Below are positions 1-64,000 of a stretch of 64,000 nucleotides of DNA, one piece after another (position 1 is the first letter of the stretch; every line of letters begins with the position of its first letter). Position numbers and translations under genes: made by a program. The notes under the pieces were generated by a model. It did no database searches. It was not told the DNA's origin and saw nothing but the letters and a program-made list of their open reading frames with translations. Source of the stretch: Nocardioides humi (GTDB taxonomy: Bacteria > Actinomycetota > Actinomycetes > Propionibacteriales > Nocardioidaceae); NCBI RefSeq assembly GCF_006494775.1, contig NZ_CP041146.1:5512501-5576500 (forward strand). The letters are read 5' to 3'.

Positions 1-2699
<2,699 letters not shown>

Positions 2700-2849
2700 A
2701 CAACAAACCCCCAACACACACCACAACACCAAACACACTATGAAATTTTGGTGCTGCGCGTCCACATGAAGACCAACCCCACCACCACCGTGACCACGCA
2801 CAGTGATCCGGTGAAGTGATCCGGTGACACGGTGGTGAGGGTTCATAGA

Positions 2850-2967
2850 GTTACGGCGGCCATAGCGGCAGGGAAACACCCGGTCCCATCCCGAACCCGG
2901 AAGTTAAGCCTGCCAGCGCCGATGGTACTGCAACCGAGAGGCTGTGGGAGAGTAGGACGCCGCCGGA
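2850..2967 (+). rRNA. 5S ribosomal RNA
   Basis: A 118-nt RNA gene starts GTTACGGCGGCCATAGCGG and ends near GGACGCCGCCGGAC; the two ends pair to form helix I. The internal CCCGGTCCCATCCCGAACCCGG stretch (positions 2879-2900) is the universal 5S signature. It follows the 23S gene by about 150 bp, as in a standard rRNA operon. That spacer contains a 13-bp tandem duplication (AGTGATCCGGTGA) near 2800-2826. Confidence 0.96.
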
Positions 2968-2976
2968 CAAACATTC

Positions 2977-3017
2977 AGGTAGGGGCCACCTCAGAGGTGG
3001 CCCCTACCTCTGTTTTT
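2977..3017 (+). terminator. Rho-independent terminator of the rRNA operon
   Basis: Perfect 16-bp inverted repeat (2977-2992 with 2994-3009; arm AGGTAGGGGCCACCTC) followed by TCTGTTTTTG. It lies 10 bp after 5S rRNA. The stem strength and T-tract make this the clearest intrinsic terminator in the window. Confidence 0.93.
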
Positions 3018-3145
3018 GTCGAGCGCGCCTCCGGTGCGATGATGAGGGCAGCAGCAAGCTGCCGTCGCGTAGCTCTCTCGGCGCGCTGCCGACCTGTTTC
3101 GCACCTAGATTCCTCAATAGCGATCTCGAGTCCCAGGAGACTGAC

Positions 3146-4063
3146 GTGGCAGACCAGCGTGGCCGTCGTGACGGCGCGGGCGCTCCCCGGAAGGGCGGCC
3201 CCCGGCAGGGAGGAGCCCCGCGGAAGGGTACGAGCGCCCGGAGCGGCGACGCTCGCAAGCTCTACGACCGCAAGCCGGCCGGGCGCGGGGGGAAGCCGCC
3301 GACGGACAAGCGTCGCGCGCCCCGCACGGAGGCGGAGCGCAAGCCGCGGACGGACCGGGAGCGCACCGAGCAGCAGGCCGTGTACGACGGCCCGCCGCTC
3401 CCCGAGGACGTCAGCGGTGCCGAGCTGAGCGCCTCGGTGCGGGCCCACCTCAAGGGCCTGCCGGAGAAGCTCGCGGCCCGCGTCGCCCGGCACCTGGCCG
3501 CTGCGGGCCAGCTGGTCGACGACGACCCGGAGACCGCTTATCAGCACACCCTGGCCGCCAAGGCGCGGGCGCCTCGGATCGCGGTCGTGCGGGAGGCCGT
3601 GGGGGAGGCGGCCTACGCGGCCGGCCACTATGCGGAGGCGCTCTCCGAGCTGCGGGCGGCCAAGCGGATGAACGGCGCCACGGCGTACCTGCCGATCATG
3701 GCGGACTGCCACCGGGCGCTGGGGAACCCGACGCGCGCGCTCGAGCTCGCCAAGAGCCCGTCGGTGGCGCGATTCGTGCCCGCGGCGAAGGCGGAGATGA
3801 CGCTGGTCGAGGCGGGCGCCCGTCGTGACCTCGGGCAGCTCGACGCCGCGCTGCGCACGCTCGAGGTCGCGCCGCTCAACAGCAAGAGCCGGGAGTCCTG
3901 GGTGGTGCGGCTGCGGTACGCCTACGCCGACACGCTCGAGGAGGGCGGGCGTCTCAACGACGCGCTGACCTGGTTCCACAAGACGAACGCGATCGACGCC
4001 GACGAGATCACCGATGCCGCGGCGCGGGCCGAGGCGCTGGAGAAGCGGGTCGAGCGCGACTGA
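3146..4063 (+). CDS. Tetratricopeptide-repeat-like protein
   Basis: A 305-residue soluble protein. The first ~85 residues are a disordered Arg/Lys/Pro/Gly-rich tail. From about residue 90 to the end it is helical with TPR-like spacing (Ala-Ala-X-Tyr-Ala-Ala-Gly-His-Tyr, and a later Leu-X-Asp-Ala-Leu-X-Trp-Phe). No catalytic motif is visible. Start is GTG, chosen because AGGAGA lies 5 bases upstream (3135-3140). It stands alone between the rRNA operon and a convergent membrane-protein gene. The basic tail could bind nucleic acid, but that is inference; the cellular role is not known to me. Confidence 0.8.
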   Translation: MADQRGRRDGAGAPRKGGPRQGGAPRKGTSARSGDARKLYDRKPAGRGGKPPTDKRRAPRTEAERKPRTDRERTEQQAVYDGPPLPEDVSGAELSASVRAHLKGLPEKLAARVARHLAAAGQLVDDDPETAYQHTLAAKARAPRIAVVREAVGEAAYAAGHYAEALSELRAAKRMNGATAYLPIMADCHRALGNPTRALELAKSPSVARFVPAAKAEMTLVEAGARRDLGQLDAALRTLEVAPLNSKSRESWVVRLRYAYADTLEEGGRLNDALTWFHKTNAIDADEITDAAARAEALEKRVERD

Positions 4064-4087
4064 GCGGGACCACGGTCGGCTGCGTGC

Positions 4088-4695
4088 TCAGGGGCGCCCG
4101 GCGATCGTGACGATCGCCTGCTGGTTGCCGGCCGGCTGGGTGCCCCAGCGGATGTCCTCGCGGTAGGCGATCCGGACCCGGTCGACGACCGCCAGCGCGG
4201 CCTGCGCCGACTCGATCCGCACCACGATCGAGTCGCCGCCGACCAGACGCTCACCCTCCGGGTTGACGAGATCGGCGCAGAACTGGCCAGGCTGGGTGGT
4301 GACGCCGATGGTGCCACGGCGGCACAGGAGCGGGGTGACCTCCAGCTTCACGTCGCTGGTGGTGTGCACCTTGACCCCGGAGATCCGGATGGTGCGGCCG
4401 AGGTCCGCGGGCGCGGCGAACATGCCGACGTACAGCGGGGTTCCCACGACGCCGTTGGCGTTGACGACCTTCGCCGAGACGGGCAGATGGTCCGGCGTCC
4501 GGGCGTACCAGACCAGCCAGGTCAGCACGAGGGCGAGCGCGACGACGAGTCCGGTGATCCGCCAGCCGCGCGACTGGAACGAGGGGCGGGGGATCCGGGG
4601 GCGCCGAGCCCGCCCGGACGCCGGCGCTCGGGGCGCTCGGCCCGGCGGCGGCCCGGTGCAGACGCGGCGCTGGGCACGGATCCTCCGTCGGTCAT
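4088..4695 (-). CDS. Single-pass membrane protein, unknown function (apparent frameshift)
   Basis: Corrected length about 202 residues: a proline/arginine-rich cytoplasmic N-terminus, one hydrophobic segment (GLVVALALVLTWLVWYA) near residues 50-68, then an extracytoplasmic beta-rich domain with two cysteines. The ATG at 4695 and the membrane-spanning part are in different frames; one extra base in the G5 run at 4597-4601 joins them and makes the span divisible by three. An uninterrupted frame also exists from further upstream, but its N-terminus overlaps the divergent hydrolase gene, so I prefer 4695. It converges with the TPR gene, 24 bp away. No family recognised. Confidence 0.6.
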
Positions 4696-4751
4696 GGCCG
4701 AAGCGTAGGACACCCGCGCCCGGGCGTGTCGGACCTGCCACACTCCTGCGC

Positions 4752-5672
4752 ATGACGTTCCCGGCACCCCGCATCCCGGAGCAGCCCAAGCGGCCGACGC
4801 TCGAGGGAAGCGTCGCCGTACGGGACGGGCGCCGGCTCAGCTTCGCGGAGTACGGCTCGCCCCGCGGACCCGCGATCGTGTGGATGCACGGCACCCCGGG
4901 TGCCCGGCGGCAGATCCCGGTCGACGCCCGCGCGTACGCCGAGGAGGCCGGGGTCCGGATCATCGGCATCGACCGGCCCGGGATCGGGTCGTCGACGCCT
5001 CACCTCTACCCCGACGTGCTCGACTGGACCGCGGACCTCACGCTGCTCCTCGACGCCCTCGCCGTGGACACCCTGCGGGTGATCGGGCTGTCCGGCGGCG
5101 GTCCGTACGCGCTGGCCGCCGGCGCCGCACTGCCCGAGCGGGTCCACGGGGTCGGCGTCCTCGGGGGTGTCGCGCCGACGCGCGGCCTCGACGCGGCCGA
5201 GGGCGGCGTCATCCGGCTCGCGGTCCACGCGGCGCCGCTGCTGGCGGCGACCCGGGTCCCCCTGGGCGTGGCCCTGACCGGGGCGATCCGCACGGTGAAG
5301 CCGCTGGCGGGCCCCGCGCTCGACCTGTACGCCGCCGTGCAGCCGCCGGGCGACAAGAACCTGCTGGGACGCCCGGAGTTCAAGGCGATGTTCCTCGACG
5401 ACCTGCTCAACGGCAGCCGCTTCCAGACCTCCGCGCCGCTGGCCGACCTGCTGCTCTTCACCCGCGAGTGGGGCTTCCGCCTCGCCGACGTCGCCGTCCC
5501 GGTGCGCTGGTGGCACGGCGACGACGACCACATCGTGCCGTTCCGGCACGGGCAGCACTGCGTCGACCGGCTCCCGGACGCCACGATGACCACCATCGAC
5601 GGCGAGAGCCACCTCGGCGGCCTCGGCATCGCGAGGCTGGTGATGGACGAGCTGCTCGCGCTCGGCGCCTGA
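4752..5672 (+). CDS. Alpha/beta-fold hydrolase
   Basis: A 306-residue serine hydrolase. It shows the oxyanion HGTPG (residues 46-50), nucleophile elbow GLSGGG with Ser114, an acid in the HGDDDHIVP segment and a C-terminal His in GESHLGG, giving a complete Ser-Asp-His triad. There is no signal peptide, so it is cytoplasmic. ATG at 4752 starts shortly after the divergent membrane-protein gene. Substrate cannot be told from sequence; the fold covers esterases, epoxide hydrolases and haloperoxidase-like enzymes. Confidence 0.85.
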   Translation: MTFPAPRIPEQPKRPTLEGSVAVRDGRRLSFAEYGSPRGPAIVWMHGTPGARRQIPVDARAYAEEAGVRIIGIDRPGIGSSTPHLYPDVLDWTADLTLLLDALAVDTLRVIGLSGGGPYALAAGAALPERVHGVGVLGGVAPTRGLDAAEGGVIRLAVHAAPLLAATRVPLGVALTGAIRTVKPLAGPALDLYAAVQPPGDKNLLGRPEFKAMFLDDLLNGSRFQTSAPLADLLLFTREWGFRLADVAVPVRWWHGDDDHIVPFRHGQHCVDRLPDATMTTIDGESHLGGLGIARLVMDELLALGA

Positions 5673-5880
5673 ATGCGGCAGGGTGTGACCCAGACACGCG
5701 GGGGTTGCACTGGTGTCCAGCCGTCCCATGGGCCACAATGGGAACACAACATCACAGGTGTCACGCAGCCGACCGGTGCTCGCACTCGTTCGCCACCTCG
5801 ACACCTCCGTTGAGACCGCTGGGGAAGGCGTATCTCACGCCGGAGGTAGGAGGAAGCGAGGGTTCGTGGTGACCGGAAGC

Positions 5881-6378
5881 ATGAGTGCAACCAGGGGCGT
5901 GTTCTACGTCCACTCCGCGCCGTCCGCGCTGTGCCCGCACATCGAGTGGGCCGTGGGCGGCGTGCTCGGCGTACCCGTCAACCCGGACTGGACGCCGCAG
6001 CCGGCGCAGTCGGGGACCTACCGCTGCGAGTTCTCGTGGACCGGCAATGTCGGATCGGCGGCCGAGATGGCCTCCGCGCTGCGCGGGTGGAACCACCTGC
6101 GCTTCGAGGTGACCGAGGAGCCGACCTCCTCGACCGAGGGCGCCCGGTTCTCCTACACGCCCGACCTCGGCGTCTTCCACGCCGTGATGGGCCTGCACGG
6201 CGACATCATGATCCCCGAGGACCGGCTCAAGGCCTCCGTGGTCCGGGCCGCGCTCGGCGAGGTCACGCTCGAGAACGAGATCGACAAGCTCCTCGGCAAG
6301 CCCTGGGACGACGAGCTGGAGACCTTCCGGCACGCCGGCGAGGGTGCGCCCGTCCGCTGGCTGCACCAGGTGGTCTGA
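5881..6378 (+). CDS. DUF3145 family protein
   Basis: A 165-residue protein matching the actinobacterial DUF3145 family over its whole length. Recognisable blocks are GVFYVHSAPSALCPHIEWAV near the start, ALRGWNHLRFEVTEEP in the middle and the invariant-looking C-terminus GEGAPVRWLHQVV. Function is unknown. In Streptomyces, from memory, this family sits beside the fabD-fabH-acpP-fabF operon; here it is about 1.2 kb from fabF. ATG at 5881 is used; in-frame GTG codons at 5866 and 5869 are alternatives, with AGGAGG upstream near 5848. Confidence 0.88.
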   Translation: MSATRGVFYVHSAPSALCPHIEWAVGGVLGVPVNPDWTPQPAQSGTYRCEFSWTGNVGSAAEMASALRGWNHLRFEVTEEPTSSTEGARFSYTPDLGVFHAVMGLHGDIMIPEDRLKASVVRAALGEVTLENEIDKLLGKPWDDELETFRHAGEGAPVRWLHQVV

Positions 6379-6390
6379 GGCGCCGCGGGG

Positions 6391-6420
6391 AAGGGACCAT
6401 CATCAATCCTGATGATCCCT
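6391..6420 (+). terminator. Probable terminator hairpin after the DUF3145 gene
   Basis: Inverted repeat ATCATCA (6399-6405) and TGATGAT (6410-6416), extended by GGG/CCC around a two-base bulge, 13-40 bases after the stop codon. There is no T-tract, so termination is inferred from position and stem only. Confidence 0.5.
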
Positions 6421-6467
6421 CGCCCTGAGCGTCCGACCGGCGGATCGGGTGTGCCTAGCCTCGGCCG

Positions 6468-7394
6468 GTGACCGACGCGCACCTGCTTCCGTGGACCTTC
6501 CACGACATCGCGGCCTTCGGCTCCGCGCCACATCGTGCCGCCCACCGGCTGCACGAGCAGCCCCTGTTCACCGACGACTCCCTCGCCGAGCTGCTGGACC
6601 GTCTGCCCCGCTCGGTCGTGCACCCCTACACCATGGGCGAGGACCCCGAGCGCAGCGACGAGTGGCGGCGCGGGGCGGAGACCGACCTGCCGGGCAAGGA
6701 GCTGCTCGAGGTCGTCGCCCGGGGCCGGCTGTGGCTCAACCTGGTCGGGATCAACCGGCACGACGCCGAGGTCGCCCGCCTGGTCGAGGACCTCTACGGC
6801 GAGCTGCGTGAGCTCGTGTCCGGCTTCGACCCGCTCGAGGTGAAGGCCACCCTGCTCATCTCCTCGCCGACCGCGATGGTCTACTACCACGCCGACAACC
6901 AGCCGAACCTGCTCTGGCACGTCCGCGGGTGCAAGCGCGCCTACGTCTACCCGCGCTCCGAGCGGTTCGTCAGCCGGGAGGACCTCGAGCGGCTGGTCGC
7001 CGGCGCGACCGACGAGGAGCTCCCCTACGAGCGGGGGTACGACGAGCAGGCCGACGTGCTGGAGCTGGAGCCGGGCCAGGTCGCGTGGTGGCCGCAGAAC
7101 AGCCCGCACCGCGTCGAGAACGTCGACGGCATGAACGTCTCGCTCTCCACCGAGCACTGGACCGCGGACTCCGTGCGCCGTGAGCACCTGTGGACCGCCA
7201 ACCACTACGTCCGGACCCGGCTGGGGCGGGCGCCGCGCTCGACCCGCGAGCGCGGAGCGCTGCCCGCGGCCAAGGTCGCCGCCATGCGGCTGGGCCGCAA
7301 GGCGGGGGTCCTGCGGGTGGGCGAGAAGCGTGCGCCGAGGCCGACCTTCGCCATCGACCCGGACGCGCCGTCCGGCGTGCGGGAGCTCGCCTGA
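6468..7394 (+). CDS. JmjC/cupin-like Fe(II)/2-oxoglutarate oxygenase family protein
   Basis: A 308-residue protein. Around residues 135-160 it has YYHADNQPNLLWHVRG, where His-Ala-Asp fits the HxD metal motif, followed by KRAYVYP. About 75 residues later QNSPHRVEN offers the distal His. This spacing and the tryptophan-rich AWWPQNSPH stretch are typical of jumonji-like cupins, which hydroxylate proteins or small molecules using Fe(II), O2 and 2-oxoglutarate. The C-terminal ~60 residues are basic. The GTG start follows directly on the intergenic hairpin region. It faces the fabF gene. Substrate unknown. Confidence 0.72.
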   Translation: MTDAHLLPWTFHDIAAFGSAPHRAAHRLHEQPLFTDDSLAELLDRLPRSVVHPYTMGEDPERSDEWRRGAETDLPGKELLEVVARGRLWLNLVGINRHDAEVARLVEDLYGELRELVSGFDPLEVKATLLISSPTAMVYYHADNQPNLLWHVRGCKRAYVYPRSERFVSREDLERLVAGATDEELPYERGYDEQADVLELEPGQVAWWPQNSPHRVENVDGMNVSLSTEHWTADSVRREHLWTANHYVRTRLGRAPRSTRERGALPAAKVAAMRLGRKAGVLRVGEKRAPRPTFAIDPDAPSGVRELA

Positions 7395-7453
7395 GGGCAC
7401 CGAGCCGCGGTCGGACGTCATCGCCGGACCCAGTCGCCGGACCCGGACCCAGT

Positions 7454-7489
7454 CGAGGGCGCTGGACCGGGAGGAGTCCAGCGCCCTCG
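7454..7489. terminator. Bidirectional terminator between the oxygenase gene and fabF
   Basis: Perfect 13-bp inverted repeat CGAGGGCGCTGGA (7454-7466) with TCCAGCGCCCTCG (7477-7489), 10-nt loop, placed between two convergent genes. No T-tract, as is common in actinobacteria. Confidence 0.7.
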
Positions 7490-7544
7490 GATCGGGGAGC
7501 GCGGGCTGGCCGCGCTGCGGCGGTCGGGGCGACCCTGCGGAGGG

Positions 7545-8794
7545 TCAGCTCACCGAGCCGAAGACCACGGCGACGTTGGCGCCGCCGAAGCCGAAGGAGT
7601 TGTTGATCGCCGCGATGTCGCCGAGCGGGAGGTCCCGCGGCTTGGTCGCGACGTCGAGCTCGACGGCGGGGTCCTGCTCGTCGAGGTTGATGGTCGGCGG
7701 TGCGGTGCGGTGGTGGAGCGCCAGCACGGTGGCCACCGCCTCGAGCGCGCCGGCGCCGCCGAGCAGGTGACCGGTCATCGACTTGGTCGCCGAGACGACC
7801 AGGTCGTCGGCGGCCGAGCCCAGCACGGCGTGCAGCATCAGCGACTCGGCGACGTCGCCCTGGGGGTCGAGGTCGCGTGGGCGTTGACGTGGGCGATGTC
7901 GGCGGGCGCGACGCCGGCGTCCTGCACGGCCGCACGGATGGCGCGGGCGCCGCCGCGACCGGCCGGGTCGGGCTGGGCGATGTCGTGGGCGTCGGCGGTG
8001 ATGCCGGTGCCGAGGACCTCGGCGTAGATCCGCGCACCCCGGGCCTGGGCGTGCTCGAGCGACTCGAGCACGAGGGCGCCGGCGCCCTCGCCGAGCACGA
8101 AGCCGTCGCGGCCGGTGTCGAAGGGGCGCGAGACGGTGGTGGGGTCGCCGTCGTTCTTCGACAGCGCCATCATGTTCGCGAACGCCGCGATGGGCAGCGG
8201 GTGGATGGCGGCCTCCGTGCCGCCCGCGACCGCGACGTCGACGCGGCCGAGCCGGATCTGGTCGGCGGCCAGCGAGACCGCCTCGTTGCCCGACGCGCAC
8301 GCTGACACCGGCGTGTTCACCGGGCCGCGCGCGCCGAGCCGGAGGCTGATGCTCGCGGCCGGGGCGTTGGCCATCAGCATGGGGACGGCGATCGGGGAGA
8401 CCCGGCGCGGTCCCTTCTCGAGCAGGACCTCGTGGTTGGACAGCAGCGTCTGCACGCCGCCGATGCCCGAGGCGAAGGCGACGCCGAAGCGGTCGCCGTC
8501 GAGGTCCCCGGCCTCCTTGAGGGCGTCGAGGCCGGAGTCGGCCCACGCCTCGAGCGCCGCCACGAGGGCGAACTGCGAGGAGCGGTCGAGCCGGCGGGCG
8601 ACGACCCGGTCGAGGACCTCGGTGGGCTCGACGGCGGCGGTGGCGCCGATGGTCACGGGGAGACCGTCAGCCAGGTCGCCGAGGGGACGGACCCCCGAAC
8701 GACCGGCGAGCAGGCCCTCCCAGGTGCTGGCGACATCGCCGCCGAGCGGGCTGGTGGTGCCCAGGCCGGTGACGACGACACGAGTACGGGACAT
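7545..8794 (-). CDS. fabF: 3-oxoacyl-[ACP] synthase II (apparent frameshift)
   Basis: Beta-ketoacyl-ACP synthase II elongates acyl-ACP with malonyl-ACP in type II fatty acid synthesis. Corrected length is 416 residues. The condensing-enzyme Cys166 sits in SACASGN; the two histidines lie in NAHATST and KSMTGHLLG; the C-terminus has the usual NNSFGFGGANV. The first ~308 residues and the rest are in different frames, broken exactly within the conserved HATST-PQGD segment at the G5 run 7862-7866. One added base restores the motif. It is last in the fabD-fabH-acpP-fabF operon. An essential enzyme would not be expected as a pseudogene. Confidence 0.93.
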
Positions 8795-8826
8795 GGCTGA
8801 CGGTTCTCCCTGGTGAGTCGGGTGGA

Positions 8827-8856
8827 TCAGGCGGGTCAGGCGGGTCAGGCGGGTCA
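8827..8856 (-). repeat. 9-bp tandem repeat giving four in-frame stop codons at the acpP end
   Basis: TCAGGCGGG is repeated so that, on the coding strand, TGA occurs at 8856-8854 (the acpP stop) and again at 9-base steps ending at 8845, 8836 and 8827, all in the acpP frame. It fills half of the short acpP-fabF spacer. Confidence 0.8.
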
Positions 8857-9099
8857 GGCGGCCTGGTTGCGCTCGATGTACGCGACGGCGTCGCCGACGG
8901 TCTTGAGGTTCTTGACCTCGTCGTCGGGGATGGTGACGCCGAACTTCTCCTCGGCCTCGACGACGACCTCGACCATCGAGAGCGAGTCGACGTCCAGGTC
9001 GTCGCTGAACGACTTGTCCAGCTGCACGCTGTCGGCCGGGATGCCGGCGACCTCGTTGACGATCTCGGCGAGGGCGGCGCGGATCTCTTCGGTGCTCAT
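8854..9099 (-). CDS. acpP: Acyl carrier protein
   Basis: An 81-residue acidic protein carrying growing acyl chains on 4'-phosphopantetheine. The attachment Ser39 is in the classic DLDVDSLSMVE motif. Size and the following helix (VVVEAEEKFGVTIPDDE) are typical. It lies between fabH (72-bp spacer) and fabF (59-bp spacer) in the fatty acid synthesis operon. Confidence 0.97.
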   Translation of the reverse strand: MSTEEIRAALAEIVNEVAGIPADSVQLDKSFSDDLDVDSLSMVEVVVEAEEKFGVTIPDDEVKNLKTVGDAVAYIERNQAA

Positions 9100-9171
9100 T
9101 CTTCGTGTTCTCCCGTGGTTGATGGGTGCTGCCGGTTGGTGCAGATACGTGGGGGCCGCCGTGGCGACCCG

Positions 9172-10173
9172 TCAGGGGACGACGACGACCTGGGCGGCGT
9201 ACGCCAGGCCGGCGCCGAAGGCGATGAGGAGGGCCACGTCGCCCGACCTCGCGTCTCCGTCGTCGATCATCCGCCGCAGCGCCATCGGGACCGAGGCGGC
9301 GGAGGTGTTGCCCGCGTCGACGATGTCGCGGGCGATGCGGACGGAGTCGGGCAGGCGGAGCGAGCGGGCCATCGCGTCGGTGATCCGGTTGTTGGCCTGG
9401 TGCGGGATGAAGCAGTCGAGCTGGTCGACGGTGACCCCGGCACGGTCGAGGGCCTGCTGGGCGACCTTGGCCATGGAGAAGGAGGCCCAGCGGAAGACCT
9501 CGTTGCCCTTCATGGTCAGGTGCGGCATCTGGGGCTCGTCGGAGGCGAGCACGTCGCGCCAGTCCTGGCGGGAGCGGATGTGGTCGTAGTGCTCGCCGTC
9601 GGAGCCCCACACGACCGGCCCGATGCCGGGCGTCTCGGACGGGCCCACCACGACCGCGCCGGCGCCGTCGGCGAAGATGAACGCGGTGCCGCGGTCGGTC
9701 GGGTCGGTGATGTCGGAGAGCCGCTCGACGCCGATGACCAGGGCGTAGCGGGCACTGCCGGCGCGGACCATGTCGTTGGCGAGGGCGACGCCGTGGCAGA
9801 AGCCGGCGCAGGCGGCGGAGATGTCGAAGGCGGCCGGCTGGTCCGCGCCCAGCTCGTGGGCGATCGCGGTCGCCGCCGAGGGGGTCTGCATGAGGTGGCT
9901 CACCGTCGCGACGATGACGCAGTCGACCTGCTGTACGTCGATGCCGGCCGCCTCGAGCGCCTGCTGCGAGGCCGCGACGCTCATCGAGACGACGGTCTCG
10001 TCGTCGGTCGCGAAGCGGCGGGTCCGGATGCCCGAGCGCTGCTGGATCCACTCGTCGCTGGAGTCGATCGCGTCGACGATCTCGGAGTTGGGCACCAGCC
10101 GCGACGGCCGGTAGGCGCCGACCCCGAGCACGGCGGCGTACGACGGGCCGCTCTCCGTCCGCAGGCCCGTCAT
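9172..10173 (-). CDS. fabH: 3-oxoacyl-[ACP] synthase III
   Basis: Beta-ketoacyl-ACP synthase III starts fatty acid synthesis by condensing acyl-CoA with malonyl-ACP. The 333-residue protein has active Cys122 in ISAACAGFC, His in FIPHQANNRI and Asn in DAGNTSAASVP, the complete KAS III triad. The first ~10 residues before SYAAVLGVGAYRP are poorly conserved. Its ATG overlaps the fabD stop as ATGA, so the two are translationally coupled. Confidence 0.96.
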   Translation of the reverse strand: MTGLRTESGPSYAAVLGVGAYRPSRLVPNSEIVDAIDSSDEWIQQRSGIRTRRFATDDETVVSMSVAASQQALEAAGIDVQQVDCVIVATVSHLMQTPSAATAIAHELGADQPAAFDISAACAGFCHGVALANDMVRAGSARYALVIGVERLSDITDPTDRGTAFIFADGAGAVVVGPSETPGIGPVVWGSDGEHYDHIRSRQDWRDVLASDEPQMPHLTMKGNEVFRWASFSMAKVAQQALDRAGVTVDQLDCFIPHQANNRITDAMARSLRLPDSVRIARDIVDAGNTSAASVPMALRRMIDDGDARSGDVALLIAFGAGLAYAAQVVVVP

Positions 10174-11115
10174 GCCGACACCGCCTCGGCAGCGACGGCG
10201 GCGCGGTGGCGCTCGCAGAAGGCGTGGGCCTCGTCGAGCTGGTCGGGGGTGTTGAGCGAGAGGGTCTCGACGGTCGTGTCCCCACCGCGGAAGTAGCGCT
10301 TGGCGATGCCGGTCAGGGTGCCGGCCGGCGGCAGCTCGAGGATGCCGGTGACGCCGAGGCGGGTCATGGCCTCCAGGCACAGGTCCCAGCGGACCGGGCG
10401 GGCGATCTGGCCCACGATCCGGCTCAGCACGTCGCCGCCGTCGCGGACGACGGCGCCGTCGGCGTTGGAGAGGAACGGAGTCCGCGCGTCCTGGGCCGAG
10501 ACCGACCGGGCCAGGCGCGTGACGTGGTCGACGGCGGGCGCCATGTGGGGGAGTGGAACGCCCCGGCGACCGAGAGCGAGCGCAGCCGCGCTCCCTGGGG
10601 GCGGCGTCGGCGAAGGCGGCCAGCTGGTCCGTCGTACCGGCGGCGACGATCTGGCCGGGACCGTTGTCGTTGGCGGCGGTGAGGCCCTGCGCCTCGATCG
10701 CCGCGAGCACCTCGTCGCGGTCGCCGCCGAGGACGGCGGTCATGCCGGTCGGGGTGACGGCGGCGGCGTCGGCCATGGCGTTGCCGCGCTCGCGGACCAG
10801 GACCATCGCCTGCTCGGCGGTGAGGACGCCGGCGCCGACGGCGGCGGTGATCTCACCGACACTGTGGCCGGTCACCGCGTCGGGGACGGCCGCGAGCTGC
10901 CGGGCCGCGACCAGGCCGGCGGCGACCAGCAGCGGCTGCGCGATCTTGGTGTCGCGGATGGTGTCCTCGTCGGCCTCGGTGCCGTAGTGGGCCAGGTCGA
11001 GGCCCGCGACGGCGGAGAGCCAGTCGACGTACGCCGCGACGTCCGGGTCCTCCAGCCAGGGCGTGAGGAAGCCGGGGGTCTGCGCGCCTTGTCCGGGGGC
11101 CACGATCACGAGCAC
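10170..11115 (-). CDS. fabD: Malonyl-CoA:ACP malonyltransferase (two apparent frameshifts)
   Basis: Loads malonyl groups onto ACP. Corrected length is 315 residues, usual for FabD. APGQGAQ at residues 6-12 and GHSVGE with nucleophile Ser85 are clear; further on, after correction, AFHSPHM supplies the catalytic His. The frame changes twice, in G5 runs at 10597-10601 and 10547-10551; adding one base to each restores a continuous protein. Start GTG at 11115 gives the family-typical N-terminus. First gene of the fab operon, 303 bp after the regulator gene. Confidence 0.93.
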
Positions 11116-11181
11116 GCCTCCAGCCTGCCGTCCGGGTGGTTGCGACCGCGCCTGCACCCTCCACGAACTTGGTGCCCGGAC

Positions 11182-11200
11182 CTTGTAGGGGTCCTACAAG
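11182..11200 (-). promoter_or_regulatory. Palindrome upstream of fabD, candidate activator site
   Basis: CTTGTAGG-GGT-CCTACAAG, an 8-bp perfect inverted repeat with a 3-base spacer, 67-85 bp upstream of the fabD GTG. The upstream neighbour encodes a PucR-type protein of the kind (FasR) known to activate fabDHPF in Streptomyces. That this palindrome is its binding site is inference from position. Confidence 0.5.
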
Positions 11201-11362
11201 TTGGATGGGCCGAGCGTGTCGCCTATCGGGTGACACCGCACGGTCCTCGCTGCGCTCGGACCGCGGGTGCCACCCGATGCGCTGCGCGCGGGCTACACGC
11301 TTCCGGCCACTTGGATGGGCCGAGCGTGTCGCCTATCGGGTGACACCGCACGGTCCTCGCTG
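11201..11362. repeat. Intergenic repeat: 52-bp direct repeats flanking an inverted copy
   Basis: Two identical 52-bp copies lie at 11201-11252 and 11311-11362 (both begin TTGGATGGGCCGAGCGTGTC). Between them is a diverged inverted copy, so 11208-11308 forms an imperfect ~100-bp palindrome; examples are CGGTCC (11241-11246) with GGACCG (11258-11263), and ATCGGGTG near 11225 with CACCCGAT near 11271. No ORF, transposase or target duplication is seen. It resembles a REP/BIME-type or MITE-like element. It fills most of the 303-bp fasR-fabD gap; the rest of that gap (11116-11181 and 11363-11418) shows nothing else recognisable. Confidence 0.75.
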
Positions 11363-11418
11363 AGTGTGGGGCTGCTTGGCGGCCAGGAGGCTGTCGGCGG
11401 CGTCGCGCACCGTGGCCG

Positions 11419-12598
11419 TCAGGCGGCCTGGCGCCCGAGGACCAGCGCGAGCTGGAGGGTGAGCGCGTCGCGGGGATCGAGGGGTGAGGCCGGTGAGGTC
11501 GGCGATCTGGCCGAGCCGGTAGCGGACCGTGTTGGCGTGCACGAACAGCGCGCGGGCGGTGGCCTCGATGCCGGCGCCGTTGGCGAAGTAGGCCACCAGG
11601 GTCTCGACCAGCTCGCCGCGGGACTCGGCGAGGGGGCGGTAGAGGTGGTCCACCGCCTCGAGGCGGGCGAGGTCGTCGCCGGCGAGGATCCGCTCGGGCA
11701 GCAGGTCGTGGGCGGAGACCGGCCGGGGGGCGTCGGGCCAGCCCACGGCGGCGCGGAGGGCATCGAGCGCGACCCGGGCGGACAGGTGGGCGTGGGCCAG
11801 GTCGGCGGCCACCGGGCCGACGACGACGGCGCCCTCGCCGAAGAGGTGGACGACCGTGCTGGCGTCCTTCTCGAGCTCGTGGACGCCGCCGAGGATCACG
11901 ACGAGGAGGTGGCCCTGGACGGCGCTGAGCGCGTCGAGGCCGTGCTCCTTCGCGGCGTGGCGCACGTCCTCGAAGACGCCGGTGGGGGCGCCGGACGCCT
12001 CGGGCGGGGCGGTGCCGACGACGACCGCGACCTCGCCGCGGGAGGACCAGCCGACGGCGCTGGCCCGGGACAGGACCGACTCGTCGGTCTCGGCCCGGAG
12101 CACGGCGTCGACCGCGAGCGCCTCGAGCCGGGCGTCCCAGCGGCCCCGGACCTCGGCGGCGCGGGCGTAGACCTCGGCGGTCGCGAAGGCGACCTCGCGG
12201 CCGTAGCGGAGGACGGCGGCGTGGACGTCGGGCAGCACCTCGGGGTCGAGCAGCCGCTCGATGTTGGCCTCGACCTCGTCGATGGTGAGCCGGATCAGGT
12301 CGACCGTCTGGTGCAGGTCGACGGTGCCGGCCATGGCCCGCGGCGCGGCGCCGAAGACCTGGCCGACGACGGCGTCGTCCTGCGGGTCGGCCCCGCCGCT
12401 GTCGGCGAACCAGTCCACGAAGCCCTTGACGCCGGCCTGCACGATCATCCCGACGTACGAGCGCTCCTCGGCGCTGAGCTCGCGGAACCAGGGCAGGTCG
12501 GCGTCCATCCGGGCCGTCGCGGCCGTGCTCAGCGACCCTGTGGCGGCGCGGAGCTGACGGGTGGCCTCGGCCCGCTGCGCCGTACCGGTGGGGGACAT
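11419..12598 (-). CDS. PucR-family transcriptional regulator, FasR-like (two apparent frameshifts)
   Basis: Corrected length 393 residues. The C-terminal ~45 residues contain the PucR-type helix-turn-helix, ATARALFVHANTVRYRLGQI, followed by an Asp/Arg-rich PRDALTLQLALVLGR ending. The central part is the GGDEF-like/CdaR region typical of this family. Shortly after the HTH the frame is lost; one extra base in each of the G4 runs 11472-11475 and 11481-11484 restores the family-type C-terminus and the stop at 11419. Lying immediately upstream of fabD in the same orientation, it corresponds in position to the Streptomyces fatty acid activator FasR. It should bind DNA as a dimer near fabD. Confidence 0.82.
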
Positions 12599-12679
12599 GG
12601 CGCAAGCCTATTGCGCGGCGCCCGAAGCGGCTCCTGGGTGTCGGGCGCGTCGCCGGCCGTGGTTGAATCGTGCACCATT

Positions 12680-12706
12680 GCTAGCAGGAGTGAGCATTCT
12701 GCTAGC
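12680..12706 (+). promoter_or_regulatory. Inverted repeat in the hydrolase promoter region, possible operator
   Basis: GCTAGCAG (12680-12687) and CTGCTAGC (12699-12706), 8-bp perfect arms with an 11-bp spacer, lies 22 bp before the ATG of the hydrolase gene and between it and the divergent regulator gene. Binding protein unknown. Confidence 0.5.
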
Positions 12707-12727
12707 CGACGGCGAAGGGGGTGCGTG

Positions 12728-13717
12728 ATGTCGGTGGGGATCGACGACGTCGAGTACGTCACGCTGCACGGCAAGCGCCGTGCGTACGTCAAGAAGGGCA
12801 CCGGGCCGGCCGTCCTGCTGCTGCACGGGCTGGCCTGCGACCACACCACGTGGGCGCAGGTCATCGACGAGCTGGCCGAGAAGTACACGGTCATCGCGCC
12901 CGACCTCCTCGGGCACGGGCTGTCGGACAAGCCGCGGGCCGACTACACGCTCGGCGGCTACGCCAACGGGATGCGCGACCTGCTCACCGTGCTCGGCATC
13001 GACAAGGTCACGGTGGTCGGCCACAGCTTCGGCGGCGGCGTCGCCATGCAGTTCGCCTACCAGTTCCCCGAGCGCACCCAGCGGGTGATGCTCGTCTCGA
13101 CCGGCGGCCTCGGTCCGGAGGTGACGCCGCTGATCAAGCTGATCCAGGTGCCCGGCTGGTTCCGTGTCGTCGGGCTGCTGACGCTCCCGGGGATCCGGCA
13201 CGCCGAGACCTTCGCGCTCCGTGCCGCGGCGGAGTACGGCGACGTGGGGCCGCTGCGCAAGTACACCCGCGACCTCGACGAGATCGCCGACATCGTCGAC
13301 TCCTGGAAGGACCGGCGCACCCGGTTCGCGATCCGCCACCTGGTGCGCGCGGTGATCGACTGGCGGGGCCAGATCGTGACCATGTCCGACCGCGCCTACC
13401 TCAGCGAGGCGATGCCGATGGCGGTGCTGTGGGGCGCCGAGGACCAGGTGATCCCGGTCCTGCACGCCCGCAACGCGGGGGCGCTGGCGCCGGACGTCCG
13501 GGTGGACGTGCTGGCCGACGCCGGCCATTTCCCGCACAAGGACCACCCGGAGGAGTTCGTGCGCCTCCTCGACGACTTCATCTCCACGACCGAGCCGGCG
13601 TCGTACAACCGGGCGCGGTTCCGCCGGATGCTCAAGGCCGGCGCGACCGCGCCCCTCGGCCCGCTGGCCGCCGTCGCCGCGGCCGAGGCGCGCGACGAGG
13701 CGGTCACCCCTGCCTGA
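12728..13717 (+). CDS. Alpha/beta-fold hydrolase
   Basis: A 329-residue cytoplasmic hydrolase. It has LLLHGLACDHTTW for the oxyanion hole, nucleophile elbow VVGHSFGGG with Ser100, acid in WGAEDQVIP and His in DAGHFPHKDHP, a full catalytic triad. The C-terminal ~50 residues (after residue 275) are an Ala/Arg-rich extension beyond the usual fold. ATG at 12728. Transcribed away from the FasR-like gene and followed 24 bp later by a permease gene. The family resembles lipid-ester and meta-cleavage hydrolases; actual substrate unknown. Confidence 0.85.
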   Translation: MSVGIDDVEYVTLHGKRRAYVKKGTGPAVLLLHGLACDHTTWAQVIDELAEKYTVIAPDLLGHGLSDKPRADYTLGGYANGMRDLLTVLGIDKVTVVGHSFGGGVAMQFAYQFPERTQRVMLVSTGGLGPEVTPLIKLIQVPGWFRVVGLLTLPGIRHAETFALRAAAEYGDVGPLRKYTRDLDEIADIVDSWKDRRTRFAIRHLVRAVIDWRGQIVTMSDRAYLSEAMPMAVLWGAEDQVIPVLHARNAGALAPDVRVDVLADAGHFPHKDHPEEFVRLLDDFISTTEPASYNRARFRRMLKAGATAPLGPLAAVAAAEARDEAVTPA

Positions 13718-13741
13718 GCCCGAGTCCGGGGGCGCGCGCCC

Positions 13742-14743
13742 GTGCTGATCACGCTGACGAGCGTCTTCTGCCTGCTCGCGGTCGTGCGCGCGCTGGACGG
13801 CGTGCACTTCTTCGGCGCGGTGGCCGAGCGGATCATCGGGCTGCTGCGCACGCGCCGCTCGCTGGTGCTGGGACTGGTCGGCACGACGCTGGTCGCGTCG
13901 ATGCTGATCACCAACGACATGGCGCTGCTCACCATGCTCCCGCTCACCGCGGTCACGCTGCGCGCGACCGGCAACGACGACCTGCTGGCGTTCGTGTTCG
14001 TGATGGAGACGGTCGCGGCCAACCTGGGCGGGATGATCACGCCCTTCGGCAGCCCGCAGAACCTGTACCTCTACCAGCACTACGCGCTCGGGATCGACGA
14101 CTTCCTGCGGATCATGGCGCTGCCGTTCGCGCTGTCGGCGGTGCTGGTCGTGCTCGCCTGCCTGCCGGTACGGCGTACCCCGCACGAGCCGGTCGCCTTC
14201 CCCCACCGCGTCGCGGTCGGGCGGACGCTGCTCTACCTGGCGCTCTTCGCCGTGACGGTCGCGATCGTGCTCCGGCTGCTGCCGCCCTGGGCCGGCCTCG
14301 GCGTCGTGGCCGTGCTGCTCGTCGCCGACCGCTCGGCGCTGCTGAGGGTGGACTACCTGCTGATCGGGATCCTGGCGGTCTTCTTCGTCGCCGCCGAGGG
14401 CCTGGCCCGGGTCCCGAGCGTCGCGTCGGCCCTGCGCGACCTGCTCGCCGTCGACCCGCTCGTGGTCAGCGCGCTCGGCAGCCAGGTGCTGTCCAATGTG
14501 CCCACCGCGATCCTGGCCGCGCCGTTCACCTCCGAGCACGCGCAGCTGCTCGTCGGCGTGAACGTCGGCGGGGTCGGCACGGTGATCGCGTCGCTGGCGA
14601 GCCTGATCACGCTGCGGCAGTACGCCGTCGTGCGGCCGGGGGAGACCGCGGCGTTCCTGCGGGTGTTCACGGTCGTCAACGTGGCGTTCCTGGTCGTGCT
14701 GCTCGCGGCGACGCGCGGGGCGGTCGCAGCCGGCTGGCTCTAG
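13742..14743 (+). CDS. SLC13/ArsB-NhaD-type anion permease
   Basis: A 333-residue integral membrane protein with about ten hydrophobic segments. The motif SMLITNDMALLTMLPL near residue 60 and the re-entrant LGGMITPFGSPQNLYLY near residue 97 are typical of the ion transporter superfamily (citrate/dicarboxylate/arsenite permeases); the C-terminal repeat has LSNVPTAILAAPF. The GTG start lies 24 bp after the hydrolase gene in the same frame, with the hydrolase stop as the upstream limit. It is short for the family, so an N-terminal helix may be absent. Substrate probably an organic anion. Confidence 0.75.
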   Translation: MLITLTSVFCLLAVVRALDGVHFFGAVAERIIGLLRTRRSLVLGLVGTTLVASMLITNDMALLTMLPLTAVTLRATGNDDLLAFVFVMETVAANLGGMITPFGSPQNLYLYQHYALGIDDFLRIMALPFALSAVLVVLACLPVRRTPHEPVAFPHRVAVGRTLLYLALFAVTVAIVLRLLPPWAGLGVVAVLLVADRSALLRVDYLLIGILAVFFVAAEGLARVPSVASALRDLLAVDPLVVSALGSQVLSNVPTAILAAPFTSEHAQLLVGVNVGGVGTVIASLASLITLRQYAVVRPGETAAFLRVFTVVNVAFLVVLLAATRGAVAAGWL

Positions 14744-14757
14744 GACATGCCCTAGAG
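14738..14757. terminator. Bidirectional terminator hairpin
   Basis: CTCTAGG (14738-14744) and CCTAGAG (14751-14757) form a 7-bp stem with a 6-nt loop between two convergent stop codons; the left arm contains the permease TAG. Confidence 0.55.
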
Positions 14758-15804
14758 TCAGCCGGCCGCGGGCAGCGCCCGCTCCAGCCGCCGCCACCCG
14801 TCGTCGCCGGGGACCGAGACCCGCACCGCTCCGGGCACGCCCAGGGCGGATCCGGGCCGGATCGCGATGCCCGCGGCCGACAGCCTCCGGACCAGCCCGC
14901 GCTCGTCGGGGACGCGGACCAGCACGAAGTTGGCGTGGGACGGCACGACGTCGTAGCCGCGGAGGGCGAAGAGCTCCGTGACCCGGTGCCGCATGTCGAT
15001 CGTGTGGACGCGGACCGCGTCGTGGTGGGTGCGGTCGCGCAACGCCGCGAGGGCGGCGGCCTGGGCCAGCCGGTTGACCGAGAACGGCGCGCGGACGCCG
15101 GCCAGGGTCGCGATCACGTCGGCGGGTGCGACGAGGTAGCCGACGCGCAGCCCGGCGAGGCCGTGGGCCTTGGAGAAGGTGCGGAGGACCGCCAGCCCAC
15201 CGCCCGCCACCAGAGGTACGGCGCTCGCCGCCGCGGGGTCGGGGGCGAAGTCGACGTACGCCTCGTCGACGACGACCAGCCCGGCGGGTGAGCGGTCCCG
15301 GAAGCGGCGGATCTCCTCGCGCCTGACCAGGGTGCCGGTCGGGTTGTGCGGGTTGACGACGTAGGCGATGTCGGCGTCGACGCCGGCCATCGCGCGCAGG
15401 TCGTGGCGGTCACCGGCGAGCGGGACCGGGACGACCGCGCCGCCGACCACCTGGGTGCTGATCTCGTCGACCCGGTAGGCGGGCTCGGCGCACACGGCCG
15501 TGCCGCCGTCGGCGAGGAAGGCGAGCGCGAGCAGGAAGATCAGCTCGTCGGAGCCGTTGCCGACCAGCACCTGGTCGACCGGTACGGCGTGCCGCTCGGC
15601 CAGCGCGGCCCGGAGGTCGGTGGCGAGCGCGTCGGGATAGCGGTGCGCGTCGCGGACCTCGCGCAGCACCGCGTCGACGACGTGGGGGCTGGCGCCGAGG
15701 GCGCACTCGTTCGAGGAGAGCGAGCCGGCGGCGGAGGCTGCCTTGGCGCCGGGGGAGTACGGCGCGAGGCCGGCCAGCCACGGGCGGGCGGTCAGCTCGG
15801 TCAT
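14758..15804 (-). CDS. PLP-dependent aminotransferase, HisC/aromatic type
   Basis: A 348-residue fold-type I class I/II aminotransferase. Visible features are GNGSDELI near residue 83, the PLP-binding NPHNPTGT at 151-158, VDEAYVDF around residue 179 and the Schiff-base Lys212 in [15 protein letters not shown]. It resembles histidinol-phosphate and aromatic amino acid aminotransferases (HisC/Pat). It is the last gene of the 2-oxo-acid dehydrogenase operon, ATG overlapping the lipA stop (ATGA). That location suggests a role in making or consuming a 2-oxo acid rather than in histidine synthesis, but this is inference. Confidence 0.83.
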
Positions 15805-16739
15805 CCGGCCTGCTCGAGGCGTGACCGGCGGGCGGTCTCGTGGAGCCGGCGCGCGCGGTACGACGAACGGACGAGGGGTCCGGACAGCACTCCGGCGAAG
15901 CCGATCTGTTCGGCCTCGGTGGCGAGCTCGACGAACTCCTGGGGCTTGACCCACCGTTCTACGGGGTGGTGGCGCACCGAGGGTCGCAGGTACTGGGTGA
16001 TGGTGACCAGCTCACACCCGGCCTCGTACAGGTCCTGCAGGGCTTGGGAGACCTCCTCGCGGGTCTCGCCCATGCCCAGGATCAGGTTCGACTTCGTGAC
16101 CAGTCCGAACGCCCGTGCCTGGGTGAGCACGTCCAGGGAGCGTTCGTAGCGGAACGCCGGGCGGATCCGCTTGAAGATCCGCGGCACGGTCTCCACGTTG
16201 TGGGCCAGCACCTCGGGGCGGGAGTCGAAGACCTCGGCCAACAGGTCGGGCCGCCCGTTGAAGTCGGGGATCAGGTTCTCCACCCCGGTGTCGGGGTTCA
16301 ACGCGTGGATCGCGCGCACGGTCTCGGCGTAGAGCCAGGCGCCGCCGTCGGGCAGGTCGTCGCGGGCGACGCCGGTGATGGTGGCGTACTTCAACTCCAT
16401 CGCGGCCACGGACTCGGCGACGCGGCGGGGCTCGTCCTTGTCGAGGGGCTGGGGTTTGCCGGTGTCGATCTGGCAGAAGTCGCAGCGTCGGGTGCATTGG
16501 TCGCCGCCGATGAGGAAGGTGGCCTCGCGGTCTTCCCAGCATTCGAAGATGTTGGGACAGCCGGCTTCTTGGCACACGGTGTGGAGTCCTTCGGACTTCA
16601 CCAGTTTCTGCAGGGCGGTGTATTCCGGCCCCATCTTCGCTCGGGTCTTGATCCAGGAGGGTTTGCGCTCGATCGGGGTCTGCGCGTTGCGGACCTCCAG
16701 ACGCAGGAGCTTGCGCCCCTCCGGCGCGGCGGCCCCCAT
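15801..16739 (-). CDS. lipA: Lipoyl synthase
   Basis: Radical SAM enzyme that inserts two sulfurs into protein-bound octanoyl groups. The 312-residue protein has both 4Fe-4S sites: auxiliary cluster Cys56, Cys61 and Cys67 in [13 protein letters not shown], and the radical SAM CX3CX2C at Cys82, Cys86 and Cys89. The C-terminal Arg-Ser-Ser-Tyr sulfur-donor motif (LVRSSYRA) is present. It lies inside the operon for a dissected 2-oxo-acid dehydrogenase, not beside lipB, so it may be a dedicated second copy serving the free lipoyl domain protein at 23.6 kb. Overlaps the E2-core stop by one base (TGATG). Confidence 0.94.
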
Positions 16740-17380
16740 CAGGCCTCCCGCTCGAGGACGGCACGCAGCCCACGGGCGTACCGGCCCGCCTCGGCGCCGT
16801 CGATCACCCGGTGGTCGAAGGTGACGGTGAGGTTGAGCATCCGTCGTACGGCGACCGCCCCCGCGACCGCGACCACCCGCTCGGTCGCGCGGTGCACGCC
16901 GATGATCGCGGTCTGCGGCGGGTTGATCAGCGGCGTCGCCAGGATGCCGCCGCTCCTGCCCGGACTGGTCACGGTGACCGTCGCGCCGCTGATGTCGCGT
17001 GCGGCGATCCGCCCGGCACGCGCCCGCTCCGCGAGGCCCGCGATCTGCGTGGTCAGCTCCTCCGGGGAGTGCGCGAGCGGGTCCCGCAGCACCGGTACGA
17101 CGAGTCCGCGCGGGGTGTCCACGGCGAATCCCACCGCCACGTCGTCGTAGGCGAGGATCTCGTCGCCGACGACATGCGCGTTGAACAGCGGGTGCGCGGA
17201 CGCCAGCTCGGCGACCGCCCGGCACACGTGAGCGAGCAGCAGCCGCAGGTCGACCCGGGTGACATCGCACTCCTCGACGACGTGCACGCCCGGGATCTGC
17301 GCGTGGGACTGGGCCATCCGCTCGGCGATCGCCTTGCGGATTCCGGTCAGGGGAGTGCGGGTCACCGCAGCCGTGGTCAC
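16739..17380 (-). CDS. Stand-alone catalytic core of a 2-oxo-acid dehydrogenase acyltransferase (E2)
   Basis: A 213-residue protein equal to only the C-terminal acyltransferase domain of E2: it begins [23 protein letters not shown] and ends with the catalytic [15 protein letters not shown]. Normal E2 proteins carry one to three lipoyl domains and an E1/E3-binding domain before this core; all are missing. A lipoyl domain is encoded separately at 23492-23734 in the same operon. GTG start overlaps the ABC ATPase stop (GTGA). It should form the oligomeric core that transfers acyl groups from the lipoyl arm to CoA. Confidence 0.88.
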
Positions 17381-18213
17381 GCCGGGCTGCTCTCGGTGAG
17401 CAGCGTGGAGTCGGAGAGACTGCCGCCGGAGAGCGCGGCGAAGCGCTGCTGCAGGTCGCGCGGGGTGAGGTCGGTCAGCTGCTCGCCGCAGACGTCGACG
17501 ACGACCCTGCCCTGGTGCATCATCAGCAGCCGGTCGGCGTGGTCGAGGGCGTGCTTCATGTCGTGGGTGACCATCAGCGTCGTGATCCTGCGCTCCCGGA
17601 CCAGCCGCTCGGTGGCGGCGTTGACGCGTGCCGCGCTGTTGGGATCCAGGGCCGCGACGTGCTCGTCGAGCAGCATCAGCGCCGGTGAGCCGAGGCAGGC
17701 CATGGCCACCGCGATCGCCTGCCGCTGCCCGCCGGACAGCGAGCCGGACACGGCGCCGAGCCGGTTCTCCAGGCCCATGCCGAGCGGCTCGAGCAGCTCC
17801 TGGGCGGCGGCCCGCACCTTCCCCGGGGAGGTACGACGCAGCGGGAACCTCCCGCGCCTCCCGGCGAGCGCGAGCGCGAAGTTCTCCTCGATGGTGAGGT
17901 TGGAGACCATGTTGTCCTGCGGGTTCTGGCGAACCCGCGAGACCAGGCCGATCCGGCGCCACGACGGCAGCGTCGTGACGTCCTGGCCGCGCACGACCAC
18001 CCGGCCCTCGTCCGCGAGCAGGTTGCCCGCGATCATCGAGAGCATGGTCGACTTGCCGGCCCCGTTGGAGCCGATGATCGACACGAAGGTGCCGCCCGCC
18101 ACCTCCAGGCTCAGGTCGTCGACGGCGGTGACCAGCTCGCGGCCGGGGGCGACGAACCGCTTCGTGCACCCGCTCAGTCGCAGGTCGGGGACGAGATCAG
18201 ATGAAGCTGGCAA
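17377..18213 (-). CDS. ABC transporter ATP-binding protein (TrpZ-type)
   Basis: A 278-residue ATPase: Walker [10 protein letters not shown] (48-56), signature LSGGQRQ, Walker B LMLLDEH and switch His in VTHDMKHAL. The [20 protein letters not shown]-loop region is characteristic of the family that works with TrpXY-like uptake systems. It powers the permease encoded just upstream (17-bp overlap) and is followed by the E2 core gene (4-bp overlap). Confidence 0.9.
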
Positions 18214-19147
18214 CGCGGTCCTCCTCGTAGAACCTGGTGCGGGAGATGCGGCGCTGGCGGCGGCCGCTCGTGGTCAGGGCGCTCAGCCAGCTGCGTCCCT
18301 GGCTGCGGACGGCGATCACGACGACCACGACCGCGGCGGTGAGCAGCTGGAGCAGGTTGGGATCGAGCCCGATCTGCAGGGACGTCGCCACCGCGAACCG
18401 GTACACGACGACGCCGGCGACGAGCGCCAGCACGATCGGCAGGATCCGGCTGGAGCGCGTGAAGCTCAGGCCGAGCATCATCCCCGCCAGCCCGATGACG
18501 ATCACCCCGTTCTGGATCGTGACGTCCATGAAGCCCTGGTTGTGCACGACCAGGCCGCCGGAGAGCGCCGCGAGCGCGTTGGCGACGGCGAGGCCGACCG
18601 CCTGGCGCAGCTCGGTGCGGACACCGAGACCGCGCGCGGTCTGGATGTTCTGGCCGGTGGCGACCAGGGACAGGCCGTAGTCGGTGTGCAGGAACCACAG
18701 CAGCACGGCGCACAGCAGGGCCGCGACCACCGCGCCGGTCACGATCGTGCCCTGGCGATAGGTGAGGCCGGCGTCGGCGGCCCACGAGAACGCGGTCGTC
18801 GTACCGAAGAGGGACAGGTTGCCGGAGCTCATGATCACCAGGCACATGGAGTACGCGGCGGTGGCGACCAGGATGCTGGCGAGCAGCACGTTGAGCCGCA
18901 GCTTCATGTGCAGGACGGCGGTCACCAGTCCGGTCGCCGCGCCGGCGAGCATGGCCGCGCCCAGGGAGAGCACGGGATGATGGCCGTCGATGGCGAGCAC
19001 GGCGGCCGTCGACCCGCCGACGCCGAAGGAGCCCTGCAGGGTCAGGTCGGGGAGGCTCATCACCCCCATCGCGAGGTAGATGCCGAGCACCAGCGGGACG
19101 TAGAGCAGTCCCACCTGGACGGCGATCTCGACGAGGTTCCAGATCAT
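18197..19147 (-). CDS. ABC transporter permease (TrpY-type)
   Basis: A 316-residue membrane protein with about eight hydrophobic helices. MGVMSLPDLTLQGSFGVGG near residue 27 and the later GLAGMMLGLSFTRSS are typical of permeases of the TrpXYZ-like class, related to branched-chain amino acid permeases. The C-terminal ~40 residues are basic and cytoplasmic. ATG at 19147 lies 13 bp after the binding-protein gene. Confidence 0.88.
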   Translation of the reverse strand: MIWNLVEIAVQVGLLYVPLVLGIYLAMGVMSLPDLTLQGSFGVGGSTAAVLAIDGHHPVLSLGAAMLAGAATGLVTAVLHMKLRLNVLLASILVATAAYSMCLVIMSSGNLSLFGTTTAFSWAADAGLTYRQGTIVTGAVVAALLCAVLLWFLHTDYGLSLVATGQNIQTARGLGVRTELRQAVGLAVANALAALSGGLVVHNQGFMDVTIQNGVIVIGLAGMMLGLSFTRSSRILPIVLALVAGVVVYRFAVATSLQIGLDPNLLQLLTAAVVVVVIAVRSQGRSWLSALTTSGRRQRRISRTRFYEEDRVASFI

Positions 19148-19160
19148 CGGGGCCCCTTCG

Positions 19161-20137
19161 TCACTGCGTCGTGAGCGCGGCGTCGCGGAGCTCGGCGGGC
19201 ACCTCGATGCCGAGCTCCTCGAGCTTGGTCAGGTTGAGGTCGAAGCCCCCGGTCTCCGGTACGACGACCGCGGTGGTCGCCGGGTCGGCGCCGTCGAGGA
19301 TCGCGAGCACCACCTTGGCGACCTCCTGGCCGACGACGGTGTAGTCGTAGGAGGAGGAGATGACCGCACCCGCTGCGACGGCCTCGCTGGTGCCGCCGTA
19401 GACGGGGAGCTTCGCGTCGTCGGCGACCTTCATCAGGCCCTCGACGGCGCTGATGGTGGTGGTGTCGCCGGGGATCTCGATCGCGTCGACCTTGCCGACC
19501 AGGCTCTGCGCCGCCTGGGTGATGTCCGAGCCGTTGCTGATCGTCGCCTCGACGTACTCGATGCCGAGCTCGTCGAGATGGGCGCGGGCCTTGTCGGCCT
19601 GGGCGTCGCCGGCCGGGTCGCCGAGCTTCCAGATCAGGCCGACCTTGTCGAGGCCGGGGACCAGCTTCGTCATGGCGTCGATGTCGGGGACCGGGTCGAT
19701 CACGTCGGCGACGCCGGTGACGTTGCCGCCGGGCTTCTCCAGGGACGCGACCAGCTTGGCCTCGACCGGCGTCGACGACGCGGCGAAGACGATCGGGATG
19801 TCCCTGGTCGCCGTCGCCATGAGCTGCGCGGCCGAGGTGCCGACCGGGACGATGACGTCGCAGTCGCCGGAGATGAACTTCTGGGCGAGGGTCTGCTCGG
19901 TCGCGGCGTCGGCGTTGGGGTTCTGGACGTCCAGCCTCAACCCGTCGTCCATCGCCTCCTTCAGACCGTCCTTCAGGCCGGACAGGAGGTCGTCGATCAC
20001 GGTCGCGGTGGCGTACTGGTCGACGCACACCTTGGCGTCGGCGGCGTCGGTGGCGGAGCCGCCCCGTCCTCGCCGCAGCCGGCGAGGGCCGTGCAGGCGA
20101 GGACGGACGCGGCGAGGGCGAGGTGACTGCGCTTCAC
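19161..20137 (-). CDS. ABC transporter substrate-binding lipoprotein (TrpX-type, apparent frameshift)
   Basis: Corrected length 325 residues. The GTG start gives a lipoprotein signal KRSHLALAASVLACTALAGC with lipobox LAGC. The mature protein has the Rossmann-like pattern of the TrpX family: DVIVPVGTSAAQLMA, IPIVFAASSTPVEAKLV and GNVTGVADVIDPV. Signal peptide and mature domain are out of frame by one base; a G4/C4 run at 20062-20065 lies at the join and one added base links them. The substrate is probably a small amine, amino acid or oxo acid; TrpX relatives bind aromatic amino acids, but residues for this cannot be judged here. Confidence 0.86.
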
Positions 20138-20196
20138 TGGGACTCCTTGGTGGTGGGTGGAACCCGAGAGACGGCCGGCGCGTGCCGGGCGGGTGG

Positions 20197-21539
20197 TCAT
20201 GCGAGCTCCGCGGCGACCTCGTCGACGGCCGCGGCGAGAGCGGCGACGGTCCGGTCGACGTGCTCGCGCTCGAAGATGTAGGGCGGGCAGATGCCGAACC
20301 GGTCGCCGCGGTAGCCGTCGGCGTTGCCGCTGAACGACGGGTTGATCAGGACGCCGCGCTCCTGGCACGCCCGTGCGATCCGCTTGCTGACGCCCCTCTC
20401 GTAGGGGAAGGGCTCCTTGGTGGCGCGGTCGGCCACGATCTCGATGCCGGTGAGCATGCCGAGGCCGCTGATCTCGCCGACCAGCGGGTGGTCGCCGATC
20501 GCGCTCTCGACCTCGGCGAGGAGGTAGGCGCCCACCTCCCCGGCCCGGCTGACCAGGTCGTGCTTCTGGATGTGGCGGAGCACGGCCAGCCCGACCGCGC
20601 ACGAGAGCGGGTTGCCGCCGTAGGTGAAGCCGTGCTCGAACATGCCGCTGCCCCGGGCCACGGCGTCGTAGATCTCGTTGCGCGCGATGACCGCGCCGAG
20701 CGGCGAGTAGCCGCTGCTGATGCCCTTGCCGCAGGTGATCAGGTCCGGTACGACGCCGAAGTGCTCGATCGCGAAGTTGCGCCCGGTCCGGCCCATGCCG
20801 CTGAGCACCTCGTCGACGATCAGCAGGACGTCGTACCGGTCGCAGATCTCGCGGACCCGCTCGAAGTAGCCCTCGGGCGGCAGCATGCCCATCGCCGCCG
20901 CGCCGACGACCGGCTCGGCGATGAACGCCGCGACGTGCTCGGGGCCCTCGTTGAGGATCACCCGCTCGACGTCGTCGGCGCACGAGAGCGTGCACGCGTC
21001 GCTGCGGGCGCAGAAGGTGCAGCGGTAGCGGTACGGCGGTGCCGCGTGCGCGAACGGCAGCAGCATCGGGGCGTACCCGACCCGCCGCATGACGTGGCCG
21101 GTCGCGGACAGTGCGCCGAGGGTGTTGCCGTGGTAGCTGCGCCAGCGGCCGACGATCTTGTGCTTCGACGGCTTCCCGGACTCCACGAAGTAGTGCCGGG
21201 CCAGCTTGATCGCCGTCTCGTTGGCCTCCGAGCCGCCGGAGGTGAAGCGGACGTAGTCCATGCCGTCCGGCGCGAAGTCGGCGAGCTCGCGGGCCAACTG
21301 CTCCTGGGGCTCGCTGGTGAACTGACCGCAGAAGCTGACCCGCCGGGCCTGCTCGGTCATCGCGTCGATGATCTCCTGCACGCCGTAGCCGACGCTGATC
21401 ACGATGTTGCCGCCGGAGGAGGCGTCGAGGTAGCGGTTGCCCTCGACGTCCCAGACGTGGACGCCGGAGGCGTGGCTGACCGCGGGGCGGGGTGGGTCAG
21501 GTCGCGGTGGAAGACCTGGCTGGCCGTGGGGGTGCTCAT
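20197..21539 (-). CDS. Class III PLP-dependent aminotransferase (apparent frameshift)
   Basis: Corrected length 447 residues. Class III motifs include VRFTSGGSEANETAIKLAR, SYHGNTLGAL, the PLP Asp region LLIVDEVLSGMGRTG and catalytic Lys in DLITCGKGISSGYSPLGA. This class uses omega-amino groups or amines with pyruvate or 2-oxoglutarate. It has an unusual Cys-rich insert, RCTFCARSDACTLSC, around the middle, which could bind a metal. The first ~45 residues are displaced by one base at the G4 runs 21484-21492; correction gives HVWDVEGNRYLDASSGG, the expected N-terminal block. ATG overlaps the E1beta stop (ATGA). Probable first step of the pathway encoded by this operon. Confidence 0.87.
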
Positions 21540-22531
21540 GCGGTCACGGCTCCTTTCACGGGGAGGCGCAGCGCGCGCGCCGCGCCGGCGATGTCGGCGA
21601 CGGAGGGGACGAAGGCGGCCTCGAGGGAGGCGGCGAAGGGCACCGGCGTGGGCGGCGGCTGCAGCAGCCGGACCGCGAAGCCGAGCGGGACGGTGGCGTC
21701 CTGGAGCAGGGCGGCGCACAGGGCGGCCGCGGGACCGGAGCCGGGCCAGGACTCCTCCACCACGAGCAGGGCGCCGGTTCGCTCTGCGCTGCGGCGGACC
21801 AGCCCGGCGTCCAGCGGGGCGAGGGAGCGCAGGTCGACGACCTCGGCCTCGAGGCCGTCGCGAGCCAGCTCCGCCGCGGCCCGCAGCGCACGCTGGACCA
21901 TCAGCCCGGAGCCGGCGATGGTCAGGTCGGCGCCCTCGCGTCGTACGACGGCCGCGCCGAGCGGCACCTCGACGGTGCGGTCCACCTCCGCCCGGGCGCC
22001 GTGGAGCAGGCTCATGTGCTCGAGCAGCACGACCGGGTTGTCGTCGCGGATCGCCGCCCGGGTGAGGGAGTAGGCGTCCTGCGGCGTGGTCGGCATCGCG
22101 ACCTTGAGCCCCGGGAACGACAGGAGCATCCCGGCGCAGCTCTCGGCGTGGCCGCGGTGCGGGCCGATGCCGCACTTGGCACGGACGACGAGCGGTGCGG
22201 TCACCGCGCCTCGCGTGCGGAAGGCGATCGACGCGCCCTCCAGGCCGAGCGGGGTCATGGTGAGCGCGAGGAACTCCGCGAACATCAGGTCGACGACCGG
22301 GCGGCTGCCCGCCATCGCGGCGCCGACCGCCGTGCCGACCATGGCCGCCTCGGAGATGGGGGCGTCGATGACCCGGCCCTGGCCGCCGAACGTGTCCCAC
22401 AGGCCCTTGGCCGACTGCATCGGTCCGCCGAAGACGCCGATGTCCTGACCCATCAGGTAGACGGTGTCGTCCTCGGTCATCGCGTCGGAGATCGCGGCGA
22501 CGATCGCCTCGCTCATGGTCATCCTGGTCAC
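21536..22531 (-). CDS. 2-oxo-acid dehydrogenase E1 component, beta subunit
   Basis: A 331-residue thiamine-diphosphate-dependent E1beta. Diagnostic parts are YLMGQDIGVFGGP, VIDAPISEAAMVGTAVGAAMAG with the conserved Glu, and EVVDLRSLAPLDAGL in the C-terminal domain. With E1alpha it decarboxylates a 2-oxo acid (or cleaves acetoin) and acylates the lipoyl domain. The pyruvate/acetoin/branched-chain subtype is not decidable by eye. GTG start 10 bp after the E1alpha stop. Confidence 0.9.
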   Translation of the reverse strand: MTRMTMSEAIVAAISDAMTEDDTVYLMGQDIGVFGGPMQSAKGLWDTFGGQGRVIDAPISEAAMVGTAVGAAMAGSRPVVDLMFAEFLALTMTPLGLEGASIAFRTRGAVTAPLVVRAKCGIGPHRGHAESCAGMLLSFPGLKVAMPTTPQDAYSLTRAAIRDDNPVVLLEHMSLLHGARAEVDRTVEVPLGAAVVRREGADLTIAGSGLMVQRALRAAAELARDGLEAEVVDLRSLAPLDAGLVRRSAERTGALLVVEESWPGSGPAAALCAALLQDATVPLGFAVRLLQPPPTPVPFAASLEAAFVPSVADIAGAARALRLPVKGAVTA

Positions 22532-22541
22532 GACGCGCTCC

Positions 22542-23495
22542 TCATCGGGGTCTGGTCCTCGGCGTACGCGCGAGGGGTGGGGCGGGCGGGTCCTCCCCGC
22601 GCGCCTTGGCCTGCGCGACGACGGCGTCCATCCGGGCGTGGGCCTGCGCGATCCGGGCGTCGGCGTCGGTGGCGTCGAGCTCGCCGCGGGCGACGAGGAC
22701 CTCCTGGAGTCGGGCGATCGGATCCCGCTCGGCCCAGGCGGCGACCTCCTCGGGCGTGCGATAGGTCTCGGGATCGTTCATGTAGTGACCGCCCATCCGG
22801 TAGGTGAGGGCGTGCACGAACGACGGGCCGCCGCCGGCCCGAGCCCGCTCGACCGCGGTGCCGACGGCGGCGCGGACGGCCAGGACGTCGTTGCCGTCGA
22901 TGTCATGGGCGGTGATGCTGAGCGCGCGGGCCCGGTCGGAGACCCGCTCGCCGGCGAGCGCGACCGCCGACGGGAGCGAGGTGGCGTACTGGTTGTCCTG
23001 GCAGACGTAGACGATCGGCAGCGCGAGCATCGCGGCGAGATTGAGCGACTCGGCGACGATGCCGCTGTTGGCCGTGCCGTCGCCGAACCCGCAGACGGCG
23101 GCCGCGCCGGGCGTGGTGCGGGACAGGTGCAGCGCGGCGCCGGTGGCGTAGGCGACCGACGTTCCGAGCGAGCCCGAGAACATCCCGATCGACCGGGGAC
23201 CCGGCGCGGGGCAGATGTCGCCGCGCCAGTGGCCGCCCGACCGGCTGCCGCCGGTGCCGAAGACCCCGGCGGCGAGGACGTCGGGCGAGGCCCCGCGCTG
23301 GAGGGCGACCGCGCAGGTCCCGCGGAAGTGCGGCGCCACGACGTCGCCCGGGCCCAGGTCGGCGTACGCCCCGACGAAGACGGCCTCCTCGCCGCGGGCC
23401 TCGTGCCAGTGGCCGTTGTGCCGGCACATCGCCTGGTCGAACGCGCGGGCCTCGACCATCGCCTCCCACAGCGCGCGCTCGGTCACGGTGGTCAT
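22542..23495 (-). CDS. 2-oxo-acid dehydrogenase E1 component, alpha subunit
   Basis: A 317-residue E1alpha. It has the thiamine diphosphate motif GFGDGTANSGIVAESLNLAA ending at DNQYATS, and GHYMNDPETYR in the phosphorylation-loop region. EEAVFVGAYADL near the N-terminus matches the usual E1alpha EAxxVG block. The size is that of acetoin-dehydrogenase-like E1alpha rather than the longer branched-chain enzymes. ATG overlaps the lipoyl gene stop (ATGA). Confidence 0.9.
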   Translation of the reverse strand: MTTVTERALWEAMVEARAFDQAMCRHNGHWHEARGEEAVFVGAYADLGPGDVVAPHFRGTCAVALQRGASPDVLAAGVFGTGGSRSGGHWRGDICPAPGPRSIGMFSGSLGTSVAYATGAALHLSRTTPGAAAVCGFGDGTANSGIVAESLNLAAMLALPIVYVCQDNQYATSLPSAVALAGERVSDRARALSITAHDIDGNDVLAVRAAVGTAVERARAGGGPSFVHALTYRMGGHYMNDPETYRTPEEVAAWAERDPIARLQEVLVARGELDATDADARIAQAHARMDAVVAQAKARGEDPPAPPLARTPRTRPR

Positions 23496-23734
23496 GCCGG
23501 TGCGCCGATCTCGGCGATGACCTGGCCGATCCGCACCGTGTCCTCGGGCTCGCAGTGGAGAGCGGCCACGACACCGGCGACCGGAGCCTCGATCTCGAGG
23601 TTGACCTTGTCGGTCATCACCTCGGCGATCGGCTCTCCGGCCGCGACGGTGTCACCGACGGCGCACAGCCAGGTCGCGAGGACGGCCTCCTCGACGCCGT
23701 CGCCCAGCTCTGTGATCGAGACGGAAGTGCTCAC
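23492..23734 (-). CDS. Free-standing lipoyl (biotinyl-lipoyl) domain protein
   Basis: An 80-residue protein made only of a lipoyl domain; Lys43 in EVMTDKVNLEIEAP is the attachment site, flanked by the GVEEAVLATWLCAVGD and EDTVRIGQVIAEIG strands. It is the first gene of the operon and presumably supplies the swinging-arm function missing from the E2 core at 16739-17380, acting much like a glycine-cleavage H protein. GTG start at 23734. The residue after Asp42 is Lys43-Val, fitting lipoate rather than biotin (MKM). Confidence 0.9.
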   Translation of the reverse strand: MSTSVSITELGDGVEEAVLATWLCAVGDTVAAGEPIAEVMTDKVNLEIEAPVAGVVAALHCEPEDTVRIGQVIAEIGAPA

Positions 23735-23771
23735 CGAAGTCCTTTCGGTCGGGAAAGAGAGGTGGTTAGAA

Positions 23772-23803
23772 TGGTGCTACCGATTCATCAAGTGGTACTA
23801 CCA
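23772..23803 (-). promoter_or_regulatory. Two FadR-type operator palindromes for the divergent GntR regulator
   Basis: TGGTGCTACC (23772-23781) and TGGTACTACCA (23793-23803) match the TGGTnnnACCA core recognised by FadR-subfamily GntR proteins. They start 21 bp apart, two helical turns, so bound dimers would sit on the same face. They lie 38-69 bp upstream of the operon's first gene and in the shared divergent promoter region. The remaining intergenic sequence to 23938 shows nothing else clear. Confidence 0.65.
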
Positions 23804-23938
23804 ATCGAGTGAATAGTGATCTGACCCACAGGCGGCTGTCAAGGGGTTCGGGCCGAAAGCCCGAAACGTCCGGCGACCGGCCGCCGGACGACCGGGGCCC
23901 GGCTACAGTCGCTGCGCCCACGCAGGAAAGGCCCACGC

Positions 23939-24642
23939 ATGTCGATCGAGCACGACACCGGCTCCTCGCTCAGCGAGCTCTTCACCGACGACCCGCTGTC
24001 GGAGTCGCTGGCCGCGCTGATCCAGCAGATGCGGCCGGGGACCGGCTGCCCAGCGAGCGGGACCTCGCGGCGCAGCTCGACGTCAGCCGGACCGCGCTGC
24101 GCGACCGGCTCGGCATGCTCGAGGGGCTGGGCGTGCTGCGGCGTCGTACCGGCGCGGGGACGTTCGTCGAGACCCTGCGACCCGATGCGCTCGCCCTCGC
24201 GCTGAACCTCGCGATCAGCAGCTCGCACCTGCCGCTGCCGTCGCTGGAGTCCGTACGGATCGCGCTGGAGCGGCAGGCCGCGGCGGAGGCGGCGCGCCGC
24301 GCCGACCCGGTGCTCATCGCCTACATGAAGCGGGCCATCGACACCATGGCGGCCACCGAGCGTCGTACCGACGTGCTGGACGCGGATCGGGCCTTCCACC
24401 AGTCGCTGCTCCGTGCGGCCGGGAACCCGTCGCTGACCTTCTTCGCCGAGGCGCTGTCGAGCGTGCTCACCAAGGACCTCGCCGATCGCAGCGAGCGGCT
24501 GGAGAGCGAGACCCTGAGCACGTCACGGCAGGCACTGCTGGTCGACCACCACACCCGGATCTACGACGCGATCCTCGCCGGCGACCCGGACGCGGCGATG
24601 CGGGCGGTCGACGAGCACTTCGACGCCATCGGGAGCAGCTGA
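23939..24642 (+). CDS. GntR-family transcriptional regulator, FadR/FCD type (apparent frameshift)
   Basis: Corrected length 234 residues. N-terminal winged helix: LPSERDLAAQLDVSRTALRD, then GVLRRRTGAGTFV. C-terminal FCD ligand domain with metal-type residues in DRAFHQSLLRAAGNPSL and VDHHTRIYDAILAGD. The start codon segment and HTH are separated by a one-base loss in the G4 run 24037-24040. Divergent from the 2-oxo-acid dehydrogenase operon and most likely its repressor, responding to a carboxylate intermediate; that role is inferred from position and operators. Confidence 0.85.
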
Positions 24643-24657
24643 GCCCGGACGGAGAAC

Positions 24658-24695
24658 AGCCGTGCGGGACCTCCCGGAGGAGATCCCGCACGGCT
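24658..24695. terminator. Bidirectional terminator between gntR and aceE
   Basis: Perfect 12-bp inverted repeat AGCCGTGCGGGA (24658-24669) and TCCCGCACGGCT (24684-24695) with a 14-nt loop, between convergent genes 69 bp apart. Confidence 0.72.
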
Positions 24696-24711
24696 GCGGA
24701 CGGCTCTGCCC

Positions 24712-27523
24712 TCAGGCGTCGCCGCCCTCCTGCTTGACGCCGGCGACGGCGGTCGGGTCGTCGATGCGGTAGCGCTCCACGGCCTCCTTGACCCGGCCCG
24801 GGTCGATCTCGCCGGCGTCGGCGAGCGCGGCCAGCGCCTGGACGACGACCGACTGCGCGTCGACCTGGAAGAACCGGCGGGCGGCGGGGCGGGTGTCGGC
24901 GAAGCCGAAGCCGTCGGCGCCGAGGACGTGGTAGTCCGCGGGCACCCACTGCGCGATCTGCAGCGGGACGGCGGTCATGTAGTCCGACACGGCGACGACG
25001 GGCGCGTTGGCGGTCGGGCCGTCGCCCAGCGTCTGGGTGACGTACGGCGTCCGGTGGGCCTCGTCCGGGTGGAGGAGGTTCCACTTCTCGGCCGCGATGC
25101 CGTCGCGGGCCAGCTCGTTCCAGGAGGTGACCGACCAGGTCTCCGCCCGGACGCCCCACTCCTCGGCGAGGATGCGCCGGGCCTCGTCGATCCACGGGAA
25201 GCCGACGCCGGAGGCGAGCAGGCGCACCCGCGGCCCTTCGCCGTCGCCCGCGTCGGTCACGCGGTACATGCCCTTGAGCAGGCCGGCGACGTCGAGGCCC
25301 TCCGGCTCGGCGGGCTGGGCGACCGGCTCGTTGTAGACGGTCAGGTAGTAGATGACGTCCTCGCCGCGGGGTGCCCCTCGCCTGCGCCGTACATCCGCTC
25401 CAGGCCGTTGCGCATGATGTGGCCGACCTCGTAGCCGAACGCGGGGTCGTAGTGCACGACCGCCGGGTTCGTCGCCGCGATCAGCGGGGAGTGGCCGTCG
25501 GCGTGCTGCAGGCCCTCGCCGGTGAGCGTCGTGCGGCCGGCGGTGGCGCCGATCAGGAAGCCGCGCGCCAGCTGGTCGGCCATCGCCCAGATCGAGTCGC
25601 CGGTGCGCTGGAAGCCGAACATCGAGTAGAAGATGTAGAACGGGATCATCGGCTCGCCGTGGGTGGCGTACGACGACCCGGCGGCGATCGCCGACGCCAT
25701 CGCGCCGGCCTCGGAGATGCCCTCGTGGAGCATCTGGCCCTGCGCCGACATCTTGTACTGCAGCAGCATGTTGCGGTCGACGGACTCGAACTGCTGGCCG
25801 TGCGGGTCGTAGACCTTCGCCGAGGGGAACATCGCGTCCATGCCGAAGGTGCGGTACTCGTCGGGCGCGATCGGGACGATCCGCTGCCCGATGCCCGGGT
25901 CCTTCATCCAGTCCTTGAGCAGCCGGACGGCGGCCATGGTCGTGGCGACCTTGTGGTTGCCGGCGCCCTTCTTCAGCTCGGCGTACACGCTGTCGCCCGG
26001 CAGGGTGAGCAGGGTGGAGCGGTCGACGCGCTGGGGGAGCGAGCCGCCCAGCTGGCGACGGCGCTCCATCATGTACTCCATCTCGGGGAGTCCGCGCCCG
26101 GGTGGAAGAACGGCGCCGCGCCGGTGGCGTCGTACGCCGTCTCGAGGTCCCGGTCGCTGATCGGCAGGTAGAGCCGGTCGCGGAACTTCTTGAGGTCGTC
26201 CTGGGTCAGCTTCTTCATCTGGTGGGTGGCGTTCTTGCCCTCGAGGGCGTCGATCGTCCAGCCCTTGACGGTGTGCGCGAGGATCACGGTCGGCTGGCCG
26301 ACGTGCTTGGTCGCGGCGTCGAACGCGGCGTACACCTTGCGGTAGTCGTGGCCGCCGCGCGGCAGCTTCTCGATCTGGCGGTCGGTCATGTGCTCGACCA
26401 TCGCCCGCAGCCGCGGGTCGGGACCGAAGAAGTGCTCGCGGTTGTAGGCGCCGGACTCGACCGAGAAGGTCTGGAAGGCGCCGTCGGGCGTGGAGTTCAT
26501 CTGGTTGACGAGCACGCCGTCGACGTCGCGGGCGAGCAGGGCGTCCCACTCGCGGCCCCAGATGACCTTGATGACGTTCCAGCCCGCGCCGCGGAAGTTG
26601 GCCTCGAGCTCCTGGATGATCTTGCCGTTGCCGGTGACCGGGCCGTCGAGCTGCTGCAGGTTGCAGTTGATCACCCAGGTGAGGTTGTCGAGCTCCTCGC
26701 GGGCGGCGATCCGGATCGCGCCCAGCGACTCGGGCTCGGCCATCTCGCCGTCGCCCAGGAACGCCCACACGTGCTGCTGGCTGGTGTCCTTGATGCCGCG
26801 GTTCTGCAGGTAGCGGTTGAACCGCGCCTGGTAGATCGAGTTGATGCCGGTCAGGCCCATCGAGACCGTCGGGAACTCCCAGAAGTCCGGCATCAGCCGG
26901 GGGTGGGGGTACGACGACAGGCCGGCGCCCTTGCCGTGCTGGACCTCCTGGCGGAACCGGAACAGCTGCTCCTCGCTCAGCCGGCCCTCGAGGAACGCCC
27001 GGGCGTAGATGCCGGGGGAGGCGTGGCCCTGGATGAAGATCTGGTCCCCGCCGCCGGGGTGGTCCTTGCCGCGGAAGAAGTGGTTGAAGCCGACCTCGTA
27101 GAGGCTGGCGCTGGACTGGTAGGTGGCGATGTGGCCGCCGACCTCGAGGCCCTTGCGGTTGGCGCTGGAGACCATCACGGCGGCGTTCCAGCGGATGAAC
27201 GCCCGGATCCGGCGCTCGACGTCCTCGTCGCCGGGGAACCACGGCTCCCGCTCGGGCGGGATCGTGTTGATGTAGTCGGTGCTCCGCAGCGCCGGCACCC
27301 CGACCTGGGCCTCGCGGGCCCGCTCGAGGAGGCGCAGCATGACGTAGCGGGCGCGCTCGCGGCCGCGCTCGTCGACCAGGGCGTTGAACGAGTCGATCCA
27401 GTCCTGGGTCTCGTCGGGGTCGATGTCGGGAAGCTGGGTCGGCAGGCCCTCGTGGATGACCGAGGGAGTCGACGCCGCGCGTACGGCGGGGGTGGTGCCG
27501 TCGGTGTTGGTGTCGGAGGTCAC
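24712..27523 (-). CDS. aceE: Pyruvate dehydrogenase E1, homodimeric type (two apparent frameshifts)
   Basis: Homodimeric pyruvate dehydrogenase E1, corrected length 937 residues. Clear blocks are [21 protein letters not shown], the thiamine diphosphate region [13 protein letters not shown] ending in [35 protein letters not shown] and the C-terminal [14 protein letters not shown]. Two one-base losses occur in G4 runs at 26085-26088 (in ADSPEMEYMM) and 25368-25371 (in [15 protein letters not shown]). The GTG start at 27523 is divergent from the DUF3052 gene, the same pairing seen in mycobacteria. This is the housekeeping E1, distinct from the heterotetrameric E1 of the neighbouring operon. Confidence 0.93.
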
Positions 27524-27695
27524 TGCCCCATCGTTGCACCTCTCGGTTGGGCAGAAAATCTACCCGCGAGTACGTGAACGGGGTCGTTCTCCGGCTCGGA
27601 GGGTTGCGCCGCGCACCCCGACTCCGCTGGACTACTCCTCAACCCGCACACCGAGCGGGCCGCTCGTCGTACCCGAAACCCCTGGAGGACTCACC

Positions 27696-28133
27696 GTGAC
27701 TTCGACCGCCACCGGCGGCACCAGCTCATCCGGCCCGACCGGTCCCGCCGAGCGGATGGGCCTCAAGCAGGGGCTGGTGGTCCAGGAGCTCGGCTGGGAC
27801 AACGACACCGACGACGAGCTGCGCGTCGCGATCGAGGACGCCATCGACGGCGACATGGTCGACGGCGACTACGGGAACGTCGTGGACGCGGTCGTGCTGT
27901 GGTGGCGCGACGACGACGGCGACCTCGTCGACGGTCTCGTGGACGCCCTCACCGACCTCGTCGGAGGCGGCGTGATCTGGCTGCTGACGCCCAAGATCGG
28001 GCGGCCCGGGGCGGTCGACGCCGCGGACATCGCGGAGGCGGCGCCCATCGCCGGCCTCTCGCAGACCACCGCCGCGGCCGTCAGCAAGGACTGGGCGGCG
28101 ACCCGACTGGTCGCGCCGAAGTCGATCGCCTGA
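27696..28133 (+). CDS. DUF3052 family protein
   Basis: A 145-residue acidic protein with MGLKQGLVVQELGWDNDTDD, VVLWWRDDDGDLVDGLVD and GGVIWLLTPKIGRPG, the pattern of the actinobacterial DUF3052 family (Rv2239c-like, from memory). Function unknown. GTG start at 27696 preceded by TGGAGGAC. Divergent from aceE and followed 10 bp later by an acyl-CoA synthetase gene. Confidence 0.85.
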   Translation: MTSTATGGTSSSGPTGPAERMGLKQGLVVQELGWDNDTDDELRVAIEDAIDGDMVDGDYGNVVDAVVLWWRDDDGDLVDGLVDALTDLVGGGVIWLLTPKIGRPGAVDAADIAEAAPIAGLSQTTAAAVSKDWAATRLVAPKSIA

Positions 28134-28143
28134 GAATAGGCGC

Positions 28144-29813
28144 ATGGGGAACCTCGCCAACCGCGTCACCAGCCGGGTCCGGGACACCGGGACCAGCCTG
28201 AAGATCCTGACCGAGTCGGGCATCGTGCGGCCCTACTCGCCGCTGGTGCTGGCGGGGATGGCGAACGCGCTGCGGCAGTGGAGCACCACGCCCGCGGGCG
28301 GGTTCAAGACGATCGCCCTGCGGATGCCCGAGCAGACCGCGATCGTCGACGAGCGCGGCTCGCTCACCTTCGGCGAGCTCCAAGCGCGGACCAACGCCCT
28401 CGCCCACGGGCTGCGCGAGCGTGGCGTCAGGCCGGGTGACGGCGTCGCCGTGATGTGCCGCAACCACCGCGGCTTCATCGAGGCGTCGATCGCGGTCAGC
28501 AAGCTCGGCGCCGACGTCCTCTACCTCAACACCGCCTTCGCCGGCCCCCAGCTCGCCGACGTGATCGCGCGGGAGACGCCGCGCGTCGTCGTCCACGACG
28601 AGGAGTTCACCGGGCTCCTCGCCGGCGCCGACATCGCCGACCGGGTGCTGGGCTGGACCGACGGCGCGCCGGGCGAGGACAGCCTGGAGGGGCTGATCTC
28701 CGCCGGGCTCGCCGCGGGGCGGACCGACGACCTCGCACCGCCGGCCGCCAGGGGCCGCACGATCATCCTGACCTCGGGCACCACCGGTACGCCGAAGGGC
28801 GCGCCCCGCCCGCAGGGCGGTCTCCCGGCGGCGATCTCCCTGCTCTCGCGGATGCCGCTGCGCAGCGGCTGGAAGTGCCACGTCGCCGCGCCGCTGTTCC
28901 ACACCTGGGGCTTCGCCCACTACCAGCTCGCGATGATGCTCGGCACCACCCTCGTGCTCACCCGCCGGTTCGACCCCGAGGACGCGCTGCGGATCCTGCA
29001 CGACGAGGAGTGCGACTCCTTCGCCGTCATCCCCGTCATGCTGCAGCGGATCCTGGCGCTGCCCGCCGACGTGCTCGACCGGTACCCGCTGCCGCACCTC
29101 AAGGCCGTCGCGTCCTCCGGCTCCGCGCTGCCCGGCGACCTGCCGACGCAGTGGATGGACCGGTACGGCGACAACCTCTACTCGATCTACGGCTCCACCG
29201 AGGTCGCCTGGGCGTCCATCGCCTCCCCGCAGGACCTCCGCGAGGCCCCCGGCTGCGCCGGCCGGCTCCCGCACCAGACCGTCGTGAAGATCCTCGACGC
29301 CGACGGCCGCGAGGTGCCGGCGGGGGAGTCGGGGCGGATCTTCGTCGGCAACAGCCTGCAGATCGAGGGCTACACCGGCGGGGCGGCAAGGAGGTGGTCG
29401 ACGGGCTGATGTCGTCCGGCGACGTCGGCCGCTTCGACGCCGAGGGCCGCCTGTACGTCGAGGGCCGCGACGACGAGATGATCGTCTCCGGCGGCGAGAA
29501 CGTCTTCCCCAAGGAGGTCGAGGACTGCATCGCCGCCCACGACCGGGTCGCCGAGGTCGCTGCCATCGGCGTCGACGACCCCGACTTCGGCAAGCGGCTG
29601 CGCGCCTTCGTGGTCCGGGTCCCCGAGGGCGACCCGGTCAGCGCCGACGAGATCAAGGACCTCGTCAAGCAGAGCCTCGCCCGGTTCAAGGTGCCGCGCG
29701 AGATCGTGTTCCTCGACGAGCTGCCCCGCAACGCCACCGGCAAGGTGCTCAAGCGCGAGCTCGCGTCGATCGAGCCCGCCGACCCAGCCGATCCGACCGA
29801 GCCGGCCGAGTGA
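28144..29813 (+). CDS. Acyl-CoA synthetase (AMP-forming; apparent frameshift)
   Basis: ANL-superfamily ligase, corrected length 556 residues, activating a carboxylic acid as adenylate then CoA thioester. It has P-loop TSGTTGTPKGAPRP, SIYGSTEVAWAS (A5), the SSGDVGRFDAEGRLYVEGRDD hinge and C-terminal Lys in ATGKVLKREL. The frame breaks at the G4 run 29380-29383, just before the hinge; one base restores it. Residues 1-70 match long-chain (FadD-like) enzymes with a preceding amphipathic segment. The stop overlaps the peroxiredoxin GTG (GTGA). Chain length preference unknown. Confidence 0.88.
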
Positions 29814-30309
29814 GGCCCGACGTGGCGGGACCCGCCAGCGCGGCACTCGGCATCGAGCTCGGTGGGCTCGCTCCCGACTTCACGCTGCGCGACCAGTTCG
29901 GGCAGGACATCACGCTGTCGTCGTACCGGGGGAGAAGGCGGTGGCGCTCGTGTTCTACCCCTTCGCGTTCAGCGGCGTGTGCAGCGGCGAGATGCACGGC
30001 CTGCGCACCCGGCTCGACGAGTTCCTCACCTTCGACACCGAGGTGCTCGCGATCTCCTGCGACCCGGTCTACGCGCTGCGGGCGTTCAGCGACGCCGACG
30101 GGCTCAACTTCGAGCTGCTCAGCGACTTCTGGCCGCACGGCGAGGTCGCCCGCGCCTACGGCGTCTTCGACGAGTGCGGCGGCAGCCCGGAGCGGTCGTC
30201 GTACGTCATCGACAAGGCGGGCCGGCTGACCTGGGCCGTGCACCACCCCAAGCCCGCCGCCCGCAGCGCCGACGACCTGCTCGCCGCGCTCCGCGCCGCC
30301 GCCGAATAG
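29810..30309 (+). CDS. ahpE: AhpE-type peroxiredoxin (apparent frameshift)
   Basis: Thiol peroxidase of the AhpE class, corrected length about 166 residues. Peroxidatic Cys is in FAFSGVCSGE, preceded by LAPDFTLRDQFGQ and followed by NFELLSDFWPHGEVARAYGVF, which closely resembles mycobacterial AhpE. The G5 run 29928-29932 has lost one base between SYRG and EKAVALVFYPF. GTG at 29810 overlaps the upstream stop; GTG at 29822 is an alternative start. The aceE / DUF3052 / AhpE grouping is also found in mycobacteria. Confidence 0.88.
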
Positions 30310-30422
30310 GGAGACACGCCCTAGGCACATCGGCTGGTCCGCCTAGTCCGTTTGGGTCATTTTTCAACTAATTGGCCGTCAGTGGTTGGACGGACCGGGT
30401 CTGGCCGGTACTGTTCCTCTCG

Positions 30423-30467
30423 TCGAACCGCTGGTGACCCGAGACGCCAGCGGTTCGACTCGTTTTC
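30423..30467 (+). terminator. Intrinsic terminator downstream of the ahpE operon
   Basis: Perfect 12-bp inverted repeat TCGAACCGCTGG (30423-30434) with CCAGCGGTTCGA (30447-30458), then CTCGTTTTC. About 115 bp after the ahpE stop and 95 bp before tRNA-Val. The rest of the 253-bp gap shows only an A/T-rich patch at 30357-30372 that could belong to a promoter for the tRNA. Confidence 0.75.
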
Positions 30468-30562
30468 TGGGCTGCCGGCCGCGCTGTGGAGGTCTCGGGC
30501 TCTCGGCGGTGCGCGCCGGTTCGGAGTGCGCTGTGGGCTTCGGTACGCTGTCCCGGCTTCGA

Positions 30563-30634
30563 GGGCGTATAGCTCAGCGGTAGAGCACCTCGCTTACAAC
30601 GAGGTGGTCGGGGGTTCGATCCCCTCTGCGCCCA
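30563..30634 (+). tRNA. tRNA-Val (anticodon UAC)
   Basis: Cloverleaf folds fully: acceptor GGGCGTA/TGCGCCC (30563-30569 with 30627-30633), D-arm AGCTCAGCGGTAGAGC, anticodon stem CCTCG/CGAGG around loop CTTACAA with TAC at 30595-30597, and T-loop GTTCGATCC. Discriminator A at 30634. The CCA end is not encoded. Confidence 0.97.
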
Positions 30635-30689
30635 CTCTTTCGAGAGGTTTCGCCACGGACCTCGCGGTGGCTGTGCCAAGGTGACGCCC

Positions 30690-31295
30690 ATGTCGTTCCG
30701 GGCGCCCGTCGTGGCCATGCTGTCCTCTCTCCTCCTGCTCACGGGCACGGTCGCGCTGGCCGGTCCGGCGCACGCCGGCGGGTGGACGTACGACGACGAG
30801 GCCGGCGACGTCGCCACGACGATCGTGACCGAGACGTCGATCTCGACGTCGGTGGTGCCGGAGCAGGAGAACGGCGACATCGTGCGGGTCGTGGCCAAGC
30901 ACAAGGCGCGGAAGGTGACGATCGCGGTGCGCGTCCGGACGCGGCTCACCGGGCCGTTCGCGCTCTCCTCGGCGATCCGGACGCCCGGTGGTCGGTTCCT
31001 GCTCATGTCGACCCGGATCCCGGGGATGGGCGGCACGGAGATGATGGACTTCAAGAGCAAGTCAGAGGACCCGACGGTGCGCTGCCGTGGCCTCAAGCGC
31101 ACGCTCAACGGGGACCGCACGGTGATCCGGATCTCGATCCCGCGCTCCTGCCTGGGCAACCCGCGGTGGTTCCGGTTCAGCGTCGGGCTCTCCACCTTCA
31201 ATCCGTTCACCGGTGACAGCTACGACGACGACGGGCTGGCGACGGCGATGACGCTGTTCGGCCTCCCCGTGATGTCGCCGAAGGTCAAGCGCTGA
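30690..31295 (+). CDS. Secreted protein of unknown function
   Basis: A 201-residue protein with a clear Sec signal peptide (residues 1-29, cleavage after PAHA-G). The mature part is beta-rich, with two Cys in VRCRGLKRTL and PRSCLGNP that could form a disulfide. No lipobox and no anchor. ATG at 30690 follows GTG 30681 in frame; the ATG gives the better signal peptide. Its last 11 bp overlap the convergent gene's end. No family recognised. Confidence 0.75.
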   Translation: MSFRAPVVAMLSSLLLLTGTVALAGPAHAGGWTYDDEAGDVATTIVTETSISTSVVPEQENGDIVRVVAKHKARKVTIAVRVRTRLTGPFALSSAIRTPGGRFLLMSTRIPGMGGTEMMDFKSKSEDPTVRCRGLKRTLNGDRTVIRISIPRSCLGNPRWFRFSVGLSTFNPFTGDSYDDDGLATAMTLFGLPVMSPKVKR

Positions 31296-31647
31296 CCCGA
31301 GGCCTCCGGGCCCGGAGCCGGGCGCCCAGACGCGCGAGCGCCGCGGCGGCGCCGAACAGGCCGCCGAGCCCCATCAGCGCGATGCCCTGCGCGTAGCGGG
31401 TCCGGCCCGCCTCGCGGCACTGCGCGGCGATGGCGTCCGCATGGGCGGGCGGCGGACCGACATCGGGGTAGTTGACGGCGTCGTGGACCACGGTGTCGTA
31501 CGGCGCCGCGCAGGTGGAGGAGCTCTCCGGGCCGTCCCCGTCGTGCACGGTGGGGTTGTCGACGGTGAGCAGGAAGCCCGCGACGAGCAGGACGATCGCG
31601 GCGATCGCCAGCCGCCGGGCGGCCGTCCACCGGCGTCGCCGGCTCAC
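31285..31647 (-). CDS. Small two-helix membrane protein
   Basis: A 120-residue protein: basic N-terminus (SRRRRWTAARR), helix near residues 13-29, an extracytoplasmic loop with Cys in SSTCAAPYDTVV and AAQCREAG, and a second helix (YAQGIALMGLGGLFGAAAAL) near residue 86. GTG overlaps the stop of the upstream gene (GTGA), implying coupling. Function unknown. Confidence 0.68.
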   Translation of the reverse strand: MSRRRRWTAARRLAIAAIVLLVAGFLLTVDNPTVHDGDGPESSSTCAAPYDTVVHDAVNYPDVGPPPAHADAIAAQCREAGRTRYAQGIALMGLGGLFGAAAALARLGARLRARRPRVSA

Positions 31648-31892
31648 TCCGTGATCCTCAGCCCGGCGAGGCCGTGGCCCCGGCACGCCATCGCGAGGGC
31701 GACCACCCAGCCCACGATGGTCCAGCCGAGAGCGAGGTTGAGGACGCCGATGGCGTCGGCGTTCGCCTTGCCGCGGGTGGTGGCGACCGCCCAGGGGAAC
31801 AGGTAGCCGCAGGTCAGCAGGGCGGCGCACCAGCTGAGCAGCACGTGGCGCAGGGCGCGGCGGCGACGGTCGCTGACCAGCTCGACGTACAT
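31644..31892 (-). CDS. Superinfection-immunity-family membrane protein
   Basis: An 82-residue protein with two hydrophobic helices. YLFPWAVATTRGKANADAIGVLNL followed by GWTIVGWVVALAMA is the pattern of the Imm_superinfect family, named after a phage T4 protein. In bacterial chromosomes these proteins are common and mostly uncharacterised, so phage exclusion should not be assumed. First gene of a two-gene unit with the small membrane protein downstream. Confidence 0.78.
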   Translation of the reverse strand: MYVELVSDRRRRALRHVLLSWCAALLTCGYLFPWAVATTRGKANADAIGVLNLALGWTIVGWVVALAMACRGHGLAGLRITE

Positions 31893-31919
31893 GGCCGCAC
31901 TGTACGGGCGATCGCGGTC

Positions 31920-31935
31920 ATGAGAGCCCTCTCAT
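31920..31935 (+). promoter_or_regulatory. Palindrome ATGAGAG-CC-CTCTCAT, candidate response-regulator site
   Basis: A 7-bp perfect inverted repeat with a 2-bp spacer, 84 bp upstream of the secreted repeat protein. The same palindrome with one spacer change occurs at 35893-35908 upstream of the operon for the sensor kinase and regulator. Confidence 0.6.
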
Positions 31936-32018
31936 CGACGACTCATGCCTGCCTCACTCCCGCTCGGGAGAGTGTCGGTGTCGACGGGGACGTCGACACC
32001 GACGATCGAGGAGGAACC

Positions 32019-32489
32019 ATGAAGAAGCCGTTGATCGCTGCGGTGACCGGGCTCGCCGGGGCGACGGCCGCGGGCGTGGCCGTGGGACTGCTGGCGTGGC
32101 CGGCCGACGCCGGGGACGGGCAGCCGGCGTTCAAGCGGGAGCAGGACACGCCGGACATCGTCCTGGTCGCCGATGACGACGACCCGGACGACGACGACCT
32201 CGCCGCCCGGGCGGCGGGCGACCGCGACACCCACACCAACGCCACGAACACCCACACCCGGGTCACCCACACCCGTGCCACCCACACCCGTGCCACCCAC
32301 ACCCGGGCGACGAACACCGGCGACACGCGCAGCGACCGCACCCGGACCGGCACCCGCAGCGGCCGCGACGACAGCCGCACCGGCCGCGCCAAGGCCGACT
32401 GGACCCGCGACGGCGGCACCGGCCTGACCCGCGACTGGTCGCGCAACCACACCGACGACCGCAGCCGCCACAACACCCGCGGACGATGA
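32019..32489 (+). CDS. Secreted acidic/Thr-His-repeat protein
   Basis: A 156-residue protein of low complexity. Residues 1-31 are a signal peptide or N-terminal anchor (KKPLIAAVTGLAGATAAGVAVGLL). An acidic patch DDDDPDDDD follows, then a THTRAT repeat, then an Arg/Thr/Asp-rich tail. No known domain. ATG at 32019 with AGGAGGA 6-12 bases upstream. Its stop overlaps the start of a protein kinase gene (ATGA). The layout suggests an extracytoplasmic partner in the signalling locus around it; this is inference. Confidence 0.7.
   Translation: MKKPLIAAVTGLAGATAAGVAVGLLAWPADAGDGQPAFKREQDTPDIVLVADDDDPDDDDLAARAAGDRDTHTNATNTHTRVTHTRATHTRATHTRATNTGDTRSDRTRTGTRSGRDDSRTGRAKADWTRDGGTGLTRDWSRNHTDDRSRHNTRGR
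32250..32309 (+). repeat. 15-bp coding tandem repeat, four copies
   Basis: Units at 32250, 32265, 32280 and 32295 share ACCCACACCCG and encode Thr-His-Thr-Arg-Ala/Val. The two middle units are identical. The 15-bp period keeps the frame, so copy number can vary without breaking the protein. Confidence 0.85.
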
Positions 32490-33363
32490 GCACGCCGCTG
32501 TCGTCCTGGGCCTTCGCCGAGGGTGACGCCATCACCCCCGAGCTGACCGCACTGCGGCCGCTCGGGGTGGGTCGGCGTACGAGGCCCATCTCGCCTTCGA
32601 CGAGATCACCTACGGCGCCGTCGTCGTGAAGGTCGTCCGCCCCGGCGAGGCCGGCGACGAGCACACGCTGCGCAGCCTGGTCCGCGAGGCCACGGCCCTC
32701 GACGTCGCGCACCACCCGGTCGTCGTCCGCGGCCTGCGGTACGACGTCGACGGGCCGCGCCCGCACCTGGTGCTCGAGCACGTGGAGGGTCCCAGCCTGT
32801 CCCGGCTGATCCGCCGCCACCGGCGGCTCTCGCCGCAGCAGTACCTGCCGCTGGCGGTCGACCTGGCCTCCGCGCTGCACTTCTTCCGCCATGCGGACGT
32901 GTGTCACCTCGACCTCAAGCCGAGCAACGTGATCATGGGCTCCCCGGCGCGGCTGATCGACTTCTCGGTCGCCCGCCAGGCCGCCCACGCCGCCGAGCTC
33001 ACCGGCAGCATCGGCACCGACGCCTACATGGCCCCCGAGCAGGCCGCGCCCGGCAGCGGGTACGGCGTCCCGGGCCACGCGAGCGACCTGTGGGGGCTGG
33101 GCACGACCCTGTTCCACGCGATCGCCGGGTACCGCCCGTTCCGCGACGGCGATCCGGACGCCGCCGAGCCCGCCGCCCGGTTCCCGCAGCTCCTGGACGC
33201 CCCGGCGGAGCTGCCGGCCGACGTACCTGCTGCCGTGGCGAAGGTCGTCCACGCGCTCCTCGAGCCCGACCCGGCCGGACGGCCGCTCCCGCGCGAGGTC
33301 GCCGAGGCCCTCGAGCCCGAGATCGCCGCACTGCCCGCGCCGCGCCTGCACTGGAAGGGCTGA
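32486..33363 (+). CDS. Serine/threonine protein kinase, single-domain (apparent frameshift)
   Basis: Corrected length 292 residues, cytoplasmic, with no membrane helix or sensor domain. Elements visible: Gly-loop LGGGSAYEAHL (restored by adding a base to the G4 run 32564-32567), Lys in AVVVKVVRP, catalytic CHLDLKPSNVIM (HLD in place of HRD), LIDFSVAR (DFS in place of DFG) and TDAYMAPEQ for the P+1 loop. Coupled to the secreted Thr/His-repeat protein by ATGA overlap and convergent with the response regulator 4 bp away. Confidence 0.82.
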
Positions 33364-33367
33364 GGTC

Positions 33368-34036
33368 CTACCGGTCGAAGCGGTAGCCCATGCCGCGGAC
33401 GGTGGTGATCGAGCGGGCGCCGAGCTTGCGGCGGAGGTAGCCGACGTACACGTCGACGACATTGGAGCCGGGATCGAAGTCGAGGCCCCAGACGTGGTCG
33501 AGCAGCTGCTCGCGGGAGAGCACCTGGCCGGCGTTGCGGAGGAAGATCTCGGCGAGCGCGAACTCCCGGGCCGACAGCTCCACCTCGCGTCCGGCGACGG
33601 TGGCGCGGCGGGTGCGCAGGTCCAGCGCGACGCCGCCGGCCTCGATGCTGTCGGCCGCGCCGGCGGCCGCGGTGGCGGGCTGGCGCAGCCGCAGGCGGAC
33701 CCGGGCGCTGAGCTCGGCGAACCGGAACGGCTTGGGCATGTAGTCGTCCGCACCGCCCTCGAGAGCGGTGACGGTGTCGGTGACCGAGTCGCGCGCGGTC
33801 AGCACGATGACGGGGATCCGCGAGCCCTGGGAGCGGAGCTGGTCGAGCAGCTCGAAGCCGTCCATGCCGGGCAGGCCGATGTCGAGCACGACCAGGTCGA
33901 CGTCCCCGGCGAGCGCGTGGTCGAGACCGGCCGGGCCGTCGGTCGCGACGGTCGTGCGGTGCCCCTCGGCCCGCAGGCCCTTGGCGACGAAGGAGGCGAT
34001 CCGCTCCTCGTCCTCGACGATCAGGATGTGGGCCAC
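33368..34036 (-). CDS. OmpR/PhoB-family response regulator
   Basis: A 222-residue regulator. Receiver: acidic pocket at Asp9, phospho-acceptor Asp52 in VVLDIGLPG, Thr80 and Lys102 in YMPKPF. DNA-binding winged helix: ELSAREFALAEIFLRNAGQVLSREQLL and the terminal VVDVYVGYLRRKLG. Pairs with the sensor kinase encoded upstream (16-bp overlap). The palindromes at 31920 and 35893 are candidate targets. Confidence 0.94.
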   Translation of the reverse strand: MAHILIVEDEERIASFVAKGLRAEGHRTTVATDGPAGLDHALAGDVDLVVLDIGLPGMDGFELLDQLRSQGSRIPVIVLTARDSVTDTVTALEGGADDYMPKPFRFAELSARVRLRLRQPATAAAGAADSIEAGGVALDLRTRRATVAGREVELSAREFALAEIFLRNAGQVLSREQLLDHVWGLDFDPGSNVVDVYVGYLRRKLGARSITTVRGMGYRFDR

Positions 34037-35478
34037 GGCGCTCCTCGGGTCTCGTCGGGCCGGTCGGGCAGGGGCGCCGGCACGACAGCGGGTACGTCGA
34101 CGACGAACCGCGCCCCGTGACCCGAACCGCCGCCATGCGGGTCGACGTACGCCCGGCCGCCGTGGGCCTGCGCGATCGCGCCGACGATGGACAGCCCGAG
34201 GCCGAAGCCCTCGTCGCCCTCCGGGACGGCGGCGCGCCCGAACCGGCCGAAGATCCGCTCCCGGTCCTCGGGGTCGACGCCGGCGCCGTCGTCGTGGACC
34301 CAGCAGCGCAGCGTGGGACCGACCACGGCCGCGCCGATCGCGATCCGGCCGCCGGCCGCGGTGTGCTTGACGGCGTTGTCGGCGAGGGCGAGCAGCGCCT
34401 GGGTGATCCGCTGGCCGTCGAGGACCAGCTCAGCGGGCAGGCCGGGCGAGGCCTCGAGCGCCCAGTCCCGCTCGCCGAGCGCGCTGGCCTTGGTGAGCAC
34501 GGCGGCGAGCAGCGCGGACGGGTCGGTCGGCCCGGGGGAGAGGAAGTCGGGCCGGTCGCTCTTGGCGAGCATGATCAGGTCGTTCACCAGGCGCGCCATC
34601 CGGTCGACCTCGTCGAGCAGTAGGTCACGGGTCTCGGCGACCTCCTGGGGGCTGCCGGCGTCGAGGAGCTCGAGGTGGCCGCGGAGCACCGTGAGCGGCG
34701 TCCGCAGCTCGTGGCCGGCGTCGTCGAGGAACTGCCGCTGGCCGGCGAAGGCGTGCTCGAGCCGGTCCAGCATCCCGTTGACGGTCCGGGTCAGGGCGGT
34801 GATGTCGTCGTTGCCGCGCTCGGGCAGGCGCCGGGACAGGTCGGTGGCGCCGATCGTCTCGGCGGCGACGTGCAGGGTGCGCAGCGGGCGCAGCAGCCGC
34901 CCGGACACCCACGCGGCGGTGGCGGTGACCAGGACGGCGGACAGCAGCGCGACCAGCGTGTAGGTGCGCATGGTCTGGAGCAGCTCGCCCCGGTCCTCGG
35001 CGAGGTAGGTCACGACGAGCAGGGCGCCCCGCTGGCTGCCCTGCACGACCGGCTGCGCGGTGATCCGCACCTCGCCGCGGTCGGTGTCGAGGTAGGTCGT
35101 GCCGCCGTCGACCACCAGTGGCGCCACGGCCGCCAGGAAGCGGGGGTCGTCGACGAGGGCATCCCGGGGGAACTGCACGGTGGTGCCGTCGCCGACCCAG
35201 CCCACGAGGAGCTCGTCGTCGTCGGGCACGTTGCGCTTGAGGAAGCCGTCGAGCAGGTCGCGGATGGTCGTGAAGTCGCCGCTGCCCTGGAGGCGGACGA
35301 ACTCGTCCAGCTCCTGCTCGACCTCGCGCTGCACGCTGTCGGTGACGGCACGGCTCTCGACCCAGTAGACGATCAGGCCGGCTCCGGCGAGGGCGATCGT
35401 GACGAGCAGGGCGACGGCCGCGGTGATCCGGGTCCGCACGGACAGTCCGGCCCGGACCGGTCGCCGCTCAGTCGTCAT
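34021..35478 (-). CDS. Two-component sensor histidine kinase
   Basis: A 485-residue membrane kinase. Two helices (about residues 17-35 and 172-192) enclose a ~135-residue extracytoplasmic sensor. A HAMP segment follows, then the H-box DAGHELRTPLTVL, N-box LADNAVKHT, G1 DDGAGVDPED and G2 GFGLGLSIV. ATG at 35478 was chosen because the frame upstream of it overlaps the poly-Asp gene; the start itself overlaps that gene by 11 bp. It should phosphorylate the adjacent OmpR-type regulator. Confidence 0.92.
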   Translation of the reverse strand: MTTERRPVRAGLSVRTRITAAVALLVTIALAGAGLIVYWVESRAVTDSVQREVEQELDEFVRLQGSGDFTTIRDLLDGFLKRNVPDDDELLVGWVGDGTTVQFPRDALVDDPRFLAAVAPLVVDGGTTYLDTDRGEVRITAQPVVQGSQRGALLVVTYLAEDRGELLQTMRTYTLVALLSAVLVTATAAWVSGRLLRPLRTLHVAAETIGATDLSRRLPERGNDDITALTRTVNGMLDRLEHAFAGQRQFLDDAGHELRTPLTVLRGHLELLDAGSPQEVAETRDLLLDEVDRMARLVNDLIMLAKSDRPDFLSPGPTDPSALLAAVLTKASALGERDWALEASPGLPAELVLDGQRITQALLALADNAVKHTAAGGRIAIGAAVVGPTLRCWVHDDGAGVDPEDRERIFGRFGRAAVPEGDEGFGLGLSIVGAIAQAHGGRAYVDPHGGGSGHGARFVVDVPAVVPAPLPDRPDETRGAPWPTS

Positions 35479-35848
35479 CGTGGCGATCGTCGTCCCCGTC
35501 GTCATCGTGGTCGTCGTCCCGGTCACGGCGGTCGTCGTCGCGGTCCCGACGCCCGCCCCGGTCGTCATCATCGTCGTCGTCATCGTCGTCGTCGTCATCA
35601 TCGTCGTGGTACGGCTGCGGTGTGATGACCGTGGCGCGCGGGGTCGTGGGCTCGCTCTCGGGACTCGTGGGCGTCGCGGGTGCCGTGGGCGGGGTCGTGG
35701 CCGGATCGCTCGACGGCACCGGGCCGAGGTCGAGCGGCACCCGGGCCGGCGGCTCGTCGGAGCCGGCGCGCGCCATCGCGCCCGCGGCGAACCCGCACAG
35801 CACGACCAGCGCCGCGACCGGCACCAGCACCTTCCACGCACGACTCAT
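35468..35848 (-). CDS. Secreted/anchored poly-aspartate protein
   Basis: A 126-residue protein. Residues 1-27 form a signal anchor (VLVPVAALVVLCGFAAGAMA), then a Pro/Thr-rich linker, then an extremely acidic tail with 15 consecutive Asp and further DDD runs mixed with Arg/His. The tail is encoded by a GAY trinucleotide repeat. Its gene overlaps the sensor kinase start, so the two are co-translated. Such a tail could bind Ca2+ or other cations outside the membrane and pass this to the kinase; that is inference. No family recognised. Confidence 0.75.
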   Translation of the reverse strand: MSRAWKVLVPVAALVVLCGFAAGAMARAGSDEPPARVPLDLGPVPSSDPATTPPTAPATPTSPESEPTTPRATVITPQPYHDDDDDDDDDDDDDDDRGGRRDRDDDRRDRDDDHDDDGDDDRHDDD

Positions 35849-35892
35849 GACGCGATCATCCTGCCCGATCGTGGGCACGCGGTGAGACGCCG

Positions 35893-35908
35893 ATGAGAGT
35901 CCTCTCAT
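35893..35908 (-). promoter_or_regulatory. Palindrome ATGAGAG-TC-CTCTCAT, candidate response-regulator site
   Basis: Same 7-bp inverted repeat as at 31920-31935, here 45 bp upstream of the poly-Asp gene that starts the kinase operon. Suggests autoregulation by the regulator at 33368-34036. Confidence 0.6.
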
Positions 35909-36039
35909 GCTTGTCTGGGCCGAGCGTGCCGTCGCCTCCCCCTCCTTTCGAGGGGGTGCAGGCGGGGCCGGGGGACCTAGGGTGGTGTGTGTCACATCCG
36001 TACGCCCGTCCCCGATGACCGAGCCCAGGGAGGCCCCGC

Positions 36040-37593
36040 GTGTTCGTCCCGTTCAGCGTCAACGACTTCCTCGACCGTGCCGTGCAGGTGTACGGCGAGC
36101 GGGTGGGCGTGGTCGACGAGCCGACCCAGCCCGCGCCCAGCCAGGGCGAGCTCACCTATGCGCAGCTCGGCGAGCTGGCGCGGCGCCAGGCCGCGAGGCT
36201 CGACGAGCTCGGCATCGGCGTGGGCGAGCGGGTCGCGGTGGTCAGCCACAACAGCAGCCGGCTGCTCACGTCGTTCTTCGGGGTCAGCGGGTGGGGCCGG
36301 GTGCTGGTGCCGGTGAACTTCCGGCTCAGTCCCGACGAGGTGCAGTACATCGTCGAGCACTCCGGCGCGCGGGTGCTCTACGTCGACCCGGAGCTGGAGG
36401 AGTCGCTGGCGGGCGTGCGGTGCGAGCAGAAGTACCTGTTGGGCGACGACGACGCGCTCTACGCCCCGGTGGGCGCGGAGCCGAAGCCGTGGGAGTACGA
36501 CGAGGGCGCGACCGCCACGATCAACTACACCTCCGGCACGACCGCCCGGCCCAAGGGTGTGCAGATCACGCATCGCAACATCTGGGTCAACGCCCTCACC
36601 TTCGGGCTCCACGCGGGGATCGGCGACCGCGACGTCTACCTGCACACGTTGCCGATGTTCCACGCCAACGGCTGGGGGATGCCGTTCGCGATGACCGGCG
36701 TGGGCGCGCGGCACATCGTGCTGCGCAAGGTCGACGGCGCCGAGATCCTGCGCCGGGTGCGCGACCACGGCGTGACCGTGATGTGCGCCGCCCCGGCGGT
36801 GGCGGCCGCGGTGCTGGAGGCCGCGCAGACGTGGGAGGGCGAGATCCCGGGGCGCGACCGGGTGCGGATCATCATGGCCGGCGCCCCGCCGCCGACGAAG
36901 ACGGTGATCCGGGTCCAGGAGGAGCTGGGCTGGGAGTTCATCCAGATCTACGGCCTCACCGAGACCTCCCCGCTGCTCACCATCAACCGTACCCGCGCCG
37001 AGTGGGACGATCTCTCGGCCGAGGAGCGCGCGACCCGGCTGACCCGCGCGGGCGCCCCGGCGATCGGCGTACGGCTGGCGATCGACGAGTCCGAGGAGGG
37101 CGCCGGCGAGGTGCTCGCCCGGTCCAACGTGATCCTGGAGGGCTACTGGGAGCAGCCCGAGGAGTCGGCCACGGCGCTGCGGGACGGCTGGTTCCACACC
37201 GGCGACGGCGGCTACCTCGGCGACGACGGCTACCTCACCATCGCCGACCGCAAGAAGGACGTCATCATCACCGGCGGCGAGAACGTCACCTCGATCGAGG
37301 TCGAGGACACCCTCTTCTCCCATCCGGCGGTCGCCGAGGTCGCGGTCATCGGCGTGCCGAGCGAGAAGTGGGGCGAGACCATCAAGGCGCTCGTCGTGCT
37401 GAGCGCCGACGCTGCGCCGGGCGAGGAGATGGAGGCCGAGCTGATCCGCTGGTGCAAGGACCGGCTCGCCGGGTACAAGGCGCCGACGTCGGTGGAGTTC
37501 CGCTCCGAGCTGGCCCGGACCGCGACCGGCAAGCTGCAGAAGTTCAAGCTCCGGGCTCCCTACTGGGAGGGGCTCACCCGCCAGGTGAACTGA
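36040..37593 (+). CDS. Acyl-CoA synthetase (AMP-forming)
   Basis: A 517-residue ANL ligase, intact. Motifs: P-loop YTSGTTARPKGVQITH, LPMFHANGWGMPF, QIYGLTETSP (A5), WFHTGDGGYLGDDGYLTIADRKKD (A7-A8) and the C-terminal Lys in TATGKLQKFKLR. The MFHANGW block is typical of medium/long-chain and dimethylmalonyl-type (FadD3/AlkK-like) synthetases. GTG start at 36040 preceded by GGGAGG. The 3' end overlaps the convergent gene by 34 bp. Substrate unknown. Confidence 0.9.
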   Translation: MFVPFSVNDFLDRAVQVYGERVGVVDEPTQPAPSQGELTYAQLGELARRQAARLDELGIGVGERVAVVSHNSSRLLTSFFGVSGWGRVLVPVNFRLSPDEVQYIVEHSGARVLYVDPELEESLAGVRCEQKYLLGDDDALYAPVGAEPKPWEYDEGATATINYTSGTTARPKGVQITHRNIWVNALTFGLHAGIGDRDVYLHTLPMFHANGWGMPFAMTGVGARHIVLRKVDGAEILRRVRDHGVTVMCAAPAVAAAVLEAAQTWEGEIPGRDRVRIIMAGAPPPTKTVIRVQEELGWEFIQIYGLTETSPLLTINRTRAEWDDLSAEERATRLTRAGAPAIGVRLAIDESEEGAGEVLARSNVILEGYWEQPEESATALRDGWFHTGDGGYLGDDGYLTIADRKKDVIITGGENVTSIEVEDTLFSHPAVAEVAVIGVPSEKWGETIKALVVLSADAAPGEEMEAELIRWCKDRLAGYKAPTSVEFRSELARTATGKLQKFKLRAPYWEGLTRQVN

Positions 37594-38102
37594 TCCGCCG
37601 GGACGAGGGAGGCCGCCCAGCCGGCGGCCCGCCACGCCTCGACCGTGGCCCGCGCCCAGTCGGCGCCCGCCGTGTCGACCACGTCGACCTCCGTCGCCAC
37701 CGGCGCGGGTCCCGGCTCGGCCAGGGGCCGGCCGCTGATCGGGTCGTCGAGGCCGGCCGCGCCGTCGACGCAGGTCACCCGGGACAGCCCGATGCCGAGG
37801 CGTCGCTGGTGCTGGGCCAGGCTCAGCGCGGCGATCCCGGCGGCGCCGTACCCGACGACCGAGACCTGGTCCGGCGGGTGCACCGCCGACTCCCGTGCGT
37901 AGCGCACGGAGCGGAGCAGGTCGTGCCCGTCCGTCCAGGTGGGTACGACGACGCGGAGCCCGCTGCGGGTCGCGATCCGGCTCGCCAGGGCACTCACCGC
38001 CTCGGGGTCCGAGGCGACCGCCGGGTGCCACAGGAGGAGGGTGTCGGCGTTCGGGTGCCCGTGCACCGCCACCTGGAGCCCGGCTGCCTGCTGATCCCGC
38101 AT
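37560..38102 (-). CDS. Alpha/beta-hydrolase-like protein lacking the nucleophile
   Basis: A 180-residue protein with hydrolase-like order: LLLWHPAVASDPEAV as the oxyanion region, GLRVVVPTWTDGHDLL, then VSVVGYGAAGIAALSLA at the elbow position where the expected Gly-X-Ser-X-Gly reads G-Y-G-A-A-G. With Gly in place of Ser it is probably not a standard hydrolase. Start ATG at 38102, just ahead of the divergent cobalamin riboswitch. Function unknown. Confidence 0.55.
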   Translation of the reverse strand: MRDQQAAGLQVAVHGHPNADTLLLWHPAVASDPEAVSALASRIATRSGLRVVVPTWTDGHDLLRSVRYARESAVHPPDQVSVVGYGAAGIAALSLAQHQRRLGIGLSRVTCVDGAAGLDDPISGRPLAEPGPAPVATEVDVVDTAGADWARATVEAWRAAGWAASLVPADQFTWRVSPSQ

Positions 38103-38130
38103 GGGACCACCGTAGGCTGAGCACTCACAG

Positions 38131-38256
38131 GTCCGCGGTGCAGGAACTCGGTGTGAGACCGGGGCGGTTCCGCCACTGTGATCCCGGCCATGCGCCATGG
38201 CAGGGAGAGCCAGACACTGGTCGCGGACGACACCTACCGATGAGGGGCGCGAACCC
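38131..38256 (+). promoter_or_regulatory. Cobalamin riboswitch upstream of cobN
   Basis: P1 pairing GTCCGCG (38131-38137) with CGCGGAC (38222-38228) encloses the conserved GGAACTCGGTGTGA, GCCACTG (38172-38178) and the B12-box-like AGCCAGACACTGG (38208-38220). Downstream, GGGG/CCCC around 38244-38256 lies directly before the Shine-Dalgarno GAGGAGG of cobN, so control is likely at translation start. Adenosylcobalamin should repress. Confidence 0.92.
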
Positions 38257-38268
38257 CGAGGAGGCATC

Positions 38269-41200
38269 GTGCGGATCGCACTGCTGTCCACGTCCGACAC
38301 CGACCTGCTCTCGGCGCGCGCGAGCGGTGCCGACTACGGCTGGGCGAACCCCTCGCGCAGCGACCTCGCCGCCCTCGTCGCTTCGGCCGAGGGCGCCGAC
38401 CTGGTCGTCGTACGGCTGCTCGGCTCCCCCCAGCAGTACGACGCCGAGCTGGCCGCGCTGCGCGGTGCGGGCCGCCCGCTCGTGGTGCTGGGCGGCGAGC
38501 TCACGCCCAGCGCGGAGCTGATGGAGGCCTCGACCGTCCCGGTCGGGATCGCCGCCGAGGCGCACCGCTACCTCGCCGAGGGCGGGCCGCGGAATCTCGC
38601 ACAGCTGCACCGCTTCCTCTCCGACACCGTGCTGCTCACCGGTGAGGGCTTCGAGCCGCCGGAGGTCATCCCCGCCTGGGGCCTGGTCGAGCGGGACGCT
38701 GCGGCCGGCGACCGGGCGCGGGTCGGCGTGCTGTTCTACCGCGCCCACCAGGCCAGCGGGAACACCGCCTTCGTGCACGCCCTGTGCGACGCGATGGACG
38801 CCACCGGCACCGCGGTCGGGGTGCCGATCTTCGCGGGCTCGCTGCGGGCGGCGCCGGACGAGCTGTTCGACGCCCTGGGCGACCTCGACGCCCTGGTCGT
38901 CACCGTGCTCGCCGCGGGCGGCTCGACGCCCGCCGCCGCGAGCGCGGGCGGGGACGACGAGACCTGGGACGTCGAGCGGATCGCCGCCCTCGACATCCCC
39001 GTCCTGCAGGGCCTGTGCCTGACCAGCAGCCGCGCGGAGTGGGAGGCCTCCGACGACGGCGTCACCCCGCTCGACTACGCCAACCAGGTCGCGATCCCCG
39101 AGTTCGACGGGCGGATCAGCACGGCGCCGTTCTCGTTCAAGGAGCTGGACGACGAGGGGCTGCCGTCGTACGTCGCGGACCCGGAGCGGTGCGCGCGCGT
39201 CGCCGGGCTGGCGGCCAACTACGCACGACTTCGCCGGGTGCCGAACGGCGAGAAGCGACTCGCGCTGATGCTCTCGGCGTACCCGACCAAGCACTCCCGG
39301 GTCGGCAACGCCGTCGGCCTCGACACCCCGGTGTCCGCGGTCCGGCTGCTGCGCCGGCTCGCGGAGCAGGGCTACGACCTGGGCGGCGAGAACGAGGTGA
39401 CCCGGATCCTCGCGATGTCCGACGACACCGAGGCGGGCGACGCGCTGATCCACGCGCTGATCGCGGCCGGCGGGCAGGACGAGGAGTGGCTGACCTCGGC
39501 GCAGCTCACGGACGCGCACGTGCGGATCTCCGCCGCGGACTACGCGGCGTGGACCGCCGACCTCCCCAACGACCTGCGCGAGGCGATGGTCGAGGCATGG
39601 GGACCGGCCCCGGGTCGGCTGTTCGTCAACGACAGCGACGAGATCGTGCTCGCGACCCTGCAGGCCGGCAACGTCGTGCTGCTCATCCAGCCGCCCCGGG
39701 GCTTCGGCGAGAATCCGGTCGCGATCTACCACGACCCCGAGCTCGCGCCGTCGCACCACTACCTGGCGGCGTACCGCTGGGTCGGAGCACCTGCCGGAAA
39801 TGGGGGCTGGGGGCGGATGCCGTCGTGCATCTCGGCAAGCACGGCTCGATGGAGTGGCTGCCCGGAAAGAACGCAGCGCTGTCCGCGTCCTGCGCGACCG
39901 ACGCGGCGATCGGCAGCATGCCGCTGATCTACCCCTTCCTCGTCAACGACCCGGGTGAGGGCGCGCAGGCCAAGCGCCGGGCGCGGGCGACGATCATCGA
40001 CCACCTGGTGCCGCCGATGGCGCGCGCCGAGAGCTACGGCGACATCGCGCGGCTCGAGGGCCTGCTGGAGGAGTACGACAAGATCTCCGCGATGGACCCG
40101 GGCAAGCTGGCCGCCATCCGCGGCGAGATCTGGCAGCTGATGCACGCCGCCGAGCTGCATCGCGACCTCGGCCTCGAGGAGGCGCCCGAGGACGACGACT
40201 TCGACGACTTCCTGCTCCATGTCGACGGCTGGCTGTGCGAGATCAAGGACGTCCAGATCCGCGACGGGCTGCACGTCCTCGGCCAGGCGCCCGAGGGGGA
40301 GGCCCGGGTCAACCTGGTGCTCGCGATCCTGCGCGCGGCCCAGGTCTGGGGCGGCCAGGCGCAGGCGGTCCCGGGGCTGCGAGCCGCGCTCGGGCTGGCT
40401 CCCGACGCGCCGACGACCGAGGTCGACCGGGTCGAGGCCGAGGCCCGCGAGCTGGTCGAGGCGATGGAGAAGGCCGCGTGGGACCCCGCGCGGGTCGCGG
40501 ACCTGCATGCGTCGGAGGAGGTGCGCCGGGTGCTGGCCTTCGCGGCCACGGAGGTCGTGCCGCGGCTGGCCCGCACCACCGACGAGCTCGACCACACCCT
40601 GCACGCCCTGTCCGGTGGGTTCGTGCCGGCCGGGCCGTCGGGCTCGCCGCTGCGCGGGCTGGTCAACGTGCTGCCGACCGGCCGCAACTTCTACACCGTC
40701 GACCCGCGCGCGGTCCCGTCGCGGCTGGCGTGGCAGACCGGCCAGGCGATGGCGGACTCGCTGGTGCAGCGCTACCTCTCGGAGGAGGGGGCGTACCCCG
40801 AGTCCGTCGGCTTGTCGGTGTGGGGTACGTCGGCCATGCGCACCTCCGGCGACGACATCGCCGAGGTGCTGGCACTGCTCGGCGTCCGGCCGGAGTGGGA
40901 CGAGGCGTCGCGTCGCGTGCACGCGCTGACGGTGGTGCCGCTGGAGGAGCTCGGGCGGCCGCGCATCGATGTCACCGTGCGGATCTCCGGGTTCTTCCGC
41001 GACGCCTTCCCGCACGTCGTGGCGATGCTGGACGACGCGGTGCAGCTGGTCGCCGAGCTGGACGAGCCGGAGGACCAGAACTTCGTCCGCGCCCACGCCG
41101 CCGCCGATCTCGCCTCGCACGGTGACCAGCGGCGGGCGACCACCCGGATCTTCGGCTCCAAGCCCGGCTCCTACGGCGCCGGCATCCTGCAGGCGGTCGA

Positions 41201-41870
41201 GTCCGGCACGTGGCGCGACGACGCCGACCTCGCCGAGGTCTACACCGCGTGGGGCGGCTTCGCGTACGGCCGCGACCTCGACGGCGTACCTGCCGCCGAC
41301 GACATGCGCGCCAACTACAAGCGGATCAAGGTCGCGGCGAAGAACATCGACACCCGCGAGCACGACATCGCCGACAGCGACGACTACTTCCAGTACCACG
41401 GCGGCATGGTCGCGACGATCCGCGCGCTGACCGGCTCCTCGCCCAAGGCGTATGTCGGCGACTCGACCACGCCGGACGCGGTGCGCACCCGGACCCTGCA
41501 GGAGGAGACCAACCGGGTCTTCCGCGCGCGCGTGGTGAACCCGCGCTGGATCGGCGCGATGCAGCGGCACGGCTACAAGGGCGCCTTCGAGCTGGCCGCG
41601 ACCGTCGACTACCTCTTCGGGTTCGACGCCACCGCCGGTGTGGTGCACGACTGGATGTACGAGTCGCTCGCCCAGTCCTACGTGCTGGACGAGACCAACC
41701 AGGAGTTCCTCCGCAAGTCGAACCCGTGGGCGCTGCGCAGCATCGTCGAGCGGCTGCACGAGGCGAAGGACCGCGGGCTGTGGGAGTCGCCGGATCCCGA
41801 GGTGCTGGCGGCGCTGCAGGCGGCGTACCTGGAGGTCGAGGGAGACCTGGAGGAGGGCGCTGGTGGCTGA
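38269..41870 (+). CDS. cobN: Cobaltochelatase subunit CobN (apparent frameshift)
   Basis: Large subunit of the aerobic-pathway cobalt chelatase, inserting Co2+ into hydrogenobyrinate a,c-diamide. Corrected length about 1200 residues, usual for CobN. Recognisable blocks: GVLFYRAHQASGNTAFV, LMLSAYPTKHSRVGNAVGLDTP, VVHLGKHGSMEWLPGK, YPFLVNDPGEGAQAKRRA and NPRWIGAMQRHGYKGAFELA. The frame is lost in the G5 run 39802-39806, just before the LGKHG block; one base repairs it. GTG start at 38269 sits under riboswitch control. The ATPase subunits CobS/CobT or ChlI/ChlD are not in the window. Confidence 0.93.
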
Positions 41871-42627
41871 GCGGGTCCGGGTCCTCGGCTTCGGGATGGG
41901 GCCGCAGCACGTCACGCCGGAGGTGGCGTCGGCGCTGGGGGAGTGCGACTACGCCCTCGCCGTGCAGAAGGGCTCGCCGGACCCGCTGCTCGAGGTGCGG
42001 CGCGCGGTGTGCGCGGCGCACGGCGTCGAGCTGGTCGTCGTACCCGATCCGGAGCGGGACCGCTCGCCCGGCCTCGACCGCGCGGGCTACGAGGGCGCCG
42101 TCGCCGACTGGTACGCCGCCCGGCTGGCCGCCTACCGGTCGGTGCTCTCGGCGCGGGGCGGCGTGTGCGCCTTCCTCGTCTGGGGCGACCCGTCGCTGTA
42201 CGACGGGACGATCCGGATCGTGCGCGAGCTGGGCGTGCCCTTCGACGTGCTGCCCGGCATCAGCGCTCCGCAGGTGCTGGCCGCGCGGCACGGGATCGTG
42301 CTGCACGAGGTCGGCGCGCCGGTGCACGTGACGACGGCGCGGCGGCTGCGGGCGGACGTGGCGACAGGCCAGCGGAATGTCGTGGTGATGCTGACCTCGG
42401 GCGTCGACCTGGACGGGTTCGAGGACTGGCGGGTCTGGTGGGGCGCGAACCTCGGCGGTGTGGGGGAGCGGCTGGTCTCCGGGCGGGTCGGCGACGTGGT
42501 CGGCGCGATCGCGGCGGAGCGGGAGTCGGCCAGGGACGAGGCCGGCTGGATGATGGACCTGTTCCTGCTGCGGGGACCGGTCGACGGGGGACCGGTCGAC
42601 GGGGGACCGGTCGATGGCGCTGCCTGA
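41863..42627 (+). CDS. cobF: Precorrin-6A synthase (deacetylating)
   Basis: SAM-dependent C1 methyltransferase of aerobic corrin synthesis, 254 residues. It has VRVLGFGMGPQHVTPEVA at the N-terminus, the FLVWGDPSLYDGTIRI SAM-site loop and PGISAPQVLAARHG, as in CobF. GTG at 41863 overlaps cobN by 8 bp. The C-terminus ends in an odd triple GPVDG repeat that overlaps the next gene. Confidence 0.92.
   Translation: MAERVRVLGFGMGPQHVTPEVASALGECDYALAVQKGSPDPLLEVRRAVCAAHGVELVVVPDPERDRSPGLDRAGYEGAVADWYAARLAAYRSVLSARGGVCAFLVWGDPSLYDGTIRIVRELGVPFDVLPGISAPQVLAARHGIVLHEVGAPVHVTTARRLRADVATGQRNVVVMLTSGVDLDGFEDWRVWWGANLGGVGERLVSGRVGDVVGAIAAERESARDEAGWMMDLFLLRGPVDGGPVDGGPVDGAA
42574..42618 (+). repeat. 15-bp tandem repeat at the cobF 3' end
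   Basis: Three 15-bp units starting GGACCGGTCGA at 42574, 42589 and 42604 encode (GPVDG)3. The last unit changes GAC GG to GAT GG, which creates the ATG start of the ferredoxin-like gene at 42614. Confidence 0.85.
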
Positions 42628-42976
42628 GCGGGACGTGCTGCTGTGCCGCGACTGCTGCTGCGGTACCTCCGGGAAGCACCCGGGCGTCGACCACCGGGCC
42701 CAGCGCGACGAGATCGAGGCGCTCGACGACCCGGCCGGACGGCGCGGACCGCGGGTCAGGGTGCGCGTGGTCGACTGCCTCGACGAGTGCGACCGGTCGA
42801 ACGTCGTACTGGTCCGGGACTTCACGTGGTTCCCCGGCGGCCGGCGACCGAAGGACTTCTGGCTCGGTGGAGTGCTCTCCTCGGGTGCCACGGAGGCGGT
42901 CGTCGCGTGGGTGCGCGCCGGCGGCCCGGTGCCGGCCGTCCTGGAGCGGCACGTGTTCCGGGGGAAGCGCGGATGA
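42614..42976 (+). CDS. (2Fe-2S) ferredoxin-domain protein
   Basis: A 120-residue thioredoxin-like ferredoxin-domain protein. Cysteines lie in LLCRDCCCGTSGKHP near the N-terminus and VVDCLDECDRSN near residue 54, a plausible 2Fe-2S site. Similar small proteins occur in actinobacterial cobalamin operons, where a redox role (for example in cobalt reduction) is suspected but not shown to my knowledge. Overlaps cobF by 14 bp. Confidence 0.8.
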   Translation: MALPERDVLLCRDCCCGTSGKHPGVDHRAQRDEIEALDDPAGRRGPRVRVRVVDCLDECDRSNVVLVRDFTWFPGGRRPKDFWLGGVLSSGATEAVVAWVRAGGPVPAVLERHVFRGKRG

Positions 42977-43012
42977 GTCCCTTGAGCCTCACGCGTCACA
43001 GCGGGCGGGCAG

Positions 43013-43080
43013 TTCATGCGCTTGTCAGGTGTTGCAACCCCCGACAAGCGCATGAATCCCCGGATGTCCGGGGATTCATG
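43013..43080 (+). promoter_or_regulatory. Overlapping, mutually exclusive hairpins between the ferredoxin gene and cobQ
   Basis: Hairpin 1: TTCATGCGCTTGTC (43013-43026) pairs with GACAAGCGCATGAA (43043-43056), 14 bp. Hairpin 2: CATGAATCCCCGG (43051-43063) pairs with CCGGGGATTCATG (43068-43080), 13 bp, 4-nt loop. They share 43051-43056, so both cannot form at full length. Located 37-127 bp after the ferredoxin gene stop and 24 bp before cobQ. It fills most of the 127-bp gap, the only sizeable break in the operon. Confidence 0.75.
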
Positions 43081-43103
43081 CAGCCGGCCCGCCGGAGCCG
43101 CGG

Positions 43104-44504
43104 ATGAGCCGCGCCGGAGCACTCCTGGTGGCCGGGATGACGTCGGACGCGGGGAAGAGCGTGGTGACGACCGGGCTGTGCCGGGCGTTCGCGCGGCGGG
43201 GGATCCGGGTGGCGCCGTACAAGGCGCAGAACATGTCCAACAACTCGATGGTCGTCCGCGGCCCCGGTGGCGAGCCCGGCGAGATCGGCCGGGCGCAGTG
43301 GGTGCAGGCCCTCGCCGCCGACGCCGAGCCCGAGGTGGCGATGAACCCCGTCCTGCTCAAGCCCGGCAGCGACCGCCGCAGCCATGTGGTGCGGATGGGG
43401 CGGCCGGACGGGGAGGTCTCCTCCCGCGACTGGCACGACGGCCGGCAGCGTCTGGCCGAGACCGCGTTCGAGGCGTTCGACGACCTCCGCGCGCGCTTCG
43501 ACCTGGTGGTCGCCGAGGGGGCGGGGAGCCCGGCGGAGATCAACCTGCGGGCGAGCGACTACGTCAACATGGGTCTCGCCCGGCACGGCGACGTGCCGAC
43601 GATCGTGGTCGGCGACATCGACCGCGGCGGCTGGTTCGCCTCGGCGTACGGCACCCTGATGCTGCTCGAGCCCGAGGACCGGGCGCTGATCAAGGGGTAC
43701 GTCGTCAACAGGTTCCGCGGCGACGTCGAGCTGCTGCGGCCGGGGCTCGCCGACCTGCAGCAGCGCACCGGCCGGCCGACCTACGGCGTGCTGCCGTGGC
43801 ACCCCGACCTGTGGCTGGACTCCGAGGACGCGCTCGACCTCGCCGGCCGCCGCGCCGCGCCCGACGCAGGGCGGGCGGCGCGGAGGGTCGCCGTGGTCCG
43901 GCTGCCCCGGATCAGCAACTTCACCGACGTCGACGCGCTCGGGCTGGAGCCGGGCCTGGACGTGGAGTTCGTCTCCGACCCGGCGCGGTTGGCCGACGCG
44001 GACCTGGTCGTGCTCCCCGGCAGCCGCGCGACCCTCGCCGACCTGGCCTGGCTGCGGGAGCGCGGCCTCGACGCGGCCATCGTCCGCCATGCGCGCGCCG
44101 GACGGCCGGTGCTCGGCATCTGCGGCGGCTGCCAGATGCTCGGCGCGCGGATCGAGGACCCCGAGGGCGTCGAGGGCACGGCGGGCGCGGCGGTCGACGG
44201 GCTCGGCCTGCTCGACCTCACCACGACGTTCGGCCCGGAGAAGCGGCTCGTCCTCCACGAGCCGGCCGGGTACGAGATCCACCACGGCCGGATCACCGGC
44301 CCCACCACCCGGGGCACGGTCACCGGGACGATGGTGCACGGCAGCCTGGAGGACGACGGCACCCGCGCGGCCTACCTCGCGGACCACCTCGGCATCCCCA
44401 GCGCAGCGTCCTTCCCCGCCGCCCGCGCCGCCCGGCTCGACCTGCTCGGCGACCTCGTCGAGGAGCACCTCGACCTCGACGCGCTGCTGGAGCTCACCCG
44501 ATGA
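43104..44504 (+). CDS. cobQ: Cobyric acid synthase
   Basis: Glutamine-dependent amidase that amidates four side chains of adenosylcobyrinate a,c-diamide. The 466-residue protein has the N-terminal ATP-binding [29 protein letters not shown], the [15 protein letters not shown]g/ATP site, and a C-terminal class I glutaminase with Cys in [10 protein letters not shown] and His in [12 protein letters not shown] at 43104; stop overlaps cobK (ATGA). Confidence 0.95.
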
Positions 44505-45234
44505 CGGGGCCGAGGGTGCTGCTGCTCGGCGGCACCGGCGAGGCCCGCGACCTCGCCGCCCGGCTCGTCGCCGAGGGCATCCCGGTGGTCTCCTCCCTCG
44601 CCGGCCGGGTCGCCCGCCCCGGCTCCCGGAGGGCGAGGTGCGGATCGGCGGCTTCGGCGGTGTCGACGGCTTCCGCGCGGCGCTCGCCGGCTTCGACGCG
44701 GTCGTCGACGCCACCCACCCGTTCGCCCAGGGCATCAGCCGCAACGCCGCCGCGGCCTGCGCCGCCGAGGAGATCCCGCTGCTGCGGCTGGAGCGCCCGG
44801 GCTGGGCCGACCGCGCCCGGCAGAGCTGGATCTGGGTCGACACCCACGAGCAGGCCGCGACCGTCGCCGGCGAGCTCGGCAGCCGCCCGTTCCTCACCGT
44901 CGGCCGGCAGGAGCTGGCCCGGTTCGTCCCGGCGCTGGCCGAGCGCCGGGTGCTGGCGCGGGTCGTCGATCCGCCGGACATCGCGCTCCCGCCCGACTGG
45001 GAGCTGCTCACCTCCCGTGGGCCCTACACCCTCGAGGGCGAGCGGGACCTGCTGGCCGGCCGGGACGTCCTCGTCACCAAGGACTCCGGCGGCGAGCACA
45101 CCTGGCCCAAGCTGGCGGCCGCCGCCGAGCTCGGCCTCCCCGTCGTCGTCGTACGACGCCCGCCCGCCCCGCCCGGCGTCGCCACGGTCCACGACGTCGC
45201 GGACGCGATGGCCTGGCTCGACGAACTCGCGTAG
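44501..45234 (+). CDS. cobK: Precorrin-6A reductase (apparent frameshift)
   Basis: NAD(P)H-dependent reductase of precorrin-6A, corrected length 244 residues. [16 protein letters not shown] is the nucleotide-binding start; [20 protein letters not shown] and [28 protein letters not shown] are typical CobK/CbiJ blocks. The first ~42 residues and the rest are in different frames, joined by adding one C to the run 44627-44630. Last gene of the cobN operon. Confidence 0.92.
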
Positions 45235-45281
45235 CCTCACGCTCCACCACGTGGTCACACTGACGTGACCTGCCTCACGAC

Positions 45282-45307
45282 TGATGGGATGGACCCACCA
45301 TCCATCA
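45282..45307 (+). promoter_or_regulatory. Hairpin in the pyc 5' leader
   Basis: TGATGG(G)ATGG (45282-45292) pairs with CCATCCATCA (45298-45307), a 10-bp stem with one bulged G and a 5-nt loop, 21 bases before the TTG start. It may end transcription from cobK or act on pyc translation. It lies within the 93-bp cobK-pyc gap. Confidence 0.5.
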
Positions 45308-45327
45308 GCAGAGCGAGGAGTCGTCAG

Positions 45328-48300
45328 TTGTTCTCGAAGGTTCTGGTCGCCAACCGCGGGGAGATCGCCATCCGAGCGTTCCGCGCGGCGTACGAGCTGG
45401 GCGCCACCACCGTGGCCGTCTTCCCGTACGAGGACCGGGGTTCCGAGCACCGTCTCAAGGCCGACGAGGCCTACGAGATCGGTGAGCGGGGGCACCCGGT
45501 CCGCAGTTACCTCGATCCGGACGCGATCGTCGCGGCCGCCGTGCAGTGCGGCGCCGACGCGATCTATCCGGGCTACGGGTTCCTCTCGGAGAACCCCGCC
45601 CTCGCCGAGGCGTGCGCCGCGGCCGGCATCACGTTCATCGGTCCCACGGCCGAGGTCCTCACCCTGACCGGCAACAAGGCCCGCGCGATCGCGGCCGCCA
45701 AGGCCGCCGGCGTGCCGACCCTGCAGAGCGTCGACCCGTCCACCGACGTCGACGCGCTGCTGGCCGAGGCCGAGGCGATCCCGGCGCCGCTGTTCGTCAA
45801 GGCCGTCGCCGGCGGCGGGGGGCGCGGCATGCGGCGGGTCGACGACCGCGCCCAGCTGCGGGAGGCGATCGAGACCTGCATGCGCGAGGGCGAGGCCGCC
45901 TTCGGCGACCCGACCGTCTTCATCGAGCAGGCGGTCGTCGACCCGCGGCACATCGAGGTGCAGGTCCTCGCCGACGGGGAGGGCGATGTCATCCACCTCT
46001 TCGAGCGCGACTGCTCGGTCCAGCGCCGCCACCAGAAGGTGGTCGAGATCGCGCCCGCGCCCAACCTCGACCCCGCGCTGCGCGAGCGCATCTGCGCGGA
46101 CGCCGTGCGGTTCGCCCGCGAGATCGGCTACAAGAACGCCGGCACGGTGGAGTTCCTGCTCGATCCCGACGGGAACTACGTGTTCATCGAGATGAACCCG
46201 CGGATCCAGGTCGAGCACACGGTGACCGAGGAGGTCACCGACGTCGACCTGGTCCAGTCCCAGATGCGGATCGCCTCCGGCGAGACGCTGGCCGACCTCG
46301 GTCTCTCGCAGGACACCGTGCGGCTGCGCGGGGCGGCGCTGCAGTGCCGGATCACCACCGAGGACCCCGCGAACGGGTTCCGGCCCGACACGGGCACCAT
46401 CACGGCGTACCGCTCGCCGGGTGGCGCCGGCGTCCGGATCGACGGCGGTACGACCTTCACCGGCGCCGAGATCAGCCCGCACTTCGACTCGATGCTGGCC
46501 AAGCTGACCTGTCGCGGCCGCACCTTCGCCGACGCGGTCGCCCGGTCGCGGCGCGCGGTCGCGGAGTTCCGGATCCGGGGAGTGGCGACGAACGTCCCCT
46601 TCCTGCAGGCGCTCCTCGACGACCCGGACTTCGCGGCCGGGCGGGTCACGACGAGCTTCATCGAGACCCACCCCGAGCTGCTGACCGCCCGCGCGTCGGG
46701 CGACCGCGGGACCCGGCTGCTCACCTATCTGGCCGATGTGACGGTCAACCAGCCGCACGGCGCGGTCCCGGTGAGCATCGCGCCCGTCGCCAAGCTGCCC
46801 GCCGCCGATCTCGCGGCCGCGCCGCCCGACGGGTCCCGCCAGCGGCTGCTCGCCCTCGGGCCGGAGGCGTTCGCGGCCGAGCTGCGGGCCCGCTCCGGCG
46901 TGGCCGTCACGGACACGACCTTCCGCGACGCCCACCAGTCGCTGCTCGCCACCCGGGTCCGCACCCACGACCTGCTCGGCGTCGCCGGCCACGTCGCCCG
47001 GCTCACGCCGCAGCTGTGGTCGCTGGAGTGCTGGGGCGGGGCGACCTACGACGTCGCCCTGCGCTTCCTCTCCGAGGACCCGTGGGACCGGCTGGCCCGG
47101 CTGCGGGAGGCGGTGCCGAACATCTGCCTGCAGATGCTGCTGCGCGGGCGCAACACGGTCGGCTACACGCCGTACCCGACCTCCGTGACGAACGCCTTCG
47201 TGGCCGAGGCCGCCGGCACCGGCATCGACGTGTTCCGGATCTTCGACGCCCTCAACGACGTCGAGCAGATGCGGCCCGCGATCGAGGCGGTGCGGGCCAC
47301 CGGCACCAGCGTGGCCGAGGTGGCGCTGTGCTACACCGGCGACCTGTCCTCGCCGGAGGAGAGCCTCTACACGCTCGACTACTACCTGCGCCTGGCCGAG
47401 CGGATCGCCGACGCGGGGGCGCACGTGCTGGCGATCAAGGACATGGCCGGACTGCTGCGGGCGCCGGCCGCGACGACCCTGGTCACGGCGCTGCGGGAGC
47501 GGTTCGACCTGCCGGTCCACCTGCACACCCACGACACCGCCGGCGGCCAGCTCGCCACCCTCACCGCGGCGATCGCGGCCGGGGTCGACGCCGTGGACGC
47601 CGCCACCGCGGCCATGGCCGGCACCACCTCCCAGCCGCCGCTGTCGTCCCTGGTGGCGGCCACCGACCACGGTCCCCGCGAGACCGGGCTGGACCTGGCC
47701 GCGGTGAACGCGCTGGAGCCCTACTGGGAGGCGGTACGCCGGCTCTACGCCCCCTTCGAGTCGGGACTGCCCGCGCCGACCGGCCGGGTCTACCGCCACG
47801 AGATCCCGGGCGGCCAGCTCTCCAACCTGCGCCAGCAGGCGATCGCGCTGGGACTGGGGGAGAAGTTCGAGCAGGTCGAGGACATGTACGCCGCGGCCAA
47901 CGACATCCTCGGCCGGGTCCCCAAGGTCACCCCGTCGAGCAAGGTGATCGGCGACCTCGCGCTCGCGCTGGTCGCGGCGGGCGCGGATCCCGTGGCGTTC
48001 GCCGACGACCCGGCGTCGTACGACATCCCGGCGTCGGTGATCGGGTTCCTCCACGGCGAGCTCGGCGACCCGCCGGGCGGCTGGCCCGAGCCGTTCCGGA
48101 GCAAGGCGATCGCCGGGCGGTCCTGGACGCCGGCCGCCGAGGTGCTGTCGGCCGAGGACGAGGCCGGCCTGGCCGACGACCCGCAGGCCACCCTCAACCG
48201 GCTGCTGTTCCCCGGCCCGACCCGCGAGTACGAGGAGGCGCGCTCGCAGTGGGGCGACCTGTCCGTCGTACCGACCCGGGAGTTCCTCTACGGACTCCAG

Positions 48301-48705
48301 TCGGGTGAGGAGCACGCCGTGGAGCTCGCCGAGGGCAAGCAGCTGCTGCTCGGCGTCCAGGCCGTCAGCGAGCCCGACGAGCGCGGCTACCGCACCGTGA
48401 TGTGCACCCTCAACGGCCAGATCCGTCCCGTGTCGGTGCGCGACCGCTCCGTGTCCGCCGAGGTCGCCGCCGCCGAGAAGGCCGATCCCGCCCAGCCCGG
48501 CCACGTCGCCGCGCCCTTCCAGGGCGTCGTGTCGGTCGCGGTCGCCGAGGGGGACCAGGTGGCCGCCGGCGACACCGTCGCCACCATCGAGGCGATGAAG
48601 ATGGAGGCCGCCATCACCTCGCCCGTCGACGGCACCGTCCAGCGCGTCGCGCTCGCCGGGCCGCAGGCGGTCGAGGGAGGCGACCTCGTGCTGGTGGTCG
48701 GCTGA
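45328..48705 (+). CDS. pyc: Pyruvate carboxylase
   Basis: Single-chain biotin enzyme converting pyruvate and bicarbonate to oxaloacetate. It is 1125 residues, the normal length. Order: biotin carboxylase (KVLVANRGEIAIRAFRA, ATP loop VAGGGGRGMR, EMNPRIQVEHTVTE), carboxyltransferase (TDTTFRDAHQSLLATRVRT, KDMAGLLRAPA, HTHDTAGGQ), and C-terminal biotin domain with Lys in TIEAMKMEAA. Start taken as TTG 45328 with GAGGAG upstream, giving the family-standard MFSKVLVANRG N-terminus; the in-frame GTG at 45265 would add 21 unlikely residues. Confidence 0.95.
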   Translation: MFSKVLVANRGEIAIRAFRAAYELGATTVAVFPYEDRGSEHRLKADEAYEIGERGHPVRSYLDPDAIVAAAVQCGADAIYPGYGFLSENPALAEACAAAGITFIGPTAEVLTLTGNKARAIAAAKAAGVPTLQSVDPSTDVDALLAEAEAIPAPLFVKAVAGGGGRGMRRVDDRAQLREAIETCMREGEAAFGDPTVFIEQAVVDPRHIEVQVLADGEGDVIHLFERDCSVQRRHQKVVEIAPAPNLDPALRERICADAVRFAREIGYKNAGTVEFLLDPDGNYVFIEMNPRIQVEHTVTEEVTDVDLVQSQMRIASGETLADLGLSQDTVRLRGAALQCRITTEDPANGFRPDTGTITAYRSPGGAGVRIDGGTTFTGAEISPHFDSMLAKLTCRGRTFADAVARSRRAVAEFRIRGVATNVPFLQALLDDPDFAAGRVTTSFIETHPELLTARASGDRGTRLLTYLADVTVNQPHGAVPVSIAPVAKLPAADLAAAPPDGSRQRLLALGPEAFAAELRARSGVAVTDTTFRDAHQSLLATRVRTHDLLGVAGHVARLTPQLWSLECWGGATYDVALRFLSEDPWDRLARLREAVPNICLQMLLRGRNTVGYTPYPTSVTNAFVAEAAGTGIDVFRIFDALNDVEQMRPAIEAVRATGTSVAEVALCYTGDLSSPEESLYTLDYYLRLAERIADAGAHVLAIKDMAGLLRAPAATTLVTALRERFDLPVHLHTHDTAGGQLATLTAAIAAGVDAVDAATAAMAGTTSQPPLSSLVAATDHGPRETGLDLAAVNALEPYWEAVRRLYAPFESGLPAPTGRVYRHEIPGGQLSNLRQQAIALGLGEKFEQVEDMYAAANDILGRVPKVTPSSKVIGDLALALVAAGADPVAFADDPASYDIPASVIGFLHGELGDPPGGWPEPFRSKAIAGRSWTPAAEVLSAEDEAGLADDPQATLNRLLFPGPTREYEEARSQWGDLSVVPTREFLYGLQSGEEHAVELAEGKQLLLGVQAVSEPDERGYRTVMCTLNGQIRPVSVRDRSVSAEVAAAEKADPAQPGHVAAPFQGVVSVAVAEGDQVAAGDTVATIEAMKMEAAITSPVDGTVQRVALAGPQAVEGGDLVLVVG

Positions 48706-48710
48706 CCCTC

Positions 48711-48886
48711 AGCCTCGATCCGTGGATAGCCACCTACTGCGCGGCCCCGGAGCGGCGCGCTGGCGGCGTTGCGGACGCTCGACGGTGCAACCAGACCGCC
48801 CTCGCGGCCAGGTCTGAACGAAGTGGCCTTTGCCAGCACACCCCTCCGGTGCCGCTCGCTACGGCGCCCATCCACGGATCGAGGCT
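48711..48886. repeat. 176-bp imperfect palindromic element between convergent genes
   Basis: The ends are a perfect 17-bp inverted repeat (48711-48727 and 48870-48886, arm AGCCTCGATCCGTGGAT). Further inside, CCGGAG-GG-G-GCTGGC on the left matches the reverse complement of the right arm with mismatches for about 50 bp. It fills the gap between pyc and the convergent gene, whose stop codon begins in the right arm. No coding content. It may serve as a terminator or be a MITE/REP-like element. Confidence 0.7.
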
Positions 48887-49320
48887 CAGGACCCGGCCGC
48901 GGGCGCGCGCTCGTGGCCGGGTCGCCCGTGGGTACGGCGGTCCTCCTTCATCTCGGCCTCGTAGAGGTGCCGCCGGCCCGCGACCAGCTCGTCGCGGGCC
49001 GCGCGCTCGAGCCGCCTGAAGTCGGCGTAGTAGCCGTCGTCGTACTCCTCGACGATCTGGAAGGTCCACCGCCCCTGGACCACGTTGCGGCCGACGAGCT
49101 CGGTCTCGATCCGGTCGGCCAGCTCGTGGTGGCCGGCCTCGCGGAGGCGGTCGACGCCCTTGCCGAGGGTGAGGTCGGCGGTGCCGCTGAGCCGGTGGAA
49201 CGCGTAGAGGTGGCCGCGGGCCACCTCGACCGCCTCCAGCGCCTCGGAGATCTCGCCGAGCGCCTCGACGGTCAGGTCGTCGACGCCCTCGGGCCGGACG
49301 TGCTCGTCATCGATCGTCAT
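48886..49320 (-). CDS. Hypothetical helical protein
   Basis: A 144-residue charged, mostly helical soluble protein. VEVARGHLYAFHRLSGTADLTLG and RIETELVGRNVVQGRWTFQIVEEYDDGYY are its most distinctive parts. No family recognised. ATG at 49320 overlaps the upstream quinone reductase stop (ATGA), so both are co-translated. Confidence 0.72.
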   Translation of the reverse strand: MTIDDEHVRPEGVDDLTVEALGEISEALEAVEVARGHLYAFHRLSGTADLTLGKGVDRLREAGHHELADRIETELVGRNVVQGRWTFQIVEEYDDGYYADFRRLERAARDELVAGRRHLYEAEMKEDRRTHGRPGHERAPAAGS

Positions 49321-50171
49321 GCCCCGATCGTGGCAGACAGCGCCTCGGCGAGGGTGGTGGCGGGACGGCCGAGCAGGACCTGCAGGTCGGCGGGGTCGAC
49401 GTACAGCTCGCCGCGGCCCAGGCCGAGGTCCGCGTCGGCGAGGACGGCGGCGTACTGCTCCGGCAGGCCGGCGCCCACGAGCACCGTCGTCAGCTCCTCG
49501 GCGGGGAGGTCGCTGTAGGCGACCTCCGTGCCCGTCGCCTCGCCGACGGCGGCGGCCAGCTCGGCCAGCGTGAACGCGGCGCCGCCGAGCTCGTAGACCG
49601 CCCTCGGCTCCTCGAGCAGGAGGACGGCGGCCGCCGCCTCCGCGAGGTCGGCGCGGGTCGCGGCGCTGACCCGCCCGTCGCCCGCGGCGCCGAGGACGGC
49701 GCCGTGCTCGACGTAGGTGGGGACCTGGCCGGTGTAGAGGTCGGTGTACCAGCTGTTGCGCAGGAAGGCGTGGCGTAGGCCGGAGGCGACGATCGCCTCC
49801 TCGGTGGCCCTGTGCTCGGCGGCGAGGGCGAGCCCGCTGGTGTCGGCGTTGGCGATGCTGGTGTAGGCGAGCAGGCCCACGCCGGCGGCCTTCGCCGCGT
49901 CGACGACATTCTGGTGCTGGACCAGGCGCCGGCCGACCTCGCTGCCCGAGATGAGCAGGACGCGGTCCGCGCCGGCGAGCGCGTCGGCCAGGCCGGCGGC
50001 GTCGGCGTAGTCGACCCGGCGGGTGGTGACGCCGAGGGCCGCGAGCGCGGCGAGGCGCTCCTCGTCGCGGCCCAGCGCGACGATCTGGTCGGCCGGTACG
50101 CCCTTCGCGAGCAGGGAGCTGACGACGAGGCGGCCGAGCTGGCCGGTGGCGCCGGTGACGACGAGGGACAT
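49317..50171 (-). CDS. qorB: NAD(P)H:quinone oxidoreductase, QorB type
   Basis: A 284-residue atypical SDR of the NmrA/QorB class. N-terminal VVTGATGQLGRLVVSSLL binds NADPH; VLLISGSEVGRRLVQHQNVVDAAKAAGV, FLRNSWYTDLY and GAAGDGRVSAATRADLAEAAAAVL align by eye with E. coli QorB (quinone oxidoreductase 2). It detoxifies quinones by two-electron reduction. Divergent from an HxlR-type regulator, the arrangement known for qor2-qorR in corynebacteria. Confidence 0.88.
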   Translation of the reverse strand: MSLVVTGATGQLGRLVVSSLLAKGVPADQIVALGRDEERLAALAALGVTTRRVDYADAAGLADALAGADRVLLISGSEVGRRLVQHQNVVDAAKAAGVGLLAYTSIANADTSGLALAAEHRATEEAIVASGLRHAFLRNSWYTDLYTGQVPTYVEHGAVLGAAGDGRVSAATRADLAEAAAAVLLLEEPRAVYELGGAAFTLAELAAAVGEATGTEVAYSDLPAEELTTVLVGAGLPEQYAAVLADADLGLGRGELYVDPADLQVLLGRPATTLAEALSATIGA

Positions 50172-50244
50172 GGTGGTTCCTTTCGAGGGGTGGTGCCTGT
50201 CGTCCTCGTCAACCGGTCCTCCGGGGAGTTGCTTCCCCAGAGTT

Positions 50245-50269
50245 AGTACGCACTTTGAAGTAAGGTACT
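50245..50269. promoter_or_regulatory. Dyad operator between qorB and hxlR
   Basis: AGTAC (50245-50249) and GTACT (50265-50269) enclose a second inverted pair, ACTT (50252-50255) and AAGT (50258-50261). Nested dyads with TAC half-sites in the divergent promoter fit a DUF24/HxlR redox regulator operator. Located 16 bp before the hxlR ATG at 50285. Confidence 0.6.
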
Positions 50270-50284
50270 TCCGTGAGAGAAAGC

Positions 50285-50638
50285 ATGGAGAGCGTGTTCC
50301 CCGGCGGCGTGTTCCCGGCGGGCTGCCCGAGCCGGGTGCTGCTCGATCACGTCACGAGCAAGTGGGGCGTGCTGGTGCTGGTGTCCCTCACCGACGGACC
50401 GCAGCGCTGGAGCGACCTGCGCCGCCGCGCGGAGGGCGTCAGCGAGAAGATGCTCGCCCAGACGCTGCGCACCCTGGAGGCCGACGGCCTGGTGCACCGG
50501 GACCAGAAGCCGGTCATGCCGCCGCGCGTCGACTACAGCCTGACCCCGCTCGGGGAGGAGCTGGCCGAGGTGATGGTGCCCCTGCTGCGCTGGGTGGGCC
50601 GCCACGCCGACGACATCATCGGCGCGCCCGCCTGCTGA
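50285..50638 (+). CDS. HxlR/DUF24-family transcriptional regulator, probable QorR
   Basis: A 117-residue winged-helix regulator. The conserved redox Cys is in GGVFPAGCPSRVLL near residue 14, followed by SKWGVLVLVSL, RWSDLRRRAEGVSEKMLAQTLRTLE (recognition helix) and DYSLTPLGEEL. HxlR proteins with this cysteine sense quinones or disulfide stress and repress quinone reductase genes. ATG at 50285 is used; GTG 50273 is in frame. Its 3' end overlaps the convergent cobD by 23 bp. Confidence 0.87.
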   Translation: MESVFPGGVFPAGCPSRVLLDHVTSKWGVLVLVSLTDGPQRWSDLRRRAEGVSEKMLAQTLRTLEADGLVHRDQKPVMPPRVDYSLTPLGEELAEVMVPLLRWVGRHADDIIGAPAC

Positions 50639-51551
50639 GCCTCGGGAGCGCGGCGACCGCGGCCGTCGTGAGCACGGTGCCGGCGCCGATCCGCCGGGCG
50701 AGGACCCGGGCGCGGTCGAGGTCGGCCCGGCCGGGTGCGGGGCCGGCGCCCAGGACCGCGCGGTGCTCGACGCGGCCGGCGTAGTCGTTGGTGCCGCCGA
50801 GCCGGATGCCCAGCGCGCCGGCGAACGCCGCCTCGACCGGGCCGGCGTTCGGGCTCGGGTGGCCGGCCGCGTCGCGGCGCCAGGTCCGCCAGGCCCGGCC
50901 GGGGGCCGGCCCGAGGGCGGCGGCGAGCAGCGCCGTCAGCCGGGAGCCGGGCAGGTTGAGCAGGTCGTCGAGCCGTGCGGCCGCCCAGCCGAACCGCTCG
51001 TAGCGGGCGCTGCGGTGCCCGACCATCGCGTCGAGGGTGTTGGCGGCGCGATAGCCGAGCAGCCCGGGTACGCCGGCGACGGCGCCCCACACGAGCGGCG
51101 CGACGACCGCGTCGCTGGTGTTCTCGGCCAGCGACTCCAGGGTCGCCCGGACCACCTCCGCCTCGTCGAGCCGCGAGGTGTCCCGGCCGACCAGGTGGGT
51201 CAGCCGGACTCGCGCCTCGGGCAGGCGATCCGCGGCGAGCAGGCCGGCCACCGCCGCGGCCTCGCGGTCGAGCGAGGTGCCGCCGAGCACCGCCCACGTG
51301 GCGGCGGCCGTGACGAGGGTGCGGGGGAGCGGCCGGTCCGCGACGACGCGGTCCGCCGCGATGCCGAGGGCCACGGCGCCGCCGACCAGCACGACGACGT
51401 ACGCCGTCCCCGCGGGTCGGGCGTCGCGCCACATCGGCCGCTCCAGCGCGCCCGCGACCCGGCCGAACCCGGCGACCGGATGACCACGCCGCGGATCGGC
51501 GAGGAGCCGGTCCGCGGCGTACCCGAGCAGGAGGCCGAGCGGCCTGCTCAC
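50616..51551 (-). CDS. cobD: Adenosylcobinamide-phosphate synthase
   Basis: Membrane protein attaching the aminopropanol (or its phosphate) to cobyric acid. The 311-residue protein has GLLLGYAADRLLADPRRGHPVAGFGR at the start, the family signature SLAENTSDAVVAPLVW, YRAANTLDAMVGHR and the C-terminal RLGGTNDYAGRVEHR. Several hydrophobic helices. GTG start at 51551, 7 bp after cbtA, so it is probably co-transcribed with the cobalt transporter and shares its riboswitch. Confidence 0.93.
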   Translation of the reverse strand: MSRPLGLLLGYAADRLLADPRRGHPVAGFGRVAGALERPMWRDARPAGTAYVVVLVGGAVALGIAADRVVADRPLPRTLVTAAATWAVLGGTSLDREAAAVAGLLAADRLPEARVRLTHLVGRDTSRLDEAEVVRATLESLAENTSDAVVAPLVWGAVAGVPGLLGYRAANTLDAMVGHRSARYERFGWAAARLDDLLNLPGSRLTALLAAALGPAPGRAWRTWRRDAAGHPSPNAGPVEAAFAGALGIRLGGTNDYAGRVEHRAVLGAGPAPGRADLDRARVLARRIGAGTVLTTAAVAALPRLSRRARR

Positions 51552-51558
51552 CGCGTGG

Positions 51559-52362
51559 TCACAGGCTGGCGGCCAGCGCCCGCCGCTCGTCGTCGGCGGC
51601 GACCCGGTCGTAGAGCCGGCCGACGAGGCCGGTCAGCACGACCCCGATCACGCCCCACAGGGTGGCGAGGGTGAGCACCGAGGAGCGGCGGAAGTACCAC
51701 AGCGTGTCGGCCGGGAAGTCGCCCAGCTCGTCGACCGTCGGCAGCAGCGCGGCGGCGACCACGACGACGACCAGATAGCCGAGTCCCACGGCCACGACGG
51801 CGGTGAAGCCGTCGTACCGCTCCAGCAGGCGCCGGGCGATCACGACGGCGGCGATGGCGGCGAGCACGGAGATCAGCAGCAGGCCGAAGTACTCGGTCGT
51901 GCGGCTGCCGATCGTGTCCGGGTCGCCGACGGCCGGCGGCGTCGCGGGGTACTTCAGGAAGGGCACGAGGGCCACGGCCACGAACCCGATCAGCGCCACC
52001 AGCGCCGTCGAGCCGCGGGGGGACAGGCGGCCGAGGCGTCCGGCAACCGCGGCCGCGGCGAGCGCGGTCAGCCCGCCGAGCGCCGTGCCGACGGCGAGCG
52101 TGCCGGTCAGCAGGCCGAAGCTCTTCTGGTTGTCGCGGGAGATCTCGACCATGCCGGCCTCGTCCTCCTCGGGCTCCGCCGGCGCCGGCTCGGCGGCGGC
52201 GTTGGCCTCCTCGAGGGCGATGGCGTCGTCGACGTGGGGCTCACCGAGGGTGAACGCCACGCCGAAGGTGAACAGGCCCGCGATCAGGCCGGCGATCAGG
52301 CCGCGGATCAGGAACGCGGCAGGGGTCAGGACGGACTTCTCCCCGGGGGCGGCGGTGCTCAT
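51559..52362 (-). CDS. cbtA: Cobalt transporter subunit CbtA
   Basis: A 267-residue membrane protein with about six helices. The first is LIRGLIAGLIAGLFTFGVAF, followed by a conserved GEPHVDDAIALEEA (metal-type His). LPTVDELGDFPADTLWYFRRSS near residue 215 is typical of the CbtA family. Usually encoded with CbtB and controlled by B12 riboswitches, as here. 13 bp after cbtB. Confidence 0.9.
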   Translation of the reverse strand: MSTAAPGEKSVLTPAAFLIRGLIAGLIAGLFTFGVAFTLGEPHVDDAIALEEANAAAEPAPAEPEEDEAGMVEISRDNQKSFGLLTGTLAVGTALGGLTALAAAAVAGRLGRLSPRGSTALVALIGFVAVALVPFLKYPATPPAVGDPDTIGSRTTEYFGLLLISVLAAIAAVVIARRLLERYDGFTAVVAVGLGYLVVVVVAAALLPTVDELGDFPADTLWYFRRSSVLTLATLWGVIGVVLTGLVGRLYDRVAADDERRALAASL

Positions 52363-52375
52363 CAGGTCGCTCCGC

Positions 52376-52594
52376 TCAGTGGCAGGGGTAGCCGAGCAGG
52401 TGCCGGGCGTCGTGGACCCACTCGTGCACGGCGTTGCCGGCCGGGATCGAGATGGCGCCCTGGTCGGCGCTCACGAAGAAGATCACGATCATCGCGAGCA
52501 GGCCGTAGAAGACGACCCAGGTGCCGAGCTGGAGGAGAGGGACCGTCGGGAGCGGGACGGCCGGGGCGAGGGGAGCGGCAGGCGACTGCGACAT
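52376..52594 (-). CDS. cbtB: Cobalt transporter subunit CbtB
   Basis: A 72-residue protein with one membrane helix (WVVFYGLLAMIVIFFVSA) and a C-terminal metal-binding motif NAVHEWVHDARHLLGYPCH containing the family's His residues. ATG at 52594 has AGGAGGACAC immediately upstream. First gene after the riboswitch, in a unit with cbtA and cobD. Confidence 0.92.
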   Translation of the reverse strand: MSQSPAAPLAPAVPLPTVPLLQLGTWVVFYGLLAMIVIFFVSADQGAISIPAGNAVHEWVHDARHLLGYPCH

Positions 52595-52639
52595 GTGTCC
52601 TCCTGAGGGATTCTGCGTCCCTGTTCGTAGTGATGAGGG

Positions 52640-52737
52640 GCAGGTCGTCGGGTCTGACTCCACCGCTCACCTGGTCGGAGGCGATGTCACAGTAGCGCGA
52701 CTGTGCCGGACTTTCACCGGCTTCCTCGGGCCTGCTG
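52640..52737 (-). promoter_or_regulatory. Cobalamin riboswitch upstream of cbtB
   Basis: On the minus strand: GGTGAAAGTCCGG (complement of 52706-52718), GCTACTGTGA (52687-52696, a variant of GCCACTG), and B12 box GAGTCAGACC (52651-52660). P1 closes with GCAGG and CCTGC. It lies 46 bases before the cbtB start. The 306-bp gap 52595-52900 holds this element plus the divergent promoter of the lipoprotein gene, where nothing else is clear. Confidence 0.9.
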
Positions 52738-52900
52738 CGATGGATTCTAGGGCATCGCCTCCGTGGCAGAGCGGGGTGGGCGCGGAGCGGGTTTGGGCCC
52801 GAGGATGCAGCGAATATGCTCCGAAGTGACTATTGCCGTCGTCGAGACGCGTCTGGAAGCCTCTCTCCCGCACGTGGGCAGACACATGGGGGATACAGAC

Positions 52901-53545
52901 ATGCGGGTACAGAGGCTTGTCGCTGCCCTTTCGATCGGCCTGGTCTTTGGCGTGTTCTCTGGTTGCGGTCAGGCGGAGCCTGACCCCGGCCGGCCGACTG
53001 CGGTGCCTACCTCGGACGGACCTGACGTGGGATCCCCGGACGAGGGGGAGCCGACGCCGAGTGCGGCGGACGGGGGCGCTCCCGGCTCCGCGGACACCGT
53101 CCCTGACGAGGTGCGCCTTCGTGCCCGTCCCCAGTCCCGCGTCGTCCAGGAGTGGGCGGCGGCGTACGCGGAGATCGTCAATGCGGGCGACGAGACGCAG
53201 TCGGCGGCCGCGAAGGTCATGACGCGTGACGGGTTGGACCGGATGAGCTTCTACACCCGGCAGGACTGGGGGCGCTACTTCCCGGGCCCGCTCCCGATCA
53301 CGGTCATCAAGATCAGCAAGCCGTCGAGTGACGGCGTGACCTGGGTCCACGCCTGCGCGTGGATGCGCGGGTGGTCCCAGGCGTCCCAGACCGACCGGCA
53401 GCGCGAGGAGCGCGAGATCGCACCGGTCAAGCTCGGCCTGAAGAGGAAGGGCGGTGCCTGGCTGGTCGACGGCATGAGCAACGGGAAGGACGGCGCCTGC
53501 GCGGGCGTGCGGGTCGAGGGGACGTCCGAGGGGCGGGCGGGGTGA
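52901..53545 (+). CDS. Lipoprotein of unknown function
   Basis: A 214-residue protein with lipobox VFSGC at residues 18-22 after a hydrophobic signal, a Pro/Thr/Asp-rich linker to about residue 75, then a compact domain (EWAAAYAEIVNAGDE to RKGGAWLVDGMSNGKDGACAG). That domain resembles small NTF2-like folds, but this is only an impression. ATG at 52901 is chosen because it yields the signal peptide. GTGA overlap with the giant surface protein downstream suggests they are made together and may interact at the cell surface. Confidence 0.72.
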   Translation: MRVQRLVAALSIGLVFGVFSGCGQAEPDPGRPTAVPTSDGPDVGSPDEGEPTPSAADGGAPGSADTVPDEVRLRARPQSRVVQEWAAAYAEIVNAGDETQSAAAKVMTRDGLDRMSFYTRQDWGRYFPGPLPITVIKISKPSSDGVTWVHACAWMRGWSQASQTDRQREEREIAPVKLGLKRKGGAWLVDGMSNGKDGACAGVRVEGTSEGRAG

Positions 53546-56500
53546 TCGGGCCGGCCCGGAGCCTGCGGCCTCTCAAGGCGGTCGTCGCGCTCGCGCTGGC
53601 CGCGGGCCTGCTGGTCGTCGCGCCCACCGCCGAGGCGGTCGCTGCGGACCCGGTCGGCGTCGTCACCGGCACGGTGACCGACGCCGGGACGGGCGCCCCG
53701 GTGGCTGGCATCCAGGTGATCCTGGAGTGCGAGTACGTCGAGGACGCGGGCACCGAGTACGAGTACTCCTACTGGGACTGGTGCGACGACGACTCGGACG
53801 AGGCCGCCGGCCGGACCACGACCGGCTCCGACGGCAGCTACTCCCTGACGGTTGCGCCGGGGACCTACCGGGTGTGGTTCGACTCGAGCCGGCGCGACGC
53901 GGAGGGCAATGTCAGCAACGGGCCCTATGACAGCGACGAGAGCGACACCTTCGCCGTCACGGCCGGGGGCACGACCGCCGGGATCGACGCGGCGCTGACC
54001 CGACGAGGCGCCATCTCGGGAACGGTCCGCGCGGCGGGCGGGCAGTCCCTCGGCGGCGTCGAGGTCTGCGCCTACCGCTCCTACGGCGAGCACTACTGGG
54101 AGTGCGACGAGTCCGCGTTCACGGGGCCCGCCGGGGAGTACCACCTCTATGCCGGTGACGGTGAGGTCCGGGTCCGCTTCTCGCATCCCATGTGGAAGAG
54201 CCTGTTCTACGACGGCGCGGACACGGTGCAGGAGGCGCAGACCCTCACCCTCGCCGCCGGCGGCAGCGTCACCGGGATCGACGCCACGCTCAGCCCCCGG
54301 GGCTCGATCCGCGGCCACGTGCAGGACTCGGCCGGATCACCCCTCGAAGGCGTCGCCGTGCGCGCCTACCAGGAGTATGTGGAGGAGTACGACGGGGAGA
54401 CCTACTCCTACTGGGACGACCCCTTCAGCACCTTCACCGACGAGCAGGGGGACTACGTCCTCGGCGTGGATGCGGGGCAGTGGCGGGTCGGCTTCTTCGG
54501 CGACGACTGGCGGCCCGAGTACTACGACGACGCCGCCACGGTGGAGGACGGCCAGGCCCTGAGCGTCGCGGACGGTGTCGCGACCTCCGGGATCGACGCC
54601 GTCCTCGCGGAGCGGGGCGTGATCGAGGGAACCGTCACCGATGCCCAGGGCCGACCGGCCGAGGACATCTGGGTGGGCGCCTACGAGGAATACGCCGACG
54701 AGAGCTACTCGGAGTGGGATGCCTCCTTCTCCACCTACACCGACGGCGACGGTCACTACCGGCTCCCGGTCGACGACGGCACCTGGCGGGTGGGGTTCTC
54801 CGACTTCAGCGGCAGCTACGCCAGGGAGTTCTTCGACGACGCGGCGCTCGTCGAGCTGGGCACCGACATCCCCGTCGCCGATGCGGCCACGGTCGCCGGC
54901 ATCGATGCCGTGCTGGGGCCGGCGGCTCGGATCACCGGCACGGTCACCGACTACGCCGGGTCACCGGCGCGCTGGGCCGAGGTCGACGTCTACCAGCTGG
55001 GAACGGACGGCGCCTGGCGGGCCGTCGACTCCTACGACTCCACCGACGCGACTGGCTCCTACTCGGTCGGCGGCCTCTCGCCGGGCACCTATCGCGTGCG
55101 GTTCTCCGACTACTCCACCTACCCGACGCTGATCCGTTGGTTCGAGGACGCCGCGACCCTGGAGAGCGCCACCGACATCGTGCTGGAGGCGGGGGAGACG
55201 TTCACGGCCGATGAGGCCTTCACGCTGGGAACCGGGATCGCGGGCGCCGTCACGGGCTCTGACGGATCCCCGTTGAGCGGCGTGAGCGTCAACCTCTACG
55301 ACCTGTACACCAGCGGGTCGTACTCCTACTGGTCCTTCGCCGACTCGCGGACCACGGGCACCGACGGCAGCTACGCCTTCGCCAACCTCACCCCCGGCAC
55401 CCCCTACCGGGTCCAGTACCAGCCGCAGGCCGGCAACGCCGTCTCCGAGTACTACGACGACGCGGCGAGCCTGGATACGGCCACCACGATCGTCCCGGTG
55501 CAAGACGAGGTCTCGACCGCCGACGCCGTGCTCGGCACCGGTGGATCGATCACCGGCACCGTCACCGGTGCGGACGGGCAGGCGCTCAGCGGTGTCGGCG
55601 TCACCGCCTACCGGCTCGGCTCGAACCAGTCGTGGACCACCGAGCGGTGGACCGTGAGCGACGACTCCGGTGAGTACACGGTGAGTGGACTGCGGGCAGG
55701 CACCTACCGTCTCGAGTTCCAGCCGGTCGACGGCGTCCACTACGCCGCCTACTTCGGCGGCACGACCGACCTCTACCAGTCGACGACGCTGGCCGTGGTC
55801 GTCGGAGAGGCCACCGCCGCCGACCAGCAGCTGGCACTCGGCGGATCCATCTCCGGCACGGTCACCGACGACGAGGGCACGCCCCTGGGTGGCGTGGACG
55901 TGTACGCGTATCCGATCGCGTCCGGCACGTCGAGGGGCACCAGCACCGACGCCGAGGGCCGCTACTCGATCGGCGGACTCGCCCCGAGCGACTACACGCT
56001 CGAGTTCACGCCGCCCTACGGCACGGAGTACCTGCGGGAGTACTACGACAACGTCCAGTCCTACGCCGACGCCGCCACGCTCACCGTGACCTCGGGGGCG
56101 TCGCTCACCGCCGATGCCGTGCTGGGCACGGGCGGAAGGATCTTCGGCACGGTCACCGACGGCGAGGGCGACCCGGCCACCGACGTCTGGGTCGCGGTCT
56201 ACGACGAGAGCGGCGCCCAGGTCGCGGGTGCGTCGGTCGGCGACGACGGCAGCTACTCCGTGAACGTGCTTCCCGGCACCTACCGCGTCGGCTTCTCCGG
56301 CGACGTCGGCGGTGCCTACGTGTACGAGTACCACGAGGCCGCCACGACGTTGGCCGCGGCGACTCCGGTCGAGGTCGCGGACGGCGCGGCGGTCGGCATC
56401 GACCACCAGTTCGGCCTTCCCGGCACGATCTCGGGCGTGGTGACCGGGGACGATGGTCAGCCTCTGGAGGGCGTGCGAGTACATGTGGGCTCGGGCTCCT

Positions 56501-59500
56501 CGGACGACTATCGCTCGGTCTTGGCCACGACCGGCGCCGACGGCGGCTACGCCGTCCAGCTTCCGCCCGGCACCTACTGGCTGACCTTCGAGTCGACAGA
56601 CGGGCGCTACGAGGACGGGACCGCCGACGAGGTGGCCGTGACCGCCGGCGACAACGTCACCGTCGACAGCACGCTGAGCCTGCAGTACGGCCGGATCACC
56701 GGCACGCTCACGGGTCTCGACGACGGGCCGGTCGCCGACGTCTGGGTGTACGCCTATCGCCAGACCGGCCCGGACGACTGGTCCTACACGACGTCGGCCG
56801 GCACGGACAGCAGTGGGAGGTATCTCCTCGGCAAGCTGACGGCCGGCACCTACCGGGTCAGCTTCGAGACCAGCAACGAGGACTTCCACGCCGGGGAGTA
56901 CTTCGACGACACCCAGGACTGGGGCAGCGCCTCCCCGATCATCGTCGGCATCGGTGACTCGGCCACCGCCGACGCCGCCCTCGCCGCGACCGGCGGTGCC
57001 GTCGCCGGCACCATCACCCTGCCCGGATCATCCGGCACGAGCTACTCCTACGGGTACGCCTACCTCTACCGGGCCACGGGCGACGGGCAGTGGAGCCAGG
57101 CCTATGCGACGTCGTTCTATCGATCGGAGGGTCAGAGCACCGCGTCCTACCGCTTCCGTCACGTCGAGCCGGGCAGCTACCGGCTGCAGGTCGTCCCCGG
57201 CGACGGCAGCCACGTCGCGCGCTACTACCCGGCGAGTGACACCCTCGCCGACGCGGCCGACATCGCGGTCACCGTCGGCCACGTCACCACGGCGGACGTG
57301 ACGGTGCCGGTCGGCGCGTCCGTCCACGGGTCGCTGACCGGCACCGACGGCGCACCCGCGGCGAACGTCTACGCCTACGTCGACCGGATCGATCCCCAGA
57401 CCGGGGCCGCCACATTCGCGGGCGGCGCCTACACCGACGCCCAGGGCTCCTACCGCATCGGCGGTCTCGTCGAGGGCACGTACGTCGTGCAGTTCGTCTC
57501 GTCGTCGACGTACGTCGGCGAGTACTTCGACGACGTCACGACGCAGGAGGATGCCCACCGCTTCGAGCTGACCCTGGGCCAGTCGGCGACCGCGGACGCC
57601 GAGCTCGACCTCCAGCTCGCCAACACCGCAGCTCCGACGCTCGCCGGCGAGCTGCGTGTCGGCGAGGTGCTGACCGCCGACCCCGGGACCTGGACCTATC
57701 CCGACGCGACCTTCGGCTACCGGTGGATCCGCGGCTCCAGCTATATCTCCGGGGCCACCTCCTCGACGTACACGACCGTCGCCGCCGACCTGGGCCAGCA
57801 GCTCCGCGTCGAGGTCACGGCATCGAGGCCGCGACACAACGACAGCGTCGCTCAGTCAGCGGCGGTGGGACCCATCGACTACGGCCTCATCACCAGCCTG
57901 ACCGAGCCGGCGACCTCGGGGACGGCGAGGGTCGGCGAGCAGCTCAGCGTCAGCGCCGGCACCTGGAAGCCGTCGAACCCGGCGCGCGCCTACCAGTGGC
58001 TGCGCGACGGCGAGCCGATCGAGGGCGCCACCACGAGCAGCTACCAGCTCGGCGCGGCAGACCTGGAGGCGCGCATCTCGGTCCGTGTCGAGGCATCCCA
58101 GAGCGCCTACCACCCGACCACCGTCACGACGACGCCGACCGAGCAGGTCGGGCTCGGCGTCATCGACAGCCTGGAGGGACCGAGCATCGACGGCACGCCC
58201 CGCGCGGGCGAGACGCTCACCGCCGGCGGGGACCGCTGGCGGGCTGCCGGCTTCACCGAGCAGCAGACCCAGGTCGACGTGGCCTACCAGTGGCTGCGTG
58301 ACGGGACGCCCATCGCCGGCGCGACCGAGCCGACCTACCCGCTCACCGTCGACGACGCCACCCACCGGATCTCGGTGACGGCCACCGCGACGAAGGCCGC
58401 ATACGCTCCGGCCGAGGCCACATCCGGGCAGACCGAGAAGGTCACCTACGGTGTGATCGCCAACACCGAGGCGGCCGCGGTGGCCGGAACCCCGCAGGTC
58501 GGCAGACAGCTGAGCGTCGAGCTGGGCGATTGGAACACCACCGGGGTCGACTTCGGCTACACCTGGCTGCGCGAGGACGGGGTCACGCTGGGCTCGGGTG
58601 CCGGCTACACGCCAGGCCCCGACGACATCGATCACCGGATCTCGGTGCGGGTGCAGGGCACGAAGGCCGACTGGGAGCCGGGCGAGACGACGACCGCGGA
58701 GGTCGGACCGGTAGCCATCGGGCAGTTCGCCAACCCCGTCGCCCCGGTCGTCTCGGGCACGCCGCGGGTCGGGGTCGAGCTCGCGGTCTCGTCCGGAGAC
58801 TGGGAGCCGAGCCCGACGGGCACCACCTACCAGTGGCTGCGCGACGGGAGTCCGATCCCCGACGCGACGACCAGTCGGCTCACCCCGGGCCCCGACGACG
58901 TCGATGCGTCGATCTCGGTCGAGGTGACCGTCTCGCGCGCCGGCTACGCGTCCTCGACCGTCACGACGGTCCCGTCGGCACCCGTGGCGCCGGGCGTGAT
59001 CGTCAACGAGCAGCGGCCCGTCGTCACGGGCGCCCCGCGGGTCGGAGAGACCCTGACGACCGACGACGGCACCTGGGACCTCGACGACGTCGACCTCGGC
59101 TACCAGTGGCAGCGCGACGGCGAAGAGATCGCCGGTGCCACCGGCTCGACGTACCTCCTCGTCCCGGCCGACGCGCAGGCCGCGATCTCCGTGGTGGTGA
59201 CGGCGGGCAAGGCCGGCTACGCGCCCACCTCCCGGGCCTCCGCGGCCATCGGTCCCGTCGCCTACGACGTCATCCACAACCTCAGCCCGCCCGTCGTCAG
59301 CGGAACCGCGAAGGTGGGGGAGACCCTCGTAGCCACCGAGGGCGAATGGGACCAGGCCGAGGTCACGGTGACCTGGCAGTGGCTCCGCGACGGCGAGCCC
59401 ATCGCCGGTGCCACCGGCCAGTCGCGTGTCCTGAGCGCCGGCGACCTCGGGAAGCGGATCAGCGTGCGCGCCACCGCTGCCAGGCCGACCTACGACGCCG

Positions 59501-62500
59501 GCAGCGCCGACTCGGACCCGACCGACGTGGTCGTCGCGGGCGATCTCGCCAACGAGACCCTGCCGTCCGTCTCGGGGGTCGTCCGGGTCGGCGAAACGTT
59601 GACCGCGACGCACGGGGCTGGGCCTCCGAGCCGACCGACTACGGCTACCAGTGGCTGCGCGACGGGGCACAGATCGACGGGGCGACGTCGTCGACGTACA
59701 CGCCGGCCGAGGGCGATCTCGGTGCCCACCTCTCCGTGACGGTCACCGCCGTCCGTGAGGGCTATATGTCAGCCCAGGCGACCTCACCTGCCACCGCCGC
59801 GGTCGGCACGGCCAACCACGCTCCCGTGCTGATGGTCGACATCTCGCCCAGCGCCACCGGTGTCGCGCCCTTCGAGGTGGGCCTGCTGTTCGGTGCGACC
59901 GACGAGGATGGGGACCTGCTGTCCTACAAGGTGGAGTTCGGCGACGGCTCTCCCGCCATGACCGGGTCAGAGCCGCCCGTGACGCCGCTGGCCCACGTCT
60001 ACGACCAGCCCGGCATCTACCAGCTGAAGGTGTCGGCCACCGACGGCATCCGCACCGTCGCCAGGACGACCACCATCTCCGCCGTGCTTCCCGAGCCCGT
60101 GGCAGCCGACGCTGGAGACGACCTGGTCGTCGTCGAAGGGGAGACGGTCCGCTTCGACGGATCCGGGTCGCGGCCCGTCGGCATGGTCTCGTCGTACCAG
60201 TGGGACTTCGGCGACGGCACCACCGGAACCGGGCCGAGCCCCAGCCACACCTACGCCGAGCCGGGGCGCTACACGGTGACCCTGAGCGCCGGCGCGGCCG
60301 GCGAGACCAGTACCGACGAGGCGAGCGTGACGGTCACCCCCGAGCCGCCGTTCGAGGGCATCCTCGCGACCGTCACCGACTCCACTGGCACCGCACTGCC
60401 CGACGCCTCGGTGCTCGTGATCCAAGGCGACGGATCCCGCATCACGGCGCGGACCGACGCCGCGGGTGAGGCTCGACTCCGGGGTCTGGGCGACGCCCAG
60501 TACACGGTGTTCGCCGTCGCGGACGGCTTCCGACCCGGTCAGGCGATCGCCGAGGTCGCGAACGGCAACGCGGAGGTCTCGATCACCCTGGAGGAAGGTC
60601 CGGTGGCCACCGCCGAGGTGGCCACCGAGCGGATGACCCCCGAGGAGATCGAGGCCGTCGGCATCGACCCTGACGACCCGGCCAACCAGAACGTCGTGGA
60701 GTTCGAGATCCACCTGCCCTTCATCTCGACCGGAGGAACGCCGCCACCCGTCACCGGTGTCGCCAACTCCTCCGGCTTCATCGGCTGCCCCTCCATCGAC
60801 GGCGTCCAGGTCACCTGCGGCGGCGGCTGGGGCGGCGGCGGTGGCGGCGGAGGCGCGTGCAGCTGTACCGGGTCCTTCTCCACTGGTGGCTACACCTACG
60901 AGTTCTGGGGCACCAGCGACTACCTCGTCTGGCTGGTCATCCCGGGGCGCGCGTCGTGGCTGAAGGAGTTCTTCGACGTCTCCCTCATGGTGACCAACCT
61001 CAGCGAGGGCGAGGACTTCGTGCTCACCGATGGCGTCGCGAGACTCGCGCTGCCGAGCGGCCTCGCGCTCGCGCCGACGTCCTTCCCACAGTCGCCGAAG
61101 GTCGACTTCGCCGACATACCGGCGGGGGAGAGCCGCACGATCCACTGGTACGTGCGTGGCGACGTCGAGGGCGAGTACCCGATCGAGGCGTCGTACGCCG
61201 GGTTCCTCCAGCCCTTCGACATGCCCGTCAACATCACGGCCCGCGCTGAGGACCCGATCAAGGTCTGGGGAGGATCGGCCTTCAAGCTGAAGGTCCACGC
61301 CGACAAGTACGCGACCAAGGACCACCCGTACCACGTCAGGGTCGGCATCGAGAACGTCGCCGACGTCGCGATGTACAACGTCACGCTGGAGCTGCTGACC
61401 GGTGGCGCGCAGCTCAACTACATCTACCAGCCACGAGAGCAGCTCGCGCACACCCGGCCGGTGCTAGCGGCGGGCGAGACCCTGGAGTACGACTACATCC
61501 TGGTCCCGCGGATCACCGGAACCCTCGTGCTCGACCAGGCCTTCGTCGCCTACACGACCGGACTCGAGTTCGACAGCGCCGTGATCACACAGAACGACCT
61601 CGAGCGCGATCGCCCCGACATCGAGCCGGCGTCGCTGAATCACAAGGTCGGGTTGATCTTCGAGAACGTGCCGGGATCGTCGGACCTCCAGGTGTTCAGC
61701 ACGTCCGACGAGGACACCGAATTCCCCGCGGAGCCGGAGGGCGTGACCTGGGTGCGGGACACGGCCGACGGGCGCAAGCGCGGATTCGTGTCCGACGTCG
61801 ATCCCGCCGAGGAGAGGCACTTCGCGGTCAGCCCCGTCATCGCCGGCAAGCCGGAGATGAGCCACCCCATGGTGCTCGCGCGCTCGAACTCGCTCCCGTC
61901 CTCCGTCATCGCCGGCGCGAGCTACTCGACGAAGAGCGGGAAGCCCCACTCCTGTGGCGAGACCGGGCCCTTCGCCGCCACGGTCAGTGCCTCGGACGAC
62001 TTCGGACTGGAGTGGGTCGAGTACGAGATCACCGACGCGACCGGCACCCATGCCGTCCAGCGGGTGGTCGTTCCGGAAGATGCCGACGACACCGAGTTCG
62101 CGAAGGAGATCTCCGTCGAGCTGGTCGACGGCTCCACCGTCTCGATCAGGGTGCGGGCGAAGAACCTCGCCGGTGACGTCGGCGAGTGGACGGGGCCGAT
62201 CACCCTGGACCAGTCGTGCCCGGTGCACCGAGCCGTCGTCCTCGCCGCCGGCCTCACCTCGTCCCTCGACGACAACTCCTCGGTGGTCACCGACTCCGAC
62301 TGCGCTCGTGACGACGACGAGCGCGACGCCTGGAACAAGACGTGGGCGGCCAACGCCTGCGACCAGCCCGGCAGCAAGGGATACGGGCCCGGCGCCGGTG
62401 TGAAGGGCAACGTCCTGGCTCAGCTGGAGGAGGCCGGCTACGACCCGGGCCAGTCGCGAGGCTCCTTCTTCCGCGACGTGCTGGAGTTCTCCTACACCGG

Positions 62501-64000
62501 AGCCATCAGCGACGGGCAGAACGGGCAGTGCTGGTTCATTCCCCAGGACTACGCGGCGTGGAACACGGTCGTCGAGCTCGCCGAGGTGGGCACCCGCATG
62601 ACCGAGGCCGCCAACGAGTTCTACGACGAGCTGGTCAAGTACAGCAACTGCTGGCGGGAGCAGCGCGGAGAGATCCTCGACTTCGCCTTCATCGGACACT
62701 CGGAGGGCGGCTACGAGTCCCTGGCCATGGCCAGGATCGCAGCGGGCAAGGCGCTGAACGACGACCCGAAGGACGACGTCCGGGTGTCCGGCGTCCTGAC
62801 CGTCGACGGCGCCGTCCACGGGGCGACCATCCTCACCCAGCTCGCGCTCCAGGACTGCGCGCTGCCGCTCATCGGGATCCCACGGGAGGTCATCAAGGCA
62901 TCGATGGCGGTCAACAGCGTCACCGTCCCGGCCGTGGCGGCGATCGCGAGTCGTGGACAGACACTGCAGCTCATGGCCGTGGAGCAGCTCGCAGCGGCAG
63001 CCGACATCGCGACCATCCGGGCCAACGGCACCTACGTCATGAACGTGACCAATGCGTACGACGGCTGCCTGAAGTCGCAGGCCACGATCAGCGCCGCCGC
63101 CAGCGACAGTCACATCTACGAGGTCTGGGGCGGCGGCTGGGCCGGCACGAACGCCCACGGCGCCCTCAACAAGCAGCGGGTGGATCCGGCCGGGCCGGAT
63201 GCCGGATACCCGCTGGTCGAGGTGATCGGCGGCGTCTCCCCGGCACCGCTCCCGCGGATCCTCCATCAGGGGCCGGATCTCCTCGGGCCCGACGGACGTA
63301 CGCCGGCCACGGCCCCGGCGAGCGCCGGACGCAAGGGCGCGAGCGCCCGCACCGGGACCGCCGCGGCCGCCGCCCAGGGCGGAGCGAGCATCCGGGTGCT
63401 GATCCGCGACGACGCCGGCCGAGAGCTGCCGCACGCCCAGGCGGCGCTCGTCGACGGCCTCGGGAACGTGCGCAGCATCGCCGTGTCCGACGACGCCGGG
63501 TGGCTGGACCTGGCCGCCGAGCCCGGCGACTACTCCCTGGTCACCGCCGCGGACGGGCACCAGGGCAGGGAGCAGCAGGTCGCCCTCACCGAGGGGGCGA
63601 ACGGCGACGTCACGGTGAGCCTCGCCGAGGGGGCGGTGATCACCTCGGTCCTCAAGGGCAGCGCCGGCGCCGCGAAGGCCAACGCCATTGCCGCCCTGTA
63701 CGACGGCGACACCCTCCTGGCCGCCACCGTCACCGACGAGAACGGCCGCGCCGTGTTCGTCGTCCCGTCCGGCAGTTACGGGCTGCGCTACTTCGACGCC
63801 GAGGAGGACGACGAGCTGAGCCCGGGGGCACTCCCGGTGACGCCCGAGATCGGCAATCCGGACGCGGGCGAGATCACCTATCAGGTCGGCGCGCCGCTGC
63901 CGCCGGCACTGACCTCGACGGCGCCGCCTGCCACGGCGACGGTCGGGACGGCGTACTCGTTCCAGGTCACGGTCACCGGCTCGCCGACCCTCTCCGTCGT
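53542..64000 (+). CDS. Giant modular surface protein with embedded hydrolase domain (partial, apparent frameshift)
   Basis: At least 3486 residues; the 3' end is beyond the window. Order after the signal peptide (residues 1-35, ending AEAVAA): 13 carboxypeptidase-regulatory/Cna_B-like repeats (to ~1358), eight Ig-like repeats with YQWLRDG and GAT-STY motifs (to ~2088), two PKD domains (second has YQWDFGDGTTGTGPSPSHTY), another regulatory-like domain, a Gly-rich CGGGWGGGGGGGGACSC spot, a beta-rich region, then a hydrolase-like domain with GHSEGGYES (near residue 3052), and further Cna_B and Ig-like domains. The frame breaks in the G4 run 59614-59617 within Ig repeat 8; after it the frame stays open to the end. 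Probably adhesive and wall-associated; anchor not visible. Confidence 0.85.
53656..57615 (+). repeat. Thirteen carboxypeptidase-regulatory-like (Cna_B/SdrD-like) repeats
   Basis: Units of about 85-110 residues start with G-x-(I/V)-x-G-T-V-T and proceed through G-S-Y-x-(V/L)-x-x-L-x-P-G-T-Y-R-V-x-F and Y-Y-D-D-A. Each is a beta-sandwich of the type found in long adhesive stalks. The sequences have diverged, so no long exact DNA repeats remain. Confidence 0.85.
57618..59805 (+). repeat. Eight Ig-like surface repeats
   Basis: Units of about 90 residues with pattern P-x-V-S-G-T-x-R-V-G-E-x-L-T, G-x-W, Y-x-W-L-R-D-G-x-x-I-x-G-A-T and I-S-V-x-V-T-A. Repeat 8 carries the apparent frameshift at 59614-59617. 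Such repeats are common in actinobacterial surface proteins. Confidence 0.85.

Follow-up and report, generated by a model that had tools for sequence, protein, structure and literature searches.

Textbook 2-oxo-acid dehydrogenases depend on a large E2 core to which their lipoyl domains are tethered. An operon of Nocardioides humi encodes the two as separate small proteins, and the question is whether this is a dehydrogenase with a diffusible lipoyl carrier or a fused enzyme that merely looks split. All coordinates below refer to the window, the whole stretch of 64,000 nucleotides that was analyzed (contig NZ_CP041146.1, positions 5,512,501 to 5,576,500). Judging from sequence comparisons, we consider that the operon most likely encodes a 2-oxo-acid dehydrogenase that has a diffusible lipoyl carrier and borrows its E3. 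We give a probability of about 0.75 to the fuller reading, a regulated uptake-and-oxidation module built around this dissected enzyme, with an importer, a free lipoyl protein, a bare E2 and an E3 from elsewhere.

Organization of the operon

All ten genes lie on the minus strand (23734-14758), and the open reading frames confirmed the order given in a first-pass annotation. From the 5′ end, the genes encode a free-standing lipoyl-domain protein (Lip, 80 aa, 23492..23734; PF00364, 69.9 bits versus a cut-off of 22.1), the alpha subunit of a ThDP-dependent 2-oxo-acid decarboxylase (E1 alpha, 317 aa, 22542..23495; PF00676, 191 bits), E1 beta (331 aa, 21536..22531), a class III aminotransferase (20197..21539; PF00202, 284.7 bits), and a substrate-binding lipoprotein of the ABC_sub_bind family (SBP, 19161..20137; PF04392, 190.2 bits). 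These are followed by an ABC permease (316 aa, 18197..19147; PF02653, 62.6 bits), an ABC ATPase (278 aa, 17377..18213; PF00005, 94.5 bits), an E2 catalytic core (213 aa, 16739..17380; PF00198, 198.1 bits), a lipoyl synthase (LipA, 312 aa, 15801..16739; TIGR00510, 327.3 bits versus a cut-off of 310.25) and an accessory HisC-like aminotransferase of the I-beta subfamily (348 aa, 14758..15804), which scores just under the TIGR01141 cut-off (273.7 versus 276.55 bits). Neighboring genes overlap by 4 bp (Lip/E1 alpha, E1 beta/class III aminotransferase, ATPase/E2 and LipA/HisC), 1 bp (E2/LipA) or 17 bp (permease/ATPase). Gaps measure 10 bp between the E1 genes, 13 bp between the SBP and permease genes and 59 bp between the class III aminotransferase and SBP genes, with no other gap >13 bp.

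A GntR/FadR-type regulator with an FCD domain (23809..24642, plus strand; PF07729, 83.6 bits; PF00392, 46.1 bits) diverges from the operon and occupies the same position and orientation at four related loci (L018, L019, L020 and L077). Between operon and regulator, TGGTAGTACCA and GGTAGCACCA (23772..23803, minus strand) are a probable operator pair. The pair occurs a single time in the window and in none of 100 shuffles; four aligned relatives show it too, L020 with the least exact match. The regulator would probably repress the operon until the substrate or product appears.

A free lipoyl domain and an E2 without one

The 80-aa lipoyl protein reported earlier was borne out by its PF00364 match and a DKV lipoyl-lysine motif, in which the lysine is Lys43. 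Its homologue list comprises 26 proteins of 78-86 aa followed by 5 of 90-134 aa. PF00198 is the sole domain of the E2 and spans residues 5-211, aligned to positions 3-226 of the 232 in the profile. A Pfam search found no lipoyl domain in this protein; that domain is encoded on its own, beyond six intervening genes. There was no match to the peripheral subunit-binding domain (PF02817) in the operon E2, nor among the precomputed domains of the free E2s P0001-P0043 and P0045. The E2 keeps the motif DHRVIDG, and H190, D194 and G195 are invariant across 36 aligned rows. Its predicted structure (mean pLDDT 83.8, pTM 0.80) matches solved E2 cores over nearly the full length (TMq 0.86 to 1scz). The operon E2 is a complete acyltransferase core without a lipoyl or peripheral-binding domain, as had been described. 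Because its frame is intact and shares 4 bp with the ATPase gene, it cannot be a larger gene shortened by error.

Two further features were compared. By eye, the C-terminus of the operon E2 has no proline-led hydrophobic end, and of the 43 free E2 tails that could be read (P0001-P0043 and P0045, minus P0038), 42 are likewise without one; the exception, P0041, has a similar end (APTEALA). Within the same genome, L010, L011, L012 and L013 retain this end, and the fused L009 is without it. The missing end suggests that the operon E2 may form a bare trimer. The segment between ‘ExDVT’ and ‘NAH’ has 25 residues in the operon E2 versus 38-39 in four longer-loop relatives, with 8 of 120 rows not matching the pattern.

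In the E2 tree, a single branch separates 43 lipoyl-less E2s from the fused E2s (SH-aLRT 95; UFBoot 94, the branch being present in 94% of 200 bootstrap trees). This tree was built with alternate fused rows (31 of 62), without the 10 rows of intermediate length and without own_L012. P0038 was left out of both E2 trees; its catalytic motif is absent from the expected place. Four further short E2s (P0060, P0081, P0094 and P0095) group among the fused E2s.

Conservation and distribution of the split

The split recurs at four other loci, three from the Nocardioides group and one from Actinomadura (L020), where the same six genes keep Lip and E2 apart. The five loci read whole (the window, L018, L019, L077 and L020) share a core of Lip, both E1 subunits, the class III aminotransferase, three transporter genes, E2 and the divergent FCD/GntR regulator. 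The reading frames of L018, L019 and L020 are uninterrupted over the parts translated; L077 was read by tblastn only. Among 41 loci, L018-L020 alone were read as the free form, and the other 38 were laid out by tblastn, L049 also by ORFs. For 4 of the 26 short Lip homologues, the longest contig equals that of a free E2 in bases (181181 in Arthrobacter, 8407, 8266 and 12101; compared by eye), so each pair probably lies on one contig.

The system is rare. In samples that overlap and each include the center's own genome, it was found in 2 of 391 genomes for the order (E ≤ 1e-60), 1 of 394 for the class, 4 of 215 for the genus and 2 of 250 for the family of the Actinomadura center (E ≤ 1e-58). Class III aminotransferase relatives at E ≤ 1e-115 occur in 1 of 325 genomes of the class, the window's own. 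In Actinomadura G879, only HisC, E2, the ATPase and the end of the permease remain, and the best match to E1 alpha reaches 37%, so the free E2 there has been left without its partners. A plasmid origin was considered and rejected: when the free E2 of Arthrobacter (P0030) was searched against plasmids, 237 records matched, all at <60% identity, the best among the matches listed being 37%. At L018 the operon is flanked by aceE and, two genes on, on the other side, by a PucR-like gene and a fabD-fabH-acpP-fabF-like cluster (named by eye).

Frameshifts overlooked in the first-pass annotation affect this assembly. They lie near the N-terminus of the class III aminotransferase, near the N-terminus of the SBP after the signal peptide, and in the regulator, which is in frame with its relatives only from about 24037; the neighboring aceE is also broken across frames. 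The aminotransferase, SBP and regulator are open in L018, L019 and L020, and aceE in L018 and L019, so assembly errors are likely, not proven, for all four. If real, those in the aminotransferase, SBP and regulator would disable the module in this strain.

E1 subunits and aminotransferases

E1 alpha and beta contain the ThDP-binding domains PF00676, PF02779 and PF02780, all above cut-off. The nearest solved chain to E1 alpha is a 2-oxo acid dehydrogenase alpha subunit (1um9_A, E 3e-33); E1 beta matches PRK09212 at 231.1 bits, under its cut-off of 321.

Both aminotransferases reported earlier are in the window, but only the class III enzyme is constant. It is the best-conserved operon protein (78% identity to L020). 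No match to the HisC-like gene was found at one Nocardioides locus (LHD-245, L018), and relatives at its position in Actinomadura are 38% (L020) or 40% (L073) identical. The closest solved chain to the I-beta aminotransferase of L020 is the Mycobacterium tuberculosis aromatic aminotransferase (Rv3772). At the Rv3772 pocket positions Val86/Phe110/Leu112/Phe246, mapped by hand, the window protein has Asp/Tyr/Val/Phe and the L020 enzyme Leu/Tyr/Ala/Phe.

Lipoylation and the source of E3

The operon LipA had been taken for a dedicated enzyme, a claim we abandon: it shares 96% identity with the genome's housekeeping LipA (L074), and LipA is absent from the operon of Actinomadura chibensis, whose genome holds one full LipA. 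Over alignment columns 100-900, the two lipA genes of the window's genome agree at 99-100%, compared with 94% ahead of that stretch and 56% beyond it; the between-species pairs listed are mostly 81-96% identical over the same columns. The Pimelobacter paralogues reach 99-100% identity over columns 200-600, with 65-67% ahead of this tract and 92-94% past it, apart from a last block of 67%. Lineage-specific gene conversion apparently explains the similarity of operon and housekeeping copies. Recent re-duplication is less likely in Pimelobacter because the edge of the tract is sharp; for the window pair it may be an alternative. The LHD-245 paralogues are 86-91% identical throughout (last block 58%), with no recent conversion, and a block in which LHD-245 and Pimelobacter operon lipA are 99% identical (columns 300-400) is unexplained by the conversion picture. 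In the relative L076, LipB adjoins the housekeeping lipA.

The operon contains no E3 gene. Four lipoamide dehydrogenases at or over the TIGR01350 cut-off are encoded outside it, in keeping with the earlier suggestion of a shared E3. One of them lies within a second split set in the same genome, with E1, E2, Lip, a nearby E3 and a divergent LipA; its E2 is on a different branch from the operon E2.

The importer and its substrate

A TrpXYZ-type importer had been proposed, which holds at the family level. The intact SBP orthologue of L018 matches the solved structures 3lkv, 3lft and 6hni. These three relatives all hold an aromatic amino acid (PMC6816091). The SBP falls below the TrpX cut-off (NF041285, 212.1 versus 390 bits), a score that covers the open 289 aa only, the N-terminal part being in another frame and unscored. 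It also differs at positions shared by three relatives: the HP, TDP and DNT motifs common to VC_1101, SP1069 and the L049 protein are replaced, and the position of SP1069 Gln-284 is Tyr in all five aligned operon SBPs. Compared with the aromatic amino-acid binders TrpX and CD0873 of the same family, the operon SBP has Tyr at the equivalent of VC_1101 Tyr-262, where the Trp binder has Gln, and Thr at the Ala-246/Glu-263 position, unlike those binders (PMC6816091).

Phenylalanine or tyrosine was considered as substrate from the aromatic-bound SBP relatives and the Rv3772-like enzyme of L020, and was not adopted. The SBP motifs are changed, HisC is missing at LHD-245, and PaaA, a marker of phenylacetyl-CoA breakdown, is above cut-off in 2/2 Actinomadura and 0/4 Nocardioides-group genomes, where it is sub-cut-off, a distribution that counts against a simple phenylalanine-to-phenylacetyl-CoA route. 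The same genome has a paralogous transporter (L104, SBP 44-47% identical) whose neighbors are an HD-domain protein with weak similarity to phosphonate HD oxygenases (45 bits versus a cut-off of 214.6) and a D-amino-acid-dehydrogenase-like protein (189.9 versus 383 bits); this neighborhood hints at a different amine and settles nothing.

Among 396 genomes sampled from the phylum, two have SBP relatives at E ≤ 1e-45, that of the window and G1282. A tblastn search of the fetched G1282 stretch with the operon proteins found three transporter parts and nothing else of the operon. The importer also stands alongside E1 and a fused E2 (L049, Pseudalkalibacillus), so the split is unnecessary for such a pathway.

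Proposed mechanism and alternatives

The pathway proposed earlier stands as to the dehydrogenase set, free Lip, lipoyl-less E2 and conserved order, without a dedicated LipA or a constant second aminotransferase. The ABC importer would take up an amino compound, which the class III aminotransferase would convert to a 2-oxo acid, the HisC/aromatic-aminotransferase-like enzyme helping in some strains. E1 would carry out the ThDP-dependent decarboxylation and then reductively acylate the lipoyl group on the free 80-aa Lip. Acylated Lip would diffuse to the bare E2 trimer, which would hand the acyl group to CoA, and Lip would be reoxidized by a lipoamide dehydrogenase encoded elsewhere, like the H protein in glycine cleavage. 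Lip would be lipoylated by the usual LipB/LipA route, the operon LipA supplying extra dosage of the ordinary enzyme.

That sequencing errors or decay made a normal fused E2 and intact operon look split is very improbable, despite three or more frameshifts within the operon or next to it, more in aceE, and the decayed remnant in G879. As regards the split itself, we regard this explanation as already refuted by the sequence comparisons: the same six genes separate Lip and E2 elsewhere, frames are open in L018, L019 and L020, and the short form is common to 43 E2s. We also think it unlikely that the E2 core and this E1 together rely on lipoyl domains that a housekeeping E2 provides in trans, leaving Lip auxiliary. 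Actinobacterial OdhA/KGD does so with AceF (PMC10415282), the genome has other lipoyl-bearing E2 frames, and the operon E2 is without any tether; yet Lip heads the operon in 5/5 whole loci, overlaps E1 alpha in the window, is better conserved than E2 between the window and Actinomadura L020 (67% versus 59% identity) and probably shares contigs with free E2s in other organisms. Slightly less probable still is transfer of the acyl group to a thiol acceptor other than CoA, such as acyl carrier protein, for biosynthetic acyl loading. The fab-like cluster near the L018 operon and the shortened ExDVT-NAH segment would fit, but no fab-like genes were seen by eye among the L020 neighbors, the short segment occurs in fused E2s too, and an importer with an FCD/GntR regulator is better suited to uptake and breakdown.

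Relation to known systems and implications

The operon shares with pyruvate, branched-chain 2-oxo-acid and acetoin dehydrogenases the E1 alpha/beta ThDP domains, DHRxxDG core, DKV lipoyl domain and a genomic E3. Unlike them, it has a separate lipoyl protein, no peripheral subunit-binding domain, no E3 gene and an E2 without the proline-led hydrophobic end. The glycine cleavage system comprises H, P, T and L proteins, with a small lipoylated carrier between separate enzymes. The operon likewise has such a carrier, but of the E2-type 80-aa lipoyl domain, with E1 and E2 as partners and acyl-CoA as the inferred product; profile searches found no P- or T-protein among the ten products. OdhA/KGD, the known exception to the textbook arrangement, also has an E2 activity with no lipoyl domain of its own and depends in trans on domains tethered to another E2 (AceF); it fuses E2 to E1, whereas the operon has separate E1 and E2 and its own Lip first (PMC10415282). 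LbpA of the Hdr-like sulfur-oxidation pathway is also a single lipoyl-domain protein encoded with partners and lipoylation genes; it is similar to GcvH and is encoded alongside hdr genes and ligases of its own, whereas the operon has E1/E2 and an ordinary LipA (PMC6067878).

On balance, we lean towards a separate architectural class that has given up the covalent swinging arm for a diffusible carrier, a bare E2 trimer and a borrowed E3, reached independently at least twice, in the window operon and in the second split set. The split is carried by a soil bacterium's operon and recurs in relatives, a natural test of the need for a tether. Since a single natural operon supplies E1, carrier and E2 as separate small proteins, the role of tethering in active-site coupling is testable with native parts. 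As an annotation rule of thumb, PF00198-only proteins of ~210-245 aa in Actinomycetota that share an operon with an ~80-aa PF00364 protein need not be truncated.

Organization of the operon and state of the assembly

The window spans bases 5,512,501–5,576,500 in a genome of 6.22 Mb that forms one contig. On its minus strand, from 23734 to 14758, lie genes for a free lipoyl protein, E1 alpha, E1 beta, a class III aminotransferase, an ABC binding lipoprotein, a permease, an ATPase, an E2 core, LipA and a HisC-like aminotransferase. The ten-gene order and tight spacing described in the first-pass annotation were seen again: the nine junctions comprise six overlaps (1–17 bp), two gaps (10 and 13 bp) and one gap, measured at 59 bp, ahead of the binding lipoprotein gene. 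From this spacing we infer co-transcription. A scan of 14600–24000 for simple consensus types detected no sigma-70-type promoter or terminator patterns.

We assessed the reading frames of the locus. In this assembly, neither the class III aminotransferase gene (20197–21539) nor the binding lipoprotein gene (19161–20137) is open from its natural start; the N-terminal stretch is in another frame, and alignment with Pimelobacter simplex places a one-base gap in each gene. The match of the divergent regulator (23809–24642) to its relatives starts only at residue 77 of the listed ORF, and the neighbouring aceE (24712–27523) is also broken across frames. The aminotransferase, lipoprotein and regulator genes are open in Nocardioides sp. 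LHD-245, P. simplex and Actinomadura chibensis, and aceE is open in the first two of these as far as the loci reach. This suggests that the assembly is under-polished and that the frameshifts in the four genes are probably assembly errors; all were left as in the assembly.

Between the lipoyl protein gene and the regulator, a probable operator pair, TGGTAGTACCA and GGTAGCACCA (23772–23803), stands at a single place in the window and turns up in none of 100 shuffled sequences. It is also found, slightly changed, in LHD-245, P. simplex and a same-genus relative (L077), and in less exact form in A. chibensis. The shape of the paired sites fits FadR-family operators. Elsewhere in the window are rRNA genes for 23S, truncated by the start of the window, and 5S (1–2968), a tRNA-Val gene (30563–30635) and a cobalamin riboswitch (38119–38239) whose score of 35.1 narrowly passes the Rfam gathering threshold of 31.5.

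Conservation of the operon

Five loci were read whole: the window, LHD-245, P. simplex (these two being close relatives, with E2 at 91% and 88% identity), L077 and A. chibensis. The eight genes from the lipoyl protein to E2 occur in the same order in all five. The divergent regulator is likewise present in 5/5, LipA in four (missing from A. chibensis) and HisC in four (missing from LHD-245). Identities between the window and A. chibensis are 78% for the class III aminotransferase, 75% for the permease, 73% for the GntR regulator, 70% for the ATPase, 69% for the binding lipoprotein, 68% for E1 beta, 67% for the lipoyl protein, 65% for E1 alpha, 59% for E2 and 38% for HisC. Since conservation is highest for the class III aminotransferase and lowest for HisC, the former is the likelier core transaminase.

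The system is rare, being found in 2/391 genomes of the order, 1/394 of the class, 4/215 of the genus and 2/250 of the family of the Actinomadura centre, in samples that overlap. A sixth locus, in another Actinomadura (L073, 7527–10727), is a remnant in which only HisC, E2, the ATPase and the permease end remain; the permease is cut short, the upstream genes are gone, and the best E1 alpha match in that genome is 37%.

The operon LipA

The first-pass annotation considered LipA to be dedicated to this complex, a view that the comparison does not uphold. The operon copy (15801–16739) shares 96% protein and 96.5% DNA identity with the housekeeping lipA (8282–9226 of its locus, L074), and LipA is absent from the A. 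chibensis operon. In the window genome the two genes hardly differ for most of their length, and in Pimelobacter the near-identical tract is a different one; since the tracts vary between species, the most probable cause is gene conversion. In a relative (L076), the gene for LipB lies next to the housekeeping lipA. The high identity, the conversion tracts and this LipB neighbour point to an extra dose of the normal enzyme. Full LipA copies number three in the window genome, LHD-245 and P. simplex and one in A. chibensis, with one weak partial match besides in each; the window genome's third copy falls just under the cut-off (307.2 vs 310.25).

Candidate substrates

We estimate about one chance in three that the substrate is an aromatic or arylalkyl amino compound. 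In its favour, the three solved relatives of the binding lipoprotein (VC_1101, SP1069 and CD0873) hold Phe, Trp and Tyr according to PMC6816091, and the mycobacterial aminotransferase Rv3772 prefers Phe, Tyr and Trp according to PMC4703992. In positions mapped by hand, the lipoprotein also retains the Tyr said to block Trp, with Thr at the second selectivity position. Against it, each of the five operon lipoproteins has AT, STP and DTT in place of the HP, TDP and DNT motifs that VC_1101, SP1069 and a Pseudalkalibacillus caeni homologue have in common, so that head-group contacts may differ, and PaaA is under the cut-off in all four Nocardioides-group genomes searched (one weak 96-bit match).

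The P. caeni locus (L049, 2235–12124) encodes a TrpXYZ-like importer upstream of a Leu/Phe-dehydrogenase-like gene and E1 alpha, E1 beta, fused E2 and E3; the dehydrogenase and E3 were assigned by eye. Where two positions make CD0873 a tyrosine binder, the binding protein of this importer carries Glu and Tyr. Within the window genome, a paralogous TrpX-like importer (L104, 4437–11042) adjoins D-amino-acid-dehydrogenase-like and HD-domain proteins, the latter weakly like phosphonate HD oxygenases.

Separation of E2 and the lipoyl domain

The sole domain match of the window E2 is PF00198, and its predicted model superposes on solved E2 cores. A homologue search limited to proteins of 0.55–1.75 times the query length returned 1424 proteins at E ≤ 1e-10; among the best 120 of 1424, P0001–P0043 and P0045 carry PF00198 alone (211–244 aa). 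Arthrobacter bambusae, Nocardioides sp. Soil796 and Brevibacterium siliguriense are among the sources of free E2s in this list. A tree was built from 82 catalytic domains, of which 43 belong to free E2s, 31 to fused ones, 4 to other short ones and 4 to E2s from the window's genome. In it, the 43 free E2s occupy one side of a single branch (UFBoot 94, SH-aLRT 95, just below the tool's star mark). Apart from one faulty slice, a quick tree with 124 rows gives the same picture. The lipoyl-less core with a separate lipoyl protein, as first annotated, is thus a real split common to relatives. Homologues of the 80-aa lipoyl protein at E ≤ 1e-8 comprise 26 of 78–86 aa and then 5 of 90–134 aa, so that it forms a family of its own. 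Compared by eye, 4 of the 26 match a free E2 in the exact size of the longest contig, one being a 181,181-base Arthrobacter contig.

Lacking a peripheral-binding domain, the E2 cannot anchor E1 and E3 in the known way. For OdhA, lipoyl groups in trans suffice (PMC10415282). By eye, a proline-led hydrophobic C-terminal end is kept in four other E2s of the same genome (L010–L013) and absent from the window E2 and 42/43 free tails, which suggests that the window E2 may stop at the trimer. The exceptions are P0041, with a similar stretch, and the fused L009, without the end; the tail of another E2, L016, was unmatched by the search pattern. For actinobacterial AceF, PMC10415282 describes a different way of reduction to a trimer, through a C-terminal insertion. 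In listings and abstract openings of open-licence PMC papers, we found no 2-oxo-acid dehydrogenase described as having a free lipoyl protein of its own; OdhA and LbpA were the closest systems found.

The segment from 'ExDVT' to 'NAH' has 25 residues in both the free and the neighbouring fused E2s and 38–39 in four longer-loop relatives; a short-loop fused E2 of Actinomycetota is therefore the most likely origin of the free form. A second split set lies on the minus strand of L017 (genome bases 646000–665000), with an 81-aa lipoyl protein (11441–11686), a PF00198-only E2 (11757–12407), E1 beta (12410–13426) and E1 alpha (13423–14400). The same strand encodes an ABC importer whose binding protein belongs to PF13407, a lipoamide dehydrogenase (497.9 vs cut-off 408.8 bits), enoyl-CoA-hydratase-like (by eye) and thiolase-like proteins, an acyl-CoA dehydrogenase and SelD (above the TIGR00476 cut-off); a TetR-like gene (named by eye) and the third LipA are divergent. 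The L017 E2, whose motif reads DHRVVNG, has as nearest relatives proteins of 226–235 aa at 47, 44 and 41% identity. It groups with the genome's other E2s, on long branches and outside the free branch, so separation of E2 from the lipoyl domain has probably happened two or more times.
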